Positions 1-64,000 of a stretch of DNA of 64,000 nucleotides are shown in pieces. Source of the DNA: Cryomorphaceae bacterium 1068 (GTDB lineage: Bacteria; Bacteroidota; Bacteroidia; Flavobacteriales_D; Cryomorphaceae); NCBI GenBank assembly GCA_027214385.1, contig JAPVXR010000003.1, positions 1-64,000 of the forward strand, given 5' to 3'. Position numbers and translations under genes: made by a program. The notes under the pieces are model-generated. The model saw only the letters and a list, made by a program, of their open reading frames with translations, was not told where the DNA came from and did not search any database. Each line of letters begins with the position of its first letter. Within the stretch, counting starts at the first letter, position 1.

Positions 1-1
1 C

Positions 2-79
2 TTCTTACCTTCAGATGGAGTCAAAGAATTACTAGACAATGAAATAGAAAAAAGAAATACGCTTGCCATCAAAACCTAA
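2..79 (+). CDS. 3' end of an unidentified gene
   Basis: The only open frame entering from the left edge reads 25 codons and stops with TAA at 77-79. It ends in the residues KRNTLAIKT. Too little is left to assign a family. The stop codon lies inside the palindrome at 61-121, which is the arrangement expected if this were the ORF of an integron-like cassette. Confidence 0.5.
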   Translation, partial: FLPSDGVKELLDNEIEKRNTLAIKT

Positions 80-121
80 ACTGCATTAAAACGCAGTTTA
101 GCTAAAACGTTGTGTGCAAGC
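61..121 (+). repeat. Imperfect palindrome A, attC-like
   Basis: A perfect 9-bp inner stem (76-84 with 93-101) sits around an 8-base loop. A 6-bp outer stem, gcttgc (61-66) with gcaagc (116-121), encloses it. The right arm carries acgttgtg, a sequence that recurs in the right arms of the palindromes at about 1120 and 2600. A start codon follows 12 bases later. The shape fits a single-strand-folding recombination site, but the GTTRRRY core is not matched strictly. Confidence 0.4.
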
Positions 122-133
122 TAAAAAACTGAA

Positions 134-595
134 ATGACAGAATACAAAACAAGAAAAATAAGCTTTAGAGAATTGGTCAAAATAGACAATTGGCAAGTAA
201 AAATTTATACGATTTCGAAAATCGGAGAATTCAACCACCCTATTTTCTATAATAATGTTATTAAACAACTTCCTAAGTGGCTAAAACAGGAAAATAGCTT
301 TAATGCATCTAATGATAAAATTGCCTTTTTAATCTTACATGCAGGTACAGAAGGCATCTTTTCATTGATAAATTGGTGGATTGACAAGTATATGCTGCAT
401 ACGAATATATATTTGACTAATCCTGAAAAACCAAATTTATTTGATAGAATATCGGGTGATGGACTTGCACCATGTATTTGGGAACTAGAAGTCATCAATC
501 ACGAAAGGATAGCATGGATGAACAATGTTTTAAAGAAGTTTCCCGAACCTCATTACGACAAATACTTTAATGACACCATTAGTTTGGAAGTATGA
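134..595 (+). CDS. Hypothetical protein, 153 aa
   Basis: I do not recognise this protein. It is predicted to be soluble, with no signal peptide or membrane segment, and has a tryptophan-rich middle (residues 75-85) and an acidic, aromatic C-terminus. Its TGA stop overlaps the ATG of the next gene by four bases, so the two are probably translated together and may act on the same substrate as the downstream acetyltransferase. It begins 12 bases after palindrome A, with only an A-rich leader between. A tiny leader plus coupling to a GNAT is common in mobile gene cassettes, but that origin is inference. Confidence 0.6.
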   Translation: MTEYKTRKISFRELVKIDNWQVKIYTISKIGEFNHPIFYNNVIKQLPKWLKQENSFNASNDKIAFLILHAGTEGIFSLINWWIDKYMLHTNIYLTNPEKPNLFDRISGDGLAPCIWELEVINHERIAWMNNVLKKFPEPHYDKYFNDTISLEV

Positions 596-1050
596 GAAAT
601 GAACCCAAAATACGTTTCGCTCAAAAAAAGGACCTACCTAATTTGATTGACTTATGCACTCTGCATGCAAGTTTCGAAAAAGCTGAATATGAGGCTAACG
701 GAAAAAAGAAGCTATTAGACAAATATCTGTTTTCAAATAATCCCAGTTTATTTTGTTTAGTTGTAGAAGATGAAAGTCAACTTATTGGTTATGCAACTTA
801 CATGAAACAATTTTCTACTTGGGATGCATGCCATTACATCTATATGGATTGTTTATTCTTGACTGAAGAATCAAGAGGTTATGGGCTTGGTGAAAAATTA
901 ATAGAGAGAATTAAAAAAGAAACACAACAATTAGGCTGTAAACTAATCCAATGGCAGACACCAGTCTTTAATACTAGAGCTATGAAATTTTACGAAAGAA
1001 TCGGAGCGTTCGGAAAATCAAAAGAACGATACTTTTTAAAAGTTAAATAA
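592..1050 (+). CDS. GNAT-family N-acetyltransferase
   Basis: This 152-aa protein is a single GNAT fold that would transfer acetyl from acetyl-CoA to an amine. The acetyl-CoA pyrophosphate loop is visible as ESRGYGLGEKL at about residues 101-111, preceded by the beta-4 strand YMDCLFL. The late motif with N-T-R-A-M-K-F-Y-E-R-I-G-A is typical of motif B (Asn and Tyr near the thioester). Overall it resembles diamine acetyltransferase-like members more than RimI, but the substrate cannot be read from sequence. The start is the ATG of an ATGA overlap with the preceding gene. The gene ends just before palindrome B. Confidence 0.85.
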   Translation: MRNEPKIRFAQKKDLPNLIDLCTLHASFEKAEYEANGKKKLLDKYLFSNNPSLFCLVVEDESQLIGYATYMKQFSTWDACHYIYMDCLFLTEESRGYGLGEKLIERIKKETQQLGCKLIQWQTPVFNTRAMKFYERIGAFGKSKERYFLKVK

Positions 1051-1051
1051 A

Positions 1052-1128
1052 GCCAGCACACAACATTGAGTAAAATGGATAAGCTCCTGACGTCGCTTAC
1101 GACATCTTACTCTGAGCGTTGGTGGTAA
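1052..1128 (+). repeat. Imperfect palindrome B, attC-like
   Basis: Three nested stems are seen: taagc/gctta (1080-1084 with 1095-1099), a 10-bp stem with one mismatch (1068-1077 with 1103-1112), and a partial outer pairing of cacaac with gttggtg. It lies 2 bases after one stop codon and 7 bases before the next start, like palindromes A and C. Confidence 0.4.
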
Positions 1129-1135
1129 TAAAAAA

Positions 1136-2533
1136 ATGACAAGACTGCTTACATTCATATTGATGTTCGTTTTGGTTCAAGGCACTTGTCAAATTGGTGC
1201 ATCGTTTCCATATTTTTTGTCATCTCCCAACGACCGATTTTATTTAAAGTCAATTCCTTTTGCTAGTCAGCTGTGGGAAGACCAAGGTCGTACAGATATT
1301 TTCAATTCATCCGACTCTTTGTTGCTGTACTCAATTCCAAAATATTTTCCTCCTCAGGGAATCGTATTAGGCAATGACGGTGCGGCAATTTTAATTGTTA
1401 AGTACTCGATTTATAATGACGACGAATTTGACGAAAGAGCTGTTTTATACTATGATGAGGGGAAGATTGCAAAAACCTACTTGGTCAACCAGCTCGTTCA
1501 GAAAAACTTAGACGACTACTATTATACTTTGTTCTATGATAGCTGGGAAGGCTGGGAATGGGATAATGGCCGATATATATTCCCCGATTCAATAACTGCT
1601 TATAAAGCAAAGCTGCTTGAATGGCCTTTTTATACTGATGGTGAAACTACCTTTTTAGCAACAAAAGATTTTGAGCTACTTCAGTTCGACCTGAGAACAG
1701 GAAACATGATTAATCGTCAACGCATTGATAATTCAGAAGAGATCGTGGACAGACATTTCCATGAGCCTAAAATCATAAAACCTGAATTCAATTGGCCAGG
1801 TTCAAAATTACCGCTGCTTTCAAACGGCGATGAATACTACAAGTCGTTTGAGAATGAGTTCGATTACAAGTACGACGGAGTAATGAAAAAGGACAAATAC
1901 AAATATTATCTTCTGGAATTGAATTGTCTCATAGACCTTACAGGCGTTTGTCTTCAAGTAGAAGCCGATTTTGAAGATTCAACCTTGAACAAGCAAATTG
2001 AAGATTTCTTTTTAGGTCAAACATTCGATGAAAATTCCATCCCTGATATAACGGAACAATGGTATTTCTATCAAAAGGATTATTTCAGGAAGTCTGACAC
2101 TCTGGTAGCCATCAATGAAAGAATAGAAGAAAAGAAACAAGAGCGAAAGCATGAACTGTGGCGCATTAAACAAGATACGCTGGATGGTGTCTACATCCCG
2201 AAGGATCTTAAAGACTGTCTCAGCGAACTTGACAAACTTCTGACCGAGAATAACAGGGAAAAATTTGGGGAAACTATGCCAGCCGATTATCACATGGGCT
2301 TAGGGACAAATCTTCGAAATCGATGGGGACTTTGGTCAAGCTCCAGACTCAGAGAATACTTTTTAGACCTTGGCGTAACTCACCCTGATGATATGTCCTC
2401 TATTATTTTAGACGGTTATCATCTATACTTAAATGAAAATGAAATCGCTTTGGACAGGCTGCTCAGTAGATATTTTTTAAAGCCAAGGCCAAAGCTTAAA
2501 TTGCCTAAAGATTATGAAGAACAAGAAAAATAG
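1136..2533 (+). CDS. Exported DUF6794-domain protein
   Basis: This 465-aa protein starts with a cleavable-looking signal peptide (about residues 1-19, ending GTCQ), so it acts beyond the inner membrane. The first 300 residues contain no domain I recognise and are rich in Tyr, Trp and Asp. The last ~90 residues carry the pattern of DUF6794: a D-L-K-D-C-L-S-E-L-D helix, then a GLG...LRN.WGLW..SRL segment, then HPDDMSSIILDGYH. That domain occurs widely in Bacteroidota with no known activity. The ATG follows palindrome B by seven bases, leaving almost no leader, and the gene ends ten bases before palindrome C. It may be another cassette-borne gene. Confidence 0.7.
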   Translation: MTRLLTFILMFVLVQGTCQIGASFPYFLSSPNDRFYLKSIPFASQLWEDQGRTDIFNSSDSLLLYSIPKYFPPQGIVLGNDGAAILIVKYSIYNDDEFDERAVLYYDEGKIAKTYLVNQLVQKNLDDYYYTLFYDSWEGWEWDNGRYIFPDSITAYKAKLLEWPFYTDGETTFLATKDFELLQFDLRTGNMINRQRIDNSEEIVDRHFHEPKIIKPEFNWPGSKLPLLSNGDEYYKSFENEFDYKYDGVMKKDKYKYYLLELNCLIDLTGVCLQVEADFEDSTLNKQIEDFFLGQTFDENSIPDITEQWYFYQKDYFRKSDTLVAINERIEEKKQERKHELWRIKQDTLDGVYIPKDLKDCLSELDKLLTENNREKFGETMPADYHMGLGTNLRNRWGLWSSSRLREYFLDLGVTHPDDMSSIILDGYHLYLNENEIALDRLLSRYFLKPRPKLKLPKDYEEQEK

Positions 2534-2543
2534 AAAAGACTAC

Positions 2544-2605
2544 CCACAACGCTCACTGTAAAGTGCATACCCTAAGGGATACGCACCTTACAGTGAGCGT
2601 TGTGG
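2544..2605 (+). repeat. Near-perfect 62-bp palindrome C, attC-like
   Basis: A perfect 18-bp inverted repeat (2544-2561 with 2588-2605) continues inward with a second, imperfect 10-bp stem that uses G-U pairs. The outermost bases are ccacaac on the left and gttgtgg on the right, the same core seen at palindromes A and B. There is no T-tract on the right, so a simple terminator role is less likely. Confidence 0.5.
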
Positions 2606-2626
2606 CAAGCAAAAAAATCAAAACTT

Positions 2627-3289
2627 ATGAAATACAAATTTGATCAGAAAACAAAATTTACATTCCAAAATTTAATCGTTCTCTCAACCATTTTTATAGT
2701 TCTCTTATGCGTTTCCTGTAAGGAGGAATCCAACTCGTTGGAAAACACAGAAAGTGAATTAATAACGAAAATAAATGCTGTTCAGGAACAAGTGATGGCA
2801 CAAGGTAATATGACAGAAGTAGAGGAACAGGCATTATTAAGTTTATGCAGCATTGTGTCCCATAATGACGGTTTGGCAACTTATACTACTGACAATAGTA
2901 TGGTATTAAAAGATGTAGAAATTGCCCCCGTATATAATGGTTGTGAAGGCCTCTCAATAGCAGAAACAAGAGAGTGTTTTAACAATAAAGTATCGACATT
3001 TATTAAGCGAGAGTTTAACTTGAGTGTATCTCAAGATTTAAATCTCTCAGAACCAAAGCCGGTAGAAGTATTTTTTATAATCAACGAAAATGGAAATTTA
3101 ACCGGCATGAAAGTGAGAGATTCAGAAGTAACCGTTCAGGCAGAAATCTTAAGAGTGCTTAGAAAAATACCTGTGATGAAGCCTGCTACCCACAATGGGG
3201 AAAGTGTTTCCGTATTGTGTTCCATCATAGTTTCATTTGGAAATAGTTTAGAAGTTGATTTTGTCCATGTTCCCGAAAGACCCGATTAA
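2627..3289 (+). CDS. Lipoprotein with TonB C-terminal-like domain
   Basis: The 220-aa product begins with a signal peptide ending LLCVSC, a good lipobox, so it should be lipid-anchored. ATG 2627 is preferred over an upstream TTG at 2600 because the latter lies inside palindrome C and would bury the signal peptide. The C-terminal ~110 residues resemble the TonB C-terminal fold of Bacteroidota: an API-type entry, a paired-cysteine segment (YNGCEGL...RECFN), the strand VEVFFIINENGNLTGMKV, then PVMKPATHNGESVSV. No TM helix or proline-rich spacer is present, so it is not a conventional energy transducer. These stand-alone domains are common in Bacteroidota and their partner is unknown. Confidence 0.7.
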   Translation: MKYKFDQKTKFTFQNLIVLSTIFIVLLCVSCKEESNSLENTESELITKINAVQEQVMAQGNMTEVEEQALLSLCSIVSHNDGLATYTTDNSMVLKDVEIAPVYNGCEGLSIAETRECFNNKVSTFIKREFNLSVSQDLNLSEPKPVEVFFIINENGNLTGMKVRDSEVTVQAEILRVLRKIPVMKPATHNGESVSVLCSIIVSFGNSLEVDFVHVPERPD

Positions 3290-3305
3290 TCTCTTAGTTA
3301 GGTGC

Positions 3306-3349
3306 GTTAAAGGGACATAGTTTACAAAGTTAAAGGCACATGGTTTACA
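3306..3349 (+). repeat. Two 21-bp direct repeats, possible IS end
   Basis: The units at 3306-3326 and 3329-3349 are identical at 19 of 21 positions and repeat with a 23-bp period. On the reverse strand each begins TGTAAAC, like the tandem terminal repeats of IS21- and IS481-type elements. No transposase gene is nearby, so this would be a solitary end left after deletion. Confidence 0.35.
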
Positions 3350-3412
3350 CTTTTTTAGGAGGTGATTTAAGAGAATATTAAACTTACGTGAACTCCAAAC
3401 CTGACGGCAACA

Positions 3413-3559
3413 ATGCGACTGCAAAAGACAGGTAAAGTCGACAATAATTTAATCAGTTTGGTATTAAAAAAGAATGAGAGGGAATTAATCCTACACCAAA
3501 GTCCGTTTAGATTAATTGTGGAACCCGGTGATCAGGAAATCCTTAGAACGAGAAAGTAA
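3413..3559 (+). pseudogene. 48-codon ORF, probable gene fragment
   Basis: This short frame encodes a basic, soluble-looking peptide ending LILHQSPFRLIVEPGDQEIL. The stretch ELILHQSPFRLIVE resembles the N-terminal beta-strands of GH31 alpha-glucosidases, where a PFRL-type motif is common. No downstream continuation exists. Together with the neighbouring IS-end-like repeats this suggests a truncated gene, but the match is too short to be certain. Nothing else is evident in 3290-3700. Confidence 0.25.
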
Positions 3560-3700
3560 GCAGTTAAGCTTAGTTTCTACATGCTTTGATTTCTTTAGTT
3601 AATGTATTTACCGCCCAATTAGTGGGATGAGAAATTTGATGACACGGGATTACCGGGCTTTTTTCCATAAGCTATGATGCCCCGCAATTAGAAGGGCTGA

Positions 3701-5194
3701 TTATACATCAACTAATAGATCGAAGAGATATCCATTTTCCTCGCGACTAAAATCTTCAAAAGTTTCGATTTGTTGATCGATTAGAGATGCATCTGCATCG
3801 GAAACATCGCCGGATCTTTGATCTAAGCGTCTTTTTAAAACTTGTGGGTCAGCTTGGCAATAGACAATTTTAAAATCTAGCTGCTTTTTCTCTGCTAGAT
3901 TCATCGCTTTGGATCGCATTTTCCTATTGTCAAACCTGGCATCGAGGATTACGGATATACCAAACGATGAGAGAAAATCCGCCAGCTCAATCATCTTATT
4001 ATACGTGGCTTGGCTTATCTCGGAATTGTAAATTTGTTCCGGGCCTTTTTCATAAAGCGGTACTCCCGTAAGGTGTTTTCTAAGCGCATCAGAACGTATG
4101 ATCAGAAATTGTTTTTCCGCAGCAATTCTACGAGCCACCGTGCTTTTGCCCGAACCCGATAAACCACTGGTAATCCAAAGTTTCGCTTTCTGATCTGTGG
4201 CGTATGATTCTGCAAGATCAAAGTAGGCTCTGGCTTCCGCTCTATTTTCGTCTTTTTCTTGGTCTGTAATTTCTGAATTGTCCGAACGAAAAGAAATGAC
4301 CTTACCGCGGATATATGCCCGCATACCGGCATAAAAATTCAAGAGCGCTGCTCCCTCATAGTCACCACTCTGTTCAAAATATTCGTTTATAACCCGCGTG
4401 GCAAGGCTGAATTGTTTTCTGAAATGCAAATCCATGACCAGAAAAGCCAGATCATAAACCACATCAATATTTCTAAATTCTTCATTGAATTCGATGCGGT
4501 CAAAAAATAGGATCTCGCCCTTGTAGAGACAAATATTATTCAAGTGCAAATCACCGTGGCATTCCCTGATTTTTCCCGATTGCCGTCTTGCATCAAAAAG
4601 GACTTTATGCTCATTTATAAAGTTAAGCGTGAACTTTTGAATGCGCTCAAAACTCTTCTCAGAAATACACTTGCCTTTATACTTATCGGTTTGAGCAAAA
4701 TTCTGAAGCGCTATTTTTCTGATATTTCCTACAGAAGCAAAGCTGTTAATCTCCTCACTTGAAACGCCTTTTTGATGCAGTCGGGCTAGTTTTTGCGCTA
4801 GCTCAGTAAAAAGTTCAGCGGTAAAATCTCCTCTTTCTACAATGCGTGAAAGTATTTGCTCCTGCTCAAACTCCTTCATTTTTAAAACGTATTCAACGAC
4901 TCTTCCCTTTTGCTGAAAACTGAATTGGCCGTCCTTTTCATAAATGGGAACTACCTCGAGGTAGAGTTCAGGAGCGAAAATGGAATTGAGACGCAATTCT
5001 TCTTCACAGTAAAATTTTCGTTTTTCTAAAGAGGTAAAATCCAAAAAACCGAGATCGAGGCTTTTTTTCATTTTGTAGGCATAATCTCCACAAAGGTAAA
5101 CATGCGAAATATGCGTTTCGAGATGTTTGATATCTGCATTAGTCTCGTGCGGATACGATTCAGAATCCTTAAGAAAGTCCACTATTTCCATCAT
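3701..5194 (-). CDS. Bifunctional APH-like / P-loop kinase protein
   Basis: This 497-aa fusion carries two phosphotransferase-like domains. Residues ~1-330 resemble aminoglycoside/choline-type kinases: a YKMKKSLDLGFLDF segment near the ATP site, the catalytic loop CHGDLHLNN at ~211-219 and FFDRIEF at ~230, the DFG-like metal site. Residues ~335-497 are an AAA/zeta-toxin-like kinase with Walker A GLSGSGKS at ~341-348, a following IIRSDALRK segment and a basic lid (KRRLDQR). The family is widespread and annotated only as APH plus ATP-binding protein; the substrate is unknown. It is the first gene on the minus strand and is flanked by long poorly coding stretches, so it is probably monocistronic. 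Confidence 0.85.
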   Translation of the reverse strand: MMEIVDFLKDSESYPHETNADIKHLETHISHVYLCGDYAYKMKKSLDLGFLDFTSLEKRKFYCEEELRLNSIFAPELYLEVVPIYEKDGQFSFQQKGRVVEYVLKMKEFEQEQILSRIVERGDFTAELFTELAQKLARLHQKGVSSEEINSFASVGNIRKIALQNFAQTDKYKGKCISEKSFERIQKFTLNFINEHKVLFDARRQSGKIRECHGDLHLNNICLYKGEILFFDRIEFNEEFRNIDVVYDLAFLVMDLHFRKQFSLATRVINEYFEQSGDYEGAALLNFYAGMRAYIRGKVISFRSDNSEITDQEKDENRAEARAYFDLAESYATDQKAKLWITSGLSGSGKSTVARRIAAEKQFLIIRSDALRKHLTGVPLYEKGPEQIYNSEISQATYNKMIELADFLSSFGISVILDARFDNRKMRSKAMNLAEKKQLDFKIVYCQADPQVLKRRLDQRSGDVSDADASLIDQQIETFEDFSREENGYLFDLLVDV

Positions 5195-5960
5195 GCTTAA
5201 GCTACGTATTTTCCATTGATTTCATTATATCCGAGAGTACGAAAATTCTTGAGAGATGGGAGAGAGGCTTATCGCGTATATCAGAGAAGGTCGAGTTCAT
5301 GGGTTTGGCCACTTAGCGAGCAAAACAAATCATTGACAAGTTAAGTGAGGTGAACGCTACAACTCTTCCTTCTATTGGGTTTATCGGAATGTCGTGGTTA
5401 AGCAAAAAATGAAAGCATCGACAATCTTATTGGCGGTGATCTTTAATTCTGCAGCTGGTCAAGTATGTTATCACTGGATTTGAACCGTTTGTGCTTAAGC
5501 CGAATCCCGAAGGTTTTGGCTTCTGCTCGAAGATGTTCGCACCCATTAAATTGACCTGACAGTTGGTATTGGCTGCATTATTATTTGGTGTACTCTGCTT
5601 TCTCCTCAACGATTTACGGTTCGTTATAAATAAGAGAGCCGCTACTCTCTGATCTTTCAGAAAGAATGTAGGTCCGGTGTGTTTCTCAGCAGGCATCGCT
5701 ATTGACTCCGACGGAAGGGTAGGGGGCAGTTCACCCTCCACTCCATCAATTCAAACTAGAAACCCTTCGGTAAAAGGAATATCAGGGAATTAAGACTGTT
5801 TCAACCTGCGGCTGTCTTGCGAGCGAAAAGTGGTAAAATCTGAGACTATTCTGTTAGCCTTCAACCGGGATTTTACGCTTTTTGGCCAAGCGTCTTCACC
5901 GAAAGGTGCCGGATACCTTAAAGAAGATTTTTTCTATATTCAAATTTCATTTCTAAACCT
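5195..5960. other. 766-bp mostly non-coding, decayed stretch
   Basis: No convincing gene is present. A 24-codon frame at 5409-5483 (+) starts with a typical signal peptide (MKASTILLAVIF...AAGQV) and then stops, which looks like the 5' remnant of an exported-protein gene. The frame continuing from 5450 to 5550 has protein-like composition but no start codon. The promoter of the minus-strand kinase gene and that of the hybrid sensor gene must lie here; no sequence matching the Bacteroidota -7 consensus stood out. Confidence 0.35.
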
Positions 5961-8900
5961 ATGGAAGTCCGCTGGTTATGTTTGTCATTTTGGTGTTTTC
6001 TGTCAGCAGCTCTTTCAATGATGGCTCAGAATGATGTACCGCTTGATACAGAATCAAAGAAATCGGAATCGGGACTACCCTTTATCGAGTATTACTCGCC
6101 CGAACGGTACGATGCATTAACCCAAAACTGGGGCGCAGTGCAAGACAGTCTCGGCATGCTGTACTTTGCAAATGGGGGAGGTGTGCTTATTTACAATGGT
6201 GTGACTTGGGAGCTGATAGAATTGCCCAATAAAACCCACACAAAATGTATCGCGATAGACAATAAGAGCCGAGTCTATGTGGGCGCTTTTGGAGAATTCG
6301 GGTTTATCGAACCCGATGAGTTGGGGCAATTTCAGTACGTTTCGCTTTCCGATTCATTGCAAGAATCTGATCGGGACTTTTCGACCATTTGGACCGTACT
6401 TGCCGCTGACGACGGTATTTATTTCAGGAGCACGGAGGCCATTTTTAGATGGGACAATGAAAAATTAAAAGTCTGGAAATCCGAAGAAAACGAATTTCGC
6501 TTTTCCTTTGTCGTCAGAGGGAAGTTCTATGTTATGCACAATTCGCAAGGCATGATGTCTATGGGAAATGACGACCTCGAGTTAATTCCGAACGGTGAGT
6601 TTTACGTCAAAAAGGGAGTAACGGTAATGCTTCCATATCCACCAAATAAGCTGCTCGTAGGCACGCTAAAAGGTTTTTACATTCATGACGAAAATGAGAT
6701 AGTCCCTTTTTACAACGAAGTTGAGGATTACCTGGTAGAAAGTTTTCCCTATGGCGGCATTGTTCTAAACGACGGAACATTTGCCATAGCTACACTCAAT
6801 GCGGGTTTGGTCGTAATAGACAATGAAGGGAAGCTAAAACTCTTGTTGAATGACAATGAGTACTTGGGCTCCTTGGAAGTATATAATTTATTTCAAGATA
6901 AATCGGGGATACTTTGGGCTTCCTTGGGCAAAGGTATCGCTAAAATAGAGTATCCCTCACCGTTTACCTGCTTCGAGCACTTAAACGGAAACTTCAGGGC
7001 TTTTGCACTTACCCGGTACAAGGGAAAACTATATGCGGGGACGGATATTGGACTATTTGTTCTGGAAACCGACAAGTCGGGCAAGGCACAATTTGAAGGT
7101 GTTTTGGATATGAACAAGCGCATTTGGGATTTGCATGTTTTCGAAGATAGGCTGATGGTAGGAGGAACCGGTGGTATATATGAAATAAAGGACAACGAGG
7201 TAAGCCGCATTCCCACTGAAAATATTTCCAAATTTCGGAGATCTCCACTCGATGATAACCGCATCTTTCTGACGATGGCCCGTGGATTTGAATCGATTTA
7301 TTTCAAAGAGGGTGAGTGGATTCGAGAAGGCCCTGTGGCCGACATAGATGTAGACACATATACTGTTTTAGTCGACTCATCGGGAAATATTTGGCTCGAA
7401 ACCAGCGAAGACTGGTTATGGCGTGTCCGTTTTGAAAACCGAGGTGAAGCCCGAGATTTAGAAAATCCGATTCTTAAAAAATACGGTCTTGAAAATGGAT
7501 TGTCAGTCGAGAGAACACAGCTTTTAATGGTAAATGGTGTCATATACAGCACCCCACATGAAGCTGGAAAAACATCTTTTAGTTACGATCCGGGTACCGA
7601 TAGATTCGCAGAAGACACCTTACTTCAAGCCCTGTTCTTTAACAAACCTGGACCTATACGCTTAAACCATGTCGACACATTGGAGAATGTTCTATTCACA
7701 ACATTCGACGATGACGGATTTTCAAATAATTACATCGCGTGGAAACAAGCCGACAATCAATACGAAGTGGAGGAATTACACGAGCACAGAATTGCGGGAC
7801 AAGATCAGATCGCCGCATTCGTTGATCTTGAAGACAGTGTGATTTGGTACGGTGGAAACGACGGTGTGTACCGACATGACCTGAAGCAAAAAAAGATTGA
7901 CAATAACGGAGGTTTAGCTCTGATCAATAAAGTTTTGTACGACACTGATTCGTTGCTTATTTCGGGCCCGTACCAGCGGACAAGTATTTCGTTGCCACAT
8001 TCCAATAAAATGCTGAGGGTAGCCTACAGCAGTACAGGGTATTACGACGAAAATTCCCACCTCTATCAATACCAATTGGAGGGATTTGAAGACAGCTGGT
8101 CTGCCTGGACCGTGGAAACTCAAAAAGACTATACCAACCTTTCCGAAGGCAATTATACGTTTAGGGTACGTTCGAAGGATATTTTCGGGCAAGTGAGCGC
8201 CGGAAGCAATTTTGCATTTGTAATACTTCCACCTTGGCACCGTACATGGTGGGCCTATTTGCTCTACATCTTATTGGCTATCGTTGTCTTTGTAAGTCTC
8301 AATTATTGGCGAACAAGGCAGCTGCGCCAGAAAAATCTCGATTTAGAGGCCATTGTCTTGGATCGCACAGAGGCGATGGTTGTGAAAAATGCTGAGTTGG
8401 AAGAGAAGACTGAAAAGCTACGAGCACAAACGGATCAACTCAAGGAGCTCGATCGGATGAAAACAAGGCTATTTGCCAATATTTCCCACGAGTTCAGAAC
8501 CCCACTTACGTTGATTAAAGGTCCGATTGAGCTCGCCGAAAGATCGCCCGAAAAACCAATGCCACCTGAGAATGTCAAAATGGTGCGACGCAACGCAAAT
8601 CGCTTGCTGAAATTGGTCAATCAACTGCTCGACCTGTCCAAAATTGATGCAGGTGGCTTAAAATTGGAACCCACAGAAGGCAATACATTTAAGTGTCTGC
8701 GTGCCGCTGCCTCCTCCTTCAGCTCCCATGCGGCACAGAGAAATATGGATTACCAAATACGAATTCCTTCCACTACTTTATGGGCTTCATTCGATCGCGA
8801 TAAATTGGAGAAAGTAGCCTACAATTTACTTAGCAATGCCTTCAAGTTCACATCAGATAATGGGACCGTGGTTTTTTCTGCGTCTTATGCAGGTGGACAA

Positions 8901-9983
8901 TTGCGAATAGAAGTCAAAGACACAGGCCACGGTATCCCCGCTGAGCGTCTTCAAAAGATCTTTGATCGATTTTATCAGGTGGATGACAGTTTTACGAAAG
9001 AAAAAGAAGGAACAGGGATCGGTCTCGCACTTACTAAGGAGCTGGTTGATATAATGATTGGTGAAATTTTTGTGGAAAGTGAAATAGGCCAAGGGACCTT
9101 TTTTAAAGTCATCATTCCGCTGGAAGAAATCATTCCTTCAAAGCGAGAGACCGAAGCGGACTATTCTTTTCATGAGCATGATTTTAAAGGTTCGGCGAGA
9201 TCTCCTGAACCGGATCAATCCATTGCTCATAAAACCGTCCTTATCATTGAAGATCATATTGACATGCGTGACTTTATCCGTCAGCAACTTGAAGATGAGT
9301 ACCAAATCATAGAAGCCTTTAATGGTCAAGATGGCCTCGAAAAAGCCAATAAGCAGACCCCTGATCTTATCATAACAGATCTGATGATGCCTCAAATAGA
9401 TGGAATCACATTATGTAAGGAACTTAAATTAAACATTCATACCAGCCACATTCCTGTCATTATGCTCACGGCAAAAGCGGGCATAGAGAATAAAATTGAA
9501 GGCCTCGAAACGGGTGCCGACGACTATTTAACAAAGCCTTTTAACACCTTGGAATTGCAGGTAAGGGTCAAGAACCTTATTCAACAGCGTGAGAACTTGA
9601 GAGATCTGTTTACCAAGAGCAACTTCGTGCATCCCAAAGAGGTGACCGTGAATTCCATGGATGAGCAGTTCTTGCAGAAAACACTCGACCTCTTTGAAGA
9701 AAAATACGCTGACTCCGATTTCGGTATTGCCGAAATGCAAGAATCACTTGCCATGAGCAAAGCACAATTGCACAGAAAGTTTAAAGCGATCACTTCACAG
9801 ACACCAGGCGAACTATTGCGAAACTTCCGATTGAAACGGGCCGCCCAAATTCTGGAACAGGATGGCGAAAATGTTACTCAAGTGGCCTATGCCGTCGGCT
9901 TTAATAACCTATCCTATTTCGCTAAGTGCTTTAAATCTCTTTTCGGTGTTACGCCGTCTGCTTACGCTAAAAAAACGAAGTGA
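5961..9983 (+). CDS. Hybrid two-component system sensor/regulator (HTCS)
   Basis: This 1340-aa one-protein signalling chain begins with a signal peptide (residues 1-22, ending MMAQ). A periplasmic Reg_prop beta-propeller of about 680 residues and a Y_Y_Y domain (~680-755) follow. One membrane helix lies at ~762-782. The cytoplasmic part has a HisKA domain with phospho-acceptor in ISHEFRTPLTLI (~840), an HATPase with NLLSNAFKFT, DTGHGIP and GTGIGLALT, a receiver with the phospho-Asp in ITDLMMPQIDG (~1140) and the Lys in LTKPF (~1191), and a C-terminal AraC helix-turn-helix (~1243-1340). All key residues are present. Such proteins normally sense glycan fragments and switch on a linked SusCD locus, but no SusC/SusD gene lies in this window. 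Confidence 0.95.
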   Translation: MEVRWLCLSFWCFLSAALSMMAQNDVPLDTESKKSESGLPFIEYYSPERYDALTQNWGAVQDSLGMLYFANGGGVLIYNGVTWELIELPNKTHTKCIAIDNKSRVYVGAFGEFGFIEPDELGQFQYVSLSDSLQESDRDFSTIWTVLAADDGIYFRSTEAIFRWDNEKLKVWKSEENEFRFSFVVRGKFYVMHNSQGMMSMGNDDLELIPNGEFYVKKGVTVMLPYPPNKLLVGTLKGFYIHDENEIVPFYNEVEDYLVESFPYGGIVLNDGTFAIATLNAGLVVIDNEGKLKLLLNDNEYLGSLEVYNLFQDKSGILWASLGKGIAKIEYPSPFTCFEHLNGNFRAFALTRYKGKLYAGTDIGLFVLETDKSGKAQFEGVLDMNKRIWDLHVFEDRLMVGGTGGIYEIKDNEVSRIPTENISKFRRSPLDDNRIFLTMARGFESIYFKEGEWIREGPVADIDVDTYTVLVDSSGNIWLETSEDWLWRVRFENRGEARDLENPILKKYGLENGLSVERTQLLMVNGVIYSTPHEAGKTSFSYDPGTDRFAEDTLLQALFFNKPGPIRLNHVDTLENVLFTTFDDDGFSNNYIAWKQADNQYEVEELHEHRIAGQDQIAAFVDLEDSVIWYGGNDGVYRHDLKQKKIDNNGGLALINKVLYDTDSLLISGPYQRTSISLPHSNKMLRVAYSSTGYYDENSHLYQYQLEGFEDSWSAWTVETQKDYTNLSEGNYTFRVRSKDIFGQVSAGSNFAFVILPPWHRTWWAYLLYILLAIVVFVSLNYWRTRQLRQKNLDLEAIVLDRTEAMVVKNAELEEKTEKLRAQTDQLKELDRMKTRLFANISHEFRTPLTLIKGPIELAERSPEKPMPPENVKMVRRNANRLLKLVNQLLDLSKIDAGGLKLEPTEGNTFKCLRAAASSFSSHAAQRNMDYQIRIPSTTLWASFDRDKLEKVAYNLLSNAFKFTSDNGTVVFSASYAGGQLRIEVKDTGHGIPAERLQKIFDRFYQVDDSFTKEKEGTGIGLALTKELVDIMIGEIFVESEIGQGTFFKVIIPLEEIIPSKRETEADYSFHEHDFKGSARSPEPDQSIAHKTVLIIEDHIDMRDFIRQQLEDEYQIIEAFNGQDGLEKANKQTPDLIITDLMMPQIDGITLCKELKLNIHTSHIPVIMLTAKAGIENKIEGLETGADDYLTKPFNTLELQVRVKNLIQQRENLRDLFTKSNFVHPKEVTVNSMDEQFLQKTLDLFEEKYADSDFGIAEMQESLAMSKAQLHRKFKAITSQTPGELLRNFRLKRAAQILEQDGENVTQVAYAVGFNNLSYFAKCFKSLFGVTPSAYAKKTK

Positions 9984-10221
9984 ATCATTGGTGAAATCAA
10001 CCTTTCCCGCTTCTTGTTTTCATAATATGCTCGGATTGAGACTCCTGTGTCAGGAAATGATACTCCGCTATTAGCGCGTCCAATGGGCTCCAAATACTTT
10101 TGATTCATGGCCTGATAAGATCGCATATTGATGTTGTTGGTTGCCATTAAGCCTTTTTCATTGAACCCGCGGCGCTACCTCAACCAAAAAAAAATGGTAT
10201 TGCCGCTTAAAACCAATACCC

Positions 10222-11982
10222 ATGAAAACTACAAACCTTTTCACGAGGGCAACAAAGCCCATCTTAATGCTAGTTGCTGCATTTTTGGCAGCCTTTACGG
10301 CCAAAGTTGATGCTCAAACCATCGATATCGGGCCTAATCAGTACGCGTTTCAGTTTACACAAAATCCCAATTTCGGATTGTTCTTCAATTCAACCAATAG
10401 TCAGTATGAGTTTCGGAATGGAAGTGCTATTCCCGTATTTTCATTCAATGCCAACAATGGCGACTTAACGACCAACCTACAATTTGCTTCGGGCAGTGAT
10501 TACTTGGTAGGCAATAATACCTATGCCTTTAGGTCGGCGGCCAATCCCAACTACGGTCTGTTTTTTAACAGCAGCAATCTGCGGTACGAATTCAGAGGTT
10601 CCACGGGAAATTCATTGTTTCAAGTTGATGCCTCCAACGGAAATGTCGAAACCTCCGGAACAATAAATGCATTCGGTGGCTCTTCAACCGAGTGGAACCA
10701 AGCACACGATTGGGGAGATCATGCCGCTGAAGGCTACATAAATGCTGAGAGCGATCCGAAGATATCCGAAGATCTTGAAAACTTGGATGTTCCATTTTGG
10801 AATGGGAGTGAGCTCAGGTCATCGGCTATTACAGCGGGCACTTCAACTGCTCGCGTGACCGGTTCTCCCGGCAATTTCGCTATACCGGGAGCACCCGAAG
10901 GGAGCACTGGAAATCTTTTCATTTTGGAAAATCCGGGAGTTGCTCCGGGCACCATAGGATTAACCGGCGAGTCTCGTTTGGCTTTTTCGAAAGACGGTGT
11001 TGTGACGGGCAGAATTTCAACGGCTGGAAACGATATGAATTTCGCTGCAACTGACGGTGGTAACATATCCCTCAGAACAGGTGGCAACGACCGAATGACC
11101 ATACTCCCAAATGGCGATGTGGGGCTCGGACTTACTGATCCGAGCCATCGGTTGCATGTTAGCGGTACGGTAAGAGCGACCACCGGCTCATATGCCATTC
11201 GAGGAACTAAGACCGGAGATGGTACTTTCCCCGGTGTATGGGGCGAAACAGAATCTACTTCGGCCAATGCTTCCGGTGTACGTGGATTTGTAACCAGTAC
11301 TGCTCCGGGAGGAAACTCAGCAGGGGTTTATGGCCACAATTTTAGCACTACTTCTTTTGGAATCGGTGTCCGAGGAATTCAGGATGGTACTGGTTGGGGA
11401 GTTTACGGTGAATCCAATGGCGGAAGAGGAGTATACGGAAATTCCGAAGCGGGATCATCAACAGGTACTGCCTACGGTGTCTATGGTCGCGCTGCGGGTA
11501 GCGGTGGAACGCGCATCGGTGTATACGGAATAGCTTCGGGTGGCACTAGCAGCTGGGCAGGCTATTTCGCTGGAGCTACATATGTAAGCGGTGATCTTCG
11601 AGTAGGCACGCTCTCCGGTGCCACCGGCTACAAACTTTCCGTAAACGGAAAAGCCATTTGTACTGAAATGCGTGTACAACTTACGAGCAACTGGCCCGAC
11701 TATGTATTTGACGACAGTTACGACAGGCTTAGCCTCGATGAGCTCGAAGATTTCATCCAAACGGAAAAGCACCTTCCCAATATTCCATCTGCGAACGAAA
11801 TAGAAACCCAAGGTGGTGTGGACCTGGGCGAAATGCAAAGACTGACCATTGAAAAAGTGGAAGAACTCACTCTGTACTTACTTGAACTCAAAGAGAGTAA
11901 TGACGCCCTAAGCGCCAAGAGTGAAGACCTAAGTGCTGAAAACGAAGCTCTCCGTGCAAGAATCGAAGCACTTGAAAACTAA
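10222..11982 (+). CDS. Exported fibre-like repeat protein with C-terminal coiled coil
   Basis: The 586-aa product has a signal peptide (about 1-32, ending KVDAQ). Two related blocks follow (NPNFGLFFNS...YEFR and NPNYGLFFNS...YEFR). After a DRMTILPNGDVGLGL segment there is a run of YG-centred repeats (GVYGHN, GVYGES, GVYGNS, GVYGRA, GVYGIA; ~350-450), a pattern common in trimeric fibres. The end (~480-560) is the conserved module with LSVNGKAICTEM, a LDELEDFIQTEKHLPNIPSA segment and LGEMQRLTIEKVEELTLYL. It closes with a heptad-rich coiled coil. In Bacteroidota this module occurs on many exported fibre proteins and resembles phage tail-fibre chaperone ends. It precedes the metalloprotease gene by seven bases and is probably co-transcribed with it. 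Confidence 0.75.
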   Translation: MKTTNLFTRATKPILMLVAAFLAAFTAKVDAQTIDIGPNQYAFQFTQNPNFGLFFNSTNSQYEFRNGSAIPVFSFNANNGDLTTNLQFASGSDYLVGNNTYAFRSAANPNYGLFFNSSNLRYEFRGSTGNSLFQVDASNGNVETSGTINAFGGSSTEWNQAHDWGDHAAEGYINAESDPKISEDLENLDVPFWNGSELRSSAITAGTSTARVTGSPGNFAIPGAPEGSTGNLFILENPGVAPGTIGLTGESRLAFSKDGVVTGRISTAGNDMNFAATDGGNISLRTGGNDRMTILPNGDVGLGLTDPSHRLHVSGTVRATTGSYAIRGTKTGDGTFPGVWGETESTSANASGVRGFVTSTAPGGNSAGVYGHNFSTTSFGIGVRGIQDGTGWGVYGESNGGRGVYGNSEAGSSTGTAYGVYGRAAGSGGTRIGVYGIASGGTSSWAGYFAGATYVSGDLRVGTLSGATGYKLSVNGKAICTEMRVQLTSNWPDYVFDDSYDRLSLDELEDFIQTEKHLPNIPSANEIETQGGVDLGEMQRLTIEKVEELTLYLLELKESNDALSAKSEDLSAENEALRARIEALEN

Positions 11983-11989
11983 TCGAGCC

Positions 11990-13813
11990 ATGAAGACACA
12001 AAATATAAATCACCGCATAAGGGCCGGTAGCTTTGTACTAACTGCTCTGATATGCTTACTGACTGTTTTTACCTCACAGGCACAGGATCTAATTGTCCAC
12101 TTGGGCTATACCCCTCCGCTTGATCAGAAGCAGCAGAAATACTTGAGAACGATTACCGAGAATCCGATCAATGAACGCGTGACTTTTGTAGAAATAAACA
12201 TGGAGGCGCTGAAGGGAGAACGACTCACTTTAAACCTCAGTAATGCGCAAAAGTATGAAGTGAATAAAGTCGAACGTGGGCAAAACATGCGGTCAATCAC
12301 ATCTTGGTGCGGTCAAATCGTTGACTACGAAAATGGTGGAGGAGATGTAAATATGGTTAGGGTTGGAGAGGAGCTCGTAGGTCACTTCACTGTAGATGAT
12401 ATGATTTATGCCGTGACACATATTGGTGAAGGGCTGCACGTATTGTACGAAGTCAATTCTACCAAAGCACCCGCTGAAGATTGTAATATACACGACATTA
12501 GCCCTACGGGTATAAAAGAAAAGCCATACGAGATCACTGAACCCGATTATGTAAATAACCTATCAGAGCAGAAACTCAGTGGCGACTGCCGCATCAGAGT
12601 ACTGGTTGGTTTTACACCCACAGCAGAGGCTGGGTGGACGAGCATTATTGGGCAGATCAATAACCTAATTAATGTTGCCAATACAGCCTTTGACTATGGT
12701 AATGTGAACTTCAACATAGAATTGGCCCATGCATACCGCGTTAATTACACGGCTATTGCAGATCGTAATTTCGACCTAACCCTGTGGCAAGGAACCAGTG
12801 ATGGGTTTATGGACGAGGTCCACTTCTTGCGTGGGTTATGGCGAGCCGACCAATGTGCCCTGATTGTTGCGGGCGATGGAGGTATAGCTACATTGAGCGT
12901 AGCTTATGAAAATCAATTTTCCGTAACAGGCACAGGCAATTTCAATGTCTTCACTTTTCACCACGAACTCGGTCACAACATGCTGTGTACGCATGACATA
13001 TTCAATACTTCACAGCCTGGTGATACACCCTACGCAGGATACGGTGATCCATTTGGCTGCTTCCGAACGGTAATGGCTTATCCGGAAGCCTGTTTCGCAG
13101 GGGACTGTGGCAGGGTGAATGTTTTCAGTAGCTCATTTGGGACTTATTCCTGTGGTGGTTCTGATCTTATAATAGGAAGTAACGACTTTCGAAACAGAGA
13201 CCGATTGGTATTGTCTCGCCCTTTTGTAATCAACCATCAGGTTTCTCCGACTGATGCCGTCTACATCGGAAATTATGCGGCTACAGCAAATGAAGCCATT
13301 CATATGGCATCAAACTTCAGCTTTACCTATTCGGGATTTCTATCCAACACTTTTACATTCTTTGACGGTTCAGAAGGGAGTTTTCGGGCTACAGATGTAG
13401 TGGCCATGGGCCCCGGATTTAGAGCAAATGAAGGAGCCTTTTTTGAAGCGTATCTCGATAATTGTCCCCAATTACTGGCGCCGGGGATGGGGGAAGATTC
13501 AGGCACCGAAACAGAATCAACTGCTACTATCGATGACAACTCTCAGTTTGGTGCCAAGGATGTAAAGGTTTTTCCCAACCCTTTCAATCAGCGTGTTACT
13601 ATCGAATTTTCAACGCTTGAATATGATCGGGTAAGCATCGAAATGTATGATATGATGGGACAGAAAGTAATGCAGGCACTCGACAATCCTAACCTTGCAC
13701 CGGGTATGCACCTAATAGAGATAAACACAGCCGACTTACCAAGTGGTGTTTATTCCATAGCCTTGGATTCCAACGGAAACCGCACGGTAACAAAGGTCGT
13801 CAAAAACAGGTGA
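11990..13813 (+). CDS. Secreted metzincin metalloprotease with T9SS sorting domain
   Basis: The 607-aa protein has a signal peptide (~1-33, ending TSQAQ). The start ATG 11990 is chosen over one at 11933 because the latter lies inside the upstream gene and would mask the signal. The zinc motif HELGHNMLCTHD (H325, E326, H329, H335) is a full HEXXHXXXXXHD signature of the reprolysin/M12B-like metzincins, and a possible Met-turn, TVMAYPE, follows about 30 residues later. Residues ~525-607 form a Por-type sorting domain (VFPNPFN start, then MYDMMGQKV, LPSGVYSI). The mature enzyme should be exported through T9SS to the surface or medium. The conserved N-terminal part before the zinc site likely acts as a propeptide. 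Confidence 0.9.
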   Translation: MKTQNINHRIRAGSFVLTALICLLTVFTSQAQDLIVHLGYTPPLDQKQQKYLRTITENPINERVTFVEINMEALKGERLTLNLSNAQKYEVNKVERGQNMRSITSWCGQIVDYENGGGDVNMVRVGEELVGHFTVDDMIYAVTHIGEGLHVLYEVNSTKAPAEDCNIHDISPTGIKEKPYEITEPDYVNNLSEQKLSGDCRIRVLVGFTPTAEAGWTSIIGQINNLINVANTAFDYGNVNFNIELAHAYRVNYTAIADRNFDLTLWQGTSDGFMDEVHFLRGLWRADQCALIVAGDGGIATLSVAYENQFSVTGTGNFNVFTFHHELGHNMLCTHDIFNTSQPGDTPYAGYGDPFGCFRTVMAYPEACFAGDCGRVNVFSSSFGTYSCGGSDLIIGSNDFRNRDRLVLSRPFVINHQVSPTDAVYIGNYAATANEAIHMASNFSFTYSGFLSNTFTFFDGSEGSFRATDVVAMGPGFRANEGAFFEAYLDNCPQLLAPGMGEDSGTETESTATIDDNSQFGAKDVKVFPNPFNQRVTIEFSTLEYDRVSIEMYDMMGQKVMQALDNPNLAPGMHLIEINTADLPSGVYSIALDSNGNRTVTKVVKNR

Positions 13814-13845
13814 GCCAATTCACTCAACAACCATTAAATCTACGA

Positions 13846-13879
13846 GGGGTATGCCACGACGGCACCCCCTTTTTTATTG
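13846..13879 (+). terminator. Rho-independent terminator after the protease gene
   Basis: A GC-rich hairpin pairs GGGG..GCC with GGC.CCCC and contains a small internal bulge. A run of seven T follows. It lies 33 bases after the protease stop codon and should end the fibre-protein/protease transcript. Confidence 0.7.
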
Positions 13880-14114
13880 GCATTGCCTGATACATCTTTA
13901 AAAATTCTCCCCTAGCACCTGCGGTTCGATTTCTGAAAGACTAACAAAATTCGAGAAGATGTATGTCGGCAAAGTATATTACCGAGACGTTTTTTTAGGT
14001 TTCTTTGATGAAAGACATCTAAGAAGTAAAGAGTCATCAATAAGGTTAGAAACCAATTTGGTGTAACGCTTAATCTTTAACTTGTGTTAAGCCTGTCCCT
14101 TTGCGGACATTAAA
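13880..14114. other. Intergenic, one 35-codon ORF
   Basis: The only coding signal is a 35-codon frame at 13959-14066 (+), encoding a basic, aromatic peptide beginning MYVGKVYYRD. It has protein-like composition but no recognised family. The rest of the 301-bp gap from 13814 appears non-coding apart from the terminator. Confidence 0.25.
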
Positions 14115-14507
14115 ATGAAAAGGGCCCTATTCATATTATCATTCCTGTACTCCTTTTGTTCCATAGGACAGGATGAGACATGGGAAGAATTTACAGCAGA
14201 AGCTAGAGCGATTTCCGACAGTATTTGCTCAGTTCACCTCAGACTTGAATTTGATGAGAACTTAGGGCTATTTGGTTATGTCGACTCAACTGGATTTTTC
14301 GTGATAGAACCTCAATACTATTGTGCGACGGAATTTATTGAATGTATAGCACTGACCTCTGTAAAGAAAAAGTGCATGACTCATCGAGACAGTAACAAGA
14401 TAAAATGGTTCTATGTAAATAAGGAGAATGAGATTGTATTTCCGCCCAGAGCTGAGAATCGTACTCAGTGGAATAATAAAATAAAAACTCCCCCCAACGA
14501 TGAGTAA
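14115..14507 (+). CDS. Small exported WG-repeat-like protein
   Basis: The 130-aa product has a signal peptide (~1-18, ending CSIGQ). One segment reads LGLFGYVDSTGFFVIEPQYYCATEF (given here as its parts: GLFGYVDSTG, then FFVIEPQYY). This matches a single WG repeat, which normally reads G-Y-I-D-x-x-G-x-x-V-I-x-P-x-Y. The family usually has several tandem copies, so this is a minimal or shortened version. A second half-repeat, WFYVNKENEIVFPP, sits near the C-terminus. The function of such proteins is unknown beyond repeat-mediated binding. It is spaced 72 bp from the peptidase gene that follows. Confidence 0.55.
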   Translation: MKRALFILSFLYSFCSIGQDETWEEFTAEARAISDSICSVHLRLEFDENLGLFGYVDSTGFFVIEPQYYCATEFIECIALTSVKKKCMTHRDSNKIKWFYVNKENEIVFPPRAENRTQWNNKIKTPPNDE

Positions 14508-14579
14508 AAGGCATAGCTTCCTATCGTCAGTTAAGACACCAAGCACAGAGTGCTATGCCCAATGAAATAGATACCCCAA

Positions 14580-16088
14580 ATGAAATTGAAGACCTTAGTT
14601 ACAGTTCTAATTGGTTTGTGTTCCATTAATTCTCAAGCGCAGAATAATTGGCTATCCAAAAAAGAGATAATTGAAGACATTGAATTTCTGACACAAACTC
14701 TGAATGAAAAATCTTCCTATGTTTATTTAAATGGCTATGATTTCAATCCGGATTTTGCAGATTATTTAAAAGTCTTATCGGATTCCACCCGACTTGAAGA
14801 CTTTGGAGTATTTATTACCAACACCATAGCGAGAATAGGAGATAGACACTCTTCTTTAAATGGATTCAGAGGGTATGATTTAAACGAATCTCTGTTTTTG
14901 CCATTTATTTACGCACCTATAAAAGAGAGAGTTATTGTTTTGAATAAAAATCAAAATAAAGAGTTAGAAATACTGAATTTGAAATTCCCTTATCTCAAAA
15001 AAATTGATGGAATTGCTATTGACGATTTTCTACAAAAAACAAGACCCGAAAACATAAAAGCACCTGAAAAAACCCATTTCACATATGCTGTAAGAGATAT
15101 TCGGGATATTGAAAAGAATTATATACTTCTCAAAAAACCACTTCCGAAAGAAATAACATTGACACTTTCGGATGCTGCATTCGAGAATGACACTGTTTTA
15201 ACTGCTTTGATAATTGATAAATCAATGAGGCAAAGACCTTGGGATGAAAAATTTGAAGTAGATTATCTTTTTGTAAAAGACGAAGATTATAACAAGCCTG
15301 AAATCATCGAAAATCTCTTTGGTTTAGAAGAGGACATTGCATACATCAGGATTCCTGAAATGGTCAACAAAGACGAAGCCCCTCTGCTTTTTGACAGGGT
15401 CAATTCATTTATGCAATCAATCCAAAATGATAGCGAAGCCTTGATTATTGATGTAAGAGCCAATAGCGGAGGAACCCGAGATTTGCTGTATGAATTTGCA
15501 AAATATTTGATACATCCTGATTCTATTTATGTTGTAAACGCCACCAAACAAAGAGGTCCGCATCCATTACCAAAAGGTTACAAGAAGAGTTTACATAGCC
15601 GTTTTTTATTCCCTCTTTCCGAATTGGATAAAAGAGAACGAGAAAAAGCCACTAAATTTCTAAAAACCTTTCAACCAATCTATGCATTGGATGAAGAAAA
15701 ATACAGTGAGTACTATTTTGGGTTATTGAACGGTAAGAAGTTAACCAAACGAGCTTTCTACTACAACAAACCTGTTTACATTTTAGCCAACGAAAAGACT
15801 TTCAGTGCAGCATCTGTTTTTGTTTCTTCTTTTAAAGGCTTGCCAAACATCAAAATTGTCGGAGTCACAACAGACGGATCAAGCGGAAATAGCGATTGGG
15901 TTGATTTGCCTAACTCTAAGATATTCGGAAAATTAAGTACGATGGTTTCTTTTCAAAAGAATGGAAAAACCCTAGATGGCTACGGAACAGAACCCGACAT
16001 AAAAATTGAGAGAGATATCAATCAAGTGCTTTGGCAAGCGGATACACAACTTGAAGAATTAAGAGAATTAATACAAAAGGAAGAATAA
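14580..16088 (+). CDS. Exported S41-family serine peptidase
   Basis: A 502-aa protein with signal peptide (~1-20, ending NSQAQ). The C-terminal half is the tail-specific protease/tricorn-like S41 fold: a strand with DIAYIRIPEM (~258), the oxyanion-region motif IIDVRANSGG (~290-299), and TFSAAS (~407-412), which carries the candidate nucleophile Ser409. A GTEPDIKI-type segment closes the domain. No PDZ domain is recognisable between the N-terminal helical part (with the GDRHSSL motif, ~100) and the catalytic core. Such proteins degrade or trim periplasmic proteins; the target is unknown. Confidence 0.8.
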   Translation: MKLKTLVTVLIGLCSINSQAQNNWLSKKEIIEDIEFLTQTLNEKSSYVYLNGYDFNPDFADYLKVLSDSTRLEDFGVFITNTIARIGDRHSSLNGFRGYDLNESLFLPFIYAPIKERVIVLNKNQNKELEILNLKFPYLKKIDGIAIDDFLQKTRPENIKAPEKTHFTYAVRDIRDIEKNYILLKKPLPKEITLTLSDAAFENDTVLTALIIDKSMRQRPWDEKFEVDYLFVKDEDYNKPEIIENLFGLEEDIAYIRIPEMVNKDEAPLLFDRVNSFMQSIQNDSEALIIDVRANSGGTRDLLYEFAKYLIHPDSIYVVNATKQRGPHPLPKGYKKSLHSRFLFPLSELDKREREKATKFLKTFQPIYALDEEKYSEYYFGLLNGKKLTKRAFYYNKPVYILANEKTFSAASVFVSSFKGLPNIKIVGVTTDGSSGNSDWVDLPNSKIFGKLSTMVSFQKNGKTLDGYGTEPDIKIERDINQVLWQADTQLEELRELIQKEE

Positions 16089-16161
16089 AAACTGTGCTCG
16101 ACATATCCTAAGCTGCATTGAAGCATAGTGAAATCAAACCGATGAGCCTAATATCAAAAAC

Positions 16162-16947
16162 ATGAGGATACCATTAATAGCGACAATTTTTTTATCTCAG
16201 ATGGTCTACGCTCAGACTGATGCAACTGATGGCGAGGAATACGACTTTCAGATATACGATTACTTGGTGCAGTATGTCGATGAGAATGAAATTGATAAGA
16301 GTACTTATCTGGAGTTCACCAAGCCATTCTCTAAATGGGACACGAGGCCGGTTGATGTGAGTGAGACAAGGATAATGGGGGAGATTCAACAAAGCAGTAT
16401 TATCACCAATTACTTTTGGGGGTCATTCTCCAAGTATTATGGGTTGACGGTAGAAGAAGCTATGGCCTTGCCCAATACGTTTTTATCTGCCGCAAATTCA
16501 GAAAAGCATGAGGCCGTGGAATTTGCCAAAGAACATGAGGAAGATTTAAAGAAGCTCATCAAAGAAATCAAGAAATCACCTCACGAAGTAGTCCTGTCTC
16601 AGCAGTCATTGCAAAGAGTAGACTCGGTGTATTTCGAAAACGGTCAGTACTGGCAGTATTTCATTTCGAATAAGTCGCCGTTTCCAATGTCAAGTAGTCA
16701 AGAATACATCAAGAACTATGAATACACTAAATCTGCTATGAACATTCTTGAGCAAATGACTGATTTGAACTTGTACGCTATATACAGCAGAGATGGCTTA
16801 ATCTATTTGCTACGGGATGGATTGCTCGATAACTCATACGGATATCTATTTACTTCTGAAGAAATTGAAAAGGCTTCAAGTCATCTGTTTAAAATCATGT
16901 ACTTTGAACAGATAAATGATGATCTCTATTACTACATAGCCAATTAG
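16162..16947 (+). CDS. Exported hypothetical protein, 261 aa
   Basis: I do not recognise this protein. It has a short signal peptide (~1-17, ending MVYAQ), then an acidic helix-rich region with a basic helical stretch at ~130-145 (KKLIKEIKKS) and a tyrosine-rich C-terminus ending YYYIAN. There are no cysteines and no sorting domain. It should therefore stay in the periplasm or at a membrane. It lies 73 bp after the S41 peptidase gene on the same strand. Confidence 0.55.
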   Translation: MRIPLIATIFLSQMVYAQTDATDGEEYDFQIYDYLVQYVDENEIDKSTYLEFTKPFSKWDTRPVDVSETRIMGEIQQSSIITNYFWGSFSKYYGLTVEEAMALPNTFLSAANSEKHEAVEFAKEHEEDLKKLIKEIKKSPHEVVLSQQSLQRVDSVYFENGQYWQYFISNKSPFPMSSSQEYIKNYEYTKSAMNILEQMTDLNLYAIYSRDGLIYLLRDGLLDNSYGYLFTSEEIEKASSHLFKIMYFEQINDDLYYYIAN

Positions 16948-17025
16948 TCAAACCCAATATCATCCGGTGATTATGATGGCAGAGATCTGCATTATTCATT
17001 TGATTTTAAATACAATGCGACGACT

Positions 17026-18072
17026 ATGAAAACTACTCCTATTCTATTGCTGATTGTTCTTATGGCATTGTCATGCTCATCGCCTGATAGGCCTGTGCTC
17101 TCCGAAGCCGAACGACTCGAGTTGAAGAAGGCGGAGAATGATTCCCTAATGGTGGTATTCGATTCAATCATGGAAATCCGTGTTGAGGTACCTCAGTTGA
17201 TCGACAGCATGGCAATTTCTCCTGAATGCCTCGAACAGTTTAACGCTTTGGCCAGAGAGACGGGAGGCGGACTAAAGGTGGTGGCCAATTCAAAATTTGT
17301 GGCAAAAGAGATTGCTGAAATCATTGAATACTATGCCGTGGACCACACCGATTTGATGATCATCATTGATAAAACCAGTAGTATGGCTGATGACTTGGGT
17401 AATATCAGGGTAGGGTTGGACCAAGTGCTCAACTCATTGAAGGAATATGAAAACATTCGTTTGTCGGTTTCCACTTACGGCGACAAAAACATAGACGGAG
17501 CACTTTGGTACGATTATCAGAATTTTGAAACAGACTTTGAGGGAACCATGGAATTCATTGAAACCATTCAAATGACGGGTGGAGGTGACTTTCCCGAGTC
17601 GGTATACGACGGTATTTTTGAAGCTTTTCAAGAAGGCTTTTGGAAGTCTGAGAGCAAAAGAATAGTAGTGCTTTTGGGTGATGCTCCCTCCTTGGATTCC
17701 AACTACACCACCCACACGGAAAAGGACATCATTGAACTGGCTACAAGCCAAGACATTCACATGAACTTTTATCCCATTGTATTGAGCCCTTATAATGGTG
17801 AATTGGGTGAAACGAAGAAAATGCAAAACCTCACCTTTATTGAGTCGGTCTACCCCAATCCTTCAAGTGGTGAGATAACGCTCAAGATGAATCAGTTCGG
17901 GAGTTTTAATTTGGAAATTTTCAATCAAGGCGGAGTGCTGATAAAATCGGAGGTGATCAGTACCGATACGTATCGAACCGACTTGTATGACCAGCCCAAC
18001 GGCTTGTACATCATCCGTGTTTCTGATGATGACAAAAACTTTGACTCGCGAAAGATTATATTGAGGAAGTAA
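17026..18072 (+). CDS. vWA-domain lipoprotein with a T9SS sorting domain
   Basis: The 348-aa protein has a lipoprotein signal (LMALSCSS, Cys17). A coiled acidic linker leads to a von Willebrand A domain at ~105-260. The domain starts LMIIIDKTSSMADDL, where the metal site reads D-K-T-S-S rather than the canonical D-x-S-x-S. It continues with TGGGDFPESVYDGI (MIDAS Thr/Gly loop) and RIVVLLGDAP. The last ~75 residues form a T9SS sorting domain (VYPNPSSGEITLKM, then QPNGLYIIRV, ending KIILRK). Lipidation and a T9SS tail on one chain are unusual, since the sorting domain is normally cut off after export. The role is probably surface adhesion or complex assembly, by inference from vWA proteins. Confidence 0.75.
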   Translation: MKTTPILLLIVLMALSCSSPDRPVLSEAERLELKKAENDSLMVVFDSIMEIRVEVPQLIDSMAISPECLEQFNALARETGGGLKVVANSKFVAKEIAEIIEYYAVDHTDLMIIIDKTSSMADDLGNIRVGLDQVLNSLKEYENIRLSVSTYGDKNIDGALWYDYQNFETDFEGTMEFIETIQMTGGGDFPESVYDGIFEAFQEGFWKSESKRIVVLLGDAPSLDSNYTTHTEKDIIELATSQDIHMNFYPIVLSPYNGELGETKKMQNLTFIESVYPNPSSGEITLKMNQFGSFNLEIFNQGGVLIKSEVISTDTYRTDLYDQPNGLYIIRVSDDDKNFDSRKIILRK

Positions 18073-18146
18073 GTGGCTTGAGAATTGATGAGAAACCACC
18101 ATAGATGGTAGTATTTGCAGAAATTGAATTGAAACAGCAGAACAAC

Positions 18147-19328
18147 ATGAAAAAACAGATCAAGTCTTTCTTATTCATACCGTTCTTAGTACTCTCAAGC
18201 TCTTCTTTCGGCCAGTTTGGGAATGTATTTGAAGCACCGAATAACAATGGTATTTACTCAGTAGAAACCAATGGGTCAATGGTCTTTGTAGGCACAGGTG
18301 GCAGCGGAATCTATAGGAGCGACGACAATGGAAATATATGGGCACCCATCAATAACGGAATCCAGCCTTGGTATTATTATTCGCTGTTGTTTTTCAATGA
18401 CAGTTTGTATGCGGGCAGCTTCGGCATGGTGCATCTCTCTGAAGATAATGGCGAGTCGTGGATAGACCTGAACATAGACTTGGATTTGAATGACAACATC
18501 ATTGATCTGGTGCGGAAAGGTCCTTATCTCTATGCGAGTGCGCGTGCCAAAGGGATATACGTCTACTCTTTCGATTCAGGTATATGGAGCACTGCCAATA
18601 CCGGACTGCCTCTCAATCCTACCGTAAACGAACTCCTGGCCGTGGGATCTGATCTCTACGCTGCCACCGATGCAGGGTTGTACAAGTCGGAAGATGAGGC
18701 TGCAAGCTGGACCTTGATGGACAATGGTCTATCGTCAGATATGGAGGTATTTAGCATTTTTGAGCTTGACGGAACGTTTCTGACGGGAACCTCTGACGGA
18801 TTGTTTAAGTCAACTGATAATGGCGGAACCTGGCTGATCGCTGACTCGGGAATTCCCTTCGGGGCCACCGTAGTGAGCATGGTTGAAATGGGCGGCTCTC
18901 TTTATTCAGGTACCTACAATGGCTTGTATGCTTCGAGCGATTTGGGGGATAATTGGACTACTGTCAACAATGGATCGACGGGGTTTGGTTATATCTATAC
19001 ACTGGGTGCCGAGGGCAACTATCTCTTTGTTGCAAAAGGAAATACACTTTTCTCTAATCAAGGCAACCCTTTGAGTCGAGAAGCTTCGGATATCTCATCC
19101 CCTCACCAAATAATGGTCTACCCCAATCCGGGTTCCGATCAAATCTATATTGAAAAGAATGGGGTGGAGCTTACCGAAATACAAATTTTCGATGCCAAAG
19201 GCAGACTGATGAAGACCATCCTTCAAAACACATCAACGCTGCAAGTGGCTGATTTGCCGAAAGGCATTTATGTGATCAAACTAAAATCTAACGAAAACAC
19301 CCTCATTCGGAAGTTTGTAAAACAATAG
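18147..19328 (+). CDS. Secreted BNR/sortilin-type propeller protein with T9SS domain
   Basis: The 393-aa protein starts at ATG 18147, chosen over an upstream ATG at 18105 because it places a clean signal peptide (~1-22, ending SSFGQ) at the N-terminus. Five to six blades carry Asp-box motifs such as SDDNGNIW, SEDNGESW, STDNGGTW and SSDLGDNW between 40 and 290. The end (~320-393) is a T9SS sorting domain (VYPNPGSDQIYIE, then FDAKGRLMKTI, LPKGIYVIKL). Propellers of this type bind ligands or proteins at the surface; no sialidase residues are evident. It follows the vWA gene by 74 bp and may share its transcript. Confidence 0.8.
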   Translation: MKKQIKSFLFIPFLVLSSSSFGQFGNVFEAPNNNGIYSVETNGSMVFVGTGGSGIYRSDDNGNIWAPINNGIQPWYYYSLLFFNDSLYAGSFGMVHLSEDNGESWIDLNIDLDLNDNIIDLVRKGPYLYASARAKGIYVYSFDSGIWSTANTGLPLNPTVNELLAVGSDLYAATDAGLYKSEDEAASWTLMDNGLSSDMEVFSIFELDGTFLTGTSDGLFKSTDNGGTWLIADSGIPFGATVVSMVEMGGSLYSGTYNGLYASSDLGDNWTTVNNGSTGFGYIYTLGAEGNYLFVAKGNTLFSNQGNPLSREASDISSPHQIMVYPNPGSDQIYIEKNGVELTEIQIFDAKGRLMKTILQNTSTLQVADLPKGIYVIKLKSNENTLIRKFVKQ

Positions 19329-19399
19329 CCCACTCGAGGCTTCATGCTGTGCCCGTATAGCACTGAAGCGACTATTTATCCTCACTCACAACTCGAACA

Positions 19400-20038
19400 A
19401 TGAAGAAATTAATTCTACTCCTATTGGCTAGCCCAACTTTATTGATGGCGCAACAAGACAGTATATTTTACGATACCGGTGAGTTGATGAATGTGTCATT
19501 CTACCGTGAGCCCGGAATTAAAAAGTCGCGATCGTACTATTACAAAACAGGCGAATTCAAGGGAGAAACCTTTTACGACCGTCGCGGTGTGATGAACGAC
19601 GGATACACCTTAAGCCAGAACGGCGATACAATCGGCAAAAGCTTTGTTCCATTATTTAATGCGCAAGCTAAAAAAGACTTAAGCTTTATCGCTTGGGAAA
19701 TGGACAAGTCGAGGATTTCCATTTCAATGGAAGAGAAGGGAAGTGGAAAAAAGCTGATGAAGGGAGATCAAGTCGAAGTGTGGTATATCGGTTATTTTGA
19801 AGATGGCAGCCAGTTCGACAATAGCGACATCACATCCGTCAAAGTCAAATTGACACTGGGCGAAGGCAGGATGCTCAAAAGCTTTGAAGACGCGCTACAG
19901 GAATTCCGCTCCGGAAGCTCGGGGTACATCAGGATTCCTTACCACTTGGCTTATGGTGATCAGGTGATGGGCAACCTACCTGCCAAATCCAATCTGATCT
20001 ACTACATCAAGCCAAAAAGGGTGAAATCGCGGGAATAA
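19400..20038 (+). CDS. Exported FKBP-type peptidyl-prolyl isomerase
   Basis: A 212-aa protein with signal peptide (~1-17, ending LLMAQ). Residues ~22-70 form MORN-like/toxin-antidote repeats (YDTGELMNVSFYRE, YKTGEFKGETFYD). The FKBP domain (~115-208) shows VEVWYIGYFEDGSQFDNS, LGEGRMLKSFEDAL and IPYHLAYGD with LPAKSNLIYYI. It would assist folding of exported proteins in the periplasm. The active-site Tyr, Asp and the final Tyr/Ile residues are present, whereas the usual VIPGWEEAL is replaced by MLKSFEDAL, so catalytic strength is uncertain. It comes after two T9SS cargo genes, which fits a folding role by context only. Confidence 0.85.
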   Translation: MKKLILLLLASPTLLMAQQDSIFYDTGELMNVSFYREPGIKKSRSYYYKTGEFKGETFYDRRGVMNDGYTLSQNGDTIGKSFVPLFNAQAKKDLSFIAWEMDKSRISISMEEKGSGKKLMKGDQVEVWYIGYFEDGSQFDNSDITSVKVKLTLGEGRMLKSFEDALQEFRSGSSGYIRIPYHLAYGDQVMGNLPAKSNLIYYIKPKRVKSRE

Positions 20039-20660
20039 TCACGTGGCTTCAATCGATTAATGGCATGCTCACAGACCAAAGACACTGGTAGAAACTTTAT
20101 TTTGAATAGAACCAAAGCGCAAATCAATGAGCTCTGAACCCATTGATTTAAAGTATACTTATCTTGTCATTCTTAAAAAAGAGAAGATTGTGAGTAAATA
20201 GAAAATACACGGAGAGGTTGCACCAGCTATTGTGGATGAAGTCAAAATCTTTGACCAACAAAGAACTGATGAATACTTTTCTATACGACCCTCGAGAAAT
20301 GTTCTATCAGAACTAAATACTACCGCCGGCATTACTGGGAAAAAAAACAAGTGATCTCGGTAAAATGAAGATGGTTACTTTCAACATAAATCACGGTCAG
20401 CTGACGATTTACGTTTTCCGGAAACAGCCCGTTTCTTAGCTTGAGCATTGAGCTTAATCGAACCCTCTTTATGTACTCGATCAACTGCTATAACCTTAGA
20501 TTGTCATTTTGGGTGTGGCTCACGACCCTCAAATGATTTCACGATACAGGTATACTTTGTTTACATGAAATTAATTGGCTGGTTGGGCGTCCCGATTGAT
20601 TCCATTAGTTTTGACCGCAGTCAGTTGATAAATTTCACATATCACTTATTAAGTTAATTC
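20039..20660. other. 622-bp gap, possible decayed gene
   Basis: No intact gene is found. A frame beginning at ATG 20127 reads 23 codons, meets TAG, then stays open for about 50 more codons to ~20353 with protein-like composition (KIHGEVAPAIVDEVKIFDQQ after the stop). This looks like a pseudogene with an in-frame stop. The remainder to 20660 holds only short overlapping frames without family resemblance. Confidence 0.3.
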
Positions 20661-21533
20661 ATGGCATCAGGATTTTTTGCGCTATTTGATGATATAGCCG
20701 TGCTGATGGACGACGTTTCGGTTATGACGAAAGTCGCTACAAAAAAAACGGCAGGTATTCTGGCAGATGACTTGGCGGTAAATGCCGAAAAGGCTTCAGG
20801 CTTTGTTTCAAAAAGAGAGCTCCCCATCTTATGGAAAATCACCAAAGGCTCATTTCTAAATAAGCTCATTCTTCTGCCCATCACCTTTCTTTTGAGTGCG
20901 TTTTTACCCGAAGTTATTGTTCCCATTTTGCTGGTGGGAGGAGTGTATTTGGGTTTTGAAGGAGCCAAGAAGATCTACGAATACTTTTTTCATAAACAGG
21001 AGGACAATCATAAAGCCGAAGCCGCGAAGATGACGGCGGAACAAATAGCTGCTTATGAAAAGAAGAAGATTAAATCGGCGATTCTGGTCGATTTCATCTT
21101 GTCCATAGAAATCGTGATCATAGCGCTAGGGTCGGTGTTGGATCGACCGCTAAATGTCCAGATCGTGGTGGTAACCTTGGTAGCCTTCGCAGCCACCATT
21201 GGAGTGTATGGCATTGTGGCCCTATTGGTGAGAATGGACGATGCGGGCTTCTTATTGATCGCTCGGAGTAAAGGAGAACCGGGTATTGCAATGACCGTGG
21301 GAAAAGCCATGGTCAAAACCTTACCTGTATTGATCAGAAGCTTAGCAGTAATAGGCACGCTTGCGATGATCTTAGTGGCGGGAGGAATATTTGTGCACAA
21401 TATCCATTTCATTCATGACCACGTCGATTTTATGCCTTCTGTTTTGGGCGAGTTTCTTGTCGGTTTGCTGGTTGGAGCGATTGCCTTAGGCCTTTTTAGC
21501 TTGTTTATGAAAATCAAAGGCGGCAAGCACTAG
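20661..21533 (+). CDS. DUF808 inner-membrane protein
   Basis: The 290-aa protein matches the DUF808 family (E. coli YedI): it opens with MASGFFALFDDIAVLMDDV, followed by a KKTAGILADDLAVNAEKASG segment split around residue 30, and RELPILWKITKGS. There are about six hydrophobic segments (roughly 75-105, 135-155, 165-185, 215-245, 260-285). No activity is established for the family; a transport or membrane-maintenance role is only assumed. It has its own upstream gap and is likely transcribed alone. Confidence 0.85.
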   Translation: MASGFFALFDDIAVLMDDVSVMTKVATKKTAGILADDLAVNAEKASGFVSKRELPILWKITKGSFLNKLILLPITFLLSAFLPEVIVPILLVGGVYLGFEGAKKIYEYFFHKQEDNHKAEAAKMTAEQIAAYEKKKIKSAILVDFILSIEIVIIALGSVLDRPLNVQIVVVTLVAFAATIGVYGIVALLVRMDDAGFLLIARSKGEPGIAMTVGKAMVKTLPVLIRSLAVIGTLAMILVAGGIFVHNIHFIHDHVDFMPSVLGEFLVGLLVGAIALGLFSLFMKIKGGKH

Positions 21534-21597
21534 TTGAAGTTTAGATTAGGAATATGTGCTTCCGTCAACTTAAGCATCATTTTATTGTTTTCACAGA

Positions 21598-22653
21598 ATG
21601 ACAATCATCGTAGGAGCGGGTATATCGGGTTTATTAACTGCTTATCGGCTGCATCAAGCGGGCTTGGCATATACCATACTAGAAGCTCGCGAGAGGCTGG
21701 GCGGGAGAATCAATACCATTTCTACCAGCGACGGTACGCCGGTTGAAATGGGAGCCACGTGGTTTGGAAATCAACACCAACACCTTATAGCGCTTTTAGA
21801 CGAGCTAGGACTAGGCGGGTTTGAGCAATACATGAAAGGAACGGCATTTTTTCAGCCATTCTCAACTTCACCCGCCGAATCCATACAGGTTCCGAGTCAG
21901 CCACCCAGCTACCGAATAGCGGGCGGTACTTCGCAAATCATCAGGACCTTGTTTCAAAAATTGGATCACAATAAGATTCTATTGAATCAAGCCGTAAAGG
22001 ATATCAGATTTCATGAGAATGGAGTTAGAGTAGTAGCTAAAGAGGTCTTCGAGGCTGATCGCGTTGTGCTGTGTCTGCCACCAAAGCTTTGGGCGAAGAA
22101 TATCTCAATCCGGCCTGAACTGCCGAGGGAGCTGTTGCAAACAGCCTTGCAAACACAAACTTGGATGGAAGACTCGATAAAGCTGGCTTTGTCGTATGCA
22201 CACCCTTTTTGGCAAGAAGAGAACCTATCGGGGACCCTTTTCAGCAATACGGGCCCTATTACCGAATTCTACGATCACAGCAATCAGGAGAGATCTCAAT
22301 ACGCCCTCTGTGGGTTTGTCAATTCTTCATATGCTCAGCTAAGTGATGCCGAAAGACGCACTGCGGTGATGGATCAACTTCGTAGTGTTTTCGGAGCCAA
22401 GGCAGAGGAGTTTATCGACTTTGAAGAGTGTGTTTGGAGTAGGGAAAACTATACATTCGCGGCTTCAGAAACATCCCATTATCCACATCAGAACAATGGA
22501 AATCCTATTTTTCGGCAGTCCTTGATGGAAGGAAGGCTACTTCTTTCGGGTTCCGAAACTGCCTCCGCTTATCCCGGATACATGGATGGCGCCGTTCACT
22601 CCGCAAATGAAGCTGCGAGAAAAATAGCCCTGTCTGTCCAAGAAAGGAGTTAA
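21598..22653 (+). CDS. FAD-dependent amine oxidase
   Basis: A 351-aa flavoprotein. The N-terminus is the dinucleotide-binding site GAGISGLLTAYRL followed by the acidic strand end YTILEARERLGGRINT, the classical amine oxidase GG motif. The C-terminus has the second FAD contact GRLLLSGSETASAYPGYMDGA (~322-341, split here: GRLLLSGSET then SAYPGYMDGA). It is shorter than eukaryotic monoamine oxidases (~450-520 aa), as is common for bacterial members. It would oxidise an amine in the cytoplasm with release of hydrogen peroxide; the substrate is not known. It lies 64 bp after the DUF808 gene. Confidence 0.85.
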   Translation: MTIIVGAGISGLLTAYRLHQAGLAYTILEARERLGGRINTISTSDGTPVEMGATWFGNQHQHLIALLDELGLGGFEQYMKGTAFFQPFSTSPAESIQVPSQPPSYRIAGGTSQIIRTLFQKLDHNKILLNQAVKDIRFHENGVRVVAKEVFEADRVVLCLPPKLWAKNISIRPELPRELLQTALQTQTWMEDSIKLALSYAHPFWQEENLSGTLFSNTGPITEFYDHSNQERSQYALCGFVNSSYAQLSDAERRTAVMDQLRSVFGAKAEEFIDFEECVWSRENYTFAASETSHYPHQNNGNPIFRQSLMEGRLLLSGSETASAYPGYMDGAVHSANEAARKIALSVQERS

Positions 22654-22751
22654 ACCAACTCTACCGAAGGCGATTTACCGAACGACCATAATTTAGTATT
22701 GCCTGTTTTTCCGCTACCTTTCGCTCCGCATTTTGAACTCAAGTTTACCAC

Positions 22752-23075
22752 ATGGATAAGAAAGTAGAAAAACCGTCACCCGAAGCAAAAGCACTTTCGC
22801 TGTTTTTAATGGCTTACAAGGCAAAAGATCCTTTTTACAAAGAGCAATTGAAGCGGATTAATCGCCAGTGGGACTTAACGAAAAAGGAGAAGATCAGTAA
22901 GAACGATTACCAGGAAGAGGTAGAGAAAATGCTCGAATCATACGGCGGCTATGATCAAGTCGTGGAAAAAACCGTTCGCTTTTACATCGATACAACCGGG
23001 AAGTGGAACTTAACCGGTGATGACAAATACTGTCTCGATGCAAAGGAAATAGCCGACAGAATCAAGAAGAAGTAG
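22752..23075 (+). CDS. Small hypothetical protein, 107 aa
   Basis: I cannot assign this protein. It is highly charged, rich in Lys and Glu, helical and without membrane segments or cysteine pairs (one Cys at ~95). The segment WDLTKKEKISKNDYQEEVEK (20 residues) followed by an aromatic YGGYDQVVEKTVRFYID part suggests a small compact DNA- or protein-binding domain. It ends at a strong palindrome shared with the convergent leucine-rich-repeat gene. Confidence 0.55.
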   Translation: MDKKVEKPSPEAKALSLFLMAYKAKDPFYKEQLKRINRQWDLTKKEKISKNDYQEEVEKMLESYGGYDQVVEKTVRFYIDTTGKWNLTGDDKYCLDAKEIADRIKKK

Positions 23076-23076
23076 G

Positions 23077-23122
23077 CTCTTCATTCCTCAATCTCACGAG
23101 AGTAAGATTGAGGAATGAAGAG
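23077..23122. terminator. 18-bp perfect palindrome between convergent genes
   Basis: A perfect 18-bp stem (23077-23094 with 23105-23122) encloses a 10-base loop. It starts one base after one stop codon and ends eight bases before the other gene's stop. There is no clear T-run on either side, so it would act as a bidirectional stop or mRNA 3'-end protector rather than a textbook terminator. Confidence 0.6.
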
Positions 23123-23129
23123 TTGTTCA

Positions 23130-24824
23130 CTATTTGAAGCTTGTTTCAAACAGAGCTGCTTCCAGTTTCTTTACATCCTCATCAGAAAATTGATTTCCAG
23201 AGATATAAATCTTCTTTAATCCCGTCAGAGTGAAAAGAGAAGGAGGGATGTTTTTCAGATTGTTATCGGAAATATCTAAAACCTCGAGATTCTTCATCGC
23301 GCCGAATGCATCCGGCAATTCAGTAAAAGTATTGCTGTTGATATAGAGTTTCTCCAGTTTTGTCAGCTGATCCATGCAATCGGGAAGAGCCGTAAGCCCA
23401 ATGTTTCTAGCACGTATTGTTTTAATGTCGGGATATTCACATATTGATCGCGGAAGAGCTTTTCCTCTCATGTTTCCATCTACCAATCCGCTTAGAATGA
23501 GCATATTGTTTTCTACGCGACCGTCTAGCGAAATTTCTTCATCACCACTGCTTCCTTCAGCAGGTGCTTGACTCATAAACTCCTCCACAGTCATTTCGCT
23601 GATGTCCTTTTTCGGAGCACCTGCACCATGAATTTTAGCAATTTCTGCGTACTTATCTTCCGCAATTAAGAAGTTGATGTCTTTGTTTGCCTTTCTGTTT
23701 CCAAGTAGCTTTTTGATGTCCGGAGCGGTCACTAACTTTGAAAGTACAAGGGAGCTATTGTATTTTTTGACGTTTTCCTGTTGGTCAATGAATTCGTGGA
23801 ATTCTTCCAAACGGTTTACTTCGTTTGTGTTTACTGATCCTGTTTGCGCCAGTTTCAAGGCTTCATCCAAGTTGGTCCGTGCCTTGTCAAATTCTCCGAT
23901 AAAGGTGTAACCAATGCTTAAGTTTTCGTAAAGTCCCTGGGCTACCTTATTATTCACTGCTGCTTTTTTATTCTCAGCATCGTATCGCTCTAGCCAAGAT
24001 TCCCATATTTTGACAGGCCCTGTCAGCGATGAGTAATTCTTACTTTCTATAGCCGCAACGGCATTATCGGCAGCGGTTTCCGTTTCGGTATAATCCGCAG
24101 CATTACCCACACCATAGGCTATGTCCATTTTCAGTTTGGTTTCTTCGAAAAAGACGTGGTGGTAAATACTCTCGGCAAGGTTACCTAATTGTTTCACGAC
24201 TGCTTTTCGAGTCATTGATGCTGATCCGATTTCATTGAATGCCAGTGCTAAATCAGCTTCGCTGGTGTAGTTGACTACCTGAATGGAAGTAACCGAGCCC
24301 TCATCTGTACTTACATGTTTTTCTATTTGTTCGTTTCCGAATTGCAGCTCCATGTCGCTATTCAATTCCCAAGTGTCTACTACACCTGTGGCATTTTTAG
24401 CACGAACCACTGCGGGCAGATTGTACTTTACCACAAAGTAGTATTGAGTGCATCCATCTTTGGCGACCATACACGATGACGTCTTTTGCTCTTTAGAAAG
24501 AACAGAGGGTTTTCCCAATGCCAGATCGATGGTTATATCACCTTCTCCGCCAACAATGGAAACCTCATTGAGTGCTTTGAAATCTATCTTAGAAACTTGT
24601 TCCATATCGGACTTCATTAAGTCCATATTTCCTAAGTACAGGCGAAGGGTGTCTTTATTGATAGGAAGGTCGGCGGTATAAACCTCAATTCCCAATGACT
24701 TCATTCCCTCAACAGGAACTGATGGGTATTGAAGGAAATCTGATTTAGCCGTGTTGGTTTTGATTTTTTGTCCCATGATGGCCCCTGCCAAAATCATAGA
24801 ACAGAATAGTAAAGTGGTTTTCAT
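23130..24824 (-). CDS. Exported leucine-rich-repeat protein
   Basis: The 564-aa protein is taken to start at the internal Met that precedes a good signal peptide (MKTTLLFCSMILAGAIMGQ); an upstream in-frame Met would add 14 residues before it. Residues 20-210 are beta-rich with no known domain. Residues ~225-365 contain TPR-like helices (LYENLSIGYTFIGEFDKAR, NLDEALKLAQ). The last ~120 residues are four leucine-rich repeats with the bacterial spacing LEKLYINSNTFTELPDAF and LEVLDISDNNLKNIPPSLF. The protein probably binds a partner in the periplasm or at the surface; there is no T9SS tail. Confidence 0.7.
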   Translation of the reverse strand: MKTTLLFCSMILAGAIMGQKIKTNTAKSDFLQYPSVPVEGMKSLGIEVYTADLPINKDTLRLYLGNMDLMKSDMEQVSKIDFKALNEVSIVGGEGDITIDLALGKPSVLSKEQKTSSCMVAKDGCTQYYFVVKYNLPAVVRAKNATGVVDTWELNSDMELQFGNEQIEKHVSTDEGSVTSIQVVNYTSEADLALAFNEIGSASMTRKAVVKQLGNLAESIYHHVFFEETKLKMDIAYGVGNAADYTETETAADNAVAAIESKNYSSLTGPVKIWESWLERYDAENKKAAVNNKVAQGLYENLSIGYTFIGEFDKARTNLDEALKLAQTGSVNTNEVNRLEEFHEFIDQQENVKKYNSSLVLSKLVTAPDIKKLLGNRKANKDINFLIAEDKYAEIAKIHGAGAPKKDISEMTVEEFMSQAPAEGSSGDEEISLDGRVENNMLILSGLVDGNMRGKALPRSICEYPDIKTIRARNIGLTALPDCMDQLTKLEKLYINSNTFTELPDAFGAMKNLEVLDISDNNLKNIPPSLFTLTGLKKIYISGNQFSDEDVKKLEAALFETSFK

Positions 24825-25133
24825 GTAGAAGTAGTTTTTAAGATTTAGCCCTATGACAAGTTTCATTCCAAAAGTGATATTTTAGGATCCAAACATAGTT
24901 GTTTTGTACTCTCTACGATGTCTTTGTTGTGAGGGTTTTTAATTTTCATAGTTTATTTCTTCGCGCCGTGGTATGGCGTACGTAAATAGATATGAATACC
25001 TGCTTTTACCTCACAAAACGAAAGACTGAAAAGTATTCAAATATCAATGATATAAAGTATAGGCTGCTTTCCTGTCCCTATATTCTACTTAGTTTAGTGG
25101 GCTATAAGGCCGAATTCGAAAAAAAACCCTGAG
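24825..25133. other. Divergent promoter region
   Basis: This 309-bp gap separates the minus-strand leucine-rich-repeat gene from the plus-strand DUF1456 gene, so it must hold two divergent promoters. On the minus strand TATGTTTG matches the Bacteroidota -7 consensus TAnnTTTG, near 24894, but no TTG lies at the expected -33 distance. No other structure is seen. Confidence 0.35.
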
Positions 25134-25592
25134 ATGACAAACAACGATGTATTGAGACGTGTGCGCTACCTATTTGATCTGAACGATTCAAAGATGATTA
25201 CTCTTTTTAAATTGGCCGATCAGGAGGTCTCAAGAGAGCAGGTAAGCAACTGGTTGAAAAAGGACGACGATCCGTTACTGGTAGACATAAAGGATAAAGA
25301 ACTGGCCATTTTTCTCAACGGATTGATCATAGATAAACGAGGGAAAAGAGATGGGCCAACACCACCGCCCGAAGATCCTTTGAGCAATAATATGATCCTC
25401 CGTAAACTCAAGATCGCCTTGGAGCTAACCACTGAGGATATGATAGATATTTTCGCTTTGATCAACAGGCAAATCACCAAAAACGAGCTGGGAGCCTTTT
25501 TCCGAAATCCCAATCACAAGTCATACCGACCCTGCCTGGATCAATACCTGCGGAATTTTCTCAATGGTCTACAGGCCAAGTACAAGAAGTAA
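25134..25592 (+). CDS. DUF1456 (YehS-like) protein
   Basis: This 152-aa protein is built from two similar ~70-residue halves. Each opens with N-[DN]-x-L-R-[KR]-[VL]-[KR] and runs through a D-[SD]-x-M-I-x-[IL]-F motif (NNDVLRRVRYLFDLNDSKMI and NNMILRKLKIALELTTEDMI). Each half ends in a conserved FLNGL segment. This internal duplication is the signature of the DUF1456/YehS family, whose molecular role is not known. The protein is soluble and highly charged, and may bind nucleic acid by analogy with its helical make-up. Confidence 0.85.
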   Translation: MTNNDVLRRVRYLFDLNDSKMITLFKLADQEVSREQVSNWLKKDDDPLLVDIKDKELAIFLNGLIIDKRGKRDGPTPPPEDPLSNNMILRKLKIALELTTEDMIDIFALINRQITKNELGAFFRNPNHKSYRPCLDQYLRNFLNGLQAKYKK

Positions 25593-25717
25593 TAATGGCT
25601 TTATATCGAGCTATCAGATTAGCTAATTTGTTATCCTCTTCCATATGTCTTGCTACACTGCATTATTGCTCTCGGCCAAAAACACTTCATGCTTTTTTCA
25701 GCTTTTGAAAGAAATGA

Positions 25718-25957
25718 GATTTTTTTCTGCTCTGTGGTTTTTTCTTTCTAGATAGCTGTATTGGTCAGAATCGCGATTTGTTTTTGAGCAGGGAAAGGCA
25801 GGGATGGAAATTACAACAGGTAAAACGAAGATCGAACACATCTATTCGCGGATTGAAAATATTAGAGAAGGCCTTGCCCATCCATGGATTTTCTGCAAGA
25901 GCTAAAAATAATTACGACTATTTGTTTGAGATATTCGGCGGTCATTTTGATCCCTAA
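25718..25957 (+). pseudogene. Possible 3' remnant of a gene
   Basis: An open frame without a usable ATG ends at TAA 25955. Its last ~50 residues have protein-like composition (KALPIHGFSARAKNNYDYLF near the end), whereas the first 25 look like translated non-coding sequence. No family is recognised. The rest of the 477-bp gap 25593-26069 holds no gene; its 3' part carries the regulatory dyad listed separately. Confidence 0.25.
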
Positions 25958-25998
25958 TAAAGGGCGATTTTACACGCCGAAAATCTTTTTTCTGAAAG

Positions 25999-26012
25999 TG
26001 ACTTATGTCATA
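25999..26012. promoter_or_regulatory. CRP/FNR-type dyad upstream of ppdK
   Basis: The 12-bp palindrome TGACTTATGTCA (26000-26011) fits the TGA-N6-TCA half-site spacing of the CRP/FNR family. It lies 58 bp before the ppdK start. The same 12-mer, read on the opposite strand, occurs upstream of the methyltransferase gene at 42035. Confidence 0.45.
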
Positions 26013-26069
26013 GAGTAGAGATTTCATAGCCAGTAACTTAGTGTACACAAAACTACTAATTCACAGGTC

Positions 26070-28802
26070 ATGGAAACTTTACAAGATCTAACACTAAGCG
26101 TTTACAAGTTTGGAAATAAACAAGCCGATGGGAGCAAAGAGCTCAAGAATCTACTAGGAGGGAAAGGGGCCAATCTCGCCGAGATGAGTCGTATAGGTAT
26201 TCCGGTGCCTCCGGGCTTTACCATCACTACAGAAATATGCACCCAATACAATCAGGAAGGCAAAGATTCCACTATAGATAGAATTCGACCTGACGTAGAA
26301 CAGGCGATTTCGGAAATTGAACAAACCATGGGATCGGTTTTCGGCGATCCCAAAAATCCCTTACTTATTTCGGTGCGCTCGGGTGCTCGTGTTTCAATGC
26401 CGGGAATGATGGATACCGTTTTGAATCTAGGTTTAAACGATGCGTCCGTTCAGGGATTGATTGAAAAAACGGGAAATGAACGTTTTGTATGGGACTCATA
26501 CAGGCGCTTCATTCAAATGTACAGCGGAGTTGTACTTGGTTTAAAACCCGAGAGTAAAGATGACCTCGATCCTTTTGAAGAAGTCATCGATCACTTAAAA
26601 GAAAAGAGAGAAATTGATCTGGATACCGAATTTACCATTTCGGACCTCAAGGATTTGGTTTATGATTTCAAAGACATTGTGGCCAAAAGGAGCGGTCAGC
26701 CATTCCCAACGGATCCCTGGGATCAGCTGTGGGGTGCCATCATGGCCGTTTTTGATAGTTGGAACGGTGCGCGAGCAATCTACTACCGAAAAATGAGTGG
26801 CTATCCGGATGATTGGGGAACCGCGGTAAACGTACAAGCCATGGTATTCGGCAATATGAGCAACGACTCAGCAACGGGTGTTTGCTTCACCCGTGATGCC
26901 GGAACAGGTGAAAATGCTTTTAACGGTGAATACTTGCTCAATGCTCAAGGTGAAGATGTGGTGGCAGGTGTGAGAACTCCTCAGCAAATAACAAAATTAG
27001 GTTCTGAACGCTGGGCTCAACTGGCTCAAGTCGATGAAAAAGAACGAAAAGAAAAATTCCCTTCACTCGAAGAAGTGATGCCCGAGCTTTACAGCGAATT
27101 ATTTGATTACCAGCACATGCTCGAAGATCATTACCGAGATATGCAGGATATGGAGTTTACCATTCAGGAAGGAAAGCTTTGGATTTTGCAAACGCGGAAT
27201 GGAAAAAGAACAGGTGCGGCTATGGTCAAAATAGCCATGGATCTATTGGAAGAAGGGCTAATTGACGAAAAAACCGCCCTCAACAGGATAGACCCGATTA
27301 AGCTCGACGAACTTCTGCATCCTATCTTTGACCCTGAAGCACTCGCAGAGGGAACTGTCATCGCACAGGGTCTTCCGGCTTCTCCCGGGGCAGCCACGGG
27401 AAAGATTGTCTTCTTTGCCGATGAAGCTGATAAGTTTAAGTCTACCATACTAGTTCGCACGGAAACCTCTCCTGAAGACCTAGAGGGAATGCACGTCGCC
27501 AAAGGAATTGTAACCGCGCGAGGAGGGATGACCTCCCATGCAGCCGTTGTGGCAAGAGGTATGGGGAAATGTTGTGTTTCGGGAGCAGGAGCGCTCAAGA
27601 TTGATTACAAAACACGAACGCTCAAAGTTGGAGATCATGAATACCACGAAGGCGATTGGATTTCAATAAACGGAAGCACGGGTAATATTTTTGAAGGAAA
27701 AATCAGAACCAAGGAACCTGAGTTGAGTGGTGAGTTTGCAGAGCTTATGTCCCTAAGCGATAAGTTTTCTCGTTTAGACGTTCGTACGAACGCCGATACT
27801 CCCAAAGATGCTCAAATAGCCCGCTCTTTCGGCGCGAAGGGAATCGGTCTGGCAAGAACGGAACATATGTTTTTTGAGGTAGATCGGATCAAGATCATGC
27901 GTGAAATGATTTTGGCAGATACAGTAAAAGGACGTAAACTGGCACTCAAAGAGCTCCTACCCATGCAGCGCAGCGACTTTGAAGGAATCTTCGAAGCTAT
28001 GCAAGGTTTTCCGGTGACGATTCGCCTATTGGATCCACCGCTTCATGAGTTCGTTCCTCACCAATTGGCGACACAAAAAGAGCTTGCTGAGGATCTCCAT
28101 ATTTCACTTTCTAATGTGTTGTCAAAAATAGCTGAGCTGCAAGAGTTTAACCCCATGATGGGACACCGTGGCTGCCGGTTGGGAAATACCTATCCTGAGA
28201 TCACTGAAATGCAAACTCAGGCCATCCTCGAGGCTGCTCTAAATCTTAAAATGGAGAAAGGAATAGAGTCAAAACCTGAAATAATGATTCCACTCGTGGG
28301 GACGCTGGAGGAGTTTATTCAGCAGAAAAAAATTATAGAAGAAACGGCGATCAAGGTCTTTAGGAAGTGTGGAGATCAGGTTTCGTACACCATTGGAACA
28401 ATGATGGAAATACCTCGAGCCACCTTAATTGCTGACCAAATTGCGGAACACGCGGATTTCTTCTCTTTTGGAACCAATGATCTTACCCAAATGACCTTTG
28501 GCTATTCCAGAGATGACGCAGGTAAATTCCTTCCCATTTATTTGGAAAAAGGAATCCTCAAACACGATCCGTTTGAAGTACTGGATCAAGAAGGTGTAGG
28601 TCAGCTCGTTCAAACGGGAATTGAGCGAGGCCGAAAAACTGATCCGAATCTCAAAATCGGAATTTGTGGTGAACATGGAGGTGAGCCACAATCTATAGGA
28701 TTCTTTCATCGTTCAGGTATGAACTACGTGAGTTGTTCACCTTATAGAGTGCCTATTGCACGAGTGGCATCAGCTCAGGCAGCTATCGCCACGACTGAAT
28801 AG
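26070..28802 (+). CDS. ppdK: Pyruvate, phosphate dikinase
   Basis: This 910-aa enzyme interconverts pyruvate, ATP and Pi with PEP, AMP and PPi in the cytoplasm. The ATP-grasp domain starts KELKNLLGGKGANLAEMS and has ISVRSGARVSMPGMMDTVLN. The swivelling phosphohistidine domain carries GGMTSHAAVVARGMG with the catalytic His at residue 490. The PEP/pyruvate barrel has GLARTEHMFF, FGTNDLTQM and the catalytic Cys in GICGEHGG. Length is close to the 870-900 typical of the family. A CRP/FNR-type dyad sits 58 bp upstream and a strong terminator follows, so it forms its own transcription unit. It probably supplies PEP for gluconeogenesis; the inorganic pyrophosphatase at 36192 would pull the reaction toward PEP. 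Confidence 0.97.
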   Translation: METLQDLTLSVYKFGNKQADGSKELKNLLGGKGANLAEMSRIGIPVPPGFTITTEICTQYNQEGKDSTIDRIRPDVEQAISEIEQTMGSVFGDPKNPLLISVRSGARVSMPGMMDTVLNLGLNDASVQGLIEKTGNERFVWDSYRRFIQMYSGVVLGLKPESKDDLDPFEEVIDHLKEKREIDLDTEFTISDLKDLVYDFKDIVAKRSGQPFPTDPWDQLWGAIMAVFDSWNGARAIYYRKMSGYPDDWGTAVNVQAMVFGNMSNDSATGVCFTRDAGTGENAFNGEYLLNAQGEDVVAGVRTPQQITKLGSERWAQLAQVDEKERKEKFPSLEEVMPELYSELFDYQHMLEDHYRDMQDMEFTIQEGKLWILQTRNGKRTGAAMVKIAMDLLEEGLIDEKTALNRIDPIKLDELLHPIFDPEALAEGTVIAQGLPASPGAATGKIVFFADEADKFKSTILVRTETSPEDLEGMHVAKGIVTARGGMTSHAAVVARGMGKCCVSGAGALKIDYKTRTLKVGDHEYHEGDWISINGSTGNIFEGKIRTKEPELSGEFAELMSLSDKFSRLDVRTNADTPKDAQIARSFGAKGIGLARTEHMFFEVDRIKIMREMILADTVKGRKLALKELLPMQRSDFEGIFEAMQGFPVTIRLLDPPLHEFVPHQLATQKELAEDLHISLSNVLSKIAELQEFNPMMGHRGCRLGNTYPEITEMQTQAILEAALNLKMEKGIESKPEIMIPLVGTLEEFIQQKKIIEETAIKVFRKCGDQVSYTIGTMMEIPRATLIADQIAEHADFFSFGTNDLTQMTFGYSRDDAGKFLPIYLEKGILKHDPFEVLDQEGVGQLVQTGIERGRKTDPNLKIGICGEHGGEPQSIGFFHRSGMNYVSCSPYRVPIARVASAQAAIATTE

Positions 28803-28823
28803 AATTAGTAGTTTTTATCAGGA

Positions 28824-28866
28824 GAACGCCCCCGAAGAGTTTATTTTCGGGGGTGTTCTATTTTTC
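28824..28866 (+). terminator. Strong terminator after ppdK
   Basis: A 13-bp stem (28824-28836 with 28846-28858, one G-U pair) with a 9-base loop is followed by tatttttc. A second, smaller palindrome (28870-28876 with 28886-28892) follows and falls in the leader of the cold-shock gene. Confidence 0.85.
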
Positions 28867-28957
28867 GGCGAACCGGCTTTTCGTTCCGGTTCAATTACTC
28901 TCTATAAATCAAAAAGATAAAAGACTACCTTCACCACTGAACTAACGTACCAATAAC

Positions 28958-29149
28958 ATGAGTCAAGGAAAAGTAAAGTTTTTTAATAATGCCAAGGGTT
29001 TTGGGTTTATCACACCCGATGACGGTGGCAAGGATGCCTTCGTTCATCAGTCTTCATTGACCGAAGACATTAGAGAAGGTGATACCGTAAGCTTCGATTT
29101 GGAGCAAGGTGAAAAAGGACTGAACGCAGTAAATGTGAAAGTACTTTAA
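28958..29149 (+). CDS. Cold-shock protein (CspA family)
   Basis: The 63-aa protein is a single cold-shock OB fold that binds single-stranded RNA/DNA. Both RNA-binding motifs are intact: KGFGFI (RNP1, ~13-18) and DAFVH (RNP2, ~26-30). Length is normal for bacterial Csp (63-70 aa). About 90 bases between the ppdK terminator and the ATG include a 7-bp palindrome near 28870-28892 that could lie in a structured leader, as is usual for csp mRNAs. A terminator follows directly, so the gene is monocistronic. Confidence 0.95.
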
Positions 29150-29180
29150 CCGTTTGCCTTTAGAACGAATTGTATAAAAG

Positions 29181-29209
29181 AGCCTGTCTGTCAAGACGGG
29201 CTTTTTTTT
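29181..29209 (+). terminator. Terminator after the cold-shock gene
   Basis: A 9-bp stem (agcctgtct with agacgggct, one G-U pair) with a 4-base loop runs into eight T residues, 31 bases after the stop codon. Confidence 0.85.
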
Positions 29210-29399
29210 AATTTTCATTATTATTCTTTTCAGTAAGCGGGAGAACTCTTTCTTTTTGAGCAATAGATACTAGGTATGTGCTTTCGTTTAATGGAGCTAG
29301 AGTATTCATTAACAGAGGGGTTAAGTCAGGTTGGTTTATTTTAAAATGACTACATTGAGTTGTAAATCATTCTAAATGAACAACTAAACCCCTTTTACA

Positions 29400-30044
29400 A
29401 TGAAGTATCTAACCAATATTCAATCGCTTTTATTCTTATTATTATTCGCATCTGTTGTCACAGCCTGCAAGGATGACAAGCCCAAATCAACCGAGAAACC
29501 GGTAGTGGTGGAAAAGCCTACCGAAACCCCCGTTGAAGCTTCGGCGATTACCACCTTACGTTTGTCTATCGCGGCCCTACACCCCGAAGATCAGCGAGCG
29601 ATAATAGGATCCTTACCCGCTCATTACACCTATGCCTTATGGAAAGATCGATTAAGTGAACTAATGGCCTCAGCCGAAACAACGGCAAAATCTGATTTGC
29701 TCTCCTCGGTTCACAGCGGTCTCCAATTGTCGATGTATACTGATGACGAAGTATCTTCCCAAACTCAACTATTTGTCGACAATATGCGCACCAGCGCACT
29801 AGAAGTGTATGATAATGATACGATGCATGTTCTGTCCATGTTTACCACATTAGGTGAATCTGTAGAGACCACAGGTATAACCGAAGGAGGAGGAGCAGCC
29901 CTCCCCAACTGTGAATGCACGACCTATGGACTTGATTTTGACTGCCATATTTTCGATGATTGCGTGGCCGGTGGCTGTGTAAAGGTGAAAAGGGCATGTG
30001 GTTTCTGGGATATTTATGATTGCAATGGACTATGCGTTGATTAG
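29400..30044 (+). CDS. Lipoprotein with fulvocin C-like cysteine-rich tail
   Basis: The 214-aa product has a lipoprotein signal (residues ~1-23, FASVVTAC lipobox) and a short proline/glutamate linker. A helical region (~45-165) follows. The last ~46 residues contain eight cysteines in the order C-x-C...C...C...C...C-G...C...C, starting NCECTTYG and ending CNGLCVD. This spacing resembles fulvocin C, the 45-residue, eight-cysteine bacteriocin of Myxococcus fulvus, and the related C-terminal domain found in many Bacteroidota proteins. Four disulfides are expected in the mature domain. Whether it is an antibacterial toxin or a surface protein is unknown. No dedicated immunity or transporter gene adjoins it. 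Confidence 0.65.
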   Translation: MKYLTNIQSLLFLLLFASVVTACKDDKPKSTEKPVVVEKPTETPVEASAITTLRLSIAALHPEDQRAIIGSLPAHYTYALWKDRLSELMASAETTAKSDLLSSVHSGLQLSMYTDDEVSSQTQLFVDNMRTSALEVYDNDTMHVLSMFTTLGESVETTGITEGGGAALPNCECTTYGLDFDCHIFDDCVAGGCVKVKRACGFWDIYDCNGLCVD

Positions 30045-30093
30045 TCCAAGGTAGCCCGCACTCGAATAAACCCATAGCATTACTTATTGATCA

Positions 30094-30124
30094 AATCCTG
30101 TAGCATGGCTACAGGATTTTTTTT
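30094..30124 (+). terminator. Terminator after the fulvocin-like gene
   Basis: A perfect 11-bp stem (30094-30104 with 30108-30118) with a 3-base loop ends in a run of eight T. It lies 50 bases after the stop codon. Confidence 0.85.
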
Positions 30125-30168
30125 GAAAACGCATTGAAAATGACCAGTCATCCGATGTAAATACCCAG

Positions 30169-30555
30169 ATGTTAAAAAACATTGAGACCAGCATTGGACC
30201 TAGATATGCCTACACATTTATTGCCAAAGAGAAATTCTATCTGTCATTGGGAGTTTTTGGAAGCTTAGGCTATTTGAATACCAAGGTGACAACTCGACTG
30301 CCTGCCGAGGATGTAATAATCAATCAAGATAATTTCATTTTCAGATGGGATACGAAAGTCGGAGTGGGATATAATGTGTCACGTTTCTACACGGGAGCAT
30401 ATACAAACTTATCAGGTATCCAGTACCAACAGGAAAACACGACGGTGGTCAACCATGAGACAAGAATTTTCTACCACTTATTTTTAGGGATGAGATTTAA
30501 TGCGCCACGTTTCATAGAGCGACAGGTGAAAAACATTGAAAAAAAAATCCCATAG
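30169..30555 (+). pseudogene. Truncated DUF4421-like outer-membrane protein gene
   Basis: The 128-residue frame has no signal peptide and starts in the middle of a beta-barrel pattern: alternating hydrophobic strands such as YLSLGVFGSLGYLN, WDTKVGVGYNVSRFYTGAY and IFYHLFLGMRFNAPRF. This fits the C-terminal third of the DUF4421 family, whose members are about 300-350 aa and exported. The upstream 120 bp hold a terminator and no matching N-terminal half in any frame. It is therefore probably a 5'-deleted remnant rather than a working gene. Confidence 0.5.
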
Positions 30556-30683
30556 ATTGAAACAGTCTTCAAATATGGGTGAAATCCGAAAGAGCCCATG
30601 TCGTATTTGAATGCCGTTCTTTACTTGGGTTTATTGACTTTATCCGTAAGTTCGCTACTCACTTTTGTTAGGTGAAATTCTCA

Positions 30684-31451
30684 ATGGACGAGCAACTTAT
30701 TTTTAGTTTTAAAACAGATATTTCAAGGATTTCCATTCCTGAAAAAATCAACAATCCCTTTGGGTCACTTATCCCCAAAATAGCTGAGATCGCCGCAGCT
30801 GAGTTTCAAGAATACATTACCGAAAACGCGCAAGATTGGGAGCACGACTTCAGTGTCGATAATGGAAAAATGTTTGGAGTTCTGGTGATTCAAAAAGAGG
30901 ACAAGTCTTATGGTTACCTGCGGGGAGTGTCGGGAACACTTCCCGGTAAAGGAAAAAGCAAGAGTTTGGTTCCTTCGATATTTGATGATTCGGCAGATGA
31001 CTACTTCATCCACAAAGGTATGGTCGCCTTGACTGAAATGACTCGCAGAATGAACGCCTTGAAAAATGAATCTGAAATTTCCCGATTGAAAAAAGCCAGG
31101 AAAGAGAAATCCTTTGCTTTGCAGCAGCAGCTATTTGAGCATTATCGCTTTTTGAACAGTCGAGGTAATGAGAAGAATGTAGTGGAGATTTTCAAAAGTT
31201 CGTCCCACGGAAATCCGCCCTCAGCGGCAGGTGATTGCGCAGCTCCCAAATTGCTGCAATACGCCTTCGAGCATGGCTTAAAACCCCTTGCCTTGGCTGA
31301 ATTTTGGTGGGGGCTTTCGCCAAAAGGCAAAGAGCGAAAACACAAAGAGTTCTATCCATCTTGCAAGAATAAATGCAGGCCGATATTGGAGTACATGCTG
31401 GATGACGAAGGTTTGTTTGATCAAGTCAAAAACGTCAATACAGTAAAATGA
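30684..31451 (+). CDS. RluA-type N-terminal domain protein lacking the synthase domain
   Basis: The 255-aa product corresponds to the long N-terminal extension of Bacteroidota RluA-family pseudouridine synthases. The diagnostic segment is present: SHGNPPSAAGDCAAPKLLQY, then HGLKPLALAEFWWG, RKHKEFYPSCKNKCRPILEYML. In full-length proteins (~550 aa) the catalytic synthase domain with the HRLD motif follows this point; here the protein stops 18 residues after the ILEYML segment and no synthase sequence is seen downstream. A helical region (~115-160) and a Cys cluster (CKNKC) suggest nucleic-acid or metal binding. ATG 30684 is preferred to the GTG at 30672. It may be a stand-alone accessory or a truncated gene. 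Confidence 0.65.
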   Translation: MDEQLIFSFKTDISRISIPEKINNPFGSLIPKIAEIAAAEFQEYITENAQDWEHDFSVDNGKMFGVLVIQKEDKSYGYLRGVSGTLPGKGKSKSLVPSIFDDSADDYFIHKGMVALTEMTRRMNALKNESEISRLKKARKEKSFALQQQLFEHYRFLNSRGNEKNVVEIFKSSSHGNPPSAAGDCAAPKLLQYAFEHGLKPLALAEFWWGLSPKGKERKHKEFYPSCKNKCRPILEYMLDDEGLFDQVKNVNTVK

Positions 31452-31467
31452 AAAAGGAGTAACAGTC

Positions 31468-31677
31468 ATGAAAAAATACAACAGGTTAGAACTCATTGGA
31501 TTTGCACTATTAGTAATAGGTACTCTTTTTTGGCTTTCCGAAGAGTATTTTTTGATTGAATCATTGGTATCCGTTTACACCATTGCACAATTTGTATTTT
31601 GGATCGGTTTGTTCATTTGGGCTTTGGGCTATATGCTTAGAGAGAAAGAGCAGAAGGATCAACCAAAGGTCAATTAA
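31468..31677 (+). CDS. Small two-helix membrane protein
   Basis: This 69-aa protein has two hydrophobic helices (~9-24 and ~35-56) joined by an acidic loop (LSEEYFLIES) and a charged tail (LREKEQKDQP). Basic ends suggest both termini in the cytoplasm. I recognise no family. It begins 16 bp after the RluA-like gene, with AAAGGAG about 15 bases before the ATG, so it is probably co-transcribed. Confidence 0.6.
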   Translation: MKKYNRLELIGFALLVIGTLFWLSEEYFLIESLVSVYTIAQFVFWIGLFIWALGYMLREKEQKDQPKVN

Positions 31678-31741
31678 TTGAGGTTTCTTTACCTCGTTGA
31701 AGTAAGCACCAAAAAGGCCTTGAAACTAAAAAGTACTGAGA

Positions 31742-32137
31742 TTGAAAAACGCCTTCTTTCATAAGCTATTTACTTTTATGATAGCCTCGGTTTGGTTGAT
31801 CAATGGACTCATTTGTAAAGTGCTCAACGCGGTTCCTCGACACGAACAAATTGTGGGGGAGGTTTTAGGTAAAGACCTTTCGAGACCTTTAACTGTGCTA
31901 ATCGGTGTTTCGGAAATAGTAATGGCTGTGTGGATAGTATCAAAGTTCAAATCAAAGTTGAATGCCATCGCTCAAATAGTCATTGTGGCAACTATGAATA
32001 CTCTGGAGTTTTTTCTGGTTCCTGATCTTTTACTTTGGGGAAGACTAAATTCACTTTTTGCTTTGTTGTTCATTGCACTCGTTTACTACAATGAATTTGT
32101 TCTGGCAGAAAAAGTAAACCTACAAATCGGGAAATGA
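31742..32137 (+). CDS. DoxX-like membrane protein
   Basis: A 131-aa four-helix membrane protein of the DoxX-like type: the first helix reads VWLINGLICKVLNAVPRHEQIVGEVLG (in parts VWLINGLICKVLN and VPRHEQIVGEVLG), which is the conserved family signature. Helices lie at ~10-25, 47-63, 72-90 and 98-118. The only start that keeps helix 1 intact is TTG 31742. It opens a four-gene run with overlapping ends: its TGA overlaps the ATG of the DUF2071 gene by four bases. DoxX-like proteins are linked to quinone or thiol oxidation in some species, but no activity can be claimed here. Confidence 0.75.
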   Translation: MKNAFFHKLFTFMIASVWLINGLICKVLNAVPRHEQIVGEVLGKDLSRPLTVLIGVSEIVMAVWIVSKFKSKLNAIAQIVIVATMNTLEFFLVPDLLLWGRLNSLFALLFIALVYYNEFVLAEKVNLQIGK

Positions 32138-32868
32138 GGTTTTTAAAAAAGCACCCCTTTGGAGTTGAAGCATATTTTGATAGTTCTCTTGTCCTAACTT
32201 TTGCTGTTCTAAAAGAAGAACTTCAAGTATTAATTCCAGAATGTTTGGAGCTAGACACTTTTCAGGATAAATGGGCATTTATTGCAGTGGCGTTGGTTCA
32301 AACCAGAGGGTTAAGGCCAAAAGGGTTTCCTCTATTTTTTGGGAATGACTTTTTCCTAATTGGATACAGAATTTTTGTTCGGTATACAAATAATGCAGGA
32401 AGACGACTCAGAGGACTATACATAGTCAAGTCAGAGACAGACAAGAAAAGAATGGAGTTTTTTGGGAACATCTTCACTCACTACAACTACTCAACCACCG
32501 ACATCAGTCAAAGCATGAATGGTAATTTTAGACACATCACTTCCCAGAAGTCAAAATTTGAAATAGTAGTTGAGCAAACAAATGGCGAAACAAAACTCCC
32601 TGAAGGTTCACCTTTTGATGATTGGAAAGCTGCTCGGAAATTTGCAGGCCCACTGCCCCATACGTTTACCTATCAGCCAGATGATAGATCCGTATTAATT
32701 ATTGAAGGAGTTCGCCAAAACTGGAAACCGCAACCCGTTAAAGTGACAAATTATAATTTTGATTTTCTCAATGAATTAAATTTGAACGGGATGGTTTTAG
32801 CCAATGCCTTTGAAGTCAAGAACATTCCATACTATTGGAAAAAAGGCCTTGTTGAAAAATGGAACTAG
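32134..32868 (+). CDS. DUF2071-family protein
   Basis: The 244-aa soluble protein resembles the DUF2071/YqjF group, which shares the acetoacetate decarboxylase-like beta-cone. The pattern LIPECLELDTFQDKWAFIAVA (in parts: LIPECLELDTFQ, then WAFIAVALVQT) and a RLRGLYIVKSETDKKRM segment (RGLYIVKSET in the family, where the surface turns to HYNY) fit well. The C-terminal GVRQNWKPQPVKVT with FLNELNLN is also typical. A catalytic lysine cannot be assigned with confidence. It overlaps its neighbours by 4 and 10 bases, so translation is coupled to the DoxX-like and methyltransferase genes. Confidence 0.75.
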   Translation: MRFLKKHPFGVEAYFDSSLVLTFAVLKEELQVLIPECLELDTFQDKWAFIAVALVQTRGLRPKGFPLFFGNDFFLIGYRIFVRYTNNAGRRLRGLYIVKSETDKKRMEFFGNIFTHYNYSTTDISQSMNGNFRHITSQKSKFEIVVEQTNGETKLPEGSPFDDWKAARKFAGPLPHTFTYQPDDRSVLIIEGVRQNWKPQPVKVTNYNFDFLNELNLNGMVLANAFEVKNIPYYWKKGLVEKWN

Positions 32869-33614
32869 GACGAAAACGTTTTCAAGGGATAGGCAATATT
32901 ATTCGATTCAATTGGCACTTTTACCTAATCGCGTGCTTGGGTTTGGCTTTATTGTTTGCTTTCAGTTCTTATTTACCCGCGTCATTACAAACGCTGGCTT
33001 TGTCGCTTGCACTTTTAGTGACGCTTACCATCACTACTTCGCTTGCCGTATCCTATTACGTTTACGATTTGTCAGATCTCTACCAGTTGAGGTGGCTCTC
33101 CGATGCTGACGATAAAACGGTCTTGAATGTGAATGCCGGGTTCGACGAAACCAGTGATCTTATTAGGGTTTATTTCCCTAAAGTCGATTTGACCATTTGT
33201 GACTTCTACAACGAAGAACAGCATACTGAACCATCTATCAAGAGAGCCAGAAGAGCTTATCCACTTATTGAAGATACATTAGTAGTTTCGACAGATAGAC
33301 TTCCCTTTTCGGAGGACTCATTTGATTATTCCCTAGCTATTTTATCAGCCCATGAAATAAGAAACGAAAAAGAGAGAATTGTTTTTTTTAAAGAATTGAA
33401 CCGAGTCACGAAATCAGAGGGACAAATCTATGTCACCGAACATTTGAGAGACTTCAACAATTTTTTGGCTTATTCCATTGGCTCTTTTCATTTTCATTCC
33501 AAATCAACTTGGAAGCGGACTTTTGACCACGCTAATCTGAAAATTGCGGGAGAAATAAAATCAACACCTTTCATCACAACTTTCATACTCAAAAAAAATG
33601 GAGCTTCAGTTTAA
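32859..33614 (+). CDS. Membrane-anchored SAM-dependent methyltransferase-like protein
   Basis: The 251-aa protein has two adjacent N-terminal membrane helices (~22-38 and ~46-66), then a cytoplasmic class I methyltransferase-like domain. The SAM site is degenerate: VLNVNAGFDETSDLI replaces the usual DxGxGxG, while the acidic strand LTICDFYNEE and the motif LPFSEDSFDYSLAILSAHEI are clear. A late RVTKSEGQIYVTEH strand completes the core. The altered glycine loop makes activity uncertain. It overlaps the DUF2071 gene by 10 bases and the next gene by 17, showing a tightly packed operon. Confidence 0.7.
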   Translation: MELGRKRFQGIGNIIRFNWHFYLIACLGLALLFAFSSYLPASLQTLALSLALLVTLTITTSLAVSYYVYDLSDLYQLRWLSDADDKTVLNVNAGFDETSDLIRVYFPKVDLTICDFYNEEQHTEPSIKRARRAYPLIEDTLVVSTDRLPFSEDSFDYSLAILSAHEIRNEKERIVFFKELNRVTKSEGQIYVTEHLRDFNNFLAYSIGSFHFHSKSTWKRTFDHANLKIAGEIKSTPFITTFILKKNGASV

Positions 33615-33993
33615 GGTTATAGGTGTTTTACTTATAGTTCTATCTCTGGTTCATGTCATATTTCCTAAGTATTTCCGCTGGAAGGAAGAACTTAAAAACT
33701 TGAGTTTAATGAATAGGCAAATGATGAGGGTTCACACATTTTTCATTGCGCTTGTTGTTTTTCTCATGGGCTTACTTTGTTTGACTTCAGCCCCAGAGCT
33801 TTTGGAAACTGAACTCGGCAAAAGGATATCTCTCGGACTTGCCATCTTCTGGGGAGTTCGACTTTTTATTCAATTTTTTGGATACTCATCAGCTCTATGG
33901 AAAGGAAAGTTGTTTGAAACCAGTGTGCATATAGTATTCACCATGTTTTGGGTATATTTAAGTGTCGTATTTTATATGAATTATTTGGATTAA
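33598..33993 (+). CDS. Four-helix membrane protein, hypothetical
   Basis: A 131-aa protein with four hydrophobic helices (~5-20, 46-63, 77-95, 107-128) and a basic loop (KYFRWKEELKN) after the first. A conserved-looking HTFFIALVVFLMGLLCL helix contains a His at its start. I cannot place it in a named family. It is the last gene of the overlapping four-gene run that starts with DoxX-like and probably forms a membrane complex with it and the anchored methyltransferase. Confidence 0.65.
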   Translation: MELQFKVIGVLLIVLSLVHVIFPKYFRWKEELKNLSLMNRQMMRVHTFFIALVVFLMGLLCLTSAPELLETELGKRISLGLAIFWGVRLFIQFFGYSSALWKGKLFETSVHIVFTMFWVYLSVVFYMNYLD

Positions 33994-34015
33994 ATGGACA
34001 TCGATTAGATAAGAC

Positions 34016-34633
34016 ATGCTCAGGCAAAATTTCATATCTCTCTTAAATTCATATACTTCCGATACTGATCTGGTCAACACGCTTTGGGAGGAAATCGAGA
34101 GGAATTACACGGGCAAAAAGAGGCACTACCACACCCTTGAACATCTGGAGAATCTGCTTAGACAGCTCGACCTGATCCGCGAGGAGATCCAAGATTGGGA
34201 CGCGATACTGTTTACACTTTATTACCATGATGTGGTATACAGTGCACTTAAATCAGATAATGAAGAGCGGAGCGCGATCCTTGCGGAAAACCGAATGCGT
34301 CAGTTAGGTATGCCAAAGGATAGAATCGATCGCTGCAAGGCGATTATTCTAGCTACAAAATCACATGAGCTTTCGACAGATGCGGATACCAACTACTTCA
34401 CCGACGCCGACCTGTCAGCTTTGGGAATGCCGTGGGAAGAGTATTCTCGGTATTACCTTGGCGTTAGAAAAGAGTATTCGATTTATCCTGAATTCATGTA
34501 CAACCGAGGCCGCAAGAAGGTATTAAATCATTTTCTCTCGATGGAGCGAATATTCAAGACCGACTATTTTCACGAGAAGTATGAGGACCAAGCCAAACAA
34601 AACATAAAGCAAGAGTTAGAAATGCTCTCTTAA
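34016..34633 (+). CDS. HD-superfamily predicted metal-dependent hydrolase
   Basis: This 205-aa protein matches the COG4339-type HD-like hydrolases. The metal-binding residues are seen as RHYHTLEHLENLL (~36-48), LYYHDVVY (~68-75, the HD pair), and ATKSH (~113-117). A conserved DADLSALGMPWEEYSRY segment (FTDADLSALG) follows, with a YNRGRKKVLNHFL motif near the end. It is soluble and would act on a phosphoester, but the substrate is unknown. It sits 23 bp after the membrane operon and 22 bp before a GNAT gene. Confidence 0.8.
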   Translation: MLRQNFISLLNSYTSDTDLVNTLWEEIERNYTGKKRHYHTLEHLENLLRQLDLIREEIQDWDAILFTLYYHDVVYSALKSDNEERSAILAENRMRQLGMPKDRIDRCKAIILATKSHELSTDADTNYFTDADLSALGMPWEEYSRYYLGVRKEYSIYPEFMYNRGRKKVLNHFLSMERIFKTDYFHEKYEDQAKQNIKQELEMLS

Positions 34634-34654
34634 ACTATTCGATCAGCAATCATT

Positions 34655-35197
34655 ATGACCAACCAGTACGTCTTCACATCAGAGCGCCTCGGCTTCAGAA
34701 ATTGGAGCCTGGATGACCTAGATGAATTTTCTGAGTTAAACGCAGACCCTGCCGTGATGGAGCACTTTCCCGCGGCTTTGACCAGAGAAGAAACCACAGA
34801 ATTTATCCACCGCTTGATCGCTCATTACGACAAGCACGGCTACAATTATTTTGCTACTGAAATTATCGGTACGGGAGAGTTGATAGGATTTATTGGCTTG
34901 GCTTATCAAACCTATGAAGCACCTTTCTGTCCCGCCACGGATATTGGTTGGCGTTTAAAGAAATCGGCATGGGCCAAAGGCTACGCCACTGAAGGGGCGA
35001 GGCGATGCTTGAAATATGCCTTTGAAGAGTTAAAGCTTGATCGGGTCATTTCAACCTGCACACTGAGTAATGTTAATTCTGAAAAAGTGATGAAGAAAAT
35101 CGGGATGACCAGAGTGGGAGAGTTCAAGCACCCGCGACTCGAGGCATTCCCCGATTATGAGAATTGCGTTTGGTATGAAGTATCCAACAGTAGTTAA
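34655..35197 (+). CDS. GNAT acetyltransferase, RimJ/RimL type
   Basis: The 180-aa protein has the RimJ/RimL-like layout: an N-terminal SERLGFRNWSLDDLDEFSEL motif, the strand IGWRLKKSAWAKGYATEGAR containing the acetyl-CoA loop (WAKGYATEGA, ~108-117), and NVNSEKVMKKIGM near 145-157. Members acetylate protein N-termini or small amines; the substrate here is unknown. It is 21 bp after the HD hydrolase gene, suggesting one transcript. Confidence 0.85.
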   Translation: MTNQYVFTSERLGFRNWSLDDLDEFSELNADPAVMEHFPAALTREETTEFIHRLIAHYDKHGYNYFATEIIGTGELIGFIGLAYQTYEAPFCPATDIGWRLKKSAWAKGYATEGARRCLKYAFEELKLDRVISTCTLSNVNSEKVMKKIGMTRVGEFKHPRLEAFPDYENCVWYEVSNSS

Positions 35198-35268
35198 TTT
35201 ACTACCTCATAAGCGATGAATTCGATAGCTTTGGTACGCTACATTGCATTAACTAAATCAATCAACCC

Positions 35269-35640
35269 ATGTTATTAGGTGCCTTTTCCGTAAGTCTTAG
35301 TGTAAAAGACATTCATCAATCAAAAGCTTTTTACGAAAAGCTAGGTTTTACTGTTCTCGCAGGAGAGATCGAAAAAAACTACCTCATCATGAAAAATGAG
35401 AATGCATTGATCGGACTCTTCCAAGGAATGTTTCCCGACAATATCCTCACTTTCAATCCCGGCTGGAATGAAAGAGGGCAGAACACAGAGACCTTTGACG
35501 ACATCAGAGAGATCCAAAAACAGCTGATGTCTTCGGGGATTGAAATACCGACACCGTTGGACGAATCATCAGAAGGCCCTGCTAACATCATGGTCACCGA
35601 CCCCGACGGCAATGTGATACTAATTGATCAGCATCGATAG
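35269..35640 (+). CDS. VOC/glyoxalase-fold protein
   Basis: A 123-aa single vicinal-oxygen-chelate protein made of two beta-alpha-beta-beta-beta units. The first unit begins FSVSLSVKDIHQSKAFYEKL, the typical opening with the K-x-F-Y-x-x-L-G helix. The second ends in PDGNVILIDQH, which normally supplies the last metal-ligand glutamate; here the position reads I-L-I-D, so metal binding may differ. Function could be glyoxalase, dioxygenase or antibiotic binding. It is followed one base later by another GNAT gene. Confidence 0.8.
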   Translation: MLLGAFSVSLSVKDIHQSKAFYEKLGFTVLAGEIEKNYLIMKNENALIGLFQGMFPDNILTFNPGWNERGQNTETFDDIREIQKQLMSSGIEIPTPLDESSEGPANIMVTDPDGNVILIDQHR

Positions 35641-35641
35641 A

Positions 35642-36175
35642 ATGGACTACGCCAATCAAGAGAGTGAGCGCCTGATTTATCGTCGAGCTACCTTTGATGA
35701 TATTCCTGCCTGGTCCGAATTCTTTGTGGATAATGACCGACTCCATTTTTTTGATTTTGACCTTACCAAGACCAAAGAGGAACTGGCAGAGCAATGGATA
35801 GTGAAGCAATTTGAGCGGTACACAACCAATGGTTATGGTCATCTAGCAGTAGAATTGAAGTCAACGGGAGCGCTAATAGCTATGGGCGGTATATTGCCAA
35901 GGGAGATTAAGGGTCGACCTGAATTTGAAATTGGCTATTCCGTCAATCCGAGGTACTGGGGAAATGGATACGCCACTGAAACTGCCATGACGATGAAGGA
36001 CTTTGCAATCAACCAAATCGATTCTCCTCGGTTTATCTCTATTATCGACTTGGAGAATCACCAATCGGCCAATGTAGCCGTGAAGAATGGCATGAAAGTC
36101 TTATTTCAAACTGATTTCATGGGAGCAGAGGTGAATATATACGGGATAGATAATAGCGCTAAATCAACCATTTAA
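35642..36175 (+). CDS. GNAT acetyltransferase
   Basis: This 177-aa GNAT begins at ATG 35642, two bases after the VOC stop; an in-frame TTG 18 bases upstream lies inside the VOC gene and was rejected. It shows [20 protein letters not shown] at the N-terminus, [20 protein letters not shown] with the acetyl-CoA loop YWGNGYATE at ~106-114, and [13 protein letters not shown] near 145. It resembles RimJ/RimL-like members and is only distantly similar to the GNAT at 34655. The order GNAT-VOC-GNAT-pyrophosphatase with small gaps looks like one operon. Confidence 0.85.
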
Positions 36176-36191
36176 TTCAAAAAAAAACAAA

Positions 36192-36728
36192 ATGAACAAC
36201 CACCCTTGGCATGACGTAAGTATCGGAGAAAACTACCCCGAAAAAGTAAGAGGCATCATTGAAATTCCAAAGAATTGCCGAGCGAAATATGAACTGGACA
36301 AAGAGTCGGGAATGCTAATACTCGACAGAGTTTTATACTCATCGATTAACTATCCCGCCAATTACGGATTCATACCTCAGACTTATTGTGATGATAACGA
36401 TCCGCTGGACATTCTCGTCATTTCCCAAATAGACATTGTGCCCATGTGCTTGGTGGAAGCTACTGTTCTCGGGGTTATGCGCATGCTCGACGGAGGTGAG
36501 ATGGATGACAAGATTATCGCTGTGGCGTCAAATGATATTAGTGTCAATCATATGAAAGACATTTCTGACTTGCCTCCACACCTCACTACTGAGTTGCGGA
36601 GCTTCTTTGAGGATTATAAAAAGCTCGAGCACAAAGAAGTCATTGTAGAAGAATTTCAGGGAAGAGAAGTGGCCCTGGAAGTAATCAATCAGGCTGTAAT
36701 CGACTACAGGGAGAAGTACGGGAAGTAG
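36192..36728 (+). CDS. ppa: Inorganic pyrophosphatase, family I
   Basis: The 178-aa cytoplasmic enzyme hydrolyses pyrophosphate to phosphate and so drives biosynthetic reactions. The family I signature is present: the loop [10 protein letters not shown] (~67-76) supplies metal-binding aspartates. [20 protein letters not shown] with [11 protein letters not shown] precede it, and [13 protein letters not shown] follows. Length is normal for bacterial hexameric enzymes. It begins 16 bp after the GNAT gene, with AAAAAAAAC as leader. It could support the PEP-forming direction of pyruvate phosphate dikinase encoded at 26070. Confidence 0.95.
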
Positions 36729-36883
36729 TCGACGTTTTTGTCCTATTGGTTTTGCCCATCAAATTGTTTGTAGCCTTTCAATGGTAGCAGTTTTTCCTCT
36801 GCAACTAAGTTTTATTTTTCACGTCAGAAATTCAGAGTATCAAAGAGGTACTCGGACCATTATTAATTATAAATCATTACCCT

Positions 36884-37582
36884 ATGAAAAAACTTTACTT
36901 TTTACTCGGCTTGGCCTTTCTTGGCTCGCAAGCCACTATGGCCCAAACCATTTGGACTGGTGAAACTATGACTTTTGTCAAAGCAGGTGGAGCTGATTTC
37001 ACTCTTGAAGAAAATCAAGATAGAATAACAAATGATGTTTGGATTACCCGTGGAAACAACCAAGGGATTTACAATATCGCGGTAGAATCGTCTTACGAGG
37101 ATTTTGTAAGTCCGGTTGGAACAGAGTGGGCTATTGGTACAACATCTGATATAGAGTCGCTCACTTTCACCGATTGGGAATCGACTAGTGGTTCTAACCC
37201 TCCTTCTTTGGTAAATCAGGATATGGTTGTGCACTTAATAGATGACGATATTTACATCGACATAAAGTTCACTAATTGGGGTTCAGGAATGCAAGGTGGA
37301 CAAGGAGCTTTCTCTTACGAGAGATCAACCAATCAGAGTTTGAGTGTGGACGATGCATCTGCCAATCAAGAGATTGTATTGTTCCCTAATCCGGCTGTAG
37401 ATTACATCCAAGTATCAGGGCTTGAAGATGTGCAACAGTATTCGGTTTTCAATCTTTTGGGACAAGAGGTAAAAAATGGCCTCATCACAGAAATGGGTCA
37501 AATCCAAATTGGAGAACTTCAAAGAGGACTTTACTTTTTGAGAATAGGAAATGGTCCTGCGTCTCGATTTGTTAAGAACTAG
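36884..37582 (+). CDS. Secreted protein with T9SS sorting domain
   Basis: The 232-aa protein has a signal peptide (~1-20, ending ATMAQ). The ~140-residue mature part (beta-rich, starting TIWTGETMTFVKAGG and with FTNWGSGMQGGQGAFSYERS split around residue 145) has no recognised catalytic motif but resembles small secreted Bacteroidota proteins of unknown role. Residues ~160-232 are a Por-type sorting domain (VLFPNPAVDYIQV, VFNLLGQEV, LQRGLYFLRI). The terminator directly downstream makes it a single-gene unit. Confidence 0.75.
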   Translation: MKKLYFLLGLAFLGSQATMAQTIWTGETMTFVKAGGADFTLEENQDRITNDVWITRGNNQGIYNIAVESSYEDFVSPVGTEWAIGTTSDIESLTFTDWESTSGSNPPSLVNQDMVVHLIDDDIYIDIKFTNWGSGMQGGQGAFSYERSTNQSLSVDDASANQEIVLFPNPAVDYIQVSGLEDVQQYSVFNLLGQEVKNGLITEMGQIQIGELQRGLYFLRIGNGPASRFVKN

Positions 37583-37603
37583 AATTCAATACTAGATTTC
37601 TTA

Positions 37604-37636
37604 AACCCCGCTCGTTTCATATGAGTGGGGTTTTTT
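37604..37636 (+). terminator. Terminator after the small T9SS protein gene
   Basis: A perfect 10-bp stem (aaccccgctc with gagtggggtt apart from one G-U pair) with a 9-base loop runs into ttttttg, 21 bases after the stop codon. Confidence 0.85.
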
Positions 37637-37663
37637 GTGTTCATTTGAATCCAATTGTGCCCT

Positions 37664-38734
37664 ATGTCAATTTCGAAAGTTCCCTTCTTTTTAGCTCTGC
37701 TGGTCTTCTTTACGTCTTGCGACGGCCAAGTTTCAATAGAGTTCAACAGCAAAAAAGATAAATCACAAAGTCAGCTTATTGCTTCAGGCAAAAAAGTAAA
37801 AAGGGTAGATGTAGGTCCGGTGATTTTCTTCGAGGATAATAAAGGGAATTTATGGCTTGCCAACGATAAGCTTTATCGGTTTGACGGTAAGCAGCTGGTT
37901 CGATTTTCCGAAGAAGATGGCCTGCCCGGGGAAAGAATAATTAGAATCGATGAGGATCAAAATGGGGCTCTCTACATCAATAGAATAGAGGGAGTTATGA
38001 AATTTGACGAAAACGTATTTGAAGAACTGGAAGTCAATGAAAGAAAGCGCAATTCTGATTGGAGATTGGAGCCGGGCGATCTTTGGTTCATTGTGGATTT
38101 TGGGGAAAATCAAGTCTATCGCTCAGATGGAAAGTGGCTGTACCCACTTTCATTTTCAAACCACCCATTAGAAAGCCAGTTTGCTGATGCTTTCGCAAAT
38201 CCTTCGTTTAGTCCATTTGGTGTTTATTCTATCTTGGTAGACGATAATGGCTTCCCTTGGTTTGGAACTGCCGCCGCCGGGGCTTGCCGCTATGATGGAA
38301 AGTCGTTCACTTGGATACTTGAAGAAAATGTAATGGAATTTAATGAAGGTTCAGCGCCCGGTGTACGTTCCATGTTAGAAGATAGGAATGGCAATTTTTG
38401 GTTTAACAATGATATCCTCCATCGATATCGCATGGAGGATAACAATTACATTGCATTAGCTGGTATTGACACGACTCAATACACTAAAATGCCCTTTTCA
38501 TTTATGTCCATTGCCCAAGCTGGAAATGGAGACCTTTGGATGACAACTTATACTGAAGGCGTATGGCTATATGATGGCGAAAATCTCATCCACTATCCTA
38601 TACAAAAAGACGGAGATGATTTGGAGCTGTATTCCATCTTTGCTGATAGTAATGGCGAAGTATGGTTGGGAACTCACAAAGAAGGCGTTTACAGATTTGA
38701 TGGATACACTTTTCAATCATTTACAATAGAATAG
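37664..38734 (+). CDS. Reg_prop beta-propeller lipoprotein
   Basis: The 356-aa product starts at ATG 37664, which gives a lipoprotein signal with lipobox FTSC (~residue 19); a TTG nine bases upstream is rejected. The mature part is a stand-alone two-component-regulator propeller: at least five blades carry the D-x-x-G-x-x-W-[FL]-[GA] motif (EDNKGNLWLAN, DDNGFPWFGTA, EDRNGNFWFN, AGNGDLWMTT, DSNGEVWLGTH). No kinase or DNA-binding part follows, so it may work as a ligand-binding surface protein. Its stop codon lies one base before the RidA start, which suggests co-transcription. Confidence 0.8.
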   Translation: MSISKVPFFLALLVFFTSCDGQVSIEFNSKKDKSQSQLIASGKKVKRVDVGPVIFFEDNKGNLWLANDKLYRFDGKQLVRFSEEDGLPGERIIRIDEDQNGALYINRIEGVMKFDENVFEELEVNERKRNSDWRLEPGDLWFIVDFGENQVYRSDGKWLYPLSFSNHPLESQFADAFANPSFSPFGVYSILVDDNGFPWFGTAAAGACRYDGKSFTWILEENVMEFNEGSAPGVRSMLEDRNGNFWFNNDILHRYRMEDNNYIALAGIDTTQYTKMPFSFMSIAQAGNGDLWMTTYTEGVWLYDGENLIHYPIQKDGDDLELYSIFADSNGEVWLGTHKEGVYRFDGYTFQSFTIE

Positions 38735-38735
38735 A

Positions 38736-39128
38736 ATGGCAACAGATCTAAATAGACACAACATCTCAACAGGCTCTACTTTCGAAGAGAGAATAGGCTA
38801 CTCCAGAGCTGTAGTGGCTGGAGAGTGGGTATTCGTATCAGGCACTACCGGCTACGACTACTCGACAATGACTATTTCTAATGACATTGTTAAACAAACC
38901 GAGCAGTGCTTGCAAAACATAGAGAAAGTATTGACCGAAGCAGGCTCGAAGCTCGAGGACATTGTGCGCGTAACCTATATTCTTCCCGAAGCATCGGAGT
39001 TTGAGATGTGCTGGCCCACTTTACGAAAGTACTTTGGCGAAGTAAAACCTGCTGCCACAATGATCTCAGCCGGTTTAGCAAATGACTTAATGAAAATAGA
39101 GATTGAAGTAACGGCAATCAGAAGTTAA
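38736..39128 (+). CDS. RidA-family protein
   Basis: The 130-aa protein belongs to the RidA/YjgF/UK114 group. It contains GYSRAVVAGEWVFVSGTTGY (~21-40), QTEQCLQNIEKVLTEAGSKL, and DIVRVTYILPEASEF. The conserved arginine that binds the imine carboxylate in true RidA (position ~105, in AR-x-x-V) is not obvious; the region reads PAATMISAGLAND, so this is probably one of the Rid subgroups without deaminase activity. It is cytoplasmic, trimeric in known members, and ends an apparent two-gene unit with the propeller lipoprotein. Confidence 0.85.
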   Translation: MATDLNRHNISTGSTFEERIGYSRAVVAGEWVFVSGTTGYDYSTMTISNDIVKQTEQCLQNIEKVLTEAGSKLEDIVRVTYILPEASEFEMCWPTLRKYFGEVKPAATMISAGLANDLMKIEIEVTAIRS

Positions 39129-39352
39129 AATCAGCCGTGAGCAAGCAATGGTCTATCTCTCTCTTACCTGAATGTTGCGAAGTTACCGTTCTATTTCTGC
39201 AGTTCAAAACAATACGGCATATCTTGATGTCTTGTATTTAAGATTCCATTTATTTCAGTTAAATAATAGGTAAAAGCTGTATTTAGAGGTAATTCTATCG
39301 TATACTCATCTTGTTTCTGATTATCGCGCTTTTGATGCTAAAGTTCAAATGT

Positions 39353-41866
39353 ATGTCTCTCAACAATGCTTTCCTGAAACGGATAGCTTCTCTATTGGTA
39401 GGAGTGCTTTTAGGAGTAAGTGCATTTTGTCAGGAAGTCCCAATCGTATCTTACTCGGTAGATCAGGACGGTAAAGTTCTGCTAGAAGTCAATTCTTCCG
39501 CTGATCACTATTATATCCTTAACGTAAGGCACATTGAAGAAGGGCCTTTTGAAATTAGTGTGTCATTGACAATGGGAGAGGAGGGAACCACCATCATTCA
39601 GGAGCCTCTGGGAGCTTATCCCATAGATCACTATCAAGTCTTGGAATATGATATCTCTGATCCCTTTGATACAGATGGTGATGGATACGATGACATTACG
39701 GAGTTCAGTAACCTTCCGTCGCAAAGTCCCTTTAGCGCTGCGGAGCCAATCGATATTATTGACGCTACTGTCGCCATTGATACCATTACCACGTTCAACA
39801 CTCTATCACTTCAGGCACCGGTGATACAGTTCTTTGAATTTTTGAATGGGAAGGAGTTTTTAAAGTTTATCATTCTGGACTTTGATTCCGATAATCCCAC
39901 GGTATACTTTATGAATAGTGGCACCCACTGGCTGCATGCTGAGTTTGCCGATTGGCTGGGTGTTGACTATCTGGCCGATGATGTTCAAAGGGGTAATGTA
40001 GTTTTTCACCCAACCATTCCCGGAGCTAACGGGACCTTGGGAACTTTTGCTTTCAATTACAGCAATAATGCCGAGCGTAGCTTTCCTACAGTGCAGCGCA
40101 CACAGGAGCTTTTAGCGGCAAATATGCCCATCATTAAAAACAACCTGGCCTACTTCGTAACGCTCAATAATGAGGGGGGCTATTACTGGGAGGAAGAGCT
40201 CTACGAAGGCTCTAGAGTTTCCGTAGTTTTAGAGTCTGACGTATATGCTCAGGTAGATTATCTGGGGCTGAATTTGGAGGAAGGATATGGTCGACTGCGA
40301 CAGATGGATTCAGATGATATTCCCGGGATCAAGGATATTGTGATCTACGAGTCAATTCCCAATCTCCTTCCGAGGGTTTCAGGAATTATCACCTCAGTGG
40401 TTCAAACCCCGCTCTCACATGTCAATTTACGAGCTATTCAAGACGAAATACCGAATGCCTTCATTCGAGACCCATTAGAACTCGAGTCTATAGCTGACTT
40501 GCTGGGCGGCTTCGTCTACTTTAGAACAGAACAGGACGGTTTCATTTTACGAGAGGCTTCATCCGAAGAAGTGAACGAGTGGTTTGAGAACATTCGACCT
40601 TCTGCAGCTCAGGAACCTCCACTAGACTTATCCTACACTTCCATATTGCCTCTCTCTGAAATTGACTTTGACATGTTTGATGCCTATGGAGCCAAATGTG
40701 CCAACGTAGCGACTATGGGGAATTTTGGCTTTCCCCAAAACACAATCCCCGAAGGGTATGGCGTGCCATTCCATTTCTACAAAGAGTTTATGGAGTTCAA
40801 TGGGTTTTTCGATGTGATAAGAGAAATGCTGGAACGTGAAGACTTTAAAGAAGACCGCGAAGTGCGAAATGATCTTCTGGCAATCTTAAGGGAATCAATA
40901 CGGCAAGCGCCTATGCCTGATTGGATTATGGCTCAATTGGCTGAGATGCATGCGAGTTTTCCTGAAGGCACTTCCGTAAGATGCCGTTCAAGTACGAATA
41001 ATGAAGATCTTCCCGGCTTTAGCGGTGCAGGGCTCTATGATTCAAAAACGCAACATCCCGACGAGGGTCATATCTCAAAATCCATTAAACAGGTTTATGC
41101 CAGCCTTTGGAATTTAAGGGCATTTGAAGAAAGAGATTTCTTCCGCGTAAACCATTTCAATTCTTGTATGGGTGTGCTCTGTCATCCCAATTACAGCCTG
41201 GAAAAGGTGAATGGAGTAGCTGTGAGTACCGATCCCGTTTATGGCACTACAAATACCTTCTACCTCAATTCGCAGCAAGGTGAAGACTTGATTACCAATC
41301 CCATTCCGAATACAACCCCCGAGGAAATTCTACTCGATAAGTTACCGGGAGAAGAGGATGAGTATTTTGTCATACAACGATCTAATCTTGTTCCTCCTGA
41401 CTCTCTGCTTATGGGACCTGAATCCCTATTGGAAATGAGGGGTTATTTGACGAAGATTCACGAAGAATTTGCCATTCTCTATGGAGCTGAACGCAATCCT
41501 ACTTTCGCCATGGATATAGAGTATAAGATTTCTGCCGATGATCAATTGATCATAAAACAGGCTCGCCCTTGGGTTTCTTATGTGCCTCAAGGCGATGAGT
41601 TATTTGCCAATCTAAAGCCCGAGAAGCTCTATCTTTATCCCAACCCTGTTGAGCAAACTCTTAATGTCAGATGTACAGAGTGCCGTCTAGATCGAATCGT
41701 AATCATGGATGTAGTGGGAAATACATTGTATGATAGTGCAGTGGATCCGTCAAATTCGGAAAAGTTCCAATTTGATGTCAGCTATCTCTCAACAGGTGTT
41801 TATATCATTTCAGGTTACTCCGAAGGTCAAGCCTCGGGTATTTCAAGCAAATTCTTCAAGCTTTAG
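39353..41866 (+). CDS. Exported PEP-synthase-like ATP-grasp protein with T9SS domain
   Basis: The 837-aa chain starts at ATG 39353 with a signal peptide (~1-26, ending VSAFCQ); a TTG at 39311 would bury it. A calcium-type loop FDTDGDGYDD lies at ~103. A swivelling PEP-utiliser-like part (~330-385) holds SGIITSVVQTPLSHVNLRAI with a His at the phosphohistidine position. The PPDK/PEP-synthase ATP-grasp domain (~445-740) shows YGAKCANVATMGNFGFPQ, RCRSSTNNEDLPGFSGAG and IEYKISADDQLIIKQARPW. The tail (~760-837) is a T9SS sorting domain (LYLYPNPVEQTL, LSTGVYIISG). An ATP-using enzyme exported to the cell surface is odd; it may be a phosphotransferase on glycans, like water dikinase, or a binding domain. 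Confidence 0.8.
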   Translation: MSLNNAFLKRIASLLVGVLLGVSAFCQEVPIVSYSVDQDGKVLLEVNSSADHYYILNVRHIEEGPFEISVSLTMGEEGTTIIQEPLGAYPIDHYQVLEYDISDPFDTDGDGYDDITEFSNLPSQSPFSAAEPIDIIDATVAIDTITTFNTLSLQAPVIQFFEFLNGKEFLKFIILDFDSDNPTVYFMNSGTHWLHAEFADWLGVDYLADDVQRGNVVFHPTIPGANGTLGTFAFNYSNNAERSFPTVQRTQELLAANMPIIKNNLAYFVTLNNEGGYYWEEELYEGSRVSVVLESDVYAQVDYLGLNLEEGYGRLRQMDSDDIPGIKDIVIYESIPNLLPRVSGIITSVVQTPLSHVNLRAIQDEIPNAFIRDPLELESIADLLGGFVYFRTEQDGFILREASSEEVNEWFENIRPSAAQEPPLDLSYTSILPLSEIDFDMFDAYGAKCANVATMGNFGFPQNTIPEGYGVPFHFYKEFMEFNGFFDVIREMLEREDFKEDREVRNDLLAILRESIRQAPMPDWIMAQLAEMHASFPEGTSVRCRSSTNNEDLPGFSGAGLYDSKTQHPDEGHISKSIKQVYASLWNLRAFEERDFFRVNHFNSCMGVLCHPNYSLEKVNGVAVSTDPVYGTTNTFYLNSQQGEDLITNPIPNTTPEEILLDKLPGEEDEYFVIQRSNLVPPDSLLMGPESLLEMRGYLTKIHEEFAILYGAERNPTFAMDIEYKISADDQLIIKQARPWVSYVPQGDELFANLKPEKLYLYPNPVEQTLNVRCTECRLDRIVIMDVVGNTLYDSAVDPSNSEKFQFDVSYLSTGVYIISGYSEGQASGISSKFFKL

Positions 41867-41918
41867 GTCTCGCGGCCTCAAACGGTTATTGCATTTTTCC
41901 GTTTTACTCCGCTTTAAG

Positions 41919-41932
41919 GTGACATAAGTCAC
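41919..41932. promoter_or_regulatory. CRP/FNR-type dyad upstream of the methyltransferase gene
   Basis: GTGACATAAGTCAC is a palindrome with TGA-N6-TCA spacing, about 102 bp before the methyltransferase start. Its 12-bp core is the reverse complement of the one upstream of ppdK, pointing to a common Crp/Fnr-family regulator. Confidence 0.45.
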
Positions 41933-42034
41933 ATATGATTCCTGACAGATTTGAAAATCACTCATGAATCCACTCCTTGTTGGTATCTTTAAAACTGATA
42001 GAAGTAAAAAGGTAAATCTTAGGATATTCAGGAA

Positions 42035-42643
42035 ATGACTGAAGTAAGAAAAAAGCATTGGGAGAGCGTTTATCGAACCAAATCGCCCGATCAGGTGAGT
42101 TGGACGCAACTAACTCCTCATGTTTCACTTGAATTGATTGAGTCTTCGGGCCTTGATAAAACGGCGCGCATCATAGATGTGGGAGGTGGTGACAGTCGAT
42201 TGGTCGATCATTTGCTGGATGAGGGCTTTGAGAACATTACGGTTCTTGATATCTCTGAACAGGCCTTGGAAAAGGTGAAGAAACGATTGGGTGACCGTGC
42301 CAATCTGGTAAAGTATATTAGTTCTGATATCGTCGATTTTAAGCCAGAAGGCACTTATGACCTTTGGCACGATCGAGCTGCCTTCCATTTTTTAATCAAC
42401 AACGAAGACATCGAAACATACCGATCAATCGTGAATACCCACGTAACAGATAGCATGATCATTGGTACGTTTTCAAAAAGAGGTCCCTTAAAGTGCAGTG
42501 GACTTGAGGTCAGTCAATACGACCCAATTGAATTGGAAGAGGTATTCAAACCTGAATTCAAAAGAGAAGAGTGCTTGAATAGAGATCACGAAACTCCATT
42601 TAGAACACAGCAAAACTTTATATTCTGTAGATTTAAAAAATGA
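42035..42643 (+). CDS. Class I SAM-dependent methyltransferase
   Basis: A 202-aa soluble protein. Its SAM pocket reads RIIDVGGGDSRLVDHLL (~47-63), followed by the acidic strand ITVLDISEQALEKVKKRLG and the motif YISSDIVDF. The HDRAAFHFLINNEDIETY segment (DLWHDRAAFHFL) is typical of methyltransferases acting on small molecules. It opens with the W-E-S-V-Y-R segment common to that group. The substrate is unknown. The CRP/FNR-like dyad upstream suggests respiratory or carbon-state control. Confidence 0.85.
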   Translation: MTEVRKKHWESVYRTKSPDQVSWTQLTPHVSLELIESSGLDKTARIIDVGGGDSRLVDHLLDEGFENITVLDISEQALEKVKKRLGDRANLVKYISSDIVDFKPEGTYDLWHDRAAFHFLINNEDIETYRSIVNTHVTDSMIIGTFSKRGPLKCSGLEVSQYDPIELEEVFKPEFKREECLNRDHETPFRTQQNFIFCRFKK

Positions 42644-42782
42644 CCGACTAACCTTGAGCCTGAGTAAAGCTCAATGGAAGGTGTCATATATTTTATCGAT
42701 ACACTTATTGAAATTATAGTTTTGGTATATATAAGCCTCCCATTAAATTTGGCCTCATCAACAAAGAACTAAATCACCTTAA

Positions 42783-45092
<2,310 letters not shown>

Positions 45093-45116
45093 CAGAGAAT
45101 TGAATAAATTGAAATT

Positions 45117-45147
45117 GAAAAGCCGATGGTATCATCGGCTTTTTTTG
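45117..45147 (+). terminator. Terminator between katG and the array
   Basis: A perfect 8-bp stem (45121-45128 with 45133-45140) with a 4-base loop is preceded by A residues and followed by six T, 28 bases after the katG stop. The array that starts 73 bp further on therefore probably has its own promoter. Confidence 0.85.
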
Positions 45148-45219
45148 TGTTTCATATTTACTCGATTTCAGTACTTTTCCAAACGAGAGAAATAATCCCG
45201 ATTTTCATATTGTCCGTGC

Positions 45220-46014
45220 ATGATCAAATTCTTCCGCCGAATCCGTCAGAAACTCCTTACCGAAAGTCGCTTTGGTAGTTACCTATTGTATGCCATCGGC
45301 GAAATAGTTCTTGTAGTTATCGGGATATTAATTGCCTTGCAAATCAATAATTGGAATGAGGAGCAAAAGCAACAAAGACTTGAGCAGGAGTATTATTGTC
45401 GTCTTTCTGAAGATGTGACGCAGGATAAAGAACAGATGAGCATACTGCTTGGCTTGGCGCAAGAACGATTGGAAGCCTCAAATCAGTCCGTTAGATTATT
45501 GCTGGATGAGAATTCGAAAAAAGTCGAAGTCGGTCAGTTGATTTCGCTTTCGCTGAAGGCCGTATATTCTGACTTCCAGCCAAACAATTCAGCTTATGAA
45601 GACCTGAAATCAGGAGCCAATTTGAATATTATTTCTGATAAGTCGGTGATAAAAGCCCTGAACCATTACTTTAATCGCGTTGAAGAATTGAAGAGTATTA
45701 TAATGGTAAACGGTAAGTATGCAGTTGATTTATCATTTAGGCATACCGACAATTTTGCAAATGGTACCAATCAGGCTTCAATAGCCAACGGGAGATTCTC
45801 GAAAGGTTTGGATGAAGACTTGAAAAAAGCATTTCCGATTGACGAGGATGAATTGCTCAAGCCCGAGATGAGAGAACGACTGCTTGGAGAGTCGCTTGAA
45901 TACGTTTCTGTGAATACTCGTCAGGTTGAACTTTACAGTAAGCTATTGGATGAAATCATTGAATTAGAAGGACTATTGGGACAAAAATGCGAAAGGTCTT
46001 CAGTAACTGAATAG
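45220..46014 (+). CDS. DUF6090-like array protein, copy 1
   Basis: A 264-aa type II membrane protein, with N-tail type LLTE (RQKLLTESRFGSYLLYAIGE). Its core motif near residue 126 reads YEDLKSGANLNIISDK, close to that of copy 10, with which it also shares an LN.Y...E segment and an MVN...VD motif. It contains two cysteines (near 60 and 257), rare in this set. It has the 73-bp upstream gap that must hold any array promoter; no good -33/-7 pair was seen. Unlike most copies, it does not overlap the next gene (31-bp gap). Confidence 0.85.
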   Translation: MIKFFRRIRQKLLTESRFGSYLLYAIGEIVLVVIGILIALQINNWNEEQKQQRLEQEYYCRLSEDVTQDKEQMSILLGLAQERLEASNQSVRLLLDENSKKVEVGQLISLSLKAVYSDFQPNNSAYEDLKSGANLNIISDKSVIKALNHYFNRVEELKSIIMVNGKYAVDLSFRHTDNFANGTNQASIANGRFSKGLDEDLKKAFPIDEDELLKPEMRERLLGESLEYVSVNTRQVELYSKLLDEIIELEGLLGQKCERSSVTE

Positions 46015-46045
46015 TATTTGAGCCAATAACGAACCATTTTTGACG

Positions 46046-46801
46046 ATGATCAAATTCTTCCAACGTATCAGAAAAGAGATGATAAAAGAAAATCGCGTAT
46101 CGAAGTATATGCTCTACGCTATTGGCGAAATAGTCCTGGTGGTCATTGGGATACTGATTGCCTTGCAAATCAACAGCTGGAACCAACTGCGCCAACAAAA
46201 CAATCAGGAAAAAATCTATTTGGAAGACCTAAAAAGAGATCTCATTTTTGATATTGAAACACTCGATGAAAAGATCGTGCAGAATGAAACTTCGATAGAA
46301 AATGTCACTAAAGTACTGACGTTGATTTCGTCGAAAACAGATTTTTCTGATGAGGATAAAATGAATCTATACCAACTGCTAATCCCTATTTGCGGTGAAA
46401 CCTATTTTATTCCCGAACAGGGAACCATACATCAGATAGAAGCCAGCAGTGCGGGGAGTTACCTGCGCAACAAGGCGCTTAAAGACCAGATTTTTAGATA
46501 CTATTCTAGCCGAGAACGCGAGGGGAAGAACATGGAGCAAAGCATACAACTCTATCAACACCATTTTATAACACCCAATATTCTATCTATCGGTATTGAT
46601 CCCGTATTTTCAGAAGTAGCTTTCAATGGGAATTATGAACTGGACACCATTGATTTTACTTCACTCTTGAAAAACAAGGAGTTCAATATCGCTCTGTTTA
46701 TGAAGAAAGTAGGGGCTACCAATCAGAACGGTTTATATCAAATCGCACAAAAGGAAGCGGAACAAATTATTGCGCTCATCGATGATGAATTAGAGATATG
46801 A
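46046..46801 (+). CDS. DUF6090-like array protein, copy 2
   Basis: 251 aa, starting at ATG 46046 by alignment with the other copies rather than at the TTG two codons earlier. The N-tail is the MIKE type (KEMIKENRVSKYMLYAIGE). The core is altered to EASSAGSYLRNKAL after PEQGTIHQI, resembling copy 8 (HEGTVRDIV before its core). The early periplasmic part DLKRDLIFDIETLDEKI also pairs with copy 8. One Cys (~115). Its stop overlaps the ATG of copy 3 by ATGA. Confidence 0.85.
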   Translation: MIKFFQRIRKEMIKENRVSKYMLYAIGEIVLVVIGILIALQINSWNQLRQQNNQEKIYLEDLKRDLIFDIETLDEKIVQNETSIENVTKVLTLISSKTDFSDEDKMNLYQLLIPICGETYFIPEQGTIHQIEASSAGSYLRNKALKDQIFRYYSSREREGKNMEQSIQLYQHHFITPNILSIGIDPVFSEVAFNGNYELDTIDFTSLLKNKEFNIALFMKKVGATNQNGLYQIAQKEAEQIIALIDDELEI

Positions 46802-47556
46802 TCAAATTCTTCAGACATATCCGAAAAGCCATGATAAAAGAAAGCAAAGCCTCGAAGTACCTGCTCTACGCAATCGGCGAAATTGTGCTCGTGGTGATCG
46901 GTATATTGATTGCCCTCCAAATCAATAATTGGAATCAAAATGAAACCAATAGAGCTAGAGAAATAGCGATTCTCAAAGATTTAAACCAGGAGTTTAAAAA
47001 GAACACATTGAAACTCGATTCCTTGATTCAAGACCACCGTGGGATGCTTGAGGCAGCTAATGAGATCATGATGCTGATAGGAGAACCTGAAAATACTTTG
47101 GCAAACCATAATGTAGACAGCCTAATTTACCTCTCCATCGATTATGATGATTTCAATCCTAGTCAATCTGTAATCGACGAAGCAATAGCATCGGGAACGA
47201 TAAGCTTGATTCGTTCGGATTCTCTGCGTTCGCTCATTTTTGACTGGGTAAGCGCCATGGGTGGCATTAAAGAGTCATATGCTACTATGGACGAAATGGG
47301 TCAAACGATGACGCTTCCGTATCTTACCAAATACGGCTCTATGAAGAATATTGACTATTTCGGACTGATGGAAGCAAATGGTAAATCCAAATTCGAATCC
47401 AGAAACCCAGCGCTTTTCCAGGAAGTAGAATTCGAAAACATTATGGATAATCAAGCTTGGGGAATGAAAAATTATCTGAATAAATTGGAGGGACTGAAGC
47501 CTTTAGTAGATCAAATTATGCATCTGACGAACCGAGAAATAGAAAAGGGTAAATGA
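46798..47556 (+). CDS. DUF6090-like array protein, copy 3
   Basis: 252 aa. The N-tail is the MIKE type (KAMIKESKASKYLLYAIGE), but the periplasmic part belongs with copies 6 and 7: an ILKDLNQEFKKNTLKLD opening, then DFNPSQSVIDEAIASG and TISLIRSDSLRSLIFDW at ~120-147. This mismatch between the two halves is one of the clearest mosaic signs in the array. No cysteine was seen. ATGA overlaps join it to copies 2 and 4. Confidence 0.85.
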   Translation: MIKFFRHIRKAMIKESKASKYLLYAIGEIVLVVIGILIALQINNWNQNETNRAREIAILKDLNQEFKKNTLKLDSLIQDHRGMLEAANEIMMLIGEPENTLANHNVDSLIYLSIDYDDFNPSQSVIDEAIASGTISLIRSDSLRSLIFDWVSAMGGIKESYATMDEMGQTMTLPYLTKYGSMKNIDYFGLMEANGKSKFESRNPALFQEVEFENIMDNQAWGMKNYLNKLEGLKPLVDQIMHLTNREIEKGK

Positions 47557-48335
47557 TCAAATTCTTCCGCCGCTTCCGCCAAAAACTGCTTATGGAAAAC
47601 CGAGCTTCGAAGTACCTGCTATATGCTATTGGTGAAATCGTGCTTGTAGTCATCGGGATATTGATAGCCCTGCAAATCAACAATTGGAATGAGCAGCGTA
47701 AAGAACGCGGCAGAGAAGTCGAATTTCTCAAGGGTTTAAAGACCGACCTCCTAGCTGATAGGGCAAGTTTGGAGAGTGTGATTGAGAATAGAACGGCAAA
47801 AGTAAAAAGTTGCATTGCATTACAGGGTAGCATCCAATTGGAGACCTACACTCAAGTGTTTTCAGCAGATTCAATGATTTCAACTGTTCTTGGTTGGGTG
47901 GAATATGTACCGCAGACCAATACCTTCGACGAATTGGTCAATTCCGGCAATCTCGGGATCATTAAAAATGACAGCATTAAAAACAGATTGCTGAAGCTAA
48001 AACAAGATAGAGAGCGTGACCATACTTACACCCTGCACATGCGCAGAGAGTACGATCACTACCTCTATGATCGGCACGCCGAATTAGGATCTGTTTGGCC
48101 TTTTGGAGATTTTGAAGAGTCAGCCAAACAAGGAGTATTAGTTTACCAAGTCCTTTCGGACGACGAAGTTGAATTGATAGCAAACGGAATCAAAGCGTAT
48201 CTAAGTGATCGGCGTGTGAGAAATGGATTGCGTCTTGCAGCCGGCAATAACTCAGGTCTGCTATGGGGCTGTCAGAAAATGTACAAAGATGGGAATGAAC
48301 TCATCGAATTGATAGAAGAAGAGATAAACAAATGA
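47553..48335 (+). CDS. DUF6090-like array protein, copy 4
   Basis: 260 aa with the LLME tail type (RQKLLMENRASKYLLYAIGE). The core reads TFDELVNSGNLGIIKND (~125-140) and is among the most family-typical in the set. The C-terminal third has a distinct region, HTYTLHMRREYDHYLYDRHA, rich in His and Tyr. It has two cysteines, in KSCIALQG (~88) and LLWGCQKM (~243). Its stop overlaps the ATG of the short remnant that follows. Confidence 0.85.
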   Translation: MIKFFRRFRQKLLMENRASKYLLYAIGEIVLVVIGILIALQINNWNEQRKERGREVEFLKGLKTDLLADRASLESVIENRTAKVKSCIALQGSIQLETYTQVFSADSMISTVLGWVEYVPQTNTFDELVNSGNLGIIKNDSIKNRLLKLKQDRERDHTYTLHMRREYDHYLYDRHAELGSVWPFGDFEESAKQGVLVYQVLSDDEVELIANGIKAYLSDRRVRNGLRLAAGNNSGLLWGCQKMYKDGNELIELIEEEINK

Positions 48336-48484
48336 TCAAATTCTTCCGCCATATACGTCAAATCCAAAAGTGCTTCCAAAACCTTAAAGGGTGGACTTTT
48401 GCAGTTAATGTTTTGAATGAAAATGTGTGCGCGGGCTCGCCTCTTCAGGGGCTGGGGGCTTCGCGGCTAATAGAAAATCGATGA
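48332..48484 (+). pseudogene. 50-codon remnant of an array gene
   Basis: The first ten codons encode MIKFFRHIRQ, identical in protein to the start of copies 5, 9 and 11. The sequence then switches to 40 unrelated codons (IQKCFQNLKG...LIENR) with no membrane segment. It keeps an ATGA overlap at both ends, with copy 4 (48332-48335) and copy 5 (48481-48484), so the reading-frame chain is unbroken. A deletion or replacement has removed almost the whole gene while leaving the translational relay intact. It may be a dead copy or a short coupling peptide. Confidence 0.6.
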
Positions 48485-49254
48485 TCAAATTCTTCCGACA
48501 TATCCGACAACGCATGATTAAAGAAAACAGAGTTTCTAAGTACTTGCTCTATGCTATCGGCGAAATCGTGTTGGTGGTAATCGGAATACTGATTGCCTTG
48601 CAGATCAATAATTGGAATGAGGCGCGCAAAGAAGGAGAACAACGCCAGCAACTCATTTCATCGCTATTGGAAGATTTCGAGTACAATAGGGAAACATTGC
48701 TGAATCATAAATTACCAGCTATGGATATGGCCATGGAAAAAATGGAATTATTCTTCCGTTTGATGCAAGAAGATACTGATGTGAATAAAGGTCAACTGCT
48801 TTCAAGTGCACAGGTTTCGGTGGATTCACTAAGGAAGCTGGCAATACCCTTCTTCCAAAGTGAACCATTCAGTGCCAACCTTACAACATTGAGCGAAGCT
48901 TCTTCAAGCGGAAAACTAAGTCTATTGAAGAACAAAGAACTATTCAGGGAATTCACTCAATTTGAAATGTACTATGATCGCTTCCTCTATTTGACTGAAG
49001 AAAGCACACATGCCTATTTCAATGGTTGTTTATGGGAAATCAGGAGAACAGTGGATCCCGATGTTCTTGCCGGAAGAAAATCCATGCCAAACCTCAACTA
49101 TGAGGAGTACAAGAAGATTATGGATCAACCTCTCGCAAAAACCGCATTATACAATGCACAAATCCTTAGGTATAACAAGAGATCAACGCTTTCTAACCTA
49201 TTAGAAAACACAGATAAGATCATCTCCATTTTAAAAGAAATGCAAGAATCATGA
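48481..49254 (+). CDS. DUF6090-like array protein, copy 5
   Basis: 257 aa from ATG 48481; a longer frame from GTG 48427 would add 18 foreign residues from the remnant region and is rejected. The N-tail is the MIKE type (RMIKENRVSKYLLYAIGE). The core is shifted to ~142 and reads ASSSGKLSLLKNKELF. The region before it is Met- and Phe-rich (MAMEKMELFFRLMQ). One Cys occurs near 180 (FNGCLWEIRR). ATGA overlaps join it to the remnant and to copy 6. Confidence 0.85.
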   Translation: MIKFFRHIRQRMIKENRVSKYLLYAIGEIVLVVIGILIALQINNWNEARKEGEQRQQLISSLLEDFEYNRETLLNHKLPAMDMAMEKMELFFRLMQEDTDVNKGQLLSSAQVSVDSLRKLAIPFFQSEPFSANLTTLSEASSSGKLSLLKNKELFREFTQFEMYYDRFLYLTEESTHAYFNGCLWEIRRTVDPDVLAGRKSMPNLNYEEYKKIMDQPLAKTALYNAQILRYNKRSTLSNLLENTDKIISILKEMQES

Positions 49255-50003
49255 TTCAAATCTTTAGAAAGATCCGCCAGCGACTCTTGTCCGAATCAAG
49301 ATTTGGCAAGTATTTACTCTATGCATTTGGAGAGATTGTGCTGGTGGTGATAGGGATACTGATCGCCATCCAACTGAACGAATGGCGCAATGACGCGATC
49401 AATAGCCAAAAAAGGGACAAAGTGTTACAAGCGTTGCACTTCGAATTTCAGTCAAATCTGGCTCAGATGGATACCGTTCAATCTTATCAAAGAAGAATAA
49501 CCTTGGACTATCCTGTCGTCATGGATCTGATCAAGACTGTGGATGATCTTGCCAATGACTCCATCCTTCTTCTCGCACATAATCACATGGGAACTACTTG
49601 GAGTTTTGACCCTATCAACGGGGCGCTCCGTTCTGCTATTTCCTCAGGAGAGATCCATCTTATCGAGAATGATAGACTCTTGGATCTTTTGTTCAGCTGG
49701 GAAGATGTGGTCAATGATTCAAAAGAAGAGTCAGATAGACAAAGAGAATTTCAGACCAAGCAACTGGATCTATTCAAGAAGCACGTGCGAGTTGGCGATC
49801 TCTGGGCGTCATATTATCCGAACAGCATTCTCAGCCATTTCCCATCCGATGCTCGTGGACTCTATAAAGACGAGCTATTCGAAGATTATATATCCCTCAG
49901 TTATTTCATGGCGTATGAGTATTTGCTAGAACTCGATCTCATCAGAGCCAACAATTTGGAGATTCTGGAATTGATAGAAAGTGAAACAGTGAAATTGCAA
50001 TGA
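49251..50003 (+). CDS. DUF6090-like array protein, copy 6
   Basis: 250 aa. Its first residues are MIQIFRKIRQ, the only copy lacking the K-F-F triplet, and its helix end reads IAIQLNEW instead of IALQINNW. The tail is the LLSE type. The periplasmic part groups with copies 3 and 7 (ALHFEFQSNLAQMD, SFDPINGALRSAISSG and EIHLIENDRLLDLLFSW, ~120-145). No cysteine was seen. ATGA overlaps on both sides. Confidence 0.85.
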   Translation: MIQIFRKIRQRLLSESRFGKYLLYAFGEIVLVVIGILIAIQLNEWRNDAINSQKRDKVLQALHFEFQSNLAQMDTVQSYQRRITLDYPVVMDLIKTVDDLANDSILLLAHNHMGTTWSFDPINGALRSAISSGEIHLIENDRLLDLLFSWEDVVNDSKEESDRQREFQTKQLDLFKKHVRVGDLWASYYPNSILSHFPSDARGLYKDELFEDYISLSYFMAYEYLLELDLIRANNLEILELIESETVKLQ

Positions 50004-50809
50004 TCAAATTCTTCCGTCGCATACGCCAAAAGCTTCTTATGGATAGTAAATTCTCAAAGTACCTGCTCTATGCCATTGGAGAAATTGTGCTGGTGGTCAT
50101 CGGAATTTTGATAGCCTTGCAGATTAACAATTGGAAAGAGACCAAAAAGGAGCGTGCACAAGAGAAGGCTATTCTTAGTCAGGTTCATACCGAATTCAAG
50201 AGCAATCTCAAGCAGCTGGACGAAAAGATTGACATCAGAAAAAGACAAATAACAGGAGCGCAGGATTTACTCGCCTTCATTGACTACCCCGATTCAAGAG
50301 TGAAGGATAGTATAGAAAATGCGCTGACTTATACCATTGGATACTCCACTTTTGATCCCATTGTAAATGACTTGGCTTCAGCGGGGAGTTTGCGGATAAT
50401 TCGCAATGATAGCCTCAAATTGCTCTTATCTCAATGGACCAGCGAGTTGGTTCAAGTCATCGAGTCGGAGCAGTCGTGGTACAAGTACCGAAATGAAGTC
50501 TATGTGCCGTTTTTGATAGAAAACACCCAGCTTCGTACCTTGAGAAATGCTGCAATGAATAGAACTTTCGTCGGGAAGTTTCTCATTGATGTGGATAACC
50601 GGGAAGCCTTGGACTCACGCGTGGATTCCATTGGCAATTCTGCTTTTAGTTATGACATTAATGTGCTTTTGAACAATCCTGACTTTGAAGACCACCTTAC
50701 TCGTTGCATAGTAACCAATAGCATTTCAAATGTGCAGTCGTATATTTTACGCAAAAGAATATTGCTGATTCTTAAGATATTGGAATCAGAATTAGACCTG
50801 AAGAATTGA
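50000..50809 (+). CDS. DUF6090-like array protein, copy 7
   Basis: 269 aa, the longest copy. Its first 45 codons are nearly the same at nucleotide level as those of copy 12 (for example the run cgccaaaagcttcttatgga is shared), yet its periplasmic part groups with copies 3 and 6 (VHTEFKSNLKQLD, TFDPIVNDLASAGS, LRIIRNDSLKLLLSQW). This is a direct hint of 5'-end exchange. It overlaps copy 6 by ATGA and is separated from copy 8 by 10 bases. Confidence 0.85.
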   Translation: MIKFFRRIRQKLLMDSKFSKYLLYAIGEIVLVVIGILIALQINNWKETKKERAQEKAILSQVHTEFKSNLKQLDEKIDIRKRQITGAQDLLAFIDYPDSRVKDSIENALTYTIGYSTFDPIVNDLASAGSLRIIRNDSLKLLLSQWTSELVQVIESEQSWYKYRNEVYVPFLIENTQLRTLRNAAMNRTFVGKFLIDVDNREALDSRVDSIGNSAFSYDINVLLNNPDFEDHLTRCIVTNSISNVQSYILRKRILLILKILESELDLKN

Positions 50810-50819
50810 ACCCTAGCCC

Positions 50820-51548
50820 ATGATTAAGCTATTCCGAAAAATCCGCCGGCGATTGCTATCTGAAGGCAAGTTCAGCAATTACCTGCTATATGCCATTGGC
50901 GAAATCGTTTTAGTGGTGATTGGAATTCTTATAGCTCTGCAAATTAACACAAGCAGTCAAAGAGCAAAAGACCAAGCTCAAGAACAAGTCTACCTGAAGA
51001 GTTTTCAAATCGATCTCGAGAAGGATATACAGGAGTTGGATCGTGTGATTGCGAAGGCTACTCGTGTTTCGGTTCTGGCAGATTCACTACTCATGTTTTT
51101 TGAGAATAGAGACCTTCTGGACGACGAAACACTTGAGCCCATCATCTTGGAATTGTCCAATTTCACTATCTACCTATCGCATGAAGGAACTGTTAGAGAT
51201 ATTGTAGGTTCTGGAGATTTAGATCTTATTCAATCAGATAGTGTTCGAATTAAAATGGCGTCTTGGGAAGCTGACCTAAAGAGCATAAGGGAATGGGAAA
51301 GTTTAAGTAAAGAAGCCACCGCTGACTACATGGATTATCTTGGAGAAAACATAGACATGTACAAGCGCGAATCTGGTAAATCTATGATTGACGAAGAGTC
51401 AAAAGCTAGGATTCTTGAAGATCGTTATTTCCTCAACTTAGTAGCCAGACGGTACCATGAAATGACGATTTTGGCGCGCCTTTATCAGTCAGAATTGGAA
51501 TCTACCCTCAACACGCTTAAGGTCGTAAAATCAGAATTAAGACCATGA
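50820..51548 (+). CDS. DUF6090-like array protein, copy 8
   Basis: 242 aa, with LLSE tail type (RRLLSEGKFSNYLLYAIGE) and a helix end reading ALQINTSSQ, so the usual N-N-W after the membrane segment is lost. The periplasmic part resembles copy 2 (FQIDLEKDIQELDRVI; SHEGTVRDIVGSGDLDLIQS near 124-136). It has no cysteine. It overlaps copy 9 by ATGA. Confidence 0.85.
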   Translation: MIKLFRKIRRRLLSEGKFSNYLLYAIGEIVLVVIGILIALQINTSSQRAKDQAQEQVYLKSFQIDLEKDIQELDRVIAKATRVSVLADSLLMFFENRDLLDDETLEPIILELSNFTIYLSHEGTVRDIVGSGDLDLIQSDSVRIKMASWEADLKSIREWESLSKEATADYMDYLGENIDMYKRESGKSMIDEESKARILEDRYFLNLVARRYHEMTILARLYQSELESTLNTLKVVKSELRP

Positions 51549-52321
51549 TAAAATTCTTTCGCCACATCCGTCAAAAACTACTCGCTGAGAGGAGACTATC
51601 CGGTTATTTGGCTTATGCCATCGGCGAAATTATTCTCGTGGTGATCGGGATATTGATCGCCCTACAGATCAATACATGGAATGAGGAAAACAAGCTCGAG
51701 AAGTCGAACAGAGTCCTCTTAAAAAAGCTGGTTGGTGAGTTGGATCTCAATATGGACAGATTGATGTATCTCGATACGTCAAATAAAGACGAGAATGGTG
51801 TTTCAAAACTAGACCGTATACTTGCAAATGCCGACACAGCTCTGCATTACATGACTTCAGGACTTGATACTTCCGGAATAGTCTGGATGTTGGAAACACG
51901 GCAATGGTGGGCCTTTCAATTCAACTTGCATTCTTCGGTGTATCAGGAAATGATAAGTACGGGTAGGCTTTACACACTCGAACCTGACTCGCTTATTCAA
52001 CAGATTGAAACCTATTACAAGAGTTTAGAACAACGCGAATTTTACCTGGATAAGATGGTCGATGGTGTACATCGGCACTGGGAAGATTGCAAATACGGTG
52101 AGGCCAGCTTGGAGACAGAGTTCAATAAATATGGCGTCGATGCTCTTGACCATCATCAATGGGTTTTTGATCGGCATTCCGAGAACTACTTGGACCTTCA
52201 GCAAGCCGTGAAACGCTCTTCTATTGTAATGCATTATGAAAAAGCAGAGCTCAAATCACAGCTTAAGCTTTCACAAGAACTAAAGAATCAAATTGAAAAC
52301 GTTTTAGCACAAGACAGATGA
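51545..52321 (+). CDS. DUF6090-like array protein, copy 9
   Basis: 258 aa, tail LLAE with SGYLAYAIGE. The periplasmic part forms a pair with copy 13: MDRLMYLDT, then a GLDTSGI segment (~108) and a late FDRHSENYLDL near 220. The core is shifted and altered to MISTGRLYTLEPDSL (~136). It has one Cys (~182, WEDCKYG) and many aromatic residues (RQWWAFQF). ATGA overlaps on both sides. Confidence 0.85.
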   Translation: MIKFFRHIRQKLLAERRLSGYLAYAIGEIILVVIGILIALQINTWNEENKLEKSNRVLLKKLVGELDLNMDRLMYLDTSNKDENGVSKLDRILANADTALHYMTSGLDTSGIVWMLETRQWWAFQFNLHSSVYQEMISTGRLYTLEPDSLIQQIETYYKSLEQREFYLDKMVDGVHRHWEDCKYGEASLETEFNKYGVDALDHHQWVFDRHSENYLDLQQAVKRSSIVMHYEKAELKSQLKLSQELKNQIENVLAQDR

Positions 52322-53085
52322 TAAAGTTCTTCCGAAAAATCCGTCAACGCTTACTAAAGGAAGGGAGGCTGTCCAGTTACCTCCTCTACGCCATCGGCGA
52401 AATCGTGCTTGTAGTGATTGGGATTCTTATTGCTTTGCAGATCAGCACTTGGAGCCGAACTCGTCAAGAAAGCGATAAAGTGAAGTCATACCTGAGAAAC
52501 ATTGAAGCCGATCTCAACCAACAACTGGCCTACATTGATATCCAACTTGAGTTTGAATATAATTGCGACTCTCTTGCCAAGTCGTTATTGGCTCGTTATA
52601 GAAAGGAACAGGCTCTCGCCATAGATTCTGTCTCATCCGGTCAATTGTATAATCTGACCATACGCAATACTTTCACCAAGGCAGATCCCACCTATCAAGA
52701 TCTCATTTCCACAGGGAACATTGGTTTGATCAAAGATGAATTACTTCGAAACGAAATCCTCAATTACTATCTCGAACTTGAACGTTTTGAAACGATCATG
52801 ATGATCAACAATACACTATACGTAGATGAGATGTTTGCTATGAAAATGGTGAACAATGCCTATATGGTCAGCGATGTACAGATTGGAAATACAGACCGCA
52901 GACTATTCGAAGTCTCCAACGAGATGTTAGAAGTTCCAGAGCATGAGATGTTGGTGATCAATCTCATCAAGATTAGAGAAGATATTGCCGTAGGACATGT
53001 TAAATTTATGAATGAACTCAAAGAAAAGACAGAATCGATGCTCGATGTCATCCAGAATCATATCATTCTAGAACAGAAAGAATAA
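52318..53085 (+). CDS. DUF6090-like array protein, copy 10
   Basis: 255 aa, tail LLKE (RQRLLKEGRLSSYLLYAIGE), helix end ALQISTWSR. The core YQDLISTGNIGLIKDE (~127-142) and the following LNYYLELERFETIMMINN make it the closest partner of copy 1. One Cys (~82, EYNCDSLAK). It overlaps copy 9 by ATGA and stands 8 bases before copy 11. Confidence 0.85.
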   Translation: MIKFFRKIRQRLLKEGRLSSYLLYAIGEIVLVVIGILIALQISTWSRTRQESDKVKSYLRNIEADLNQQLAYIDIQLEFEYNCDSLAKSLLARYRKEQALAIDSVSSGQLYNLTIRNTFTKADPTYQDLISTGNIGLIKDELLRNEILNYYLELERFETIMMINNTLYVDEMFAMKMVNNAYMVSDVQIGNTDRRLFEVSNEMLEVPEHEMLVINLIKIREDIAVGHVKFMNELKEKTESMLDVIQNHIILEQKE

Positions 53086-53093
53086 GAAGAGAA

Positions 53094-53819
53094 ATGATCA
53101 AATTCTTCCGCCATATCCGCCAAAAGCTTCTTATAGAAAACAAAGCTTCAAAATACCTGCTCTATGCCTTTGGCGAAATCATTCTTGTCGTGATAGGAAT
53201 ATTGATTGCCTTGCAGATCAACAATTGGAACGAGTCTCGAAAACTCGAGAATAAAGTCGCTAGCATCTACGCGATTGTGAAAAGTGACCTGCAATTGGAT
53301 ATGGAGAATATTGACTACGTTCTTGAAGCAATGTTACCAGAAGACACATTGCTAGGAATAATATTGGAAGGTCGTATGACGCGTGAACTATACGAGAATT
53401 GTGATAACTGTGAATTTGTAGTAGGTGGTTTCCCTGATATCACCTTGAGGTCTCGTGGTTTGACTTTACTTGAAGAGAACAGTACAATTTTCGACGCGCA
53501 GAAGGACAGTCTATTTATTCAAATAAGTGAGTTTTATTCCTATTATTTTACAGAGATAGAAGTAGATATGGAGGAAATCGAGATGGATTATAGCGATAAT
53601 TTTGCTTTTTGGAAGACCAATAAAACCTGGTTTGCTGATAACATCCACAGTATAAAAAATGATGATTTTGTACAGTATGCGTTAACCGATCCAGATTACA
53701 TAAATCGCGTCGCATCATGGCGTAGACTCTATTTTCAAAATTACCTCAGCCACTTGAAAGAGTACAAAGAAAGTGCCTTGATTTTGATAGCAGATCTAGA
53801 TAAACAAACCAACCAATAG
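53094..53819 (+). CDS. DUF6090-like array protein, copy 11
   Basis: 241 aa, the shortest full copy. Tail LLIE (RQKLLIENKASKYLLYAFGE), with Phe replacing Ile before the conserved G-E, as in copy 6. It has a CDNCEF pair (C-x-x-C at ~103-106) not found elsewhere in the array. The core is replaced by SRGLTLLEENSTIFDAQKDS. The C-terminal half is acidic and aromatic (FYSYYFTEIEVDMEEIEMDY). It is followed by a 25-bp gap. Confidence 0.85.
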   Translation: MIKFFRHIRQKLLIENKASKYLLYAFGEIILVVIGILIALQINNWNESRKLENKVASIYAIVKSDLQLDMENIDYVLEAMLPEDTLLGIILEGRMTRELYENCDNCEFVVGGFPDITLRSRGLTLLEENSTIFDAQKDSLFIQISEFYSYYFTEIEVDMEEIEMDYSDNFAFWKTNKTWFADNIHSIKNDDFVQYALTDPDYINRVASWRRLYFQNYLSHLKEYKESALILIADLDKQTNQ

Positions 53820-53844
53820 CGGGTAGGCATGACTACCGAAACCA

Positions 53845-54606
53845 ATGATTAAATTTTTCCGCCGCATCCGCCAAAAGCTTCTTATGGAAAGTAAATTCTC
53901 AAAGTACCTCCTCTACGCTATTGGAGAAATCATCCTTGTGGTGATAGGGATATTAATCGCTTTGCAAATCAACAATTGGAATGAAGGCCGAAAGGAGGCT
54001 AGCTTTGAAATTCAAATTCTCAAGGCATTCAAAGAGTCGCTAGAAACGGATTTATCCGACGTAGATGCCAATATTAATAGACACCAGCAAGGACTCCGCT
54101 CAGCCGATTCAATTTTGGTTTTACTGGAGTCAACACAATCAATCAACGAAGATTCATTGGCTCAACTCTTTGCTGCCGCGATGATGCATACGCGTTTTGT
54201 TCATTCCACCAGTGCTTTTGAATCGCTCAAAGCAAAAGGAGTGAATATCATCTCAAATCCAATTTTACAGAAAAAAATTGTAGACGTTTACGATTCGCAG
54301 TACAGTTTCTTCTTGCTTAACGAACAGGACTTTATTGACCAAATAATGATCGGCTACAACACCATCATGCCAACACGTTTCGAAGAATCCTTTAATATTG
54401 ACATCAGCACCAGCGAACTGACGGGCCACTTGAAGCCACTTGATTTTGAGGCCCTCAAAAAAGACCAAGAGTTTCTATATTATTTTAAATCTCTCAGAAA
54501 CTGGACTAAAATTATGATCGAATTTCAATATGCCATCTTAAGAAGCAACATCGTTGATCTACAGAAAATGATCGATGAAGAAATAGAACGAATAGAGGGA
54601 TTATGA
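53845..54606 (+). CDS. DUF6090-like array protein, copy 12
   Basis: 253 aa. Its start uses atgattaaatttttcc, different at silent positions from most copies, yet the next ~35 codons match copy 7 closely. The periplasmic part is unlike copy 7: KAFKESLETDLSDVDANI, then AFESLKAKGVNIISNPILQK (~125-144), a core in which S-G becomes K-G. No cysteine was seen. It overlaps copy 13 by ATGA. Confidence 0.85.
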   Translation: MIKFFRRIRQKLLMESKFSKYLLYAIGEIILVVIGILIALQINNWNEGRKEASFEIQILKAFKESLETDLSDVDANINRHQQGLRSADSILVLLESTQSINEDSLAQLFAAAMMHTRFVHSTSAFESLKAKGVNIISNPILQKKIVDVYDSQYSFFLLNEQDFIDQIMIGYNTIMPTRFEESFNIDISTSELTGHLKPLDFEALKKDQEFLYYFKSLRNWTKIMIEFQYAILRSNIVDLQKMIDEEIERIEGL

Positions 54607-55379
54607 TCAAATTCTTCCGAAAAATCCGCCAAAGGCTTATGTCAGAAAAGAAATTTAGTTCCTATTTGTTGTATGCGATAGGCGAAATAATTCTCGTCGC
54701 CATTGGAATACTCATTGCCGTAAATGTGAACGATTGGAATAAGGAAAAAGAGCAAGACAGATTAAAGACCGAGTTAACCCGAGAAATGATTGCGGAGTTG
54801 AACTATAATATTGATCGAATAAAATTTCTGGATACGGATACCTCGAAAATGCCATATCCCATTCGCTTTGCTGACTCGCTGTTCATGGAGCGTAGGAATT
54901 ATTTCGAGGGTGGTCTGGACACCAACGAAATTCGTAAATTATTTGTTGGGCCTATTTTTCGATACAATGAATTCAACATGGAATATGATGTGTTCGAACA
55001 AATGAAACAGACCAATGTGATCAATCGGTTCGATAAAAAAGTCAAGACGGCCATTAAAAACTATTATAAGCTTTTGGAACGCGAAGAAGGATACAATCGC
55101 GTAACCCTTGAACCCATCCAGAATGCTTACGCCAAAACGCTATATGGTTACCAGCGCTTAAGGAGGGATTATTACGCTGATTCCCTAACTTATTTCAGTA
55201 AAAACGCCTGGGTATTCGATCCTGATTCAAGGGATTATTTAGACCTTGAATCCTATGTTGATGTCATTGCAGGAAGTGTTCATAGCTCGAGGGCAAGGAT
55301 GCTTAATATTCTTGAAAATTCTGAAGAATTGAAGCTGATTCTCCAAGAGGAACTAGAAAGTGAGGACCTGGATAAATAG
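54603..55379 (+). CDS. DUF6090-like array protein, copy 13
   Basis: 258 aa. The membrane segment is the most diverged in the set (EIILVAIGILIAVNVNDWNK). Its periplasmic part pairs with copy 9: IDRIKFLDTDTSK, GGLDTNEIRKLF, and SRDYLDLESYVDV near 215. The core is MKQTNVINRFDKKV, with the S-G lost. Rich in Tyr and Arg between 160 and 205. It overlaps copy 12 by ATGA; a 73-bp non-coding gap separates it from copy 14. Confidence 0.85.
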   Translation: MIKFFRKIRQRLMSEKKFSSYLLYAIGEIILVAIGILIAVNVNDWNKEKEQDRLKTELTREMIAELNYNIDRIKFLDTDTSKMPYPIRFADSLFMERRNYFEGGLDTNEIRKLFVGPIFRYNEFNMEYDVFEQMKQTNVINRFDKKVKTAIKNYYKLLEREEGYNRVTLEPIQNAYAKTLYGYQRLRRDYYADSLTYFSKNAWVFDPDSRDYLDLESYVDVIAGSVHSSRARMLNILENSEELKLILQEELESEDLDK

Positions 55380-55452
55380 TGTTTTTAGAAATAATTGCCA
55401 GAAATTGTTCTTCCGTGGCACTTGAGAAATCCAAGGAAAATAAGGAACCGAA

Positions 55453-56247
55453 ATGATCAAATTCTTCCGAAAAATCCGCCAGAGAATGATAAAAGAAAGT
55501 AGAGTTTCAAAATACTTTCTCTACGCCATCGGCGAAATTATTCTCGTGGTGATAGGGATTCTTATTGCTCTTCAGGTGAATAACTACAACAATGAGTTGA
55601 AAATCCATAAAGAAGAAATCGCTTTGCTCCAAGATCTGAGAATTGACCTGGAAATGGCAGACGGAAAAATCCAGAAACAATTGAAGTATTTTCGAAGAAG
55701 CCAAGATATTCATTACCAGATTTACAACGAATCCATAGGCAAGGCTTCATTCGACTCTACCATGCGCTACCATGATTTGGTTTGGCACTCAGTAGTGAGG
55801 GATTTCATCGGTGAGAATTACACGTCGAAAATCGGTGAAATCAGCGATGAACGCCTAATGCGAATTTTGCGTGATTATCTCTGGAGGGAGCAATTGGCGT
55901 TGGAAGCAATCGATGAATGGAATGACGTCAAGTTCAACAAGGTTCGACCATTTCTCGATAAAAATGGACTTTACGATAACCAAGTAGCCTTTAACGATGA
56001 TCCCTATGAGTTTATGACCATGGGTAAGGATGGAATTGTAATAAACTACCACAAACTATCGGAGCTGTATGGAACCCAAGATCTTGACCAACTTCTTTAC
56101 TATCTCCGCCATTCAGCCTCTTGGTGCCTGCATTGCATGGGGAAGCTGCAAGATGCAAGTGCTAACCTAAATTTGGCCATTGATTATTACATCGATGGTG
56201 ATTATGAAAAGCTGGATGATATCGAACCACTGGAAGGATATTATTAA
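55453..56247 (+). CDS. DUF6090-like array protein, copy 14
   Basis: 264 aa with MIKE tail (RMIKESRVSKYFLYAIGE) and helix end ALQVNNYNN. The periplasmic part is an outlier: the core is reduced to SKIGEISDERLMRILRD (~124-140), and the C-terminus has a WCLHC motif (W224, C225, C228) followed by a TPR-like helix pair (MGKLQDASANLNLAIDYYID). The W-C-x-x-C resembles a thioredoxin active site but the fold is not evident. It is separated by 73 bp from copy 13 and could be transcribed on its own. Confidence 0.85.
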   Translation: MIKFFRKIRQRMIKESRVSKYFLYAIGEIILVVIGILIALQVNNYNNELKIHKEEIALLQDLRIDLEMADGKIQKQLKYFRRSQDIHYQIYNESIGKASFDSTMRYHDLVWHSVVRDFIGENYTSKIGEISDERLMRILRDYLWREQLALEAIDEWNDVKFNKVRPFLDKNGLYDNQVAFNDDPYEFMTMGKDGIVINYHKLSELYGTQDLDQLLYYLRHSASWCLHCMGKLQDASANLNLAIDYYIDGDYEKLDDIEPLEGYY

Positions 56248-56418
56248 TTGACAAATACAATGAGAATACTCGCCTCGTCATTCCTTTTTTCATTTAGAAT
56301 TTTGTTCTTTGTGTGCTGAATAGAAATGGAGGCTTAGATCATTCAGACAAGAGAATCTAAACTTTCCCAAGAGAAACCGTCTTAAACATATTATTAGTAG
56401 TTAGAAAAACGATTTTAA

Positions 56419-56736
56419 ATGACAATACAAGTAAATACAGACAACAACATCAAAGGCTCTCAAAACATGGAAGCCTATTTCACGGAAAAGATAGAAACGG
56501 GATTAAAACACTTTGCTGATCACATTACTCGTGTGGAAGTGCACCTGTCTGACCAAAATGGAGAAAAGAGCGGGACCAATGATATTCAGTGCCGCTTAGA
56601 AGCAAGGTTAGAAGGGCAGCAGCCCATCCTCGCAGAGAGCAGGGAAGAAAACCATGAAAAGGCCCTGAGTAAAGCCATCAGTAAAATGCAAGCAGCACTT
56701 CGAACCAAGATCGGGAAGATGCAAAACAACAGATAA
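56419..56736 (+). CDS. hpf: HPF/RaiA-type ribosome hibernation factor
   Basis: The 105-aa protein is the short form of hibernation-promoting factor: an N-terminal strand VNTDNNIKGSQNMEAYFTEKI, the helix LKHFADHITRVEVHLSD, and the basic KALSKAISKMQAALRTKIGKM end. It would bind the 30S decoding region and silence ribosomes in starvation. The long-form C-terminal dimerisation domain is absent, as in E. coli HPF/YfiA. It has its own terminator and lies 171 bp after the array. Confidence 0.85.
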   Translation: MTIQVNTDNNIKGSQNMEAYFTEKIETGLKHFADHITRVEVHLSDQNGEKSGTNDIQCRLEARLEGQQPILAESREENHEKALSKAISKMQAALRTKIGKMQNNR

Positions 56737-56742
56737 AACTCA

Positions 56743-56773
56743 GACCAGCCACTGCTCTGGTTTGTGGCTGGTC
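56743..56773 (+). terminator. Palindrome after the HPF gene
   Basis: A perfect 10-bp stem (56743-56752 with 56764-56773) with an 11-base loop follows the stop codon by six bases. The T-tract is weak (cattat), so efficiency is uncertain. Confidence 0.65.
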
Positions 56774-56803
56774 ATTATAAATAAAACCCACGATTTATAG
56801 TCA

Positions 56804-57265
56804 TTGGAGTCGAAGGGCTATAAATTGAAGCAATACGATTTCACGAGACAAGGAGTCATTTTCTTGGTATTTGCCCTATTCCTGGGAATGATAACTACCC
56901 TGATATGGTTTTTCCTTCAGATCTTATTGGAGAGCCTGGGACTTTCATGTGTGGCTTCTTGGAATTGGCTAATTGGATTCGGAGCACTTTGCAGCGTTTC
57001 ACTTCCCATACTCTTTTTTTATCGACACCTCACGCAAGAAACAGTAATGAAGTCTCGATTCACTGCTGATTTGCAACTTTTTAATTCTCTTGAATTTCTG
57101 AGTTTGCAAATAAGTCTGGTGTGGCTCTTCGCTGAGCCAGCCCAATTGTGCAACAGCAATGATCCCCAGCTAGTAGTGGTATTTTTGTATCCCACATTTA
57201 TTGCTGTTCTGTTGATCGTATTCATTGCTTTTGTTTTTCAGGAAAGTGTGAGAAATGAATATTGA
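56804..57265 (+). CDS. Four-helix membrane protein, hypothetical
   Basis: This 153-aa protein has four hydrophobic helices (~17-42, 52-72, 93-110, 123-146). The only start that keeps helix 1 with its basic leader is TTG 56804, a weak choice; Met residues at ~30 are inside helix 1. Cysteines lie at ~49, 62 and 115. No family is recognised. The 240 bp after it to 57506 show no gene. Confidence 0.55.
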   Translation: MESKGYKLKQYDFTRQGVIFLVFALFLGMITTLIWFFLQILLESLGLSCVASWNWLIGFGALCSVSLPILFFYRHLTQETVMKSRFTADLQLFNSLEFLSLQISLVWLFAEPAQLCNSNDPQLVVVFLYPTFIAVLLIVFIAFVFQESVRNEY

Positions 57266-57506
57266 CAGCATTATTGTTGTTCAATATAGAACTTGGGACT
57301 CTCTTATATTTCATCAGCTCAAAACACCAATGAAAAGATCTTCACATTGAGATTTACCTGAGCTAGAATCTGATCTTTGTTTTTCCAGAATGTACTTTGT
57401 GATGTAGTTTTTGTCTTCACCTTAGAATCTCCTTCATGGATTCCCCAATAAATTAGATATTAGCGATTCCGAATTAATTGTCAGTTTAACACTAATAAAG
57501 AATTTC

Positions 57507-60500
57507 ATGTCGATTACGATTGAAGAGATCAACGAAGAGTCTTGGTTTAAAATACCCAATCACGATTCGTTGAGGCCGTTTTTTATGAGTATTGTCAGTG
57601 ATTCCAATCATTGGATGTTCATTTCCAGCAATGGTGGCCTTACCGCGGGACGAAAGAATGCTGAACATGCCTTGTTTCCTTATTATTCTGACGATAAGAT
57701 TACTGAGCTGGCGCACAATACGGGCCCCAAAACCATCTTTCAAGTCGAAACGGATGGTGGTACCCAAATCTGGGAACCCTTTTCAAATTTGAGTTCTGTA
57801 GAATTCAATACCACTCGAAATCTCTACAAGAATCGTCATGGGAATAAAGTTCTCTTTGAGGAAGTTAACCACGATCTGGACCTGACCTTCTGGTATGAGT
57901 GGTGCTCGAGCAATAGCTACGGCTTTGTGCGAAACGCTGCAATTATCAACGATGCCGACCGCAAGCAATCGGTCAATATGCTGGATGGTCTTCAAAATAT
58001 CCTGCCTTACGGTGTAGATAGTGATTTGCAAAAGCGCCAAAGCAACTTGGTAGACGCCTACAAGCGCAGCGAGCTGGCCAAAGAGTCGGGTTTGGGCATA
58101 TTTGCCCTGAGCGCCATCATAGTAGACCGAGCCGAGCCTAGCGAAGCCTTAAAGGCCAATACCGTTTGGTCGCTGGGGCTAAAAAACCCCAAACACCTGC
58201 TTTCGTCATTTCAATTGGCCGATTTCCGAAAAGGAAAGCCTGTAACGGAAGAGGCCGACATGAAAGGGGAGAAGGGAGCCTACTTCATCTCAGCACGTGT
58301 TAATCTGGCTCCGAAAGGAAAACAAGACTGGACCATGGTAGCCAATGTCAATCAATCGCAAGCCGATGTGATTGCCCTGAACCGAGAGATCATGACCAAT
58401 AAAAAGCTTCGCGAAGAGGTATGGGCCAATGTGGAGCTGGGTACTGAAAACCTCAAATCCATAGTAGGAGCAGCCGATGGACTAGAGCTTACCTCTGATA
58501 GTCTGCGCGATACACGTCACTTTGCCAACGTGCTTTTTAATGTGATGCGCGGAGGAATCTTCGATCACAATTACCAAATAGAGAAGAAGGATTTCAGTGC
58601 GTACTTGGAAAAAGCCAACCGGGCATTGTTTGCCAAGCACCAATCTTTTGTTGACGGATTGGATGAGGTGTTTGATAAGTCAGTGCTCATGCAAAAGCTA
58701 GCTGCCATAAACGACAATGACCTTCTTCGCCTCAGCGAAGAATACCTCCCGCTGCGATTTAGCCGTCGACATGGCGATCCGAGTAGACCGTGGAACAAAT
58801 TCTCCATCAATACCAATAGCGAGATAGATGGATCCAAAATCCTCGACTACGAAGGGAATTGGAGAGATATTTTCCAAAACTGGGAAGCACTGGTTCAATC
58901 ATACCCCGACTTTATTGAGGGTATGATCTCCAAATTTCTCAATGCATCGACTTTTGATGGATACAACCCATACCGCGTTACCAAAGACGGTTTCGACTGG
59001 GAGATCAGCGAGCCGGACGATCCATGGTCGTATATCGGCTATTGGGGCGACCACCAGATTATCTACTTGCTGAAGTTTCTGGAATTTCATCGAGATTATC
59101 GCCCGTCGGGATTCAATGACCTTTTTGCAAAGAATTGTTTCGTTTATGCCAATGTGCCATACCGCATAAAGCCGTACAGCGAAATCATCAAAGACCCCAA
59201 AGATACCATCGAATTTGATGAAGAATCAGATAAAGCAATTCGTGAAAGCGTTGTAGAACTCGGCGCTGACGGTGCATTGCGCAGCAGCAGAAAAGATGCG
59301 ATACACCGGGTGAACTTTATAGAGAAGATTTTGGCAACGGCACTTGCCAAGGTTTCCAACCTGATTCCCGAAGCGGGAATTTGGCTCAACACGCAACGCC
59401 CCGAGTGGAACGACGCCAACAATGCCTTAGTGGGCAATGGAGTTTCTATGGTGACGCTGTATTACTTGCGTCGCTTCTTGAAGTTTATGGACGAAGCACT
59501 CGACGATGTAAAAGACGAAAGAGTGGACCTCTCTGAGGAAATGTCTACCATGTTTACGCACATCCTCAATGTGCTGAAAGAGTATGAAGATACACTGGAT
59601 GAGCCAATGGGTGACGAGTTGCGCAAAACCATCACCGAAGGCCTTGGTAAGGCAGCCAGTGACTTCCGTGAAAAAATTTATGACCATGGCTTCAGTGGCG
59701 ACAAGGTTGGGGTAAAAGTGAGTGCCGTTCGGTACTTTGTATCCGTGGCGCTCAAATACATGGAGCATTCCATTAAAGCCAATCAACGCGAAGACAAGCT
59801 ATACCACGCGTACAACTTGATGAGCATGACCGAAACAGGGATTTCCATCTCTTACCTTGATGAAATGCTAGAAGGTCAAGTAGCTGTGCTGAGTTCGGGA
59901 AGCTTGAGTTCGAAGGATGCCCTCGAAGTACTCAATGCACTTAGAAAAAGTGCACTCTACCGAAAAGATCAGAACAGCTATATCCTCTATCCGAATAAGC
60001 AATTGCCCGGGTTCTTGGAGAAGAACAACGTGGCAAAATATTCCATTGATAAGTCCAAGCTATTGCAAAGAATGATTATCAATAGAAATTCTCAAATCAT
60101 TGTAAAAGATGTAGATGGAGGCTTTCACTTCAATGGTAACTTTAGGAATTCAAATGACCTGAAAGAAGGGTTGCAGGCCCTCTCCAATACGGAATATGCC
60201 CCTTTGGCAGAAGCCGAAGAATCTGTGATTCTCGATATCTTTGAGGAGGTATTCAATCACAAAGCCTTCACCGGTCGGTCGGGTACTTTCTTCGGCTATG
60301 AAGGTTTGGGTTCGATTTATTGGCACATGGTTTCGAAGTTGCACTTGGCAGTCTTCGAGGTATGCGAGCAAGCCCATTATGAAGACGGCGACAAGAAAAC
60401 GAGAGACGCTTTGGCCCATCATTTCGATGAGATCGGTTTGGGAATAGGTTTGTACAAAGAACCCAAGCTTTACGGCGCTTTTCCAACAGATCCGTACTCT

Positions 60501-60920
60501 CATACGCCCTGGCATCGCGGAGCTCAACAGCCCGGTATGACAGGTCAGGTCAAAGAGGATGTCTTGGTTCGCTTTGGAGAATTGGGTATTGCCATTGGCG
60601 ACGGACGATTGAAATTCGACCCGTTCCTGCTCAAGAAAACAGAGTTCTTGGCTGATGCTGAGAGTTTTGAATACAGCTCTCTCAACCAAGAACTTACTGA
60701 CGTGAACCTGCCGGCGCATTCCTTAGGGTTCACGTGTTGTCAAGTACCTGTTACCTATCATCTCAGTGGTGATGCTGGATTGAAGATAGAAATGAACGAT
60801 GGTAGCGTTTTGGAAATGATCGGAAACGAGCTGGACAGCGAAAACTCAACGGCTATCTTTCATCGAACGGGAAAAGTTAAATCCATCACTGTCTCTATAC
60901 CTGAAGAACAATTGAGATAG
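57507..60920 (+). CDS. Large glycoside-phosphorylase-like protein (GH94/GH149-related)
   Basis: The 1137-aa protein has no signal peptide, so it is cytoplasmic. The N-terminal part has the supersandwich-like signature SSNGGLTAGRKN (~36-47). The central (alpha/alpha)6-type region shows RRHGDPSRPWNKFSI (~421), DDPWSYIGYWGDHQIIYLLK (20 residues, ~502-521), and TQRPEWNDANNALVGNGVSM (~629-648). The last resembles the catalytic-acid W-N-D segment of GH94-type phosphorylases. Length and architecture fit the ~1100-aa GH149/GH161 beta-1,3-glucan phosphorylase groups better than GH94 (~800 aa). It would then release glucose-1-phosphate from an oligosaccharide. The assignment is from pattern memory, so the substrate is left open. 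Confidence 0.55.
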   Translation: MSITIEEINEESWFKIPNHDSLRPFFMSIVSDSNHWMFISSNGGLTAGRKNAEHALFPYYSDDKITELAHNTGPKTIFQVETDGGTQIWEPFSNLSSVEFNTTRNLYKNRHGNKVLFEEVNHDLDLTFWYEWCSSNSYGFVRNAAIINDADRKQSVNMLDGLQNILPYGVDSDLQKRQSNLVDAYKRSELAKESGLGIFALSAIIVDRAEPSEALKANTVWSLGLKNPKHLLSSFQLADFRKGKPVTEEADMKGEKGAYFISARVNLAPKGKQDWTMVANVNQSQADVIALNREIMTNKKLREEVWANVELGTENLKSIVGAADGLELTSDSLRDTRHFANVLFNVMRGGIFDHNYQIEKKDFSAYLEKANRALFAKHQSFVDGLDEVFDKSVLMQKLAAINDNDLLRLSEEYLPLRFSRRHGDPSRPWNKFSINTNSEIDGSKILDYEGNWRDIFQNWEALVQSYPDFIEGMISKFLNASTFDGYNPYRVTKDGFDWEISEPDDPWSYIGYWGDHQIIYLLKFLEFHRDYRPSGFNDLFAKNCFVYANVPYRIKPYSEIIKDPKDTIEFDEESDKAIRESVVELGADGALRSSRKDAIHRVNFIEKILATALAKVSNLIPEAGIWLNTQRPEWNDANNALVGNGVSMVTLYYLRRFLKFMDEALDDVKDERVDLSEEMSTMFTHILNVLKEYEDTLDEPMGDELRKTITEGLGKAASDFREKIYDHGFSGDKVGVKVSAVRYFVSVALKYMEHSIKANQREDKLYHAYNLMSMTETGISISYLDEMLEGQVAVLSSGSLSSKDALEVLNALRKSALYRKDQNSYILYPNKQLPGFLEKNNVAKYSIDKSKLLQRMIINRNSQIIVKDVDGGFHFNGNFRNSNDLKEGLQALSNTEYAPLAEAEESVILDIFEEVFNHKAFTGRSGTFFGYEGLGSIYWHMVSKLHLAVFEVCEQAHYEDGDKKTRDALAHHFDEIGLGIGLYKEPKLYGAFPTDPYSHTPWHRGAQQPGMTGQVKEDVLVRFGELGIAIGDGRLKFDPFLLKKTEFLADAESFEYSSLNQELTDVNLPAHSLGFTCCQVPVTYHLSGDAGLKIEMNDGSVLEMIGNELDSENSTAIFHRTGKVKSITVSIPEEQLR

Positions 60921-60944
60921 TCCTTTTGAGTTTGGGTTAGAAGC

Positions 60945-61679
60945 ATGGCATACTTAAAAACCGTTGCACTCTTTCTGTTTTTCTTTGGCTCCCTTTTCGC
61001 GAAAGCAGAATACAACGGGTACCACATAGAGTTTGATTTGACGCTTAGCTCGGGAGAGACTGTACACGGTTATCAATACCTCACAGGCTATATTTCCACA
61101 TCTGACGATATGTCGCTGGAAGAGTATATCGAGGGAAGAAAAGATCTCCTTCTCAACAATCACTTTCAAGATGGGCTGGGGGACTACGCCTTTTTTCAAA
61201 ATCGGATCAAGTATGAATGGGGAGGCACCCCCGGGAATCGACACTTCATCTTTACATTGATAGATAAACAGTCCATTGACACCGCTGCCGTAAGAAGCAT
61301 TGCTGTCTCGGAGATCATTCCCTATTCGTATATAACGGGCGTCGTGAGCACACACCAGATGGCCGATACGGTTTGGATGAAGGCAGATCATCTCGAGTAC
61401 CGCACTTTCGGAGGATACCTTTGTTCCTACCAACTCTTCTTTCATGAATGGAATACTGATCTCGAAAAGGCAATTGCCGATGCCGAAACTCAACTAAAGA
61501 AAGTCGAGGACGAAATAGCGCAACTCGAAGAAGACTTGAAATACGTCGATGGAACGGAATACCACGAAATTGAAGCACAAATCGAAGAACTGACAGAATC
61601 TCTTGACCAAATAGCTTCAGATGCTCTCGTTCCGTTCTTTGATTACAAAGTCGTGATCATTGGGGAGTGTACTTGCTAG
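60945..61679 (+). CDS. Exported protein with coiled coil, hypothetical
   Basis: The 244-aa protein has a signal peptide (~1-21, ending SLFAKAE). A beta-rich part (~22-165) has no match I know. Residues ~172-220 form a strong coiled coil (EKAIADAETQLKKVEDEIAQ, then LEEDLKYVD... and IEEQLTE-like heptads), and the chain ends with a CTC tripeptide-like cysteine pair (GECTC). It lies 24 bp after the phosphorylase-like gene and may share its transcript. Confidence 0.6.
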   Translation: MAYLKTVALFLFFFGSLFAKAEYNGYHIEFDLTLSSGETVHGYQYLTGYISTSDDMSLEEYIEGRKDLLLNNHFQDGLGDYAFFQNRIKYEWGGTPGNRHFIFTLIDKQSIDTAAVRSIAVSEIIPYSYITGVVSTHQMADTVWMKADHLEYRTFGGYLCSYQLFFHEWNTDLEKAIADAETQLKKVEDEIAQLEEDLKYVDGTEYHEIEAQIEELTESLDQIASDALVPFFDYKVVIIGECTC

Positions 61680-61884
61680 GATCAAACTTAACCGAAGAAT
61701 TGAGTTCTAGGATTGTCTCCCTCCGGTGGGAGTGGATTTGGTAATGTTTAGGGAGCCAAAGACGAGGGAGGACATCTTAAAATGAATTTGACACGCAAAG
61801 TAAGCTTCAATCTCAAATCAGATGATTCTACATCCTCGATTGACTGCTAAAATTCCCTTTCTTTGGTAATCAGAAGATTCTTCA

Positions 61885-62727
61885 ATGAAAACCAGCTTAC
61901 ACCCACTCTTATCAGCTTCCGACCTGGAGGCACTTCTTGACTCAACTGATCTTATATTAATCGATGCGGGGGCAGGCGCTCCTGCCAAGGAATCATACGC
62001 TAAGAGGCACATCAAAGGAGCGATATACATTGATTTGAACGAAGATCTCTCTGAAATAAAAGAAGATGCAGCTGATGGTGGCCGACATCCTTTGCCTACA
62101 GCAACCGACTTTGGAAATATGCTGGGGAAGGTAGGAATTAGGCAAGGTAGCCATGTGGTGATCTACGACGATAAAGGCGGAGCAAATGCCGCTGCACGTT
62201 TATGGTGGATGCTGCGCTCCATCGGACACGAAAAAGCACAAGTGCTCAACGGCGGACTCCAAGCCGCCGAGCATCAAGGCTTGCCGGTCAACGATGCGAA
62301 GGACAAGGTCGAATCCACAGAAGCTTATCCCGTAACCGATTGGCAATGGCCTACCTCGACTATTGATGAGGTTGAAAGATCTTCCATCACCCGCCAATCA
62401 GTGATCATCGACGTGCGCGAAGCGTATCGCTACAAAGGTGAGTCGGAGCCTATCGATCTAGTAGCCGGACATATTCCCGGAGCGGTCAATATTCCCCTGC
62501 AAGAAAATTTGGACGAGAACGGTCTGTTCCTGTCGCCATCATTGCTTCGAAAAAAGTACGGAGCCATTCTGCATGAATACGATGCCACCATCCACTGCGG
62601 ATCGGGCGTAACGGCTTGCCACACCATACTGGCCCTGGTTTCCGCAGGATTTAAGATCCCCAAACTTTACGTAGGTAGCTGGAGCGAGTGGAGCCGAAAT
62701 GGAAAGCCGATCGGGAAAGAGATTTGA
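61885..62727 (+). CDS. Thiosulfate/3-mercaptopyruvate sulfurtransferase
   Basis: The 280-aa enzyme contains two rhodanese domains. The first (~10-130) is inactive-type, with YAKRHIKGAIYIDLNED. The second holds the active-site loop CGSGVTA with Cys238. That loop is the mercaptopyruvate-sulfurtransferase form, whereas thiosulfate enzymes more often have CRKGVTA. VIIDVREAYRYKGESEP and GHIPGAVNIP precede it. It transfers sulfane sulfur to thiols or cyanide in the cytoplasm. The 205-bp gap before it contains a small hairpin around 61718-61733 and no gene. Confidence 0.9.
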   Translation: MKTSLHPLLSASDLEALLDSTDLILIDAGAGAPAKESYAKRHIKGAIYIDLNEDLSEIKEDAADGGRHPLPTATDFGNMLGKVGIRQGSHVVIYDDKGGANAAARLWWMLRSIGHEKAQVLNGGLQAAEHQGLPVNDAKDKVESTEAYPVTDWQWPTSTIDEVERSSITRQSVIIDVREAYRYKGESEPIDLVAGHIPGAVNIPLQENLDENGLFLSPSLLRKKYGAILHEYDATIHCGSGVTACHTILALVSAGFKIPKLYVGSWSEWSRNGKPIGKEI

Positions 62728-62799
62728 ACGGACTTAGCAGATCGCTCTGAATTTCAAAAGCCACAAACGGCCTTATATTGCAGTCAAAATTGAATTTCC

Positions 62800-63477
62800 T
62801 TGAATACCACCCTCCAAAACCTGATCGAAGCAGAGCGCAAAGCTGAGCTGCTCTTCCAAGCCATTGAAGGCCGCCGGCTCGTTGAGGCGGGAAAAACAGA
62901 GAAACAACTCAACGAAGCGGTATTCGCATTGGCCGACGAACTCCTTGGCATCAAGAAGTTCTGGCACAAGCGCATCGTACGGGCCGGTAAGAATACCCTA
63001 TTGCCTTACCACGACAATCCGCCCGACCTCACCATCCAAGACGACGATATCCTCTTCTTCGACTTCGGGCCAATCTTCGAAGAGTGGGAAGCCGATTTGG
63101 GCAAGACCTACGTTATCGGAAAGGACGAGCGAAAGCACAAACTAAAACGAGATGTAGAACTGGCTTGGCACGAAGGTAAAGCCTACTACGATCAATACAA
63201 AGATTCCTTGACGGGAGCCGACTTTTACCAATACACTTCCGAATTGGCCAAGAAGTATGGCTGGGATTATGGCAATATCCACTGTGGACACTTGATTGGT
63301 AAGTTCCCGCATGAGAAGATAGTAGGAGAGGACGAGATCAATTATATCCATCCCAATAACCACAAGAAAATGAGTGCCCTCGACCAAAACGGTCATGAGC
63401 GGTTTTGGATTTACGAGATCCACCTGATCGATCGAGAGTTGGAGATCGGCGGGTTTTTTGAGCAACTGCTTTCTTAA
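62800..63477 (+). CDS. M24-family metallopeptidase-like protein
   Basis: The 225-aa protein has the pita-bread fold of M24 enzymes. The five metal ligands can be traced: Asp in FFDFGP and Asp in WEADLGKTY (~88-107), His in HCGHLIG (~163), Glu in WIYEIHLID (~206), and the final Glu in GGFFEQLLS. The N-terminal domain of full-length aminopeptidase P is absent, as in methionine aminopeptidase-like members. The only start is TTG 62800. Whether it cuts peptides or another amide, such as creatine-like substrates, is not clear. Confidence 0.75.
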   Translation: MNTTLQNLIEAERKAELLFQAIEGRRLVEAGKTEKQLNEAVFALADELLGIKKFWHKRIVRAGKNTLLPYHDNPPDLTIQDDDILFFDFGPIFEEWEADLGKTYVIGKDERKHKLKRDVELAWHEGKAYYDQYKDSLTGADFYQYTSELAKKYGWDYGNIHCGHLIGKFPHEKIVGEDEINYIHPNNHKKMSALDQNGHERFWIYEIHLIDRELEIGGFFEQLLS

Positions 63478-63589
63478 TGATTCGGCATTGATCCAAAGAC
63501 CAATAGCCATTGATCGAATATGCAACTCCTAAATTATCCATTAAGATTACTAATCATTTCCCGATCTTTAGGAAAATAAAAACTGAATT

Positions 63590-64000
63590 ATGTCTACTAC
63601 CATAGAAACCAAACACCTCCCTACAGTCATTGCCGACCACTCCCAAGACATGACCGGCAAGGTCATTGTCATAACGGGTACCACCTCAGGCACGGGATAC
63701 ATCTGTGCCCGCGAAGTAGCCAAGAAAGGGGCGAAGGTGGTTCTCCTCAATCGGAAAAGTGAGCGCGCGGAAAAGGCGATCAAAGAACTCCAATCTGAAG
63801 TTCCCGATGGTCAATTCGAATCCATTGAATGCGACTTGCAAAGTTTTTCCAGCGTCGAAGATGCCATTGCATGGATCAAGTCCAAATACGACGTTATTGA
63901 TGCATTGGTCAACAATGCAGGAGTGATGGCTTTGGAAGACAGAGCCACTGCTGATGGGTACGACGTACAGATGCAAACCAACGTGCTTTCGCACTTTTTA
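63590..64000 (+). CDS. Short-chain dehydrogenase/reductase, 3'-truncated by the window
   Basis: The visible 137 residues start a classical-to-retinol-dehydrogenase-like SDR. The NAD(P) loop is TGTTSGTG (~30-37), the strand LVNNAG closes the nucleotide site (~109-114), and VLLNRKSERAEKAI with ESIECDLQSF indicates an NADP-type preference from the Arg/Lys after the second strand. The catalytic YxxxK lies beyond the window end. ATG 63590 follows an A-rich leader. Confidence 0.9.
   Translation, partial: MSTTIETKHLPTVIADHSQDMTGKVIVITGTTSGTGYICAREVAKKGAKVVLLNRKSERAEKAIKELQSEVPDGQFESIECDLQSFSSVEDAIAWIKSKYDVIDALVNNAGVMALEDRATADGYDVQMQTNVLSHFL

Follow-up and report, generated by a model that had tools for sequence, protein, structure and literature searches.

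The 64,000-base stretch of DNA analysed here (the window) carries, at 45220-56247, fourteen intact open reading frames of the DUF6090 family, all on the plus strand, the sole extra content of this segment being one remnant. The array probably serves as a stock of proteins for protection or recognition. It was very probably built by accretion and, judging from comparisons among sequences, its members likely belong to a family that exchanges ectodomains behind a constant 5′ module, an exchange supported for foreign members and inferred for this array. As a whole, an accreted repertoire array with exchange and a protective function is a reading that we hold with somewhat less than even confidence.

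The genes follow each other head to tail with intact frames in all fourteen cases: gene 1 (264 aa, 45220-46014; top match Portibacter marinus, 64%), gene 2 (251 aa, 46046-46801), gene 3 (252 aa, 46798-47556), gene 4 (260 aa, 47553-48335), gene 5 (257 aa, 48481-49254), gene 6 (250 aa, 49251-50003), gene 7 (269 aa, 50000-50809), gene 8 (242 aa, 50820-51548), gene 9 (258 aa, 51545-52321), gene 10 (255 aa, 52318-53085), gene 11 (241 aa, 53094-53819), gene 12 (253 aa, 53845-54606; 55% to Winogradskyella aurantia), gene 13 (258 aa, 54603-55379) and gene 14 (264 aa, 55453-56247). The remnant (48332-48484, plus strand) is a 50-codon open frame with the family's first 10 residues; it opens at 48332 inside the gene 4 stop and closes in the ATGA of gene 5, overlapping both neighbours by 4 bases. 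Intact genes meet at 13 junctions, seven of which are such 4-base overlaps (7/13 being without any intergenic base); with the remnant's two, they give exactly the nine of fourteen counted in an earlier sequence-only reading of this DNA, whose description of 14 paralogues and a remnant with nothing else between them is confirmed by the ORF listing.

In the gap between the array and the upstream gene, which we take by eye to be katG-like, lies a terminator-like hairpin followed by a T-run (12-pair stem, 45117-45144, plus strand). Promoter-like sites number 29 against 29.5 in shuffled sequences and terminator-like sites 9 against 9.5, both at chance level, one of the latter being this strong hairpin. 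The array may be one operon with a single message, as the earlier reading proposed from the gene spacing. An Rfam scan of the window gave no match; leader-like stretches before some genes display RNA structure z values of -1.4 to -1.7 and the remnant +0.34, and no structured RNA is claimed.

All fourteen proteins match the PF19578 (DUF6090) profile, thirteen of them above the curated cut-off of 23.5 bits and gene 13 at about 21 bits (20.8-21.0), so that the family call made in the earlier reading stands; the genome holds 23 matches in total, nine of them outside the array. The predicted structure of gene 13 (mean pLDDT 75.8; 95.1 for gene 3) keeps the main helices in the order of the family. 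The N-terminus is basic in all fourteen (charge +5 to +7 over residues 1-21) and the region past residue 46 is acidic in all (-3 to -19). The common layout already proposed, with a basic tail, one membrane helix and a variable outer part, is supported. The first 46 or so codons form a constant 5′ module that encodes a basic amphipathic cytoplasmic helix and a membrane helix in which a glutamate is invariant; joined to it is a variable helical ectodomain reading through to the stop codon; the PF19578 model begins only at residue 28 and omits the conserved tail present in the array proteins. Ten positions are invariant among 116 sequences, all within residues 21-39, in the membrane helix. Conservation of this kind is far above what a passive anchor would need and favours a shared partner or signalling.

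DUF6090 is a family without described function, named in no paper of the one open-access literature collection searched. It was the sole domain above cut-off in a Pfam scan of seven of the 14 array proteins. Nothing convincing was found in NCBIfam (best value 0.0027) or by sequence among solved structures of the PDB (best 0.05), and Foldseek against the PDB and a viral library gave no match at E<=0.001. The matches of two members to an Rz-like spanin family, with a best value of 0.0098, are not convincing either.

DUF6090 chains are present in many Bacteroidota genera, where single copies are common too. The earlier reading had named a distribution of scattered single copies only as an argument against a co-acting set; it was not seen, chains being common among the loci of relatives, with 35 copies over about 30 kb of one genome. 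No opposite-strand copy occurs in the 78 foreign loci with profile-detected copies (79 were taken, L029 having no copy by profile), and this uniform orientation exceeds chance. The stop falls inside the start of the next gene at 79 of 183 junctions. Several arrays have members in common, but their order is shuffled and their content differs. Array membership on the tree required 123 changes as against 126-141 in 100 shuffles, i.e. it is slightly clustered, beyond every shuffle. No constant partner gene emerged from the clustering of 948 neighbouring ORFs, in which any one family adjoins DUF6090 in 14 loci at most and the distances vary; nor was any toxin or phage gene recognised among these neighbours, a few of which were run through Pfam.

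Among the readings considered, a protective repertoire is the likeliest function, although we put a protective role forward only tentatively, with clearly less than even confidence. Each protein, singly or as a homomer, would work from the inner membrane, where the helical bundle in the periplasm would recognise a single foreign agent, be it a toxin acting on the envelope or a protein of phage entry. The chain would then be a defensive stock grown by capture, acting like an orphan-immunity array. A repertoire had been one of the ideas raised from the sequence, and this idea is supported.

Alternatively, the proteins could form a set of receptors or sensors, in which the bundle binds ligands and signals via the membrane helix and the amphipathic tail, alone or in mixed oligomers. 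The near invariance of helix and tail would suit such a role, as would the resemblance of the predicted bundle to sensor domains (NarQ, Z 9.8; Vc1313, 9.6; Tsr, 8.6), but for helical bundles these values may reflect shared arrangement alone, designed bundles and FAT domains scoring equally high. Moreover, the sequences stop after the last bundle helix, with neither a second membrane helix nor, by Pfam in the seven of 14 scanned, a signalling domain, and the content and order of arrays vary. This variation, together with the slight clustering on the tree, is unlike the expectation for a fixed complex, and the hetero-oligomeric receptor suggested in the sequence-only reading found no specific support. 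A receptor set is unlikely in our view. A narrower form of the protective reading, in which the proteins specifically exclude phage entry and do not confer toxin immunity, we judge quite unlikely. The units are single genes, membrane-anchored, mobile and repertoire-like, and integron cassettes elsewhere reportedly carry antiphage genes; on the other hand, nothing convincing came from PADLOC (best value 0.0012, one member) or PHROGs (best 0.0028), and a SieB match of one long DUF6090 relative, at 0.03, lies under the cut-off.

On a tree of 292 members, the nearest neighbour lies in another genome for all 14 array genes and in their own array for none of them (the tree took 292 of 316 labelled genes, omitting members outside 220-300 aa, and the nine other copies of this genome are absent from it). 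When these nine copies were included in a BLAST comparison, the top match was foreign for 12 of the 14; gene 8 is a near-tie, scoring 203 bits with a foreign copy and 193 bits with a copy on contig C1 of its own genome. Genes 9 and 13 are reciprocal top matches (34% over 251 aa) and may be an old local duplicate pair. At the level of sequence relationships, most of the fourteen genes are shown to come from separate lineages common to Bacteroidota genera and families. A same-genus genome, G001 (92% complete), has no DUF6090 match at E<=0.001, and its syntenic locus has no array between the same flanks, whose proteins are 80% and 75% identical. The alignment blocks end at 45144, at the hairpin, and resume at 57441, so that the segment 45145-57440, which contains the array, is without blastn match there; in G001, the interval from the katG-like gene to a gene of 1137 aa is occupied by two other ORFs.

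Plain tandem duplication within the lineage, serving dosage or envelope structure, would account for the tandem and co-oriented genes, for the pair 9/13 and for a few close same-array pairs elsewhere (L045 genes 9/10, 66%; L082 genes 1/7, 64%). As main origin, however, it was rejected on the tree and on the foreign BLAST matches, and the lack of any DUF6090 match in the same-genus genome is also against it; we consider it very unlikely.

The 5′ modules of close foreign pairs often diverge more than their ectodomains, which points to exchange of the latter. Among 14 pairs with ectodomains at least 70% identical, a cut that was picked after the table was seen, 12 show a lower codon identity at conserved residues over the first 46 codons than over the ectodomain, as do 15 of 19 pairs at 65% and 18 of 27 at 62%. 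The same holds for 18 of 41 neighbouring-gene controls, whose orthologues begin at each ORF's first start codon, so that some 5′ ends may be wrong. Against this control, Fisher p values are 0.011 (70%), 0.013 (65%) and 0.085 (62%, all 27 pairs; not significant). Three of four identity profiles, including that of Cellulophaga L032:10001 against Algoriphagus L056:243, climb at nt 90-120 and drop at the stop; the fourth (L072:2935/L098:12687) contains a 5′ insertion or deletion and no exchange pattern, and the cassette pair L072:1883/L098:10001 is colinear. Ectodomain dN/dS is 0.09-0.32 in five pairs, with no sign of positive selection. A codon-level bias in the 5′ module was also seen over genomes. 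The ratio of codon sharing among 5′ modules to usage expectation is 1.19 within a genome as against 1.05 between genomes, and 1.33 in the window, where the 5′ modules of neighbours (0.468) and of distant copies (0.469) do not differ in likeness.

We propose that ectodomains are exchanged as units, the borders being recombination inside the 5′ module and the gene's end. In a chain, the 5′ module of the next gene begins at the gene end, and each ectodomain would then lie between two direct repeats; the repeats found in the array are the genes' own 5′ ends. The overlapping stops (TGA in ATGA, TAA in ATGATTAA) would be provided by the start sequence of the next gene, and translation would be coupled along the chain. 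From this geometry the head-to-tail orientation would follow.

Integrons have already been reported from Bacteroidota, and DUF6090 relatives are found as cassettes, too, in a system resembling integrons. An attC-like site is present on at least one side in 38 of 104 lone copies; 200 of 212 chained genes have no such site and none has two (sites counted at E up to about 0.05, chained meaning a neighbour within 60 bases, by which array gene 14 counts as lone). With a first model, R1, sites at E<=0.01 occur in 28 of 79 loci, and 143 of 147 matches are oriented like the DUF6090 genes. Longer attC patterns are likewise biased in orientation (64 vs 5), whereas loose single R′-end patterns are not (104 plus, 123 minus). 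In the attC sites of the cassette system of the relatives and of this genome, the R ends are complementary and the L boxes pair: in a second model, R2, the pairing of both boxes comes from RNAalifold itself, and 5 of 13 pairs of the R1 L-box stem are changed on both sides, with an unfavourable covariation term (+0.65) and R pairs imposed by hand. This genome contains 28 attC-like sites at E<=0.01 with R2 (six being R2's own rows), none of them in the array; three attC-like sites lie at the left end of the window. An integrase is located on contig C16, and the integrase profile has eight matches in the genome. The recombinase of the cassette system scores 184.5 with TIGR02249 against a cut-off of 265 bits, in two separate segments with model positions 180-239 left out, and 226 against 220 with NF040815 (XerA type).

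The array as an integron cassette array was ruled out with both models. That it is a decayed one, its attC-like sites lost, is highly improbable: the flanked lone copies, the richness of the genome in sites and the integrase would be in keeping with it, but R1 finds no attC-like match in the window at E<=1, R2 (with its six own-genome sites, filters off) reaches a best E of 1.8 within 42000-58000, chained genes are nearly all siteless, and most array gaps are too short to hold a site. Beyond the array, it is possible, if doubtful, that Bacteroidota have an integron-like capture platform, with divergent attC sites and a XerA-type integrase that carries an N-terminal domain of its own. Its recurrent cargo would include ectodomain-swapping membrane proteins, stored after capture in long attC-free chains whose direct-repeat 5′ modules allow cross-species trade of ectodomains. 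The outcome would be a protective repertoire of single genes that recombines and covers up to dozens of specificities.

A family known by a number only is now seen spread widely among Bacteroidota and kept in chains, its outer half apparently exchangeable while the membrane half stays constant. The origin of most array genes in separate lineages, the apparent recombination of ectodomains in relatives and the integron-like cassettes go beyond what had been read from the sequence. If the protective reading is true, environmental bacteria would offer a large and untapped source of defence or immunity factors, each encoded by a single gene; under the receptor reading, the array would be a combinatorial sensor array. 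A recombinase such as that of the cassette system would fall under a common integron-integrase cut-off.

Among known systems, the recombinase-associated acquired interbacterial defence (rAID) arrays of gut Bacteroidales, as described in the available part of their report (PMC12247911), are alike in consisting of short co-oriented genes, acquired and diverse inside one array. The fourteen genes all lie on one strand and, at 241-269 aa, fit the rAID range of about 100-300 codons. According to the same part of that report (PMC12247911), rAID arrays come with a tyrosine recombinase and with intergenic motifs that are conserved, and the DUF6090 array has neither: its contig, C3, has no integrase-profile match, and its repeats are 5′ ends of genes, over half of the junctions leaving no intergenic base. 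Unlike rAID, as far as that part describes it, all array genes have one membrane module in common (PMC12247911).

Integrons and attC clusters without integrase are a second system of comparison (PMC9668308, PMC8618304, PMC9024848, each in its available part); in that of the 2022 survey, Salinibacter ruber stands as its complete-integron case in Bacteroidetes (PMC9024848). Archaeal sites have been assayed in E. coli with suicide plasmids (PMC9668308). Similarly, lone DUF6090 genes elsewhere often lie between imperfect palindromes with ends of the GCACAAC/GTTGTGC type, some loci standing beside a tyrosine recombinase, and agreement of end types is more frequent within cassettes than across junctions, in counts that include chance pairs. 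Unlike integrons, the array is without such sites, and the cassette-system recombinase is without the IntI-specific part and below the integron-integrase cut-off. Finally, while four-helix-bundle (4HB) sensors, namely chemoreceptors and histidine kinases, differ in their second membrane helix and signalling domain, they have in common with the array proteins, as predicted, a membrane helix that runs into a periplasmic helical bundle.

The DUF6090 array of the window is probably an acquired repertoire array, of unusual construction. At 45220-56247 on the forward strand, 14 intact DUF6090 genes lie head to tail, with a remnant of 50 codons separating genes 4 and 5, as the sequence-only reading had described. 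The profile search it had proposed for family membership, with PF19578, matches all 14, 13 exceeding the cut-off, and nine further matches lie elsewhere in the genome (three on contig C16, two on C13, one each on C1, C3, C6 and C20). Four-base overlaps occur at 7 of the 13 junctions between intact genes and at both junctions of the remnant, which together make the nine of 14 counted earlier. A strong terminator-like hairpin separates gene 1 from the katG-like gene; this name and that of the pyrophosphatase-like gene are presumptive. The overall number of promoter-like and terminator-like sites is at the shuffled level, so that a single transcript across the array is something we infer. Immediately 3′ of the array lies an S30AE (PF02482) gene (56419-56736), without match in the same-genus locus.

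In the alignment of the 14 proteins, 18 columns are invariant, all within residues 1-39, and 10 positions remain so with 116 members, including the glutamate of the membrane helix; every one of the 14 has an acidic outer part. The AlphaFold2 model of gene 3 (116 rows, mean pLDDT 95.1) displays a short amphipathic helix and then a continuous one (18-93) that begins within the membrane; short helices follow in the stretch 98-137, and long ones span 141-179 and 210-251. For gene 13, the one below the Pfam cut-off, the main helices are predicted in the same order with lower confidence (75.8). Fold comparison returned numerous natural as well as designed bundles (Z up to 12.2), including NarQ, Vc1313 and Tsr sensor domains, a likeness of the model that may reflect only a common arrangement. 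Foldseek gave no match at E<=0.001, the libraries searched gave no convincing name besides DUF6090, and this term is absent from the papers of one open-access library searched. Long forms of 347-358 aa, with about 90 additional C-terminal residues, occur in other genomes (L027:8213-9256, L081:7442-8506, L034:10847-11899, L072:2935-4011), with sub-cut-off matches to SusF_SusE (0.038, L081) or DUF3471 (0.0069, L034).

In a FastTree phylogeny of 292 members (the 14 array genes plus members from foreign loci), each array gene has its nearest relative in another genome. With the nine other copies of the genome added, the best BLAST match is foreign for 12 of the 14; genes 9 and 13 are mutual best matches (34% over 251 aa), and for gene 8 a foreign copy and the C1 copy are nearly tied. 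Among the foreign matches are Portibacter marinus for gene 1 (64%), a Cyclobacteriaceae bin for gene 3 (60%) and Winogradskyella aurantia for gene 12 (55%). In the same-genus genome, the katG-like gene (80%) and a 1137-aa protein (75%) flank two other ORFs in the array's place, and the PF19578 search of that genome found no DUF6090 match. A second segment, of 6 kb (36729-42794), is missing from the same-genus locus, where the pyrophosphatase-like and katG-like genes adjoin. Twelve other arrays carry corresponding members in shuffled order and combination; counterparts of both genes 3 and 12 are found in three of the foreign loci (L027, L055, L088; ectodomain 36-61%). The tree shows 123 changes of array membership vs 126-141 in 100 shuffles: apart from some clustering, the arrays come near to random draws from the family.

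DUF6090 matches were found in 10 of 40 genomes and in 56 of 395 Bacteroidota genomes, own included in both; in the larger search at most 8 candidates were scored per genome and copy numbers are lower bounds. Opposite-strand copies are absent from all 78 foreign loci that contain the family. Genome G155 packs 35 copies into about 30 kb; its three runs (15, 9 and 11 copies) are parted by an epimerase gene and by a gene of 622 aa that has an ion-channel domain. A protein of 617-622 aa with such a domain (PF07885) at its C-terminus lies between DUF6090 genes in two genomes (L154:8868-10736, L027:1029-2882), possibly as a partner or as chance cargo.

Many lone DUF6090 genes in foreign loci end in AACGAAAGCACAAC... 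and begin after ...GTTGTGCTTCATTA, the approximately 130 nt between such ends forming an imperfect palindrome. In its consensus L-box stem 5 of 13 pairs are changed on both sides and the RNAalifold covariation term is unfavourable; the R ends, left unpaired by RNAalifold, were paired by hand. The covariance model R1 of these attC-like sites gave 147 matches at E<=1 across 80 sources, 143 of them oriented like DUF6090 genes and some in regular series around unrelated genes (L097, L034, L098); at E<=0.001 it matches in 67 of the 395 genomes. Integron exchange takes place at the G-TT point. End types agree fully in 21 of 49 pairs within a presumed cassette vs 1 of 12 across a junction (chance pairs included), as expected if exchange occurs there. 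Tyrosine recombinases of 368-376 aa lie upstream of attC-like sites in L040, G171, G148 and G155. Such sites bracket a DUF6090 gene in L040 and in G148, whereas in G171 a site adjoins DUF6090 at a single end.

The recombinase of the window's own genome (C16:81999-83120), 50% identical to that of L040, has attC-like sites 1.8 and 12 kb downstream; used as query, it has matches at E<=1e-50 in 106 of the 395 genomes, of which many are hit through the catalytic part alone. A divergent small cysteine-rich gene adjoins the recombinase in L121 (the C16 locus), L040 and L150. In L121 (1516-4951), L040, L150, L151 and L152, the recombinase is of XerA type and carries an N-terminal part of its own, about 100 aa long; attC-like sites and unrelated cassettes come after it on that strand. 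A second model, R2, built from six short sites of this genome, finds at least 28 sites there at E<=0.01, six being its own rows (150 of 405 candidates scored). One of them lies in the window at 1052-1132 (E 1.4e-9), accompanied by weaker matches at 2547-2603 (E 0.013) and 58-123 (E 0.54), all in array orientation; judging by these sites, a small cluster of integron-like cassettes occupies the window's left end, some 42 kb away from the array. With filters off, the best R2 value in 42000-58000 is only E 1.8, so the DUF6090 chain lies outside this cluster.

Among 316 genes, counting the window together with the foreign loci, an attC-like site borders at least one side of 38 of the 104 lone genes (17 on both) and of 12 of the 212 chained ones (0 on both); no such site at E<=0.1 occurs in the G155 chain. 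On the tree, copies borne on cassettes mingle with chained ones as if randomly (30 changes, 27-33 in shuffles), so genes seem to move between these forms, with a putative conversion of cassettes into chains.

Among 183 adjacent pairs, 37 overlap by 4 bases and 42 by 8; in 39 of the latter the downstream gene begins ATGATTAA, a start with stops in both other frames, the upstream stop being the TAA inside it. Codon identity at conserved residues was compared between the first 46 codons (basic tail and membrane helix, the 5′ module) and the rest in 27 pairs with ectodomains at least 62% identical. The first 46 codons are less alike in 18 of 27 pairs, in 15 of 19 at 65% and in 12 of 14 at 70%, whereas 41 orthologue pairs of neighbouring genes show no 5′ bias (18/41; means 0.524 and 0.516); Fisher p against these controls is 0.085, 0.013 and 0.011, the 70% cut having been picked after the table was seen. 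Three of four similarity profiles are low upstream, rise at nt 90-120 within the membrane helix and fall at the stop codon; in the fourth (L072:2935/L098:12687), upstream is also similar and an insertion or deletion lies near the start instead. For the pair L037:10690/L045:6144, the 5′ module has a synonymous divergence of 1.44 and the ectodomain one of 0.26. Codon sharing of 5′ modules over the usage prediction is 1.19 within genomes, 1.05 between genomes and 1.33 in the window, where neighbouring copies are no closer than distant ones. The simplest reading of these comparisons is that foreign ectodomains are recombined behind the local 5′ module, a chained ectodomain being flanked by two direct repeats, its own module and that of the next gene. 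For the window's own genes, relatives are too distant for a direct view of exchange and synonymous sites are saturated. The first 37 or so residues of a 592-aa sulfatase (L095:3819-5597), to which PF19578 gives no match, resemble by eye the 5′ module, as if it had been recombined onto another gene. In several genera (L034, L072, L079, L082, L085, L087), some full genes are preceded, at a distance of about 100 nt, by a truncated DUF6090-like start with a short hairpin and similar stretches behind it, which could be either a leader or a deletion scar.

No constant neighbour gene was found beside DUF6090. Together with the single-gene units, distant sharing, outer diversity and intact frames, this points to proteins that would act one by one and be worth collecting. 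A protective function, as immunity proteins against toxins that act on the envelope or as factors that exclude phage at entry, is the likeliest reading, at somewhat less than an even chance. The invariant membrane helix would suggest a common partner, an oligomer or an effector role, and counts against a passive immunity protein; equally compatible with this helix would be a variable sensor joined to a constant effector. A receptor, one of the options raised from sequence alone beside a surface repertoire and a defence module, is unlikely. The sequence-only interpretation as a whole is partly supported; the observation itself is confirmed.

With integrons, the C16 recombinase and its attC-like sites share their layout, yet the protein scores above the XerA-type and below the integron-integrase cut-off and is devoid of the IntI-specific part, and the system is therefore not classed as an integron. 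The window array likewise falls outside the rAID arrays of gut Bacteroidales (PMC12247911), since their recombinase and intergenic motifs are absent here; they are nonetheless its closest described analogy.
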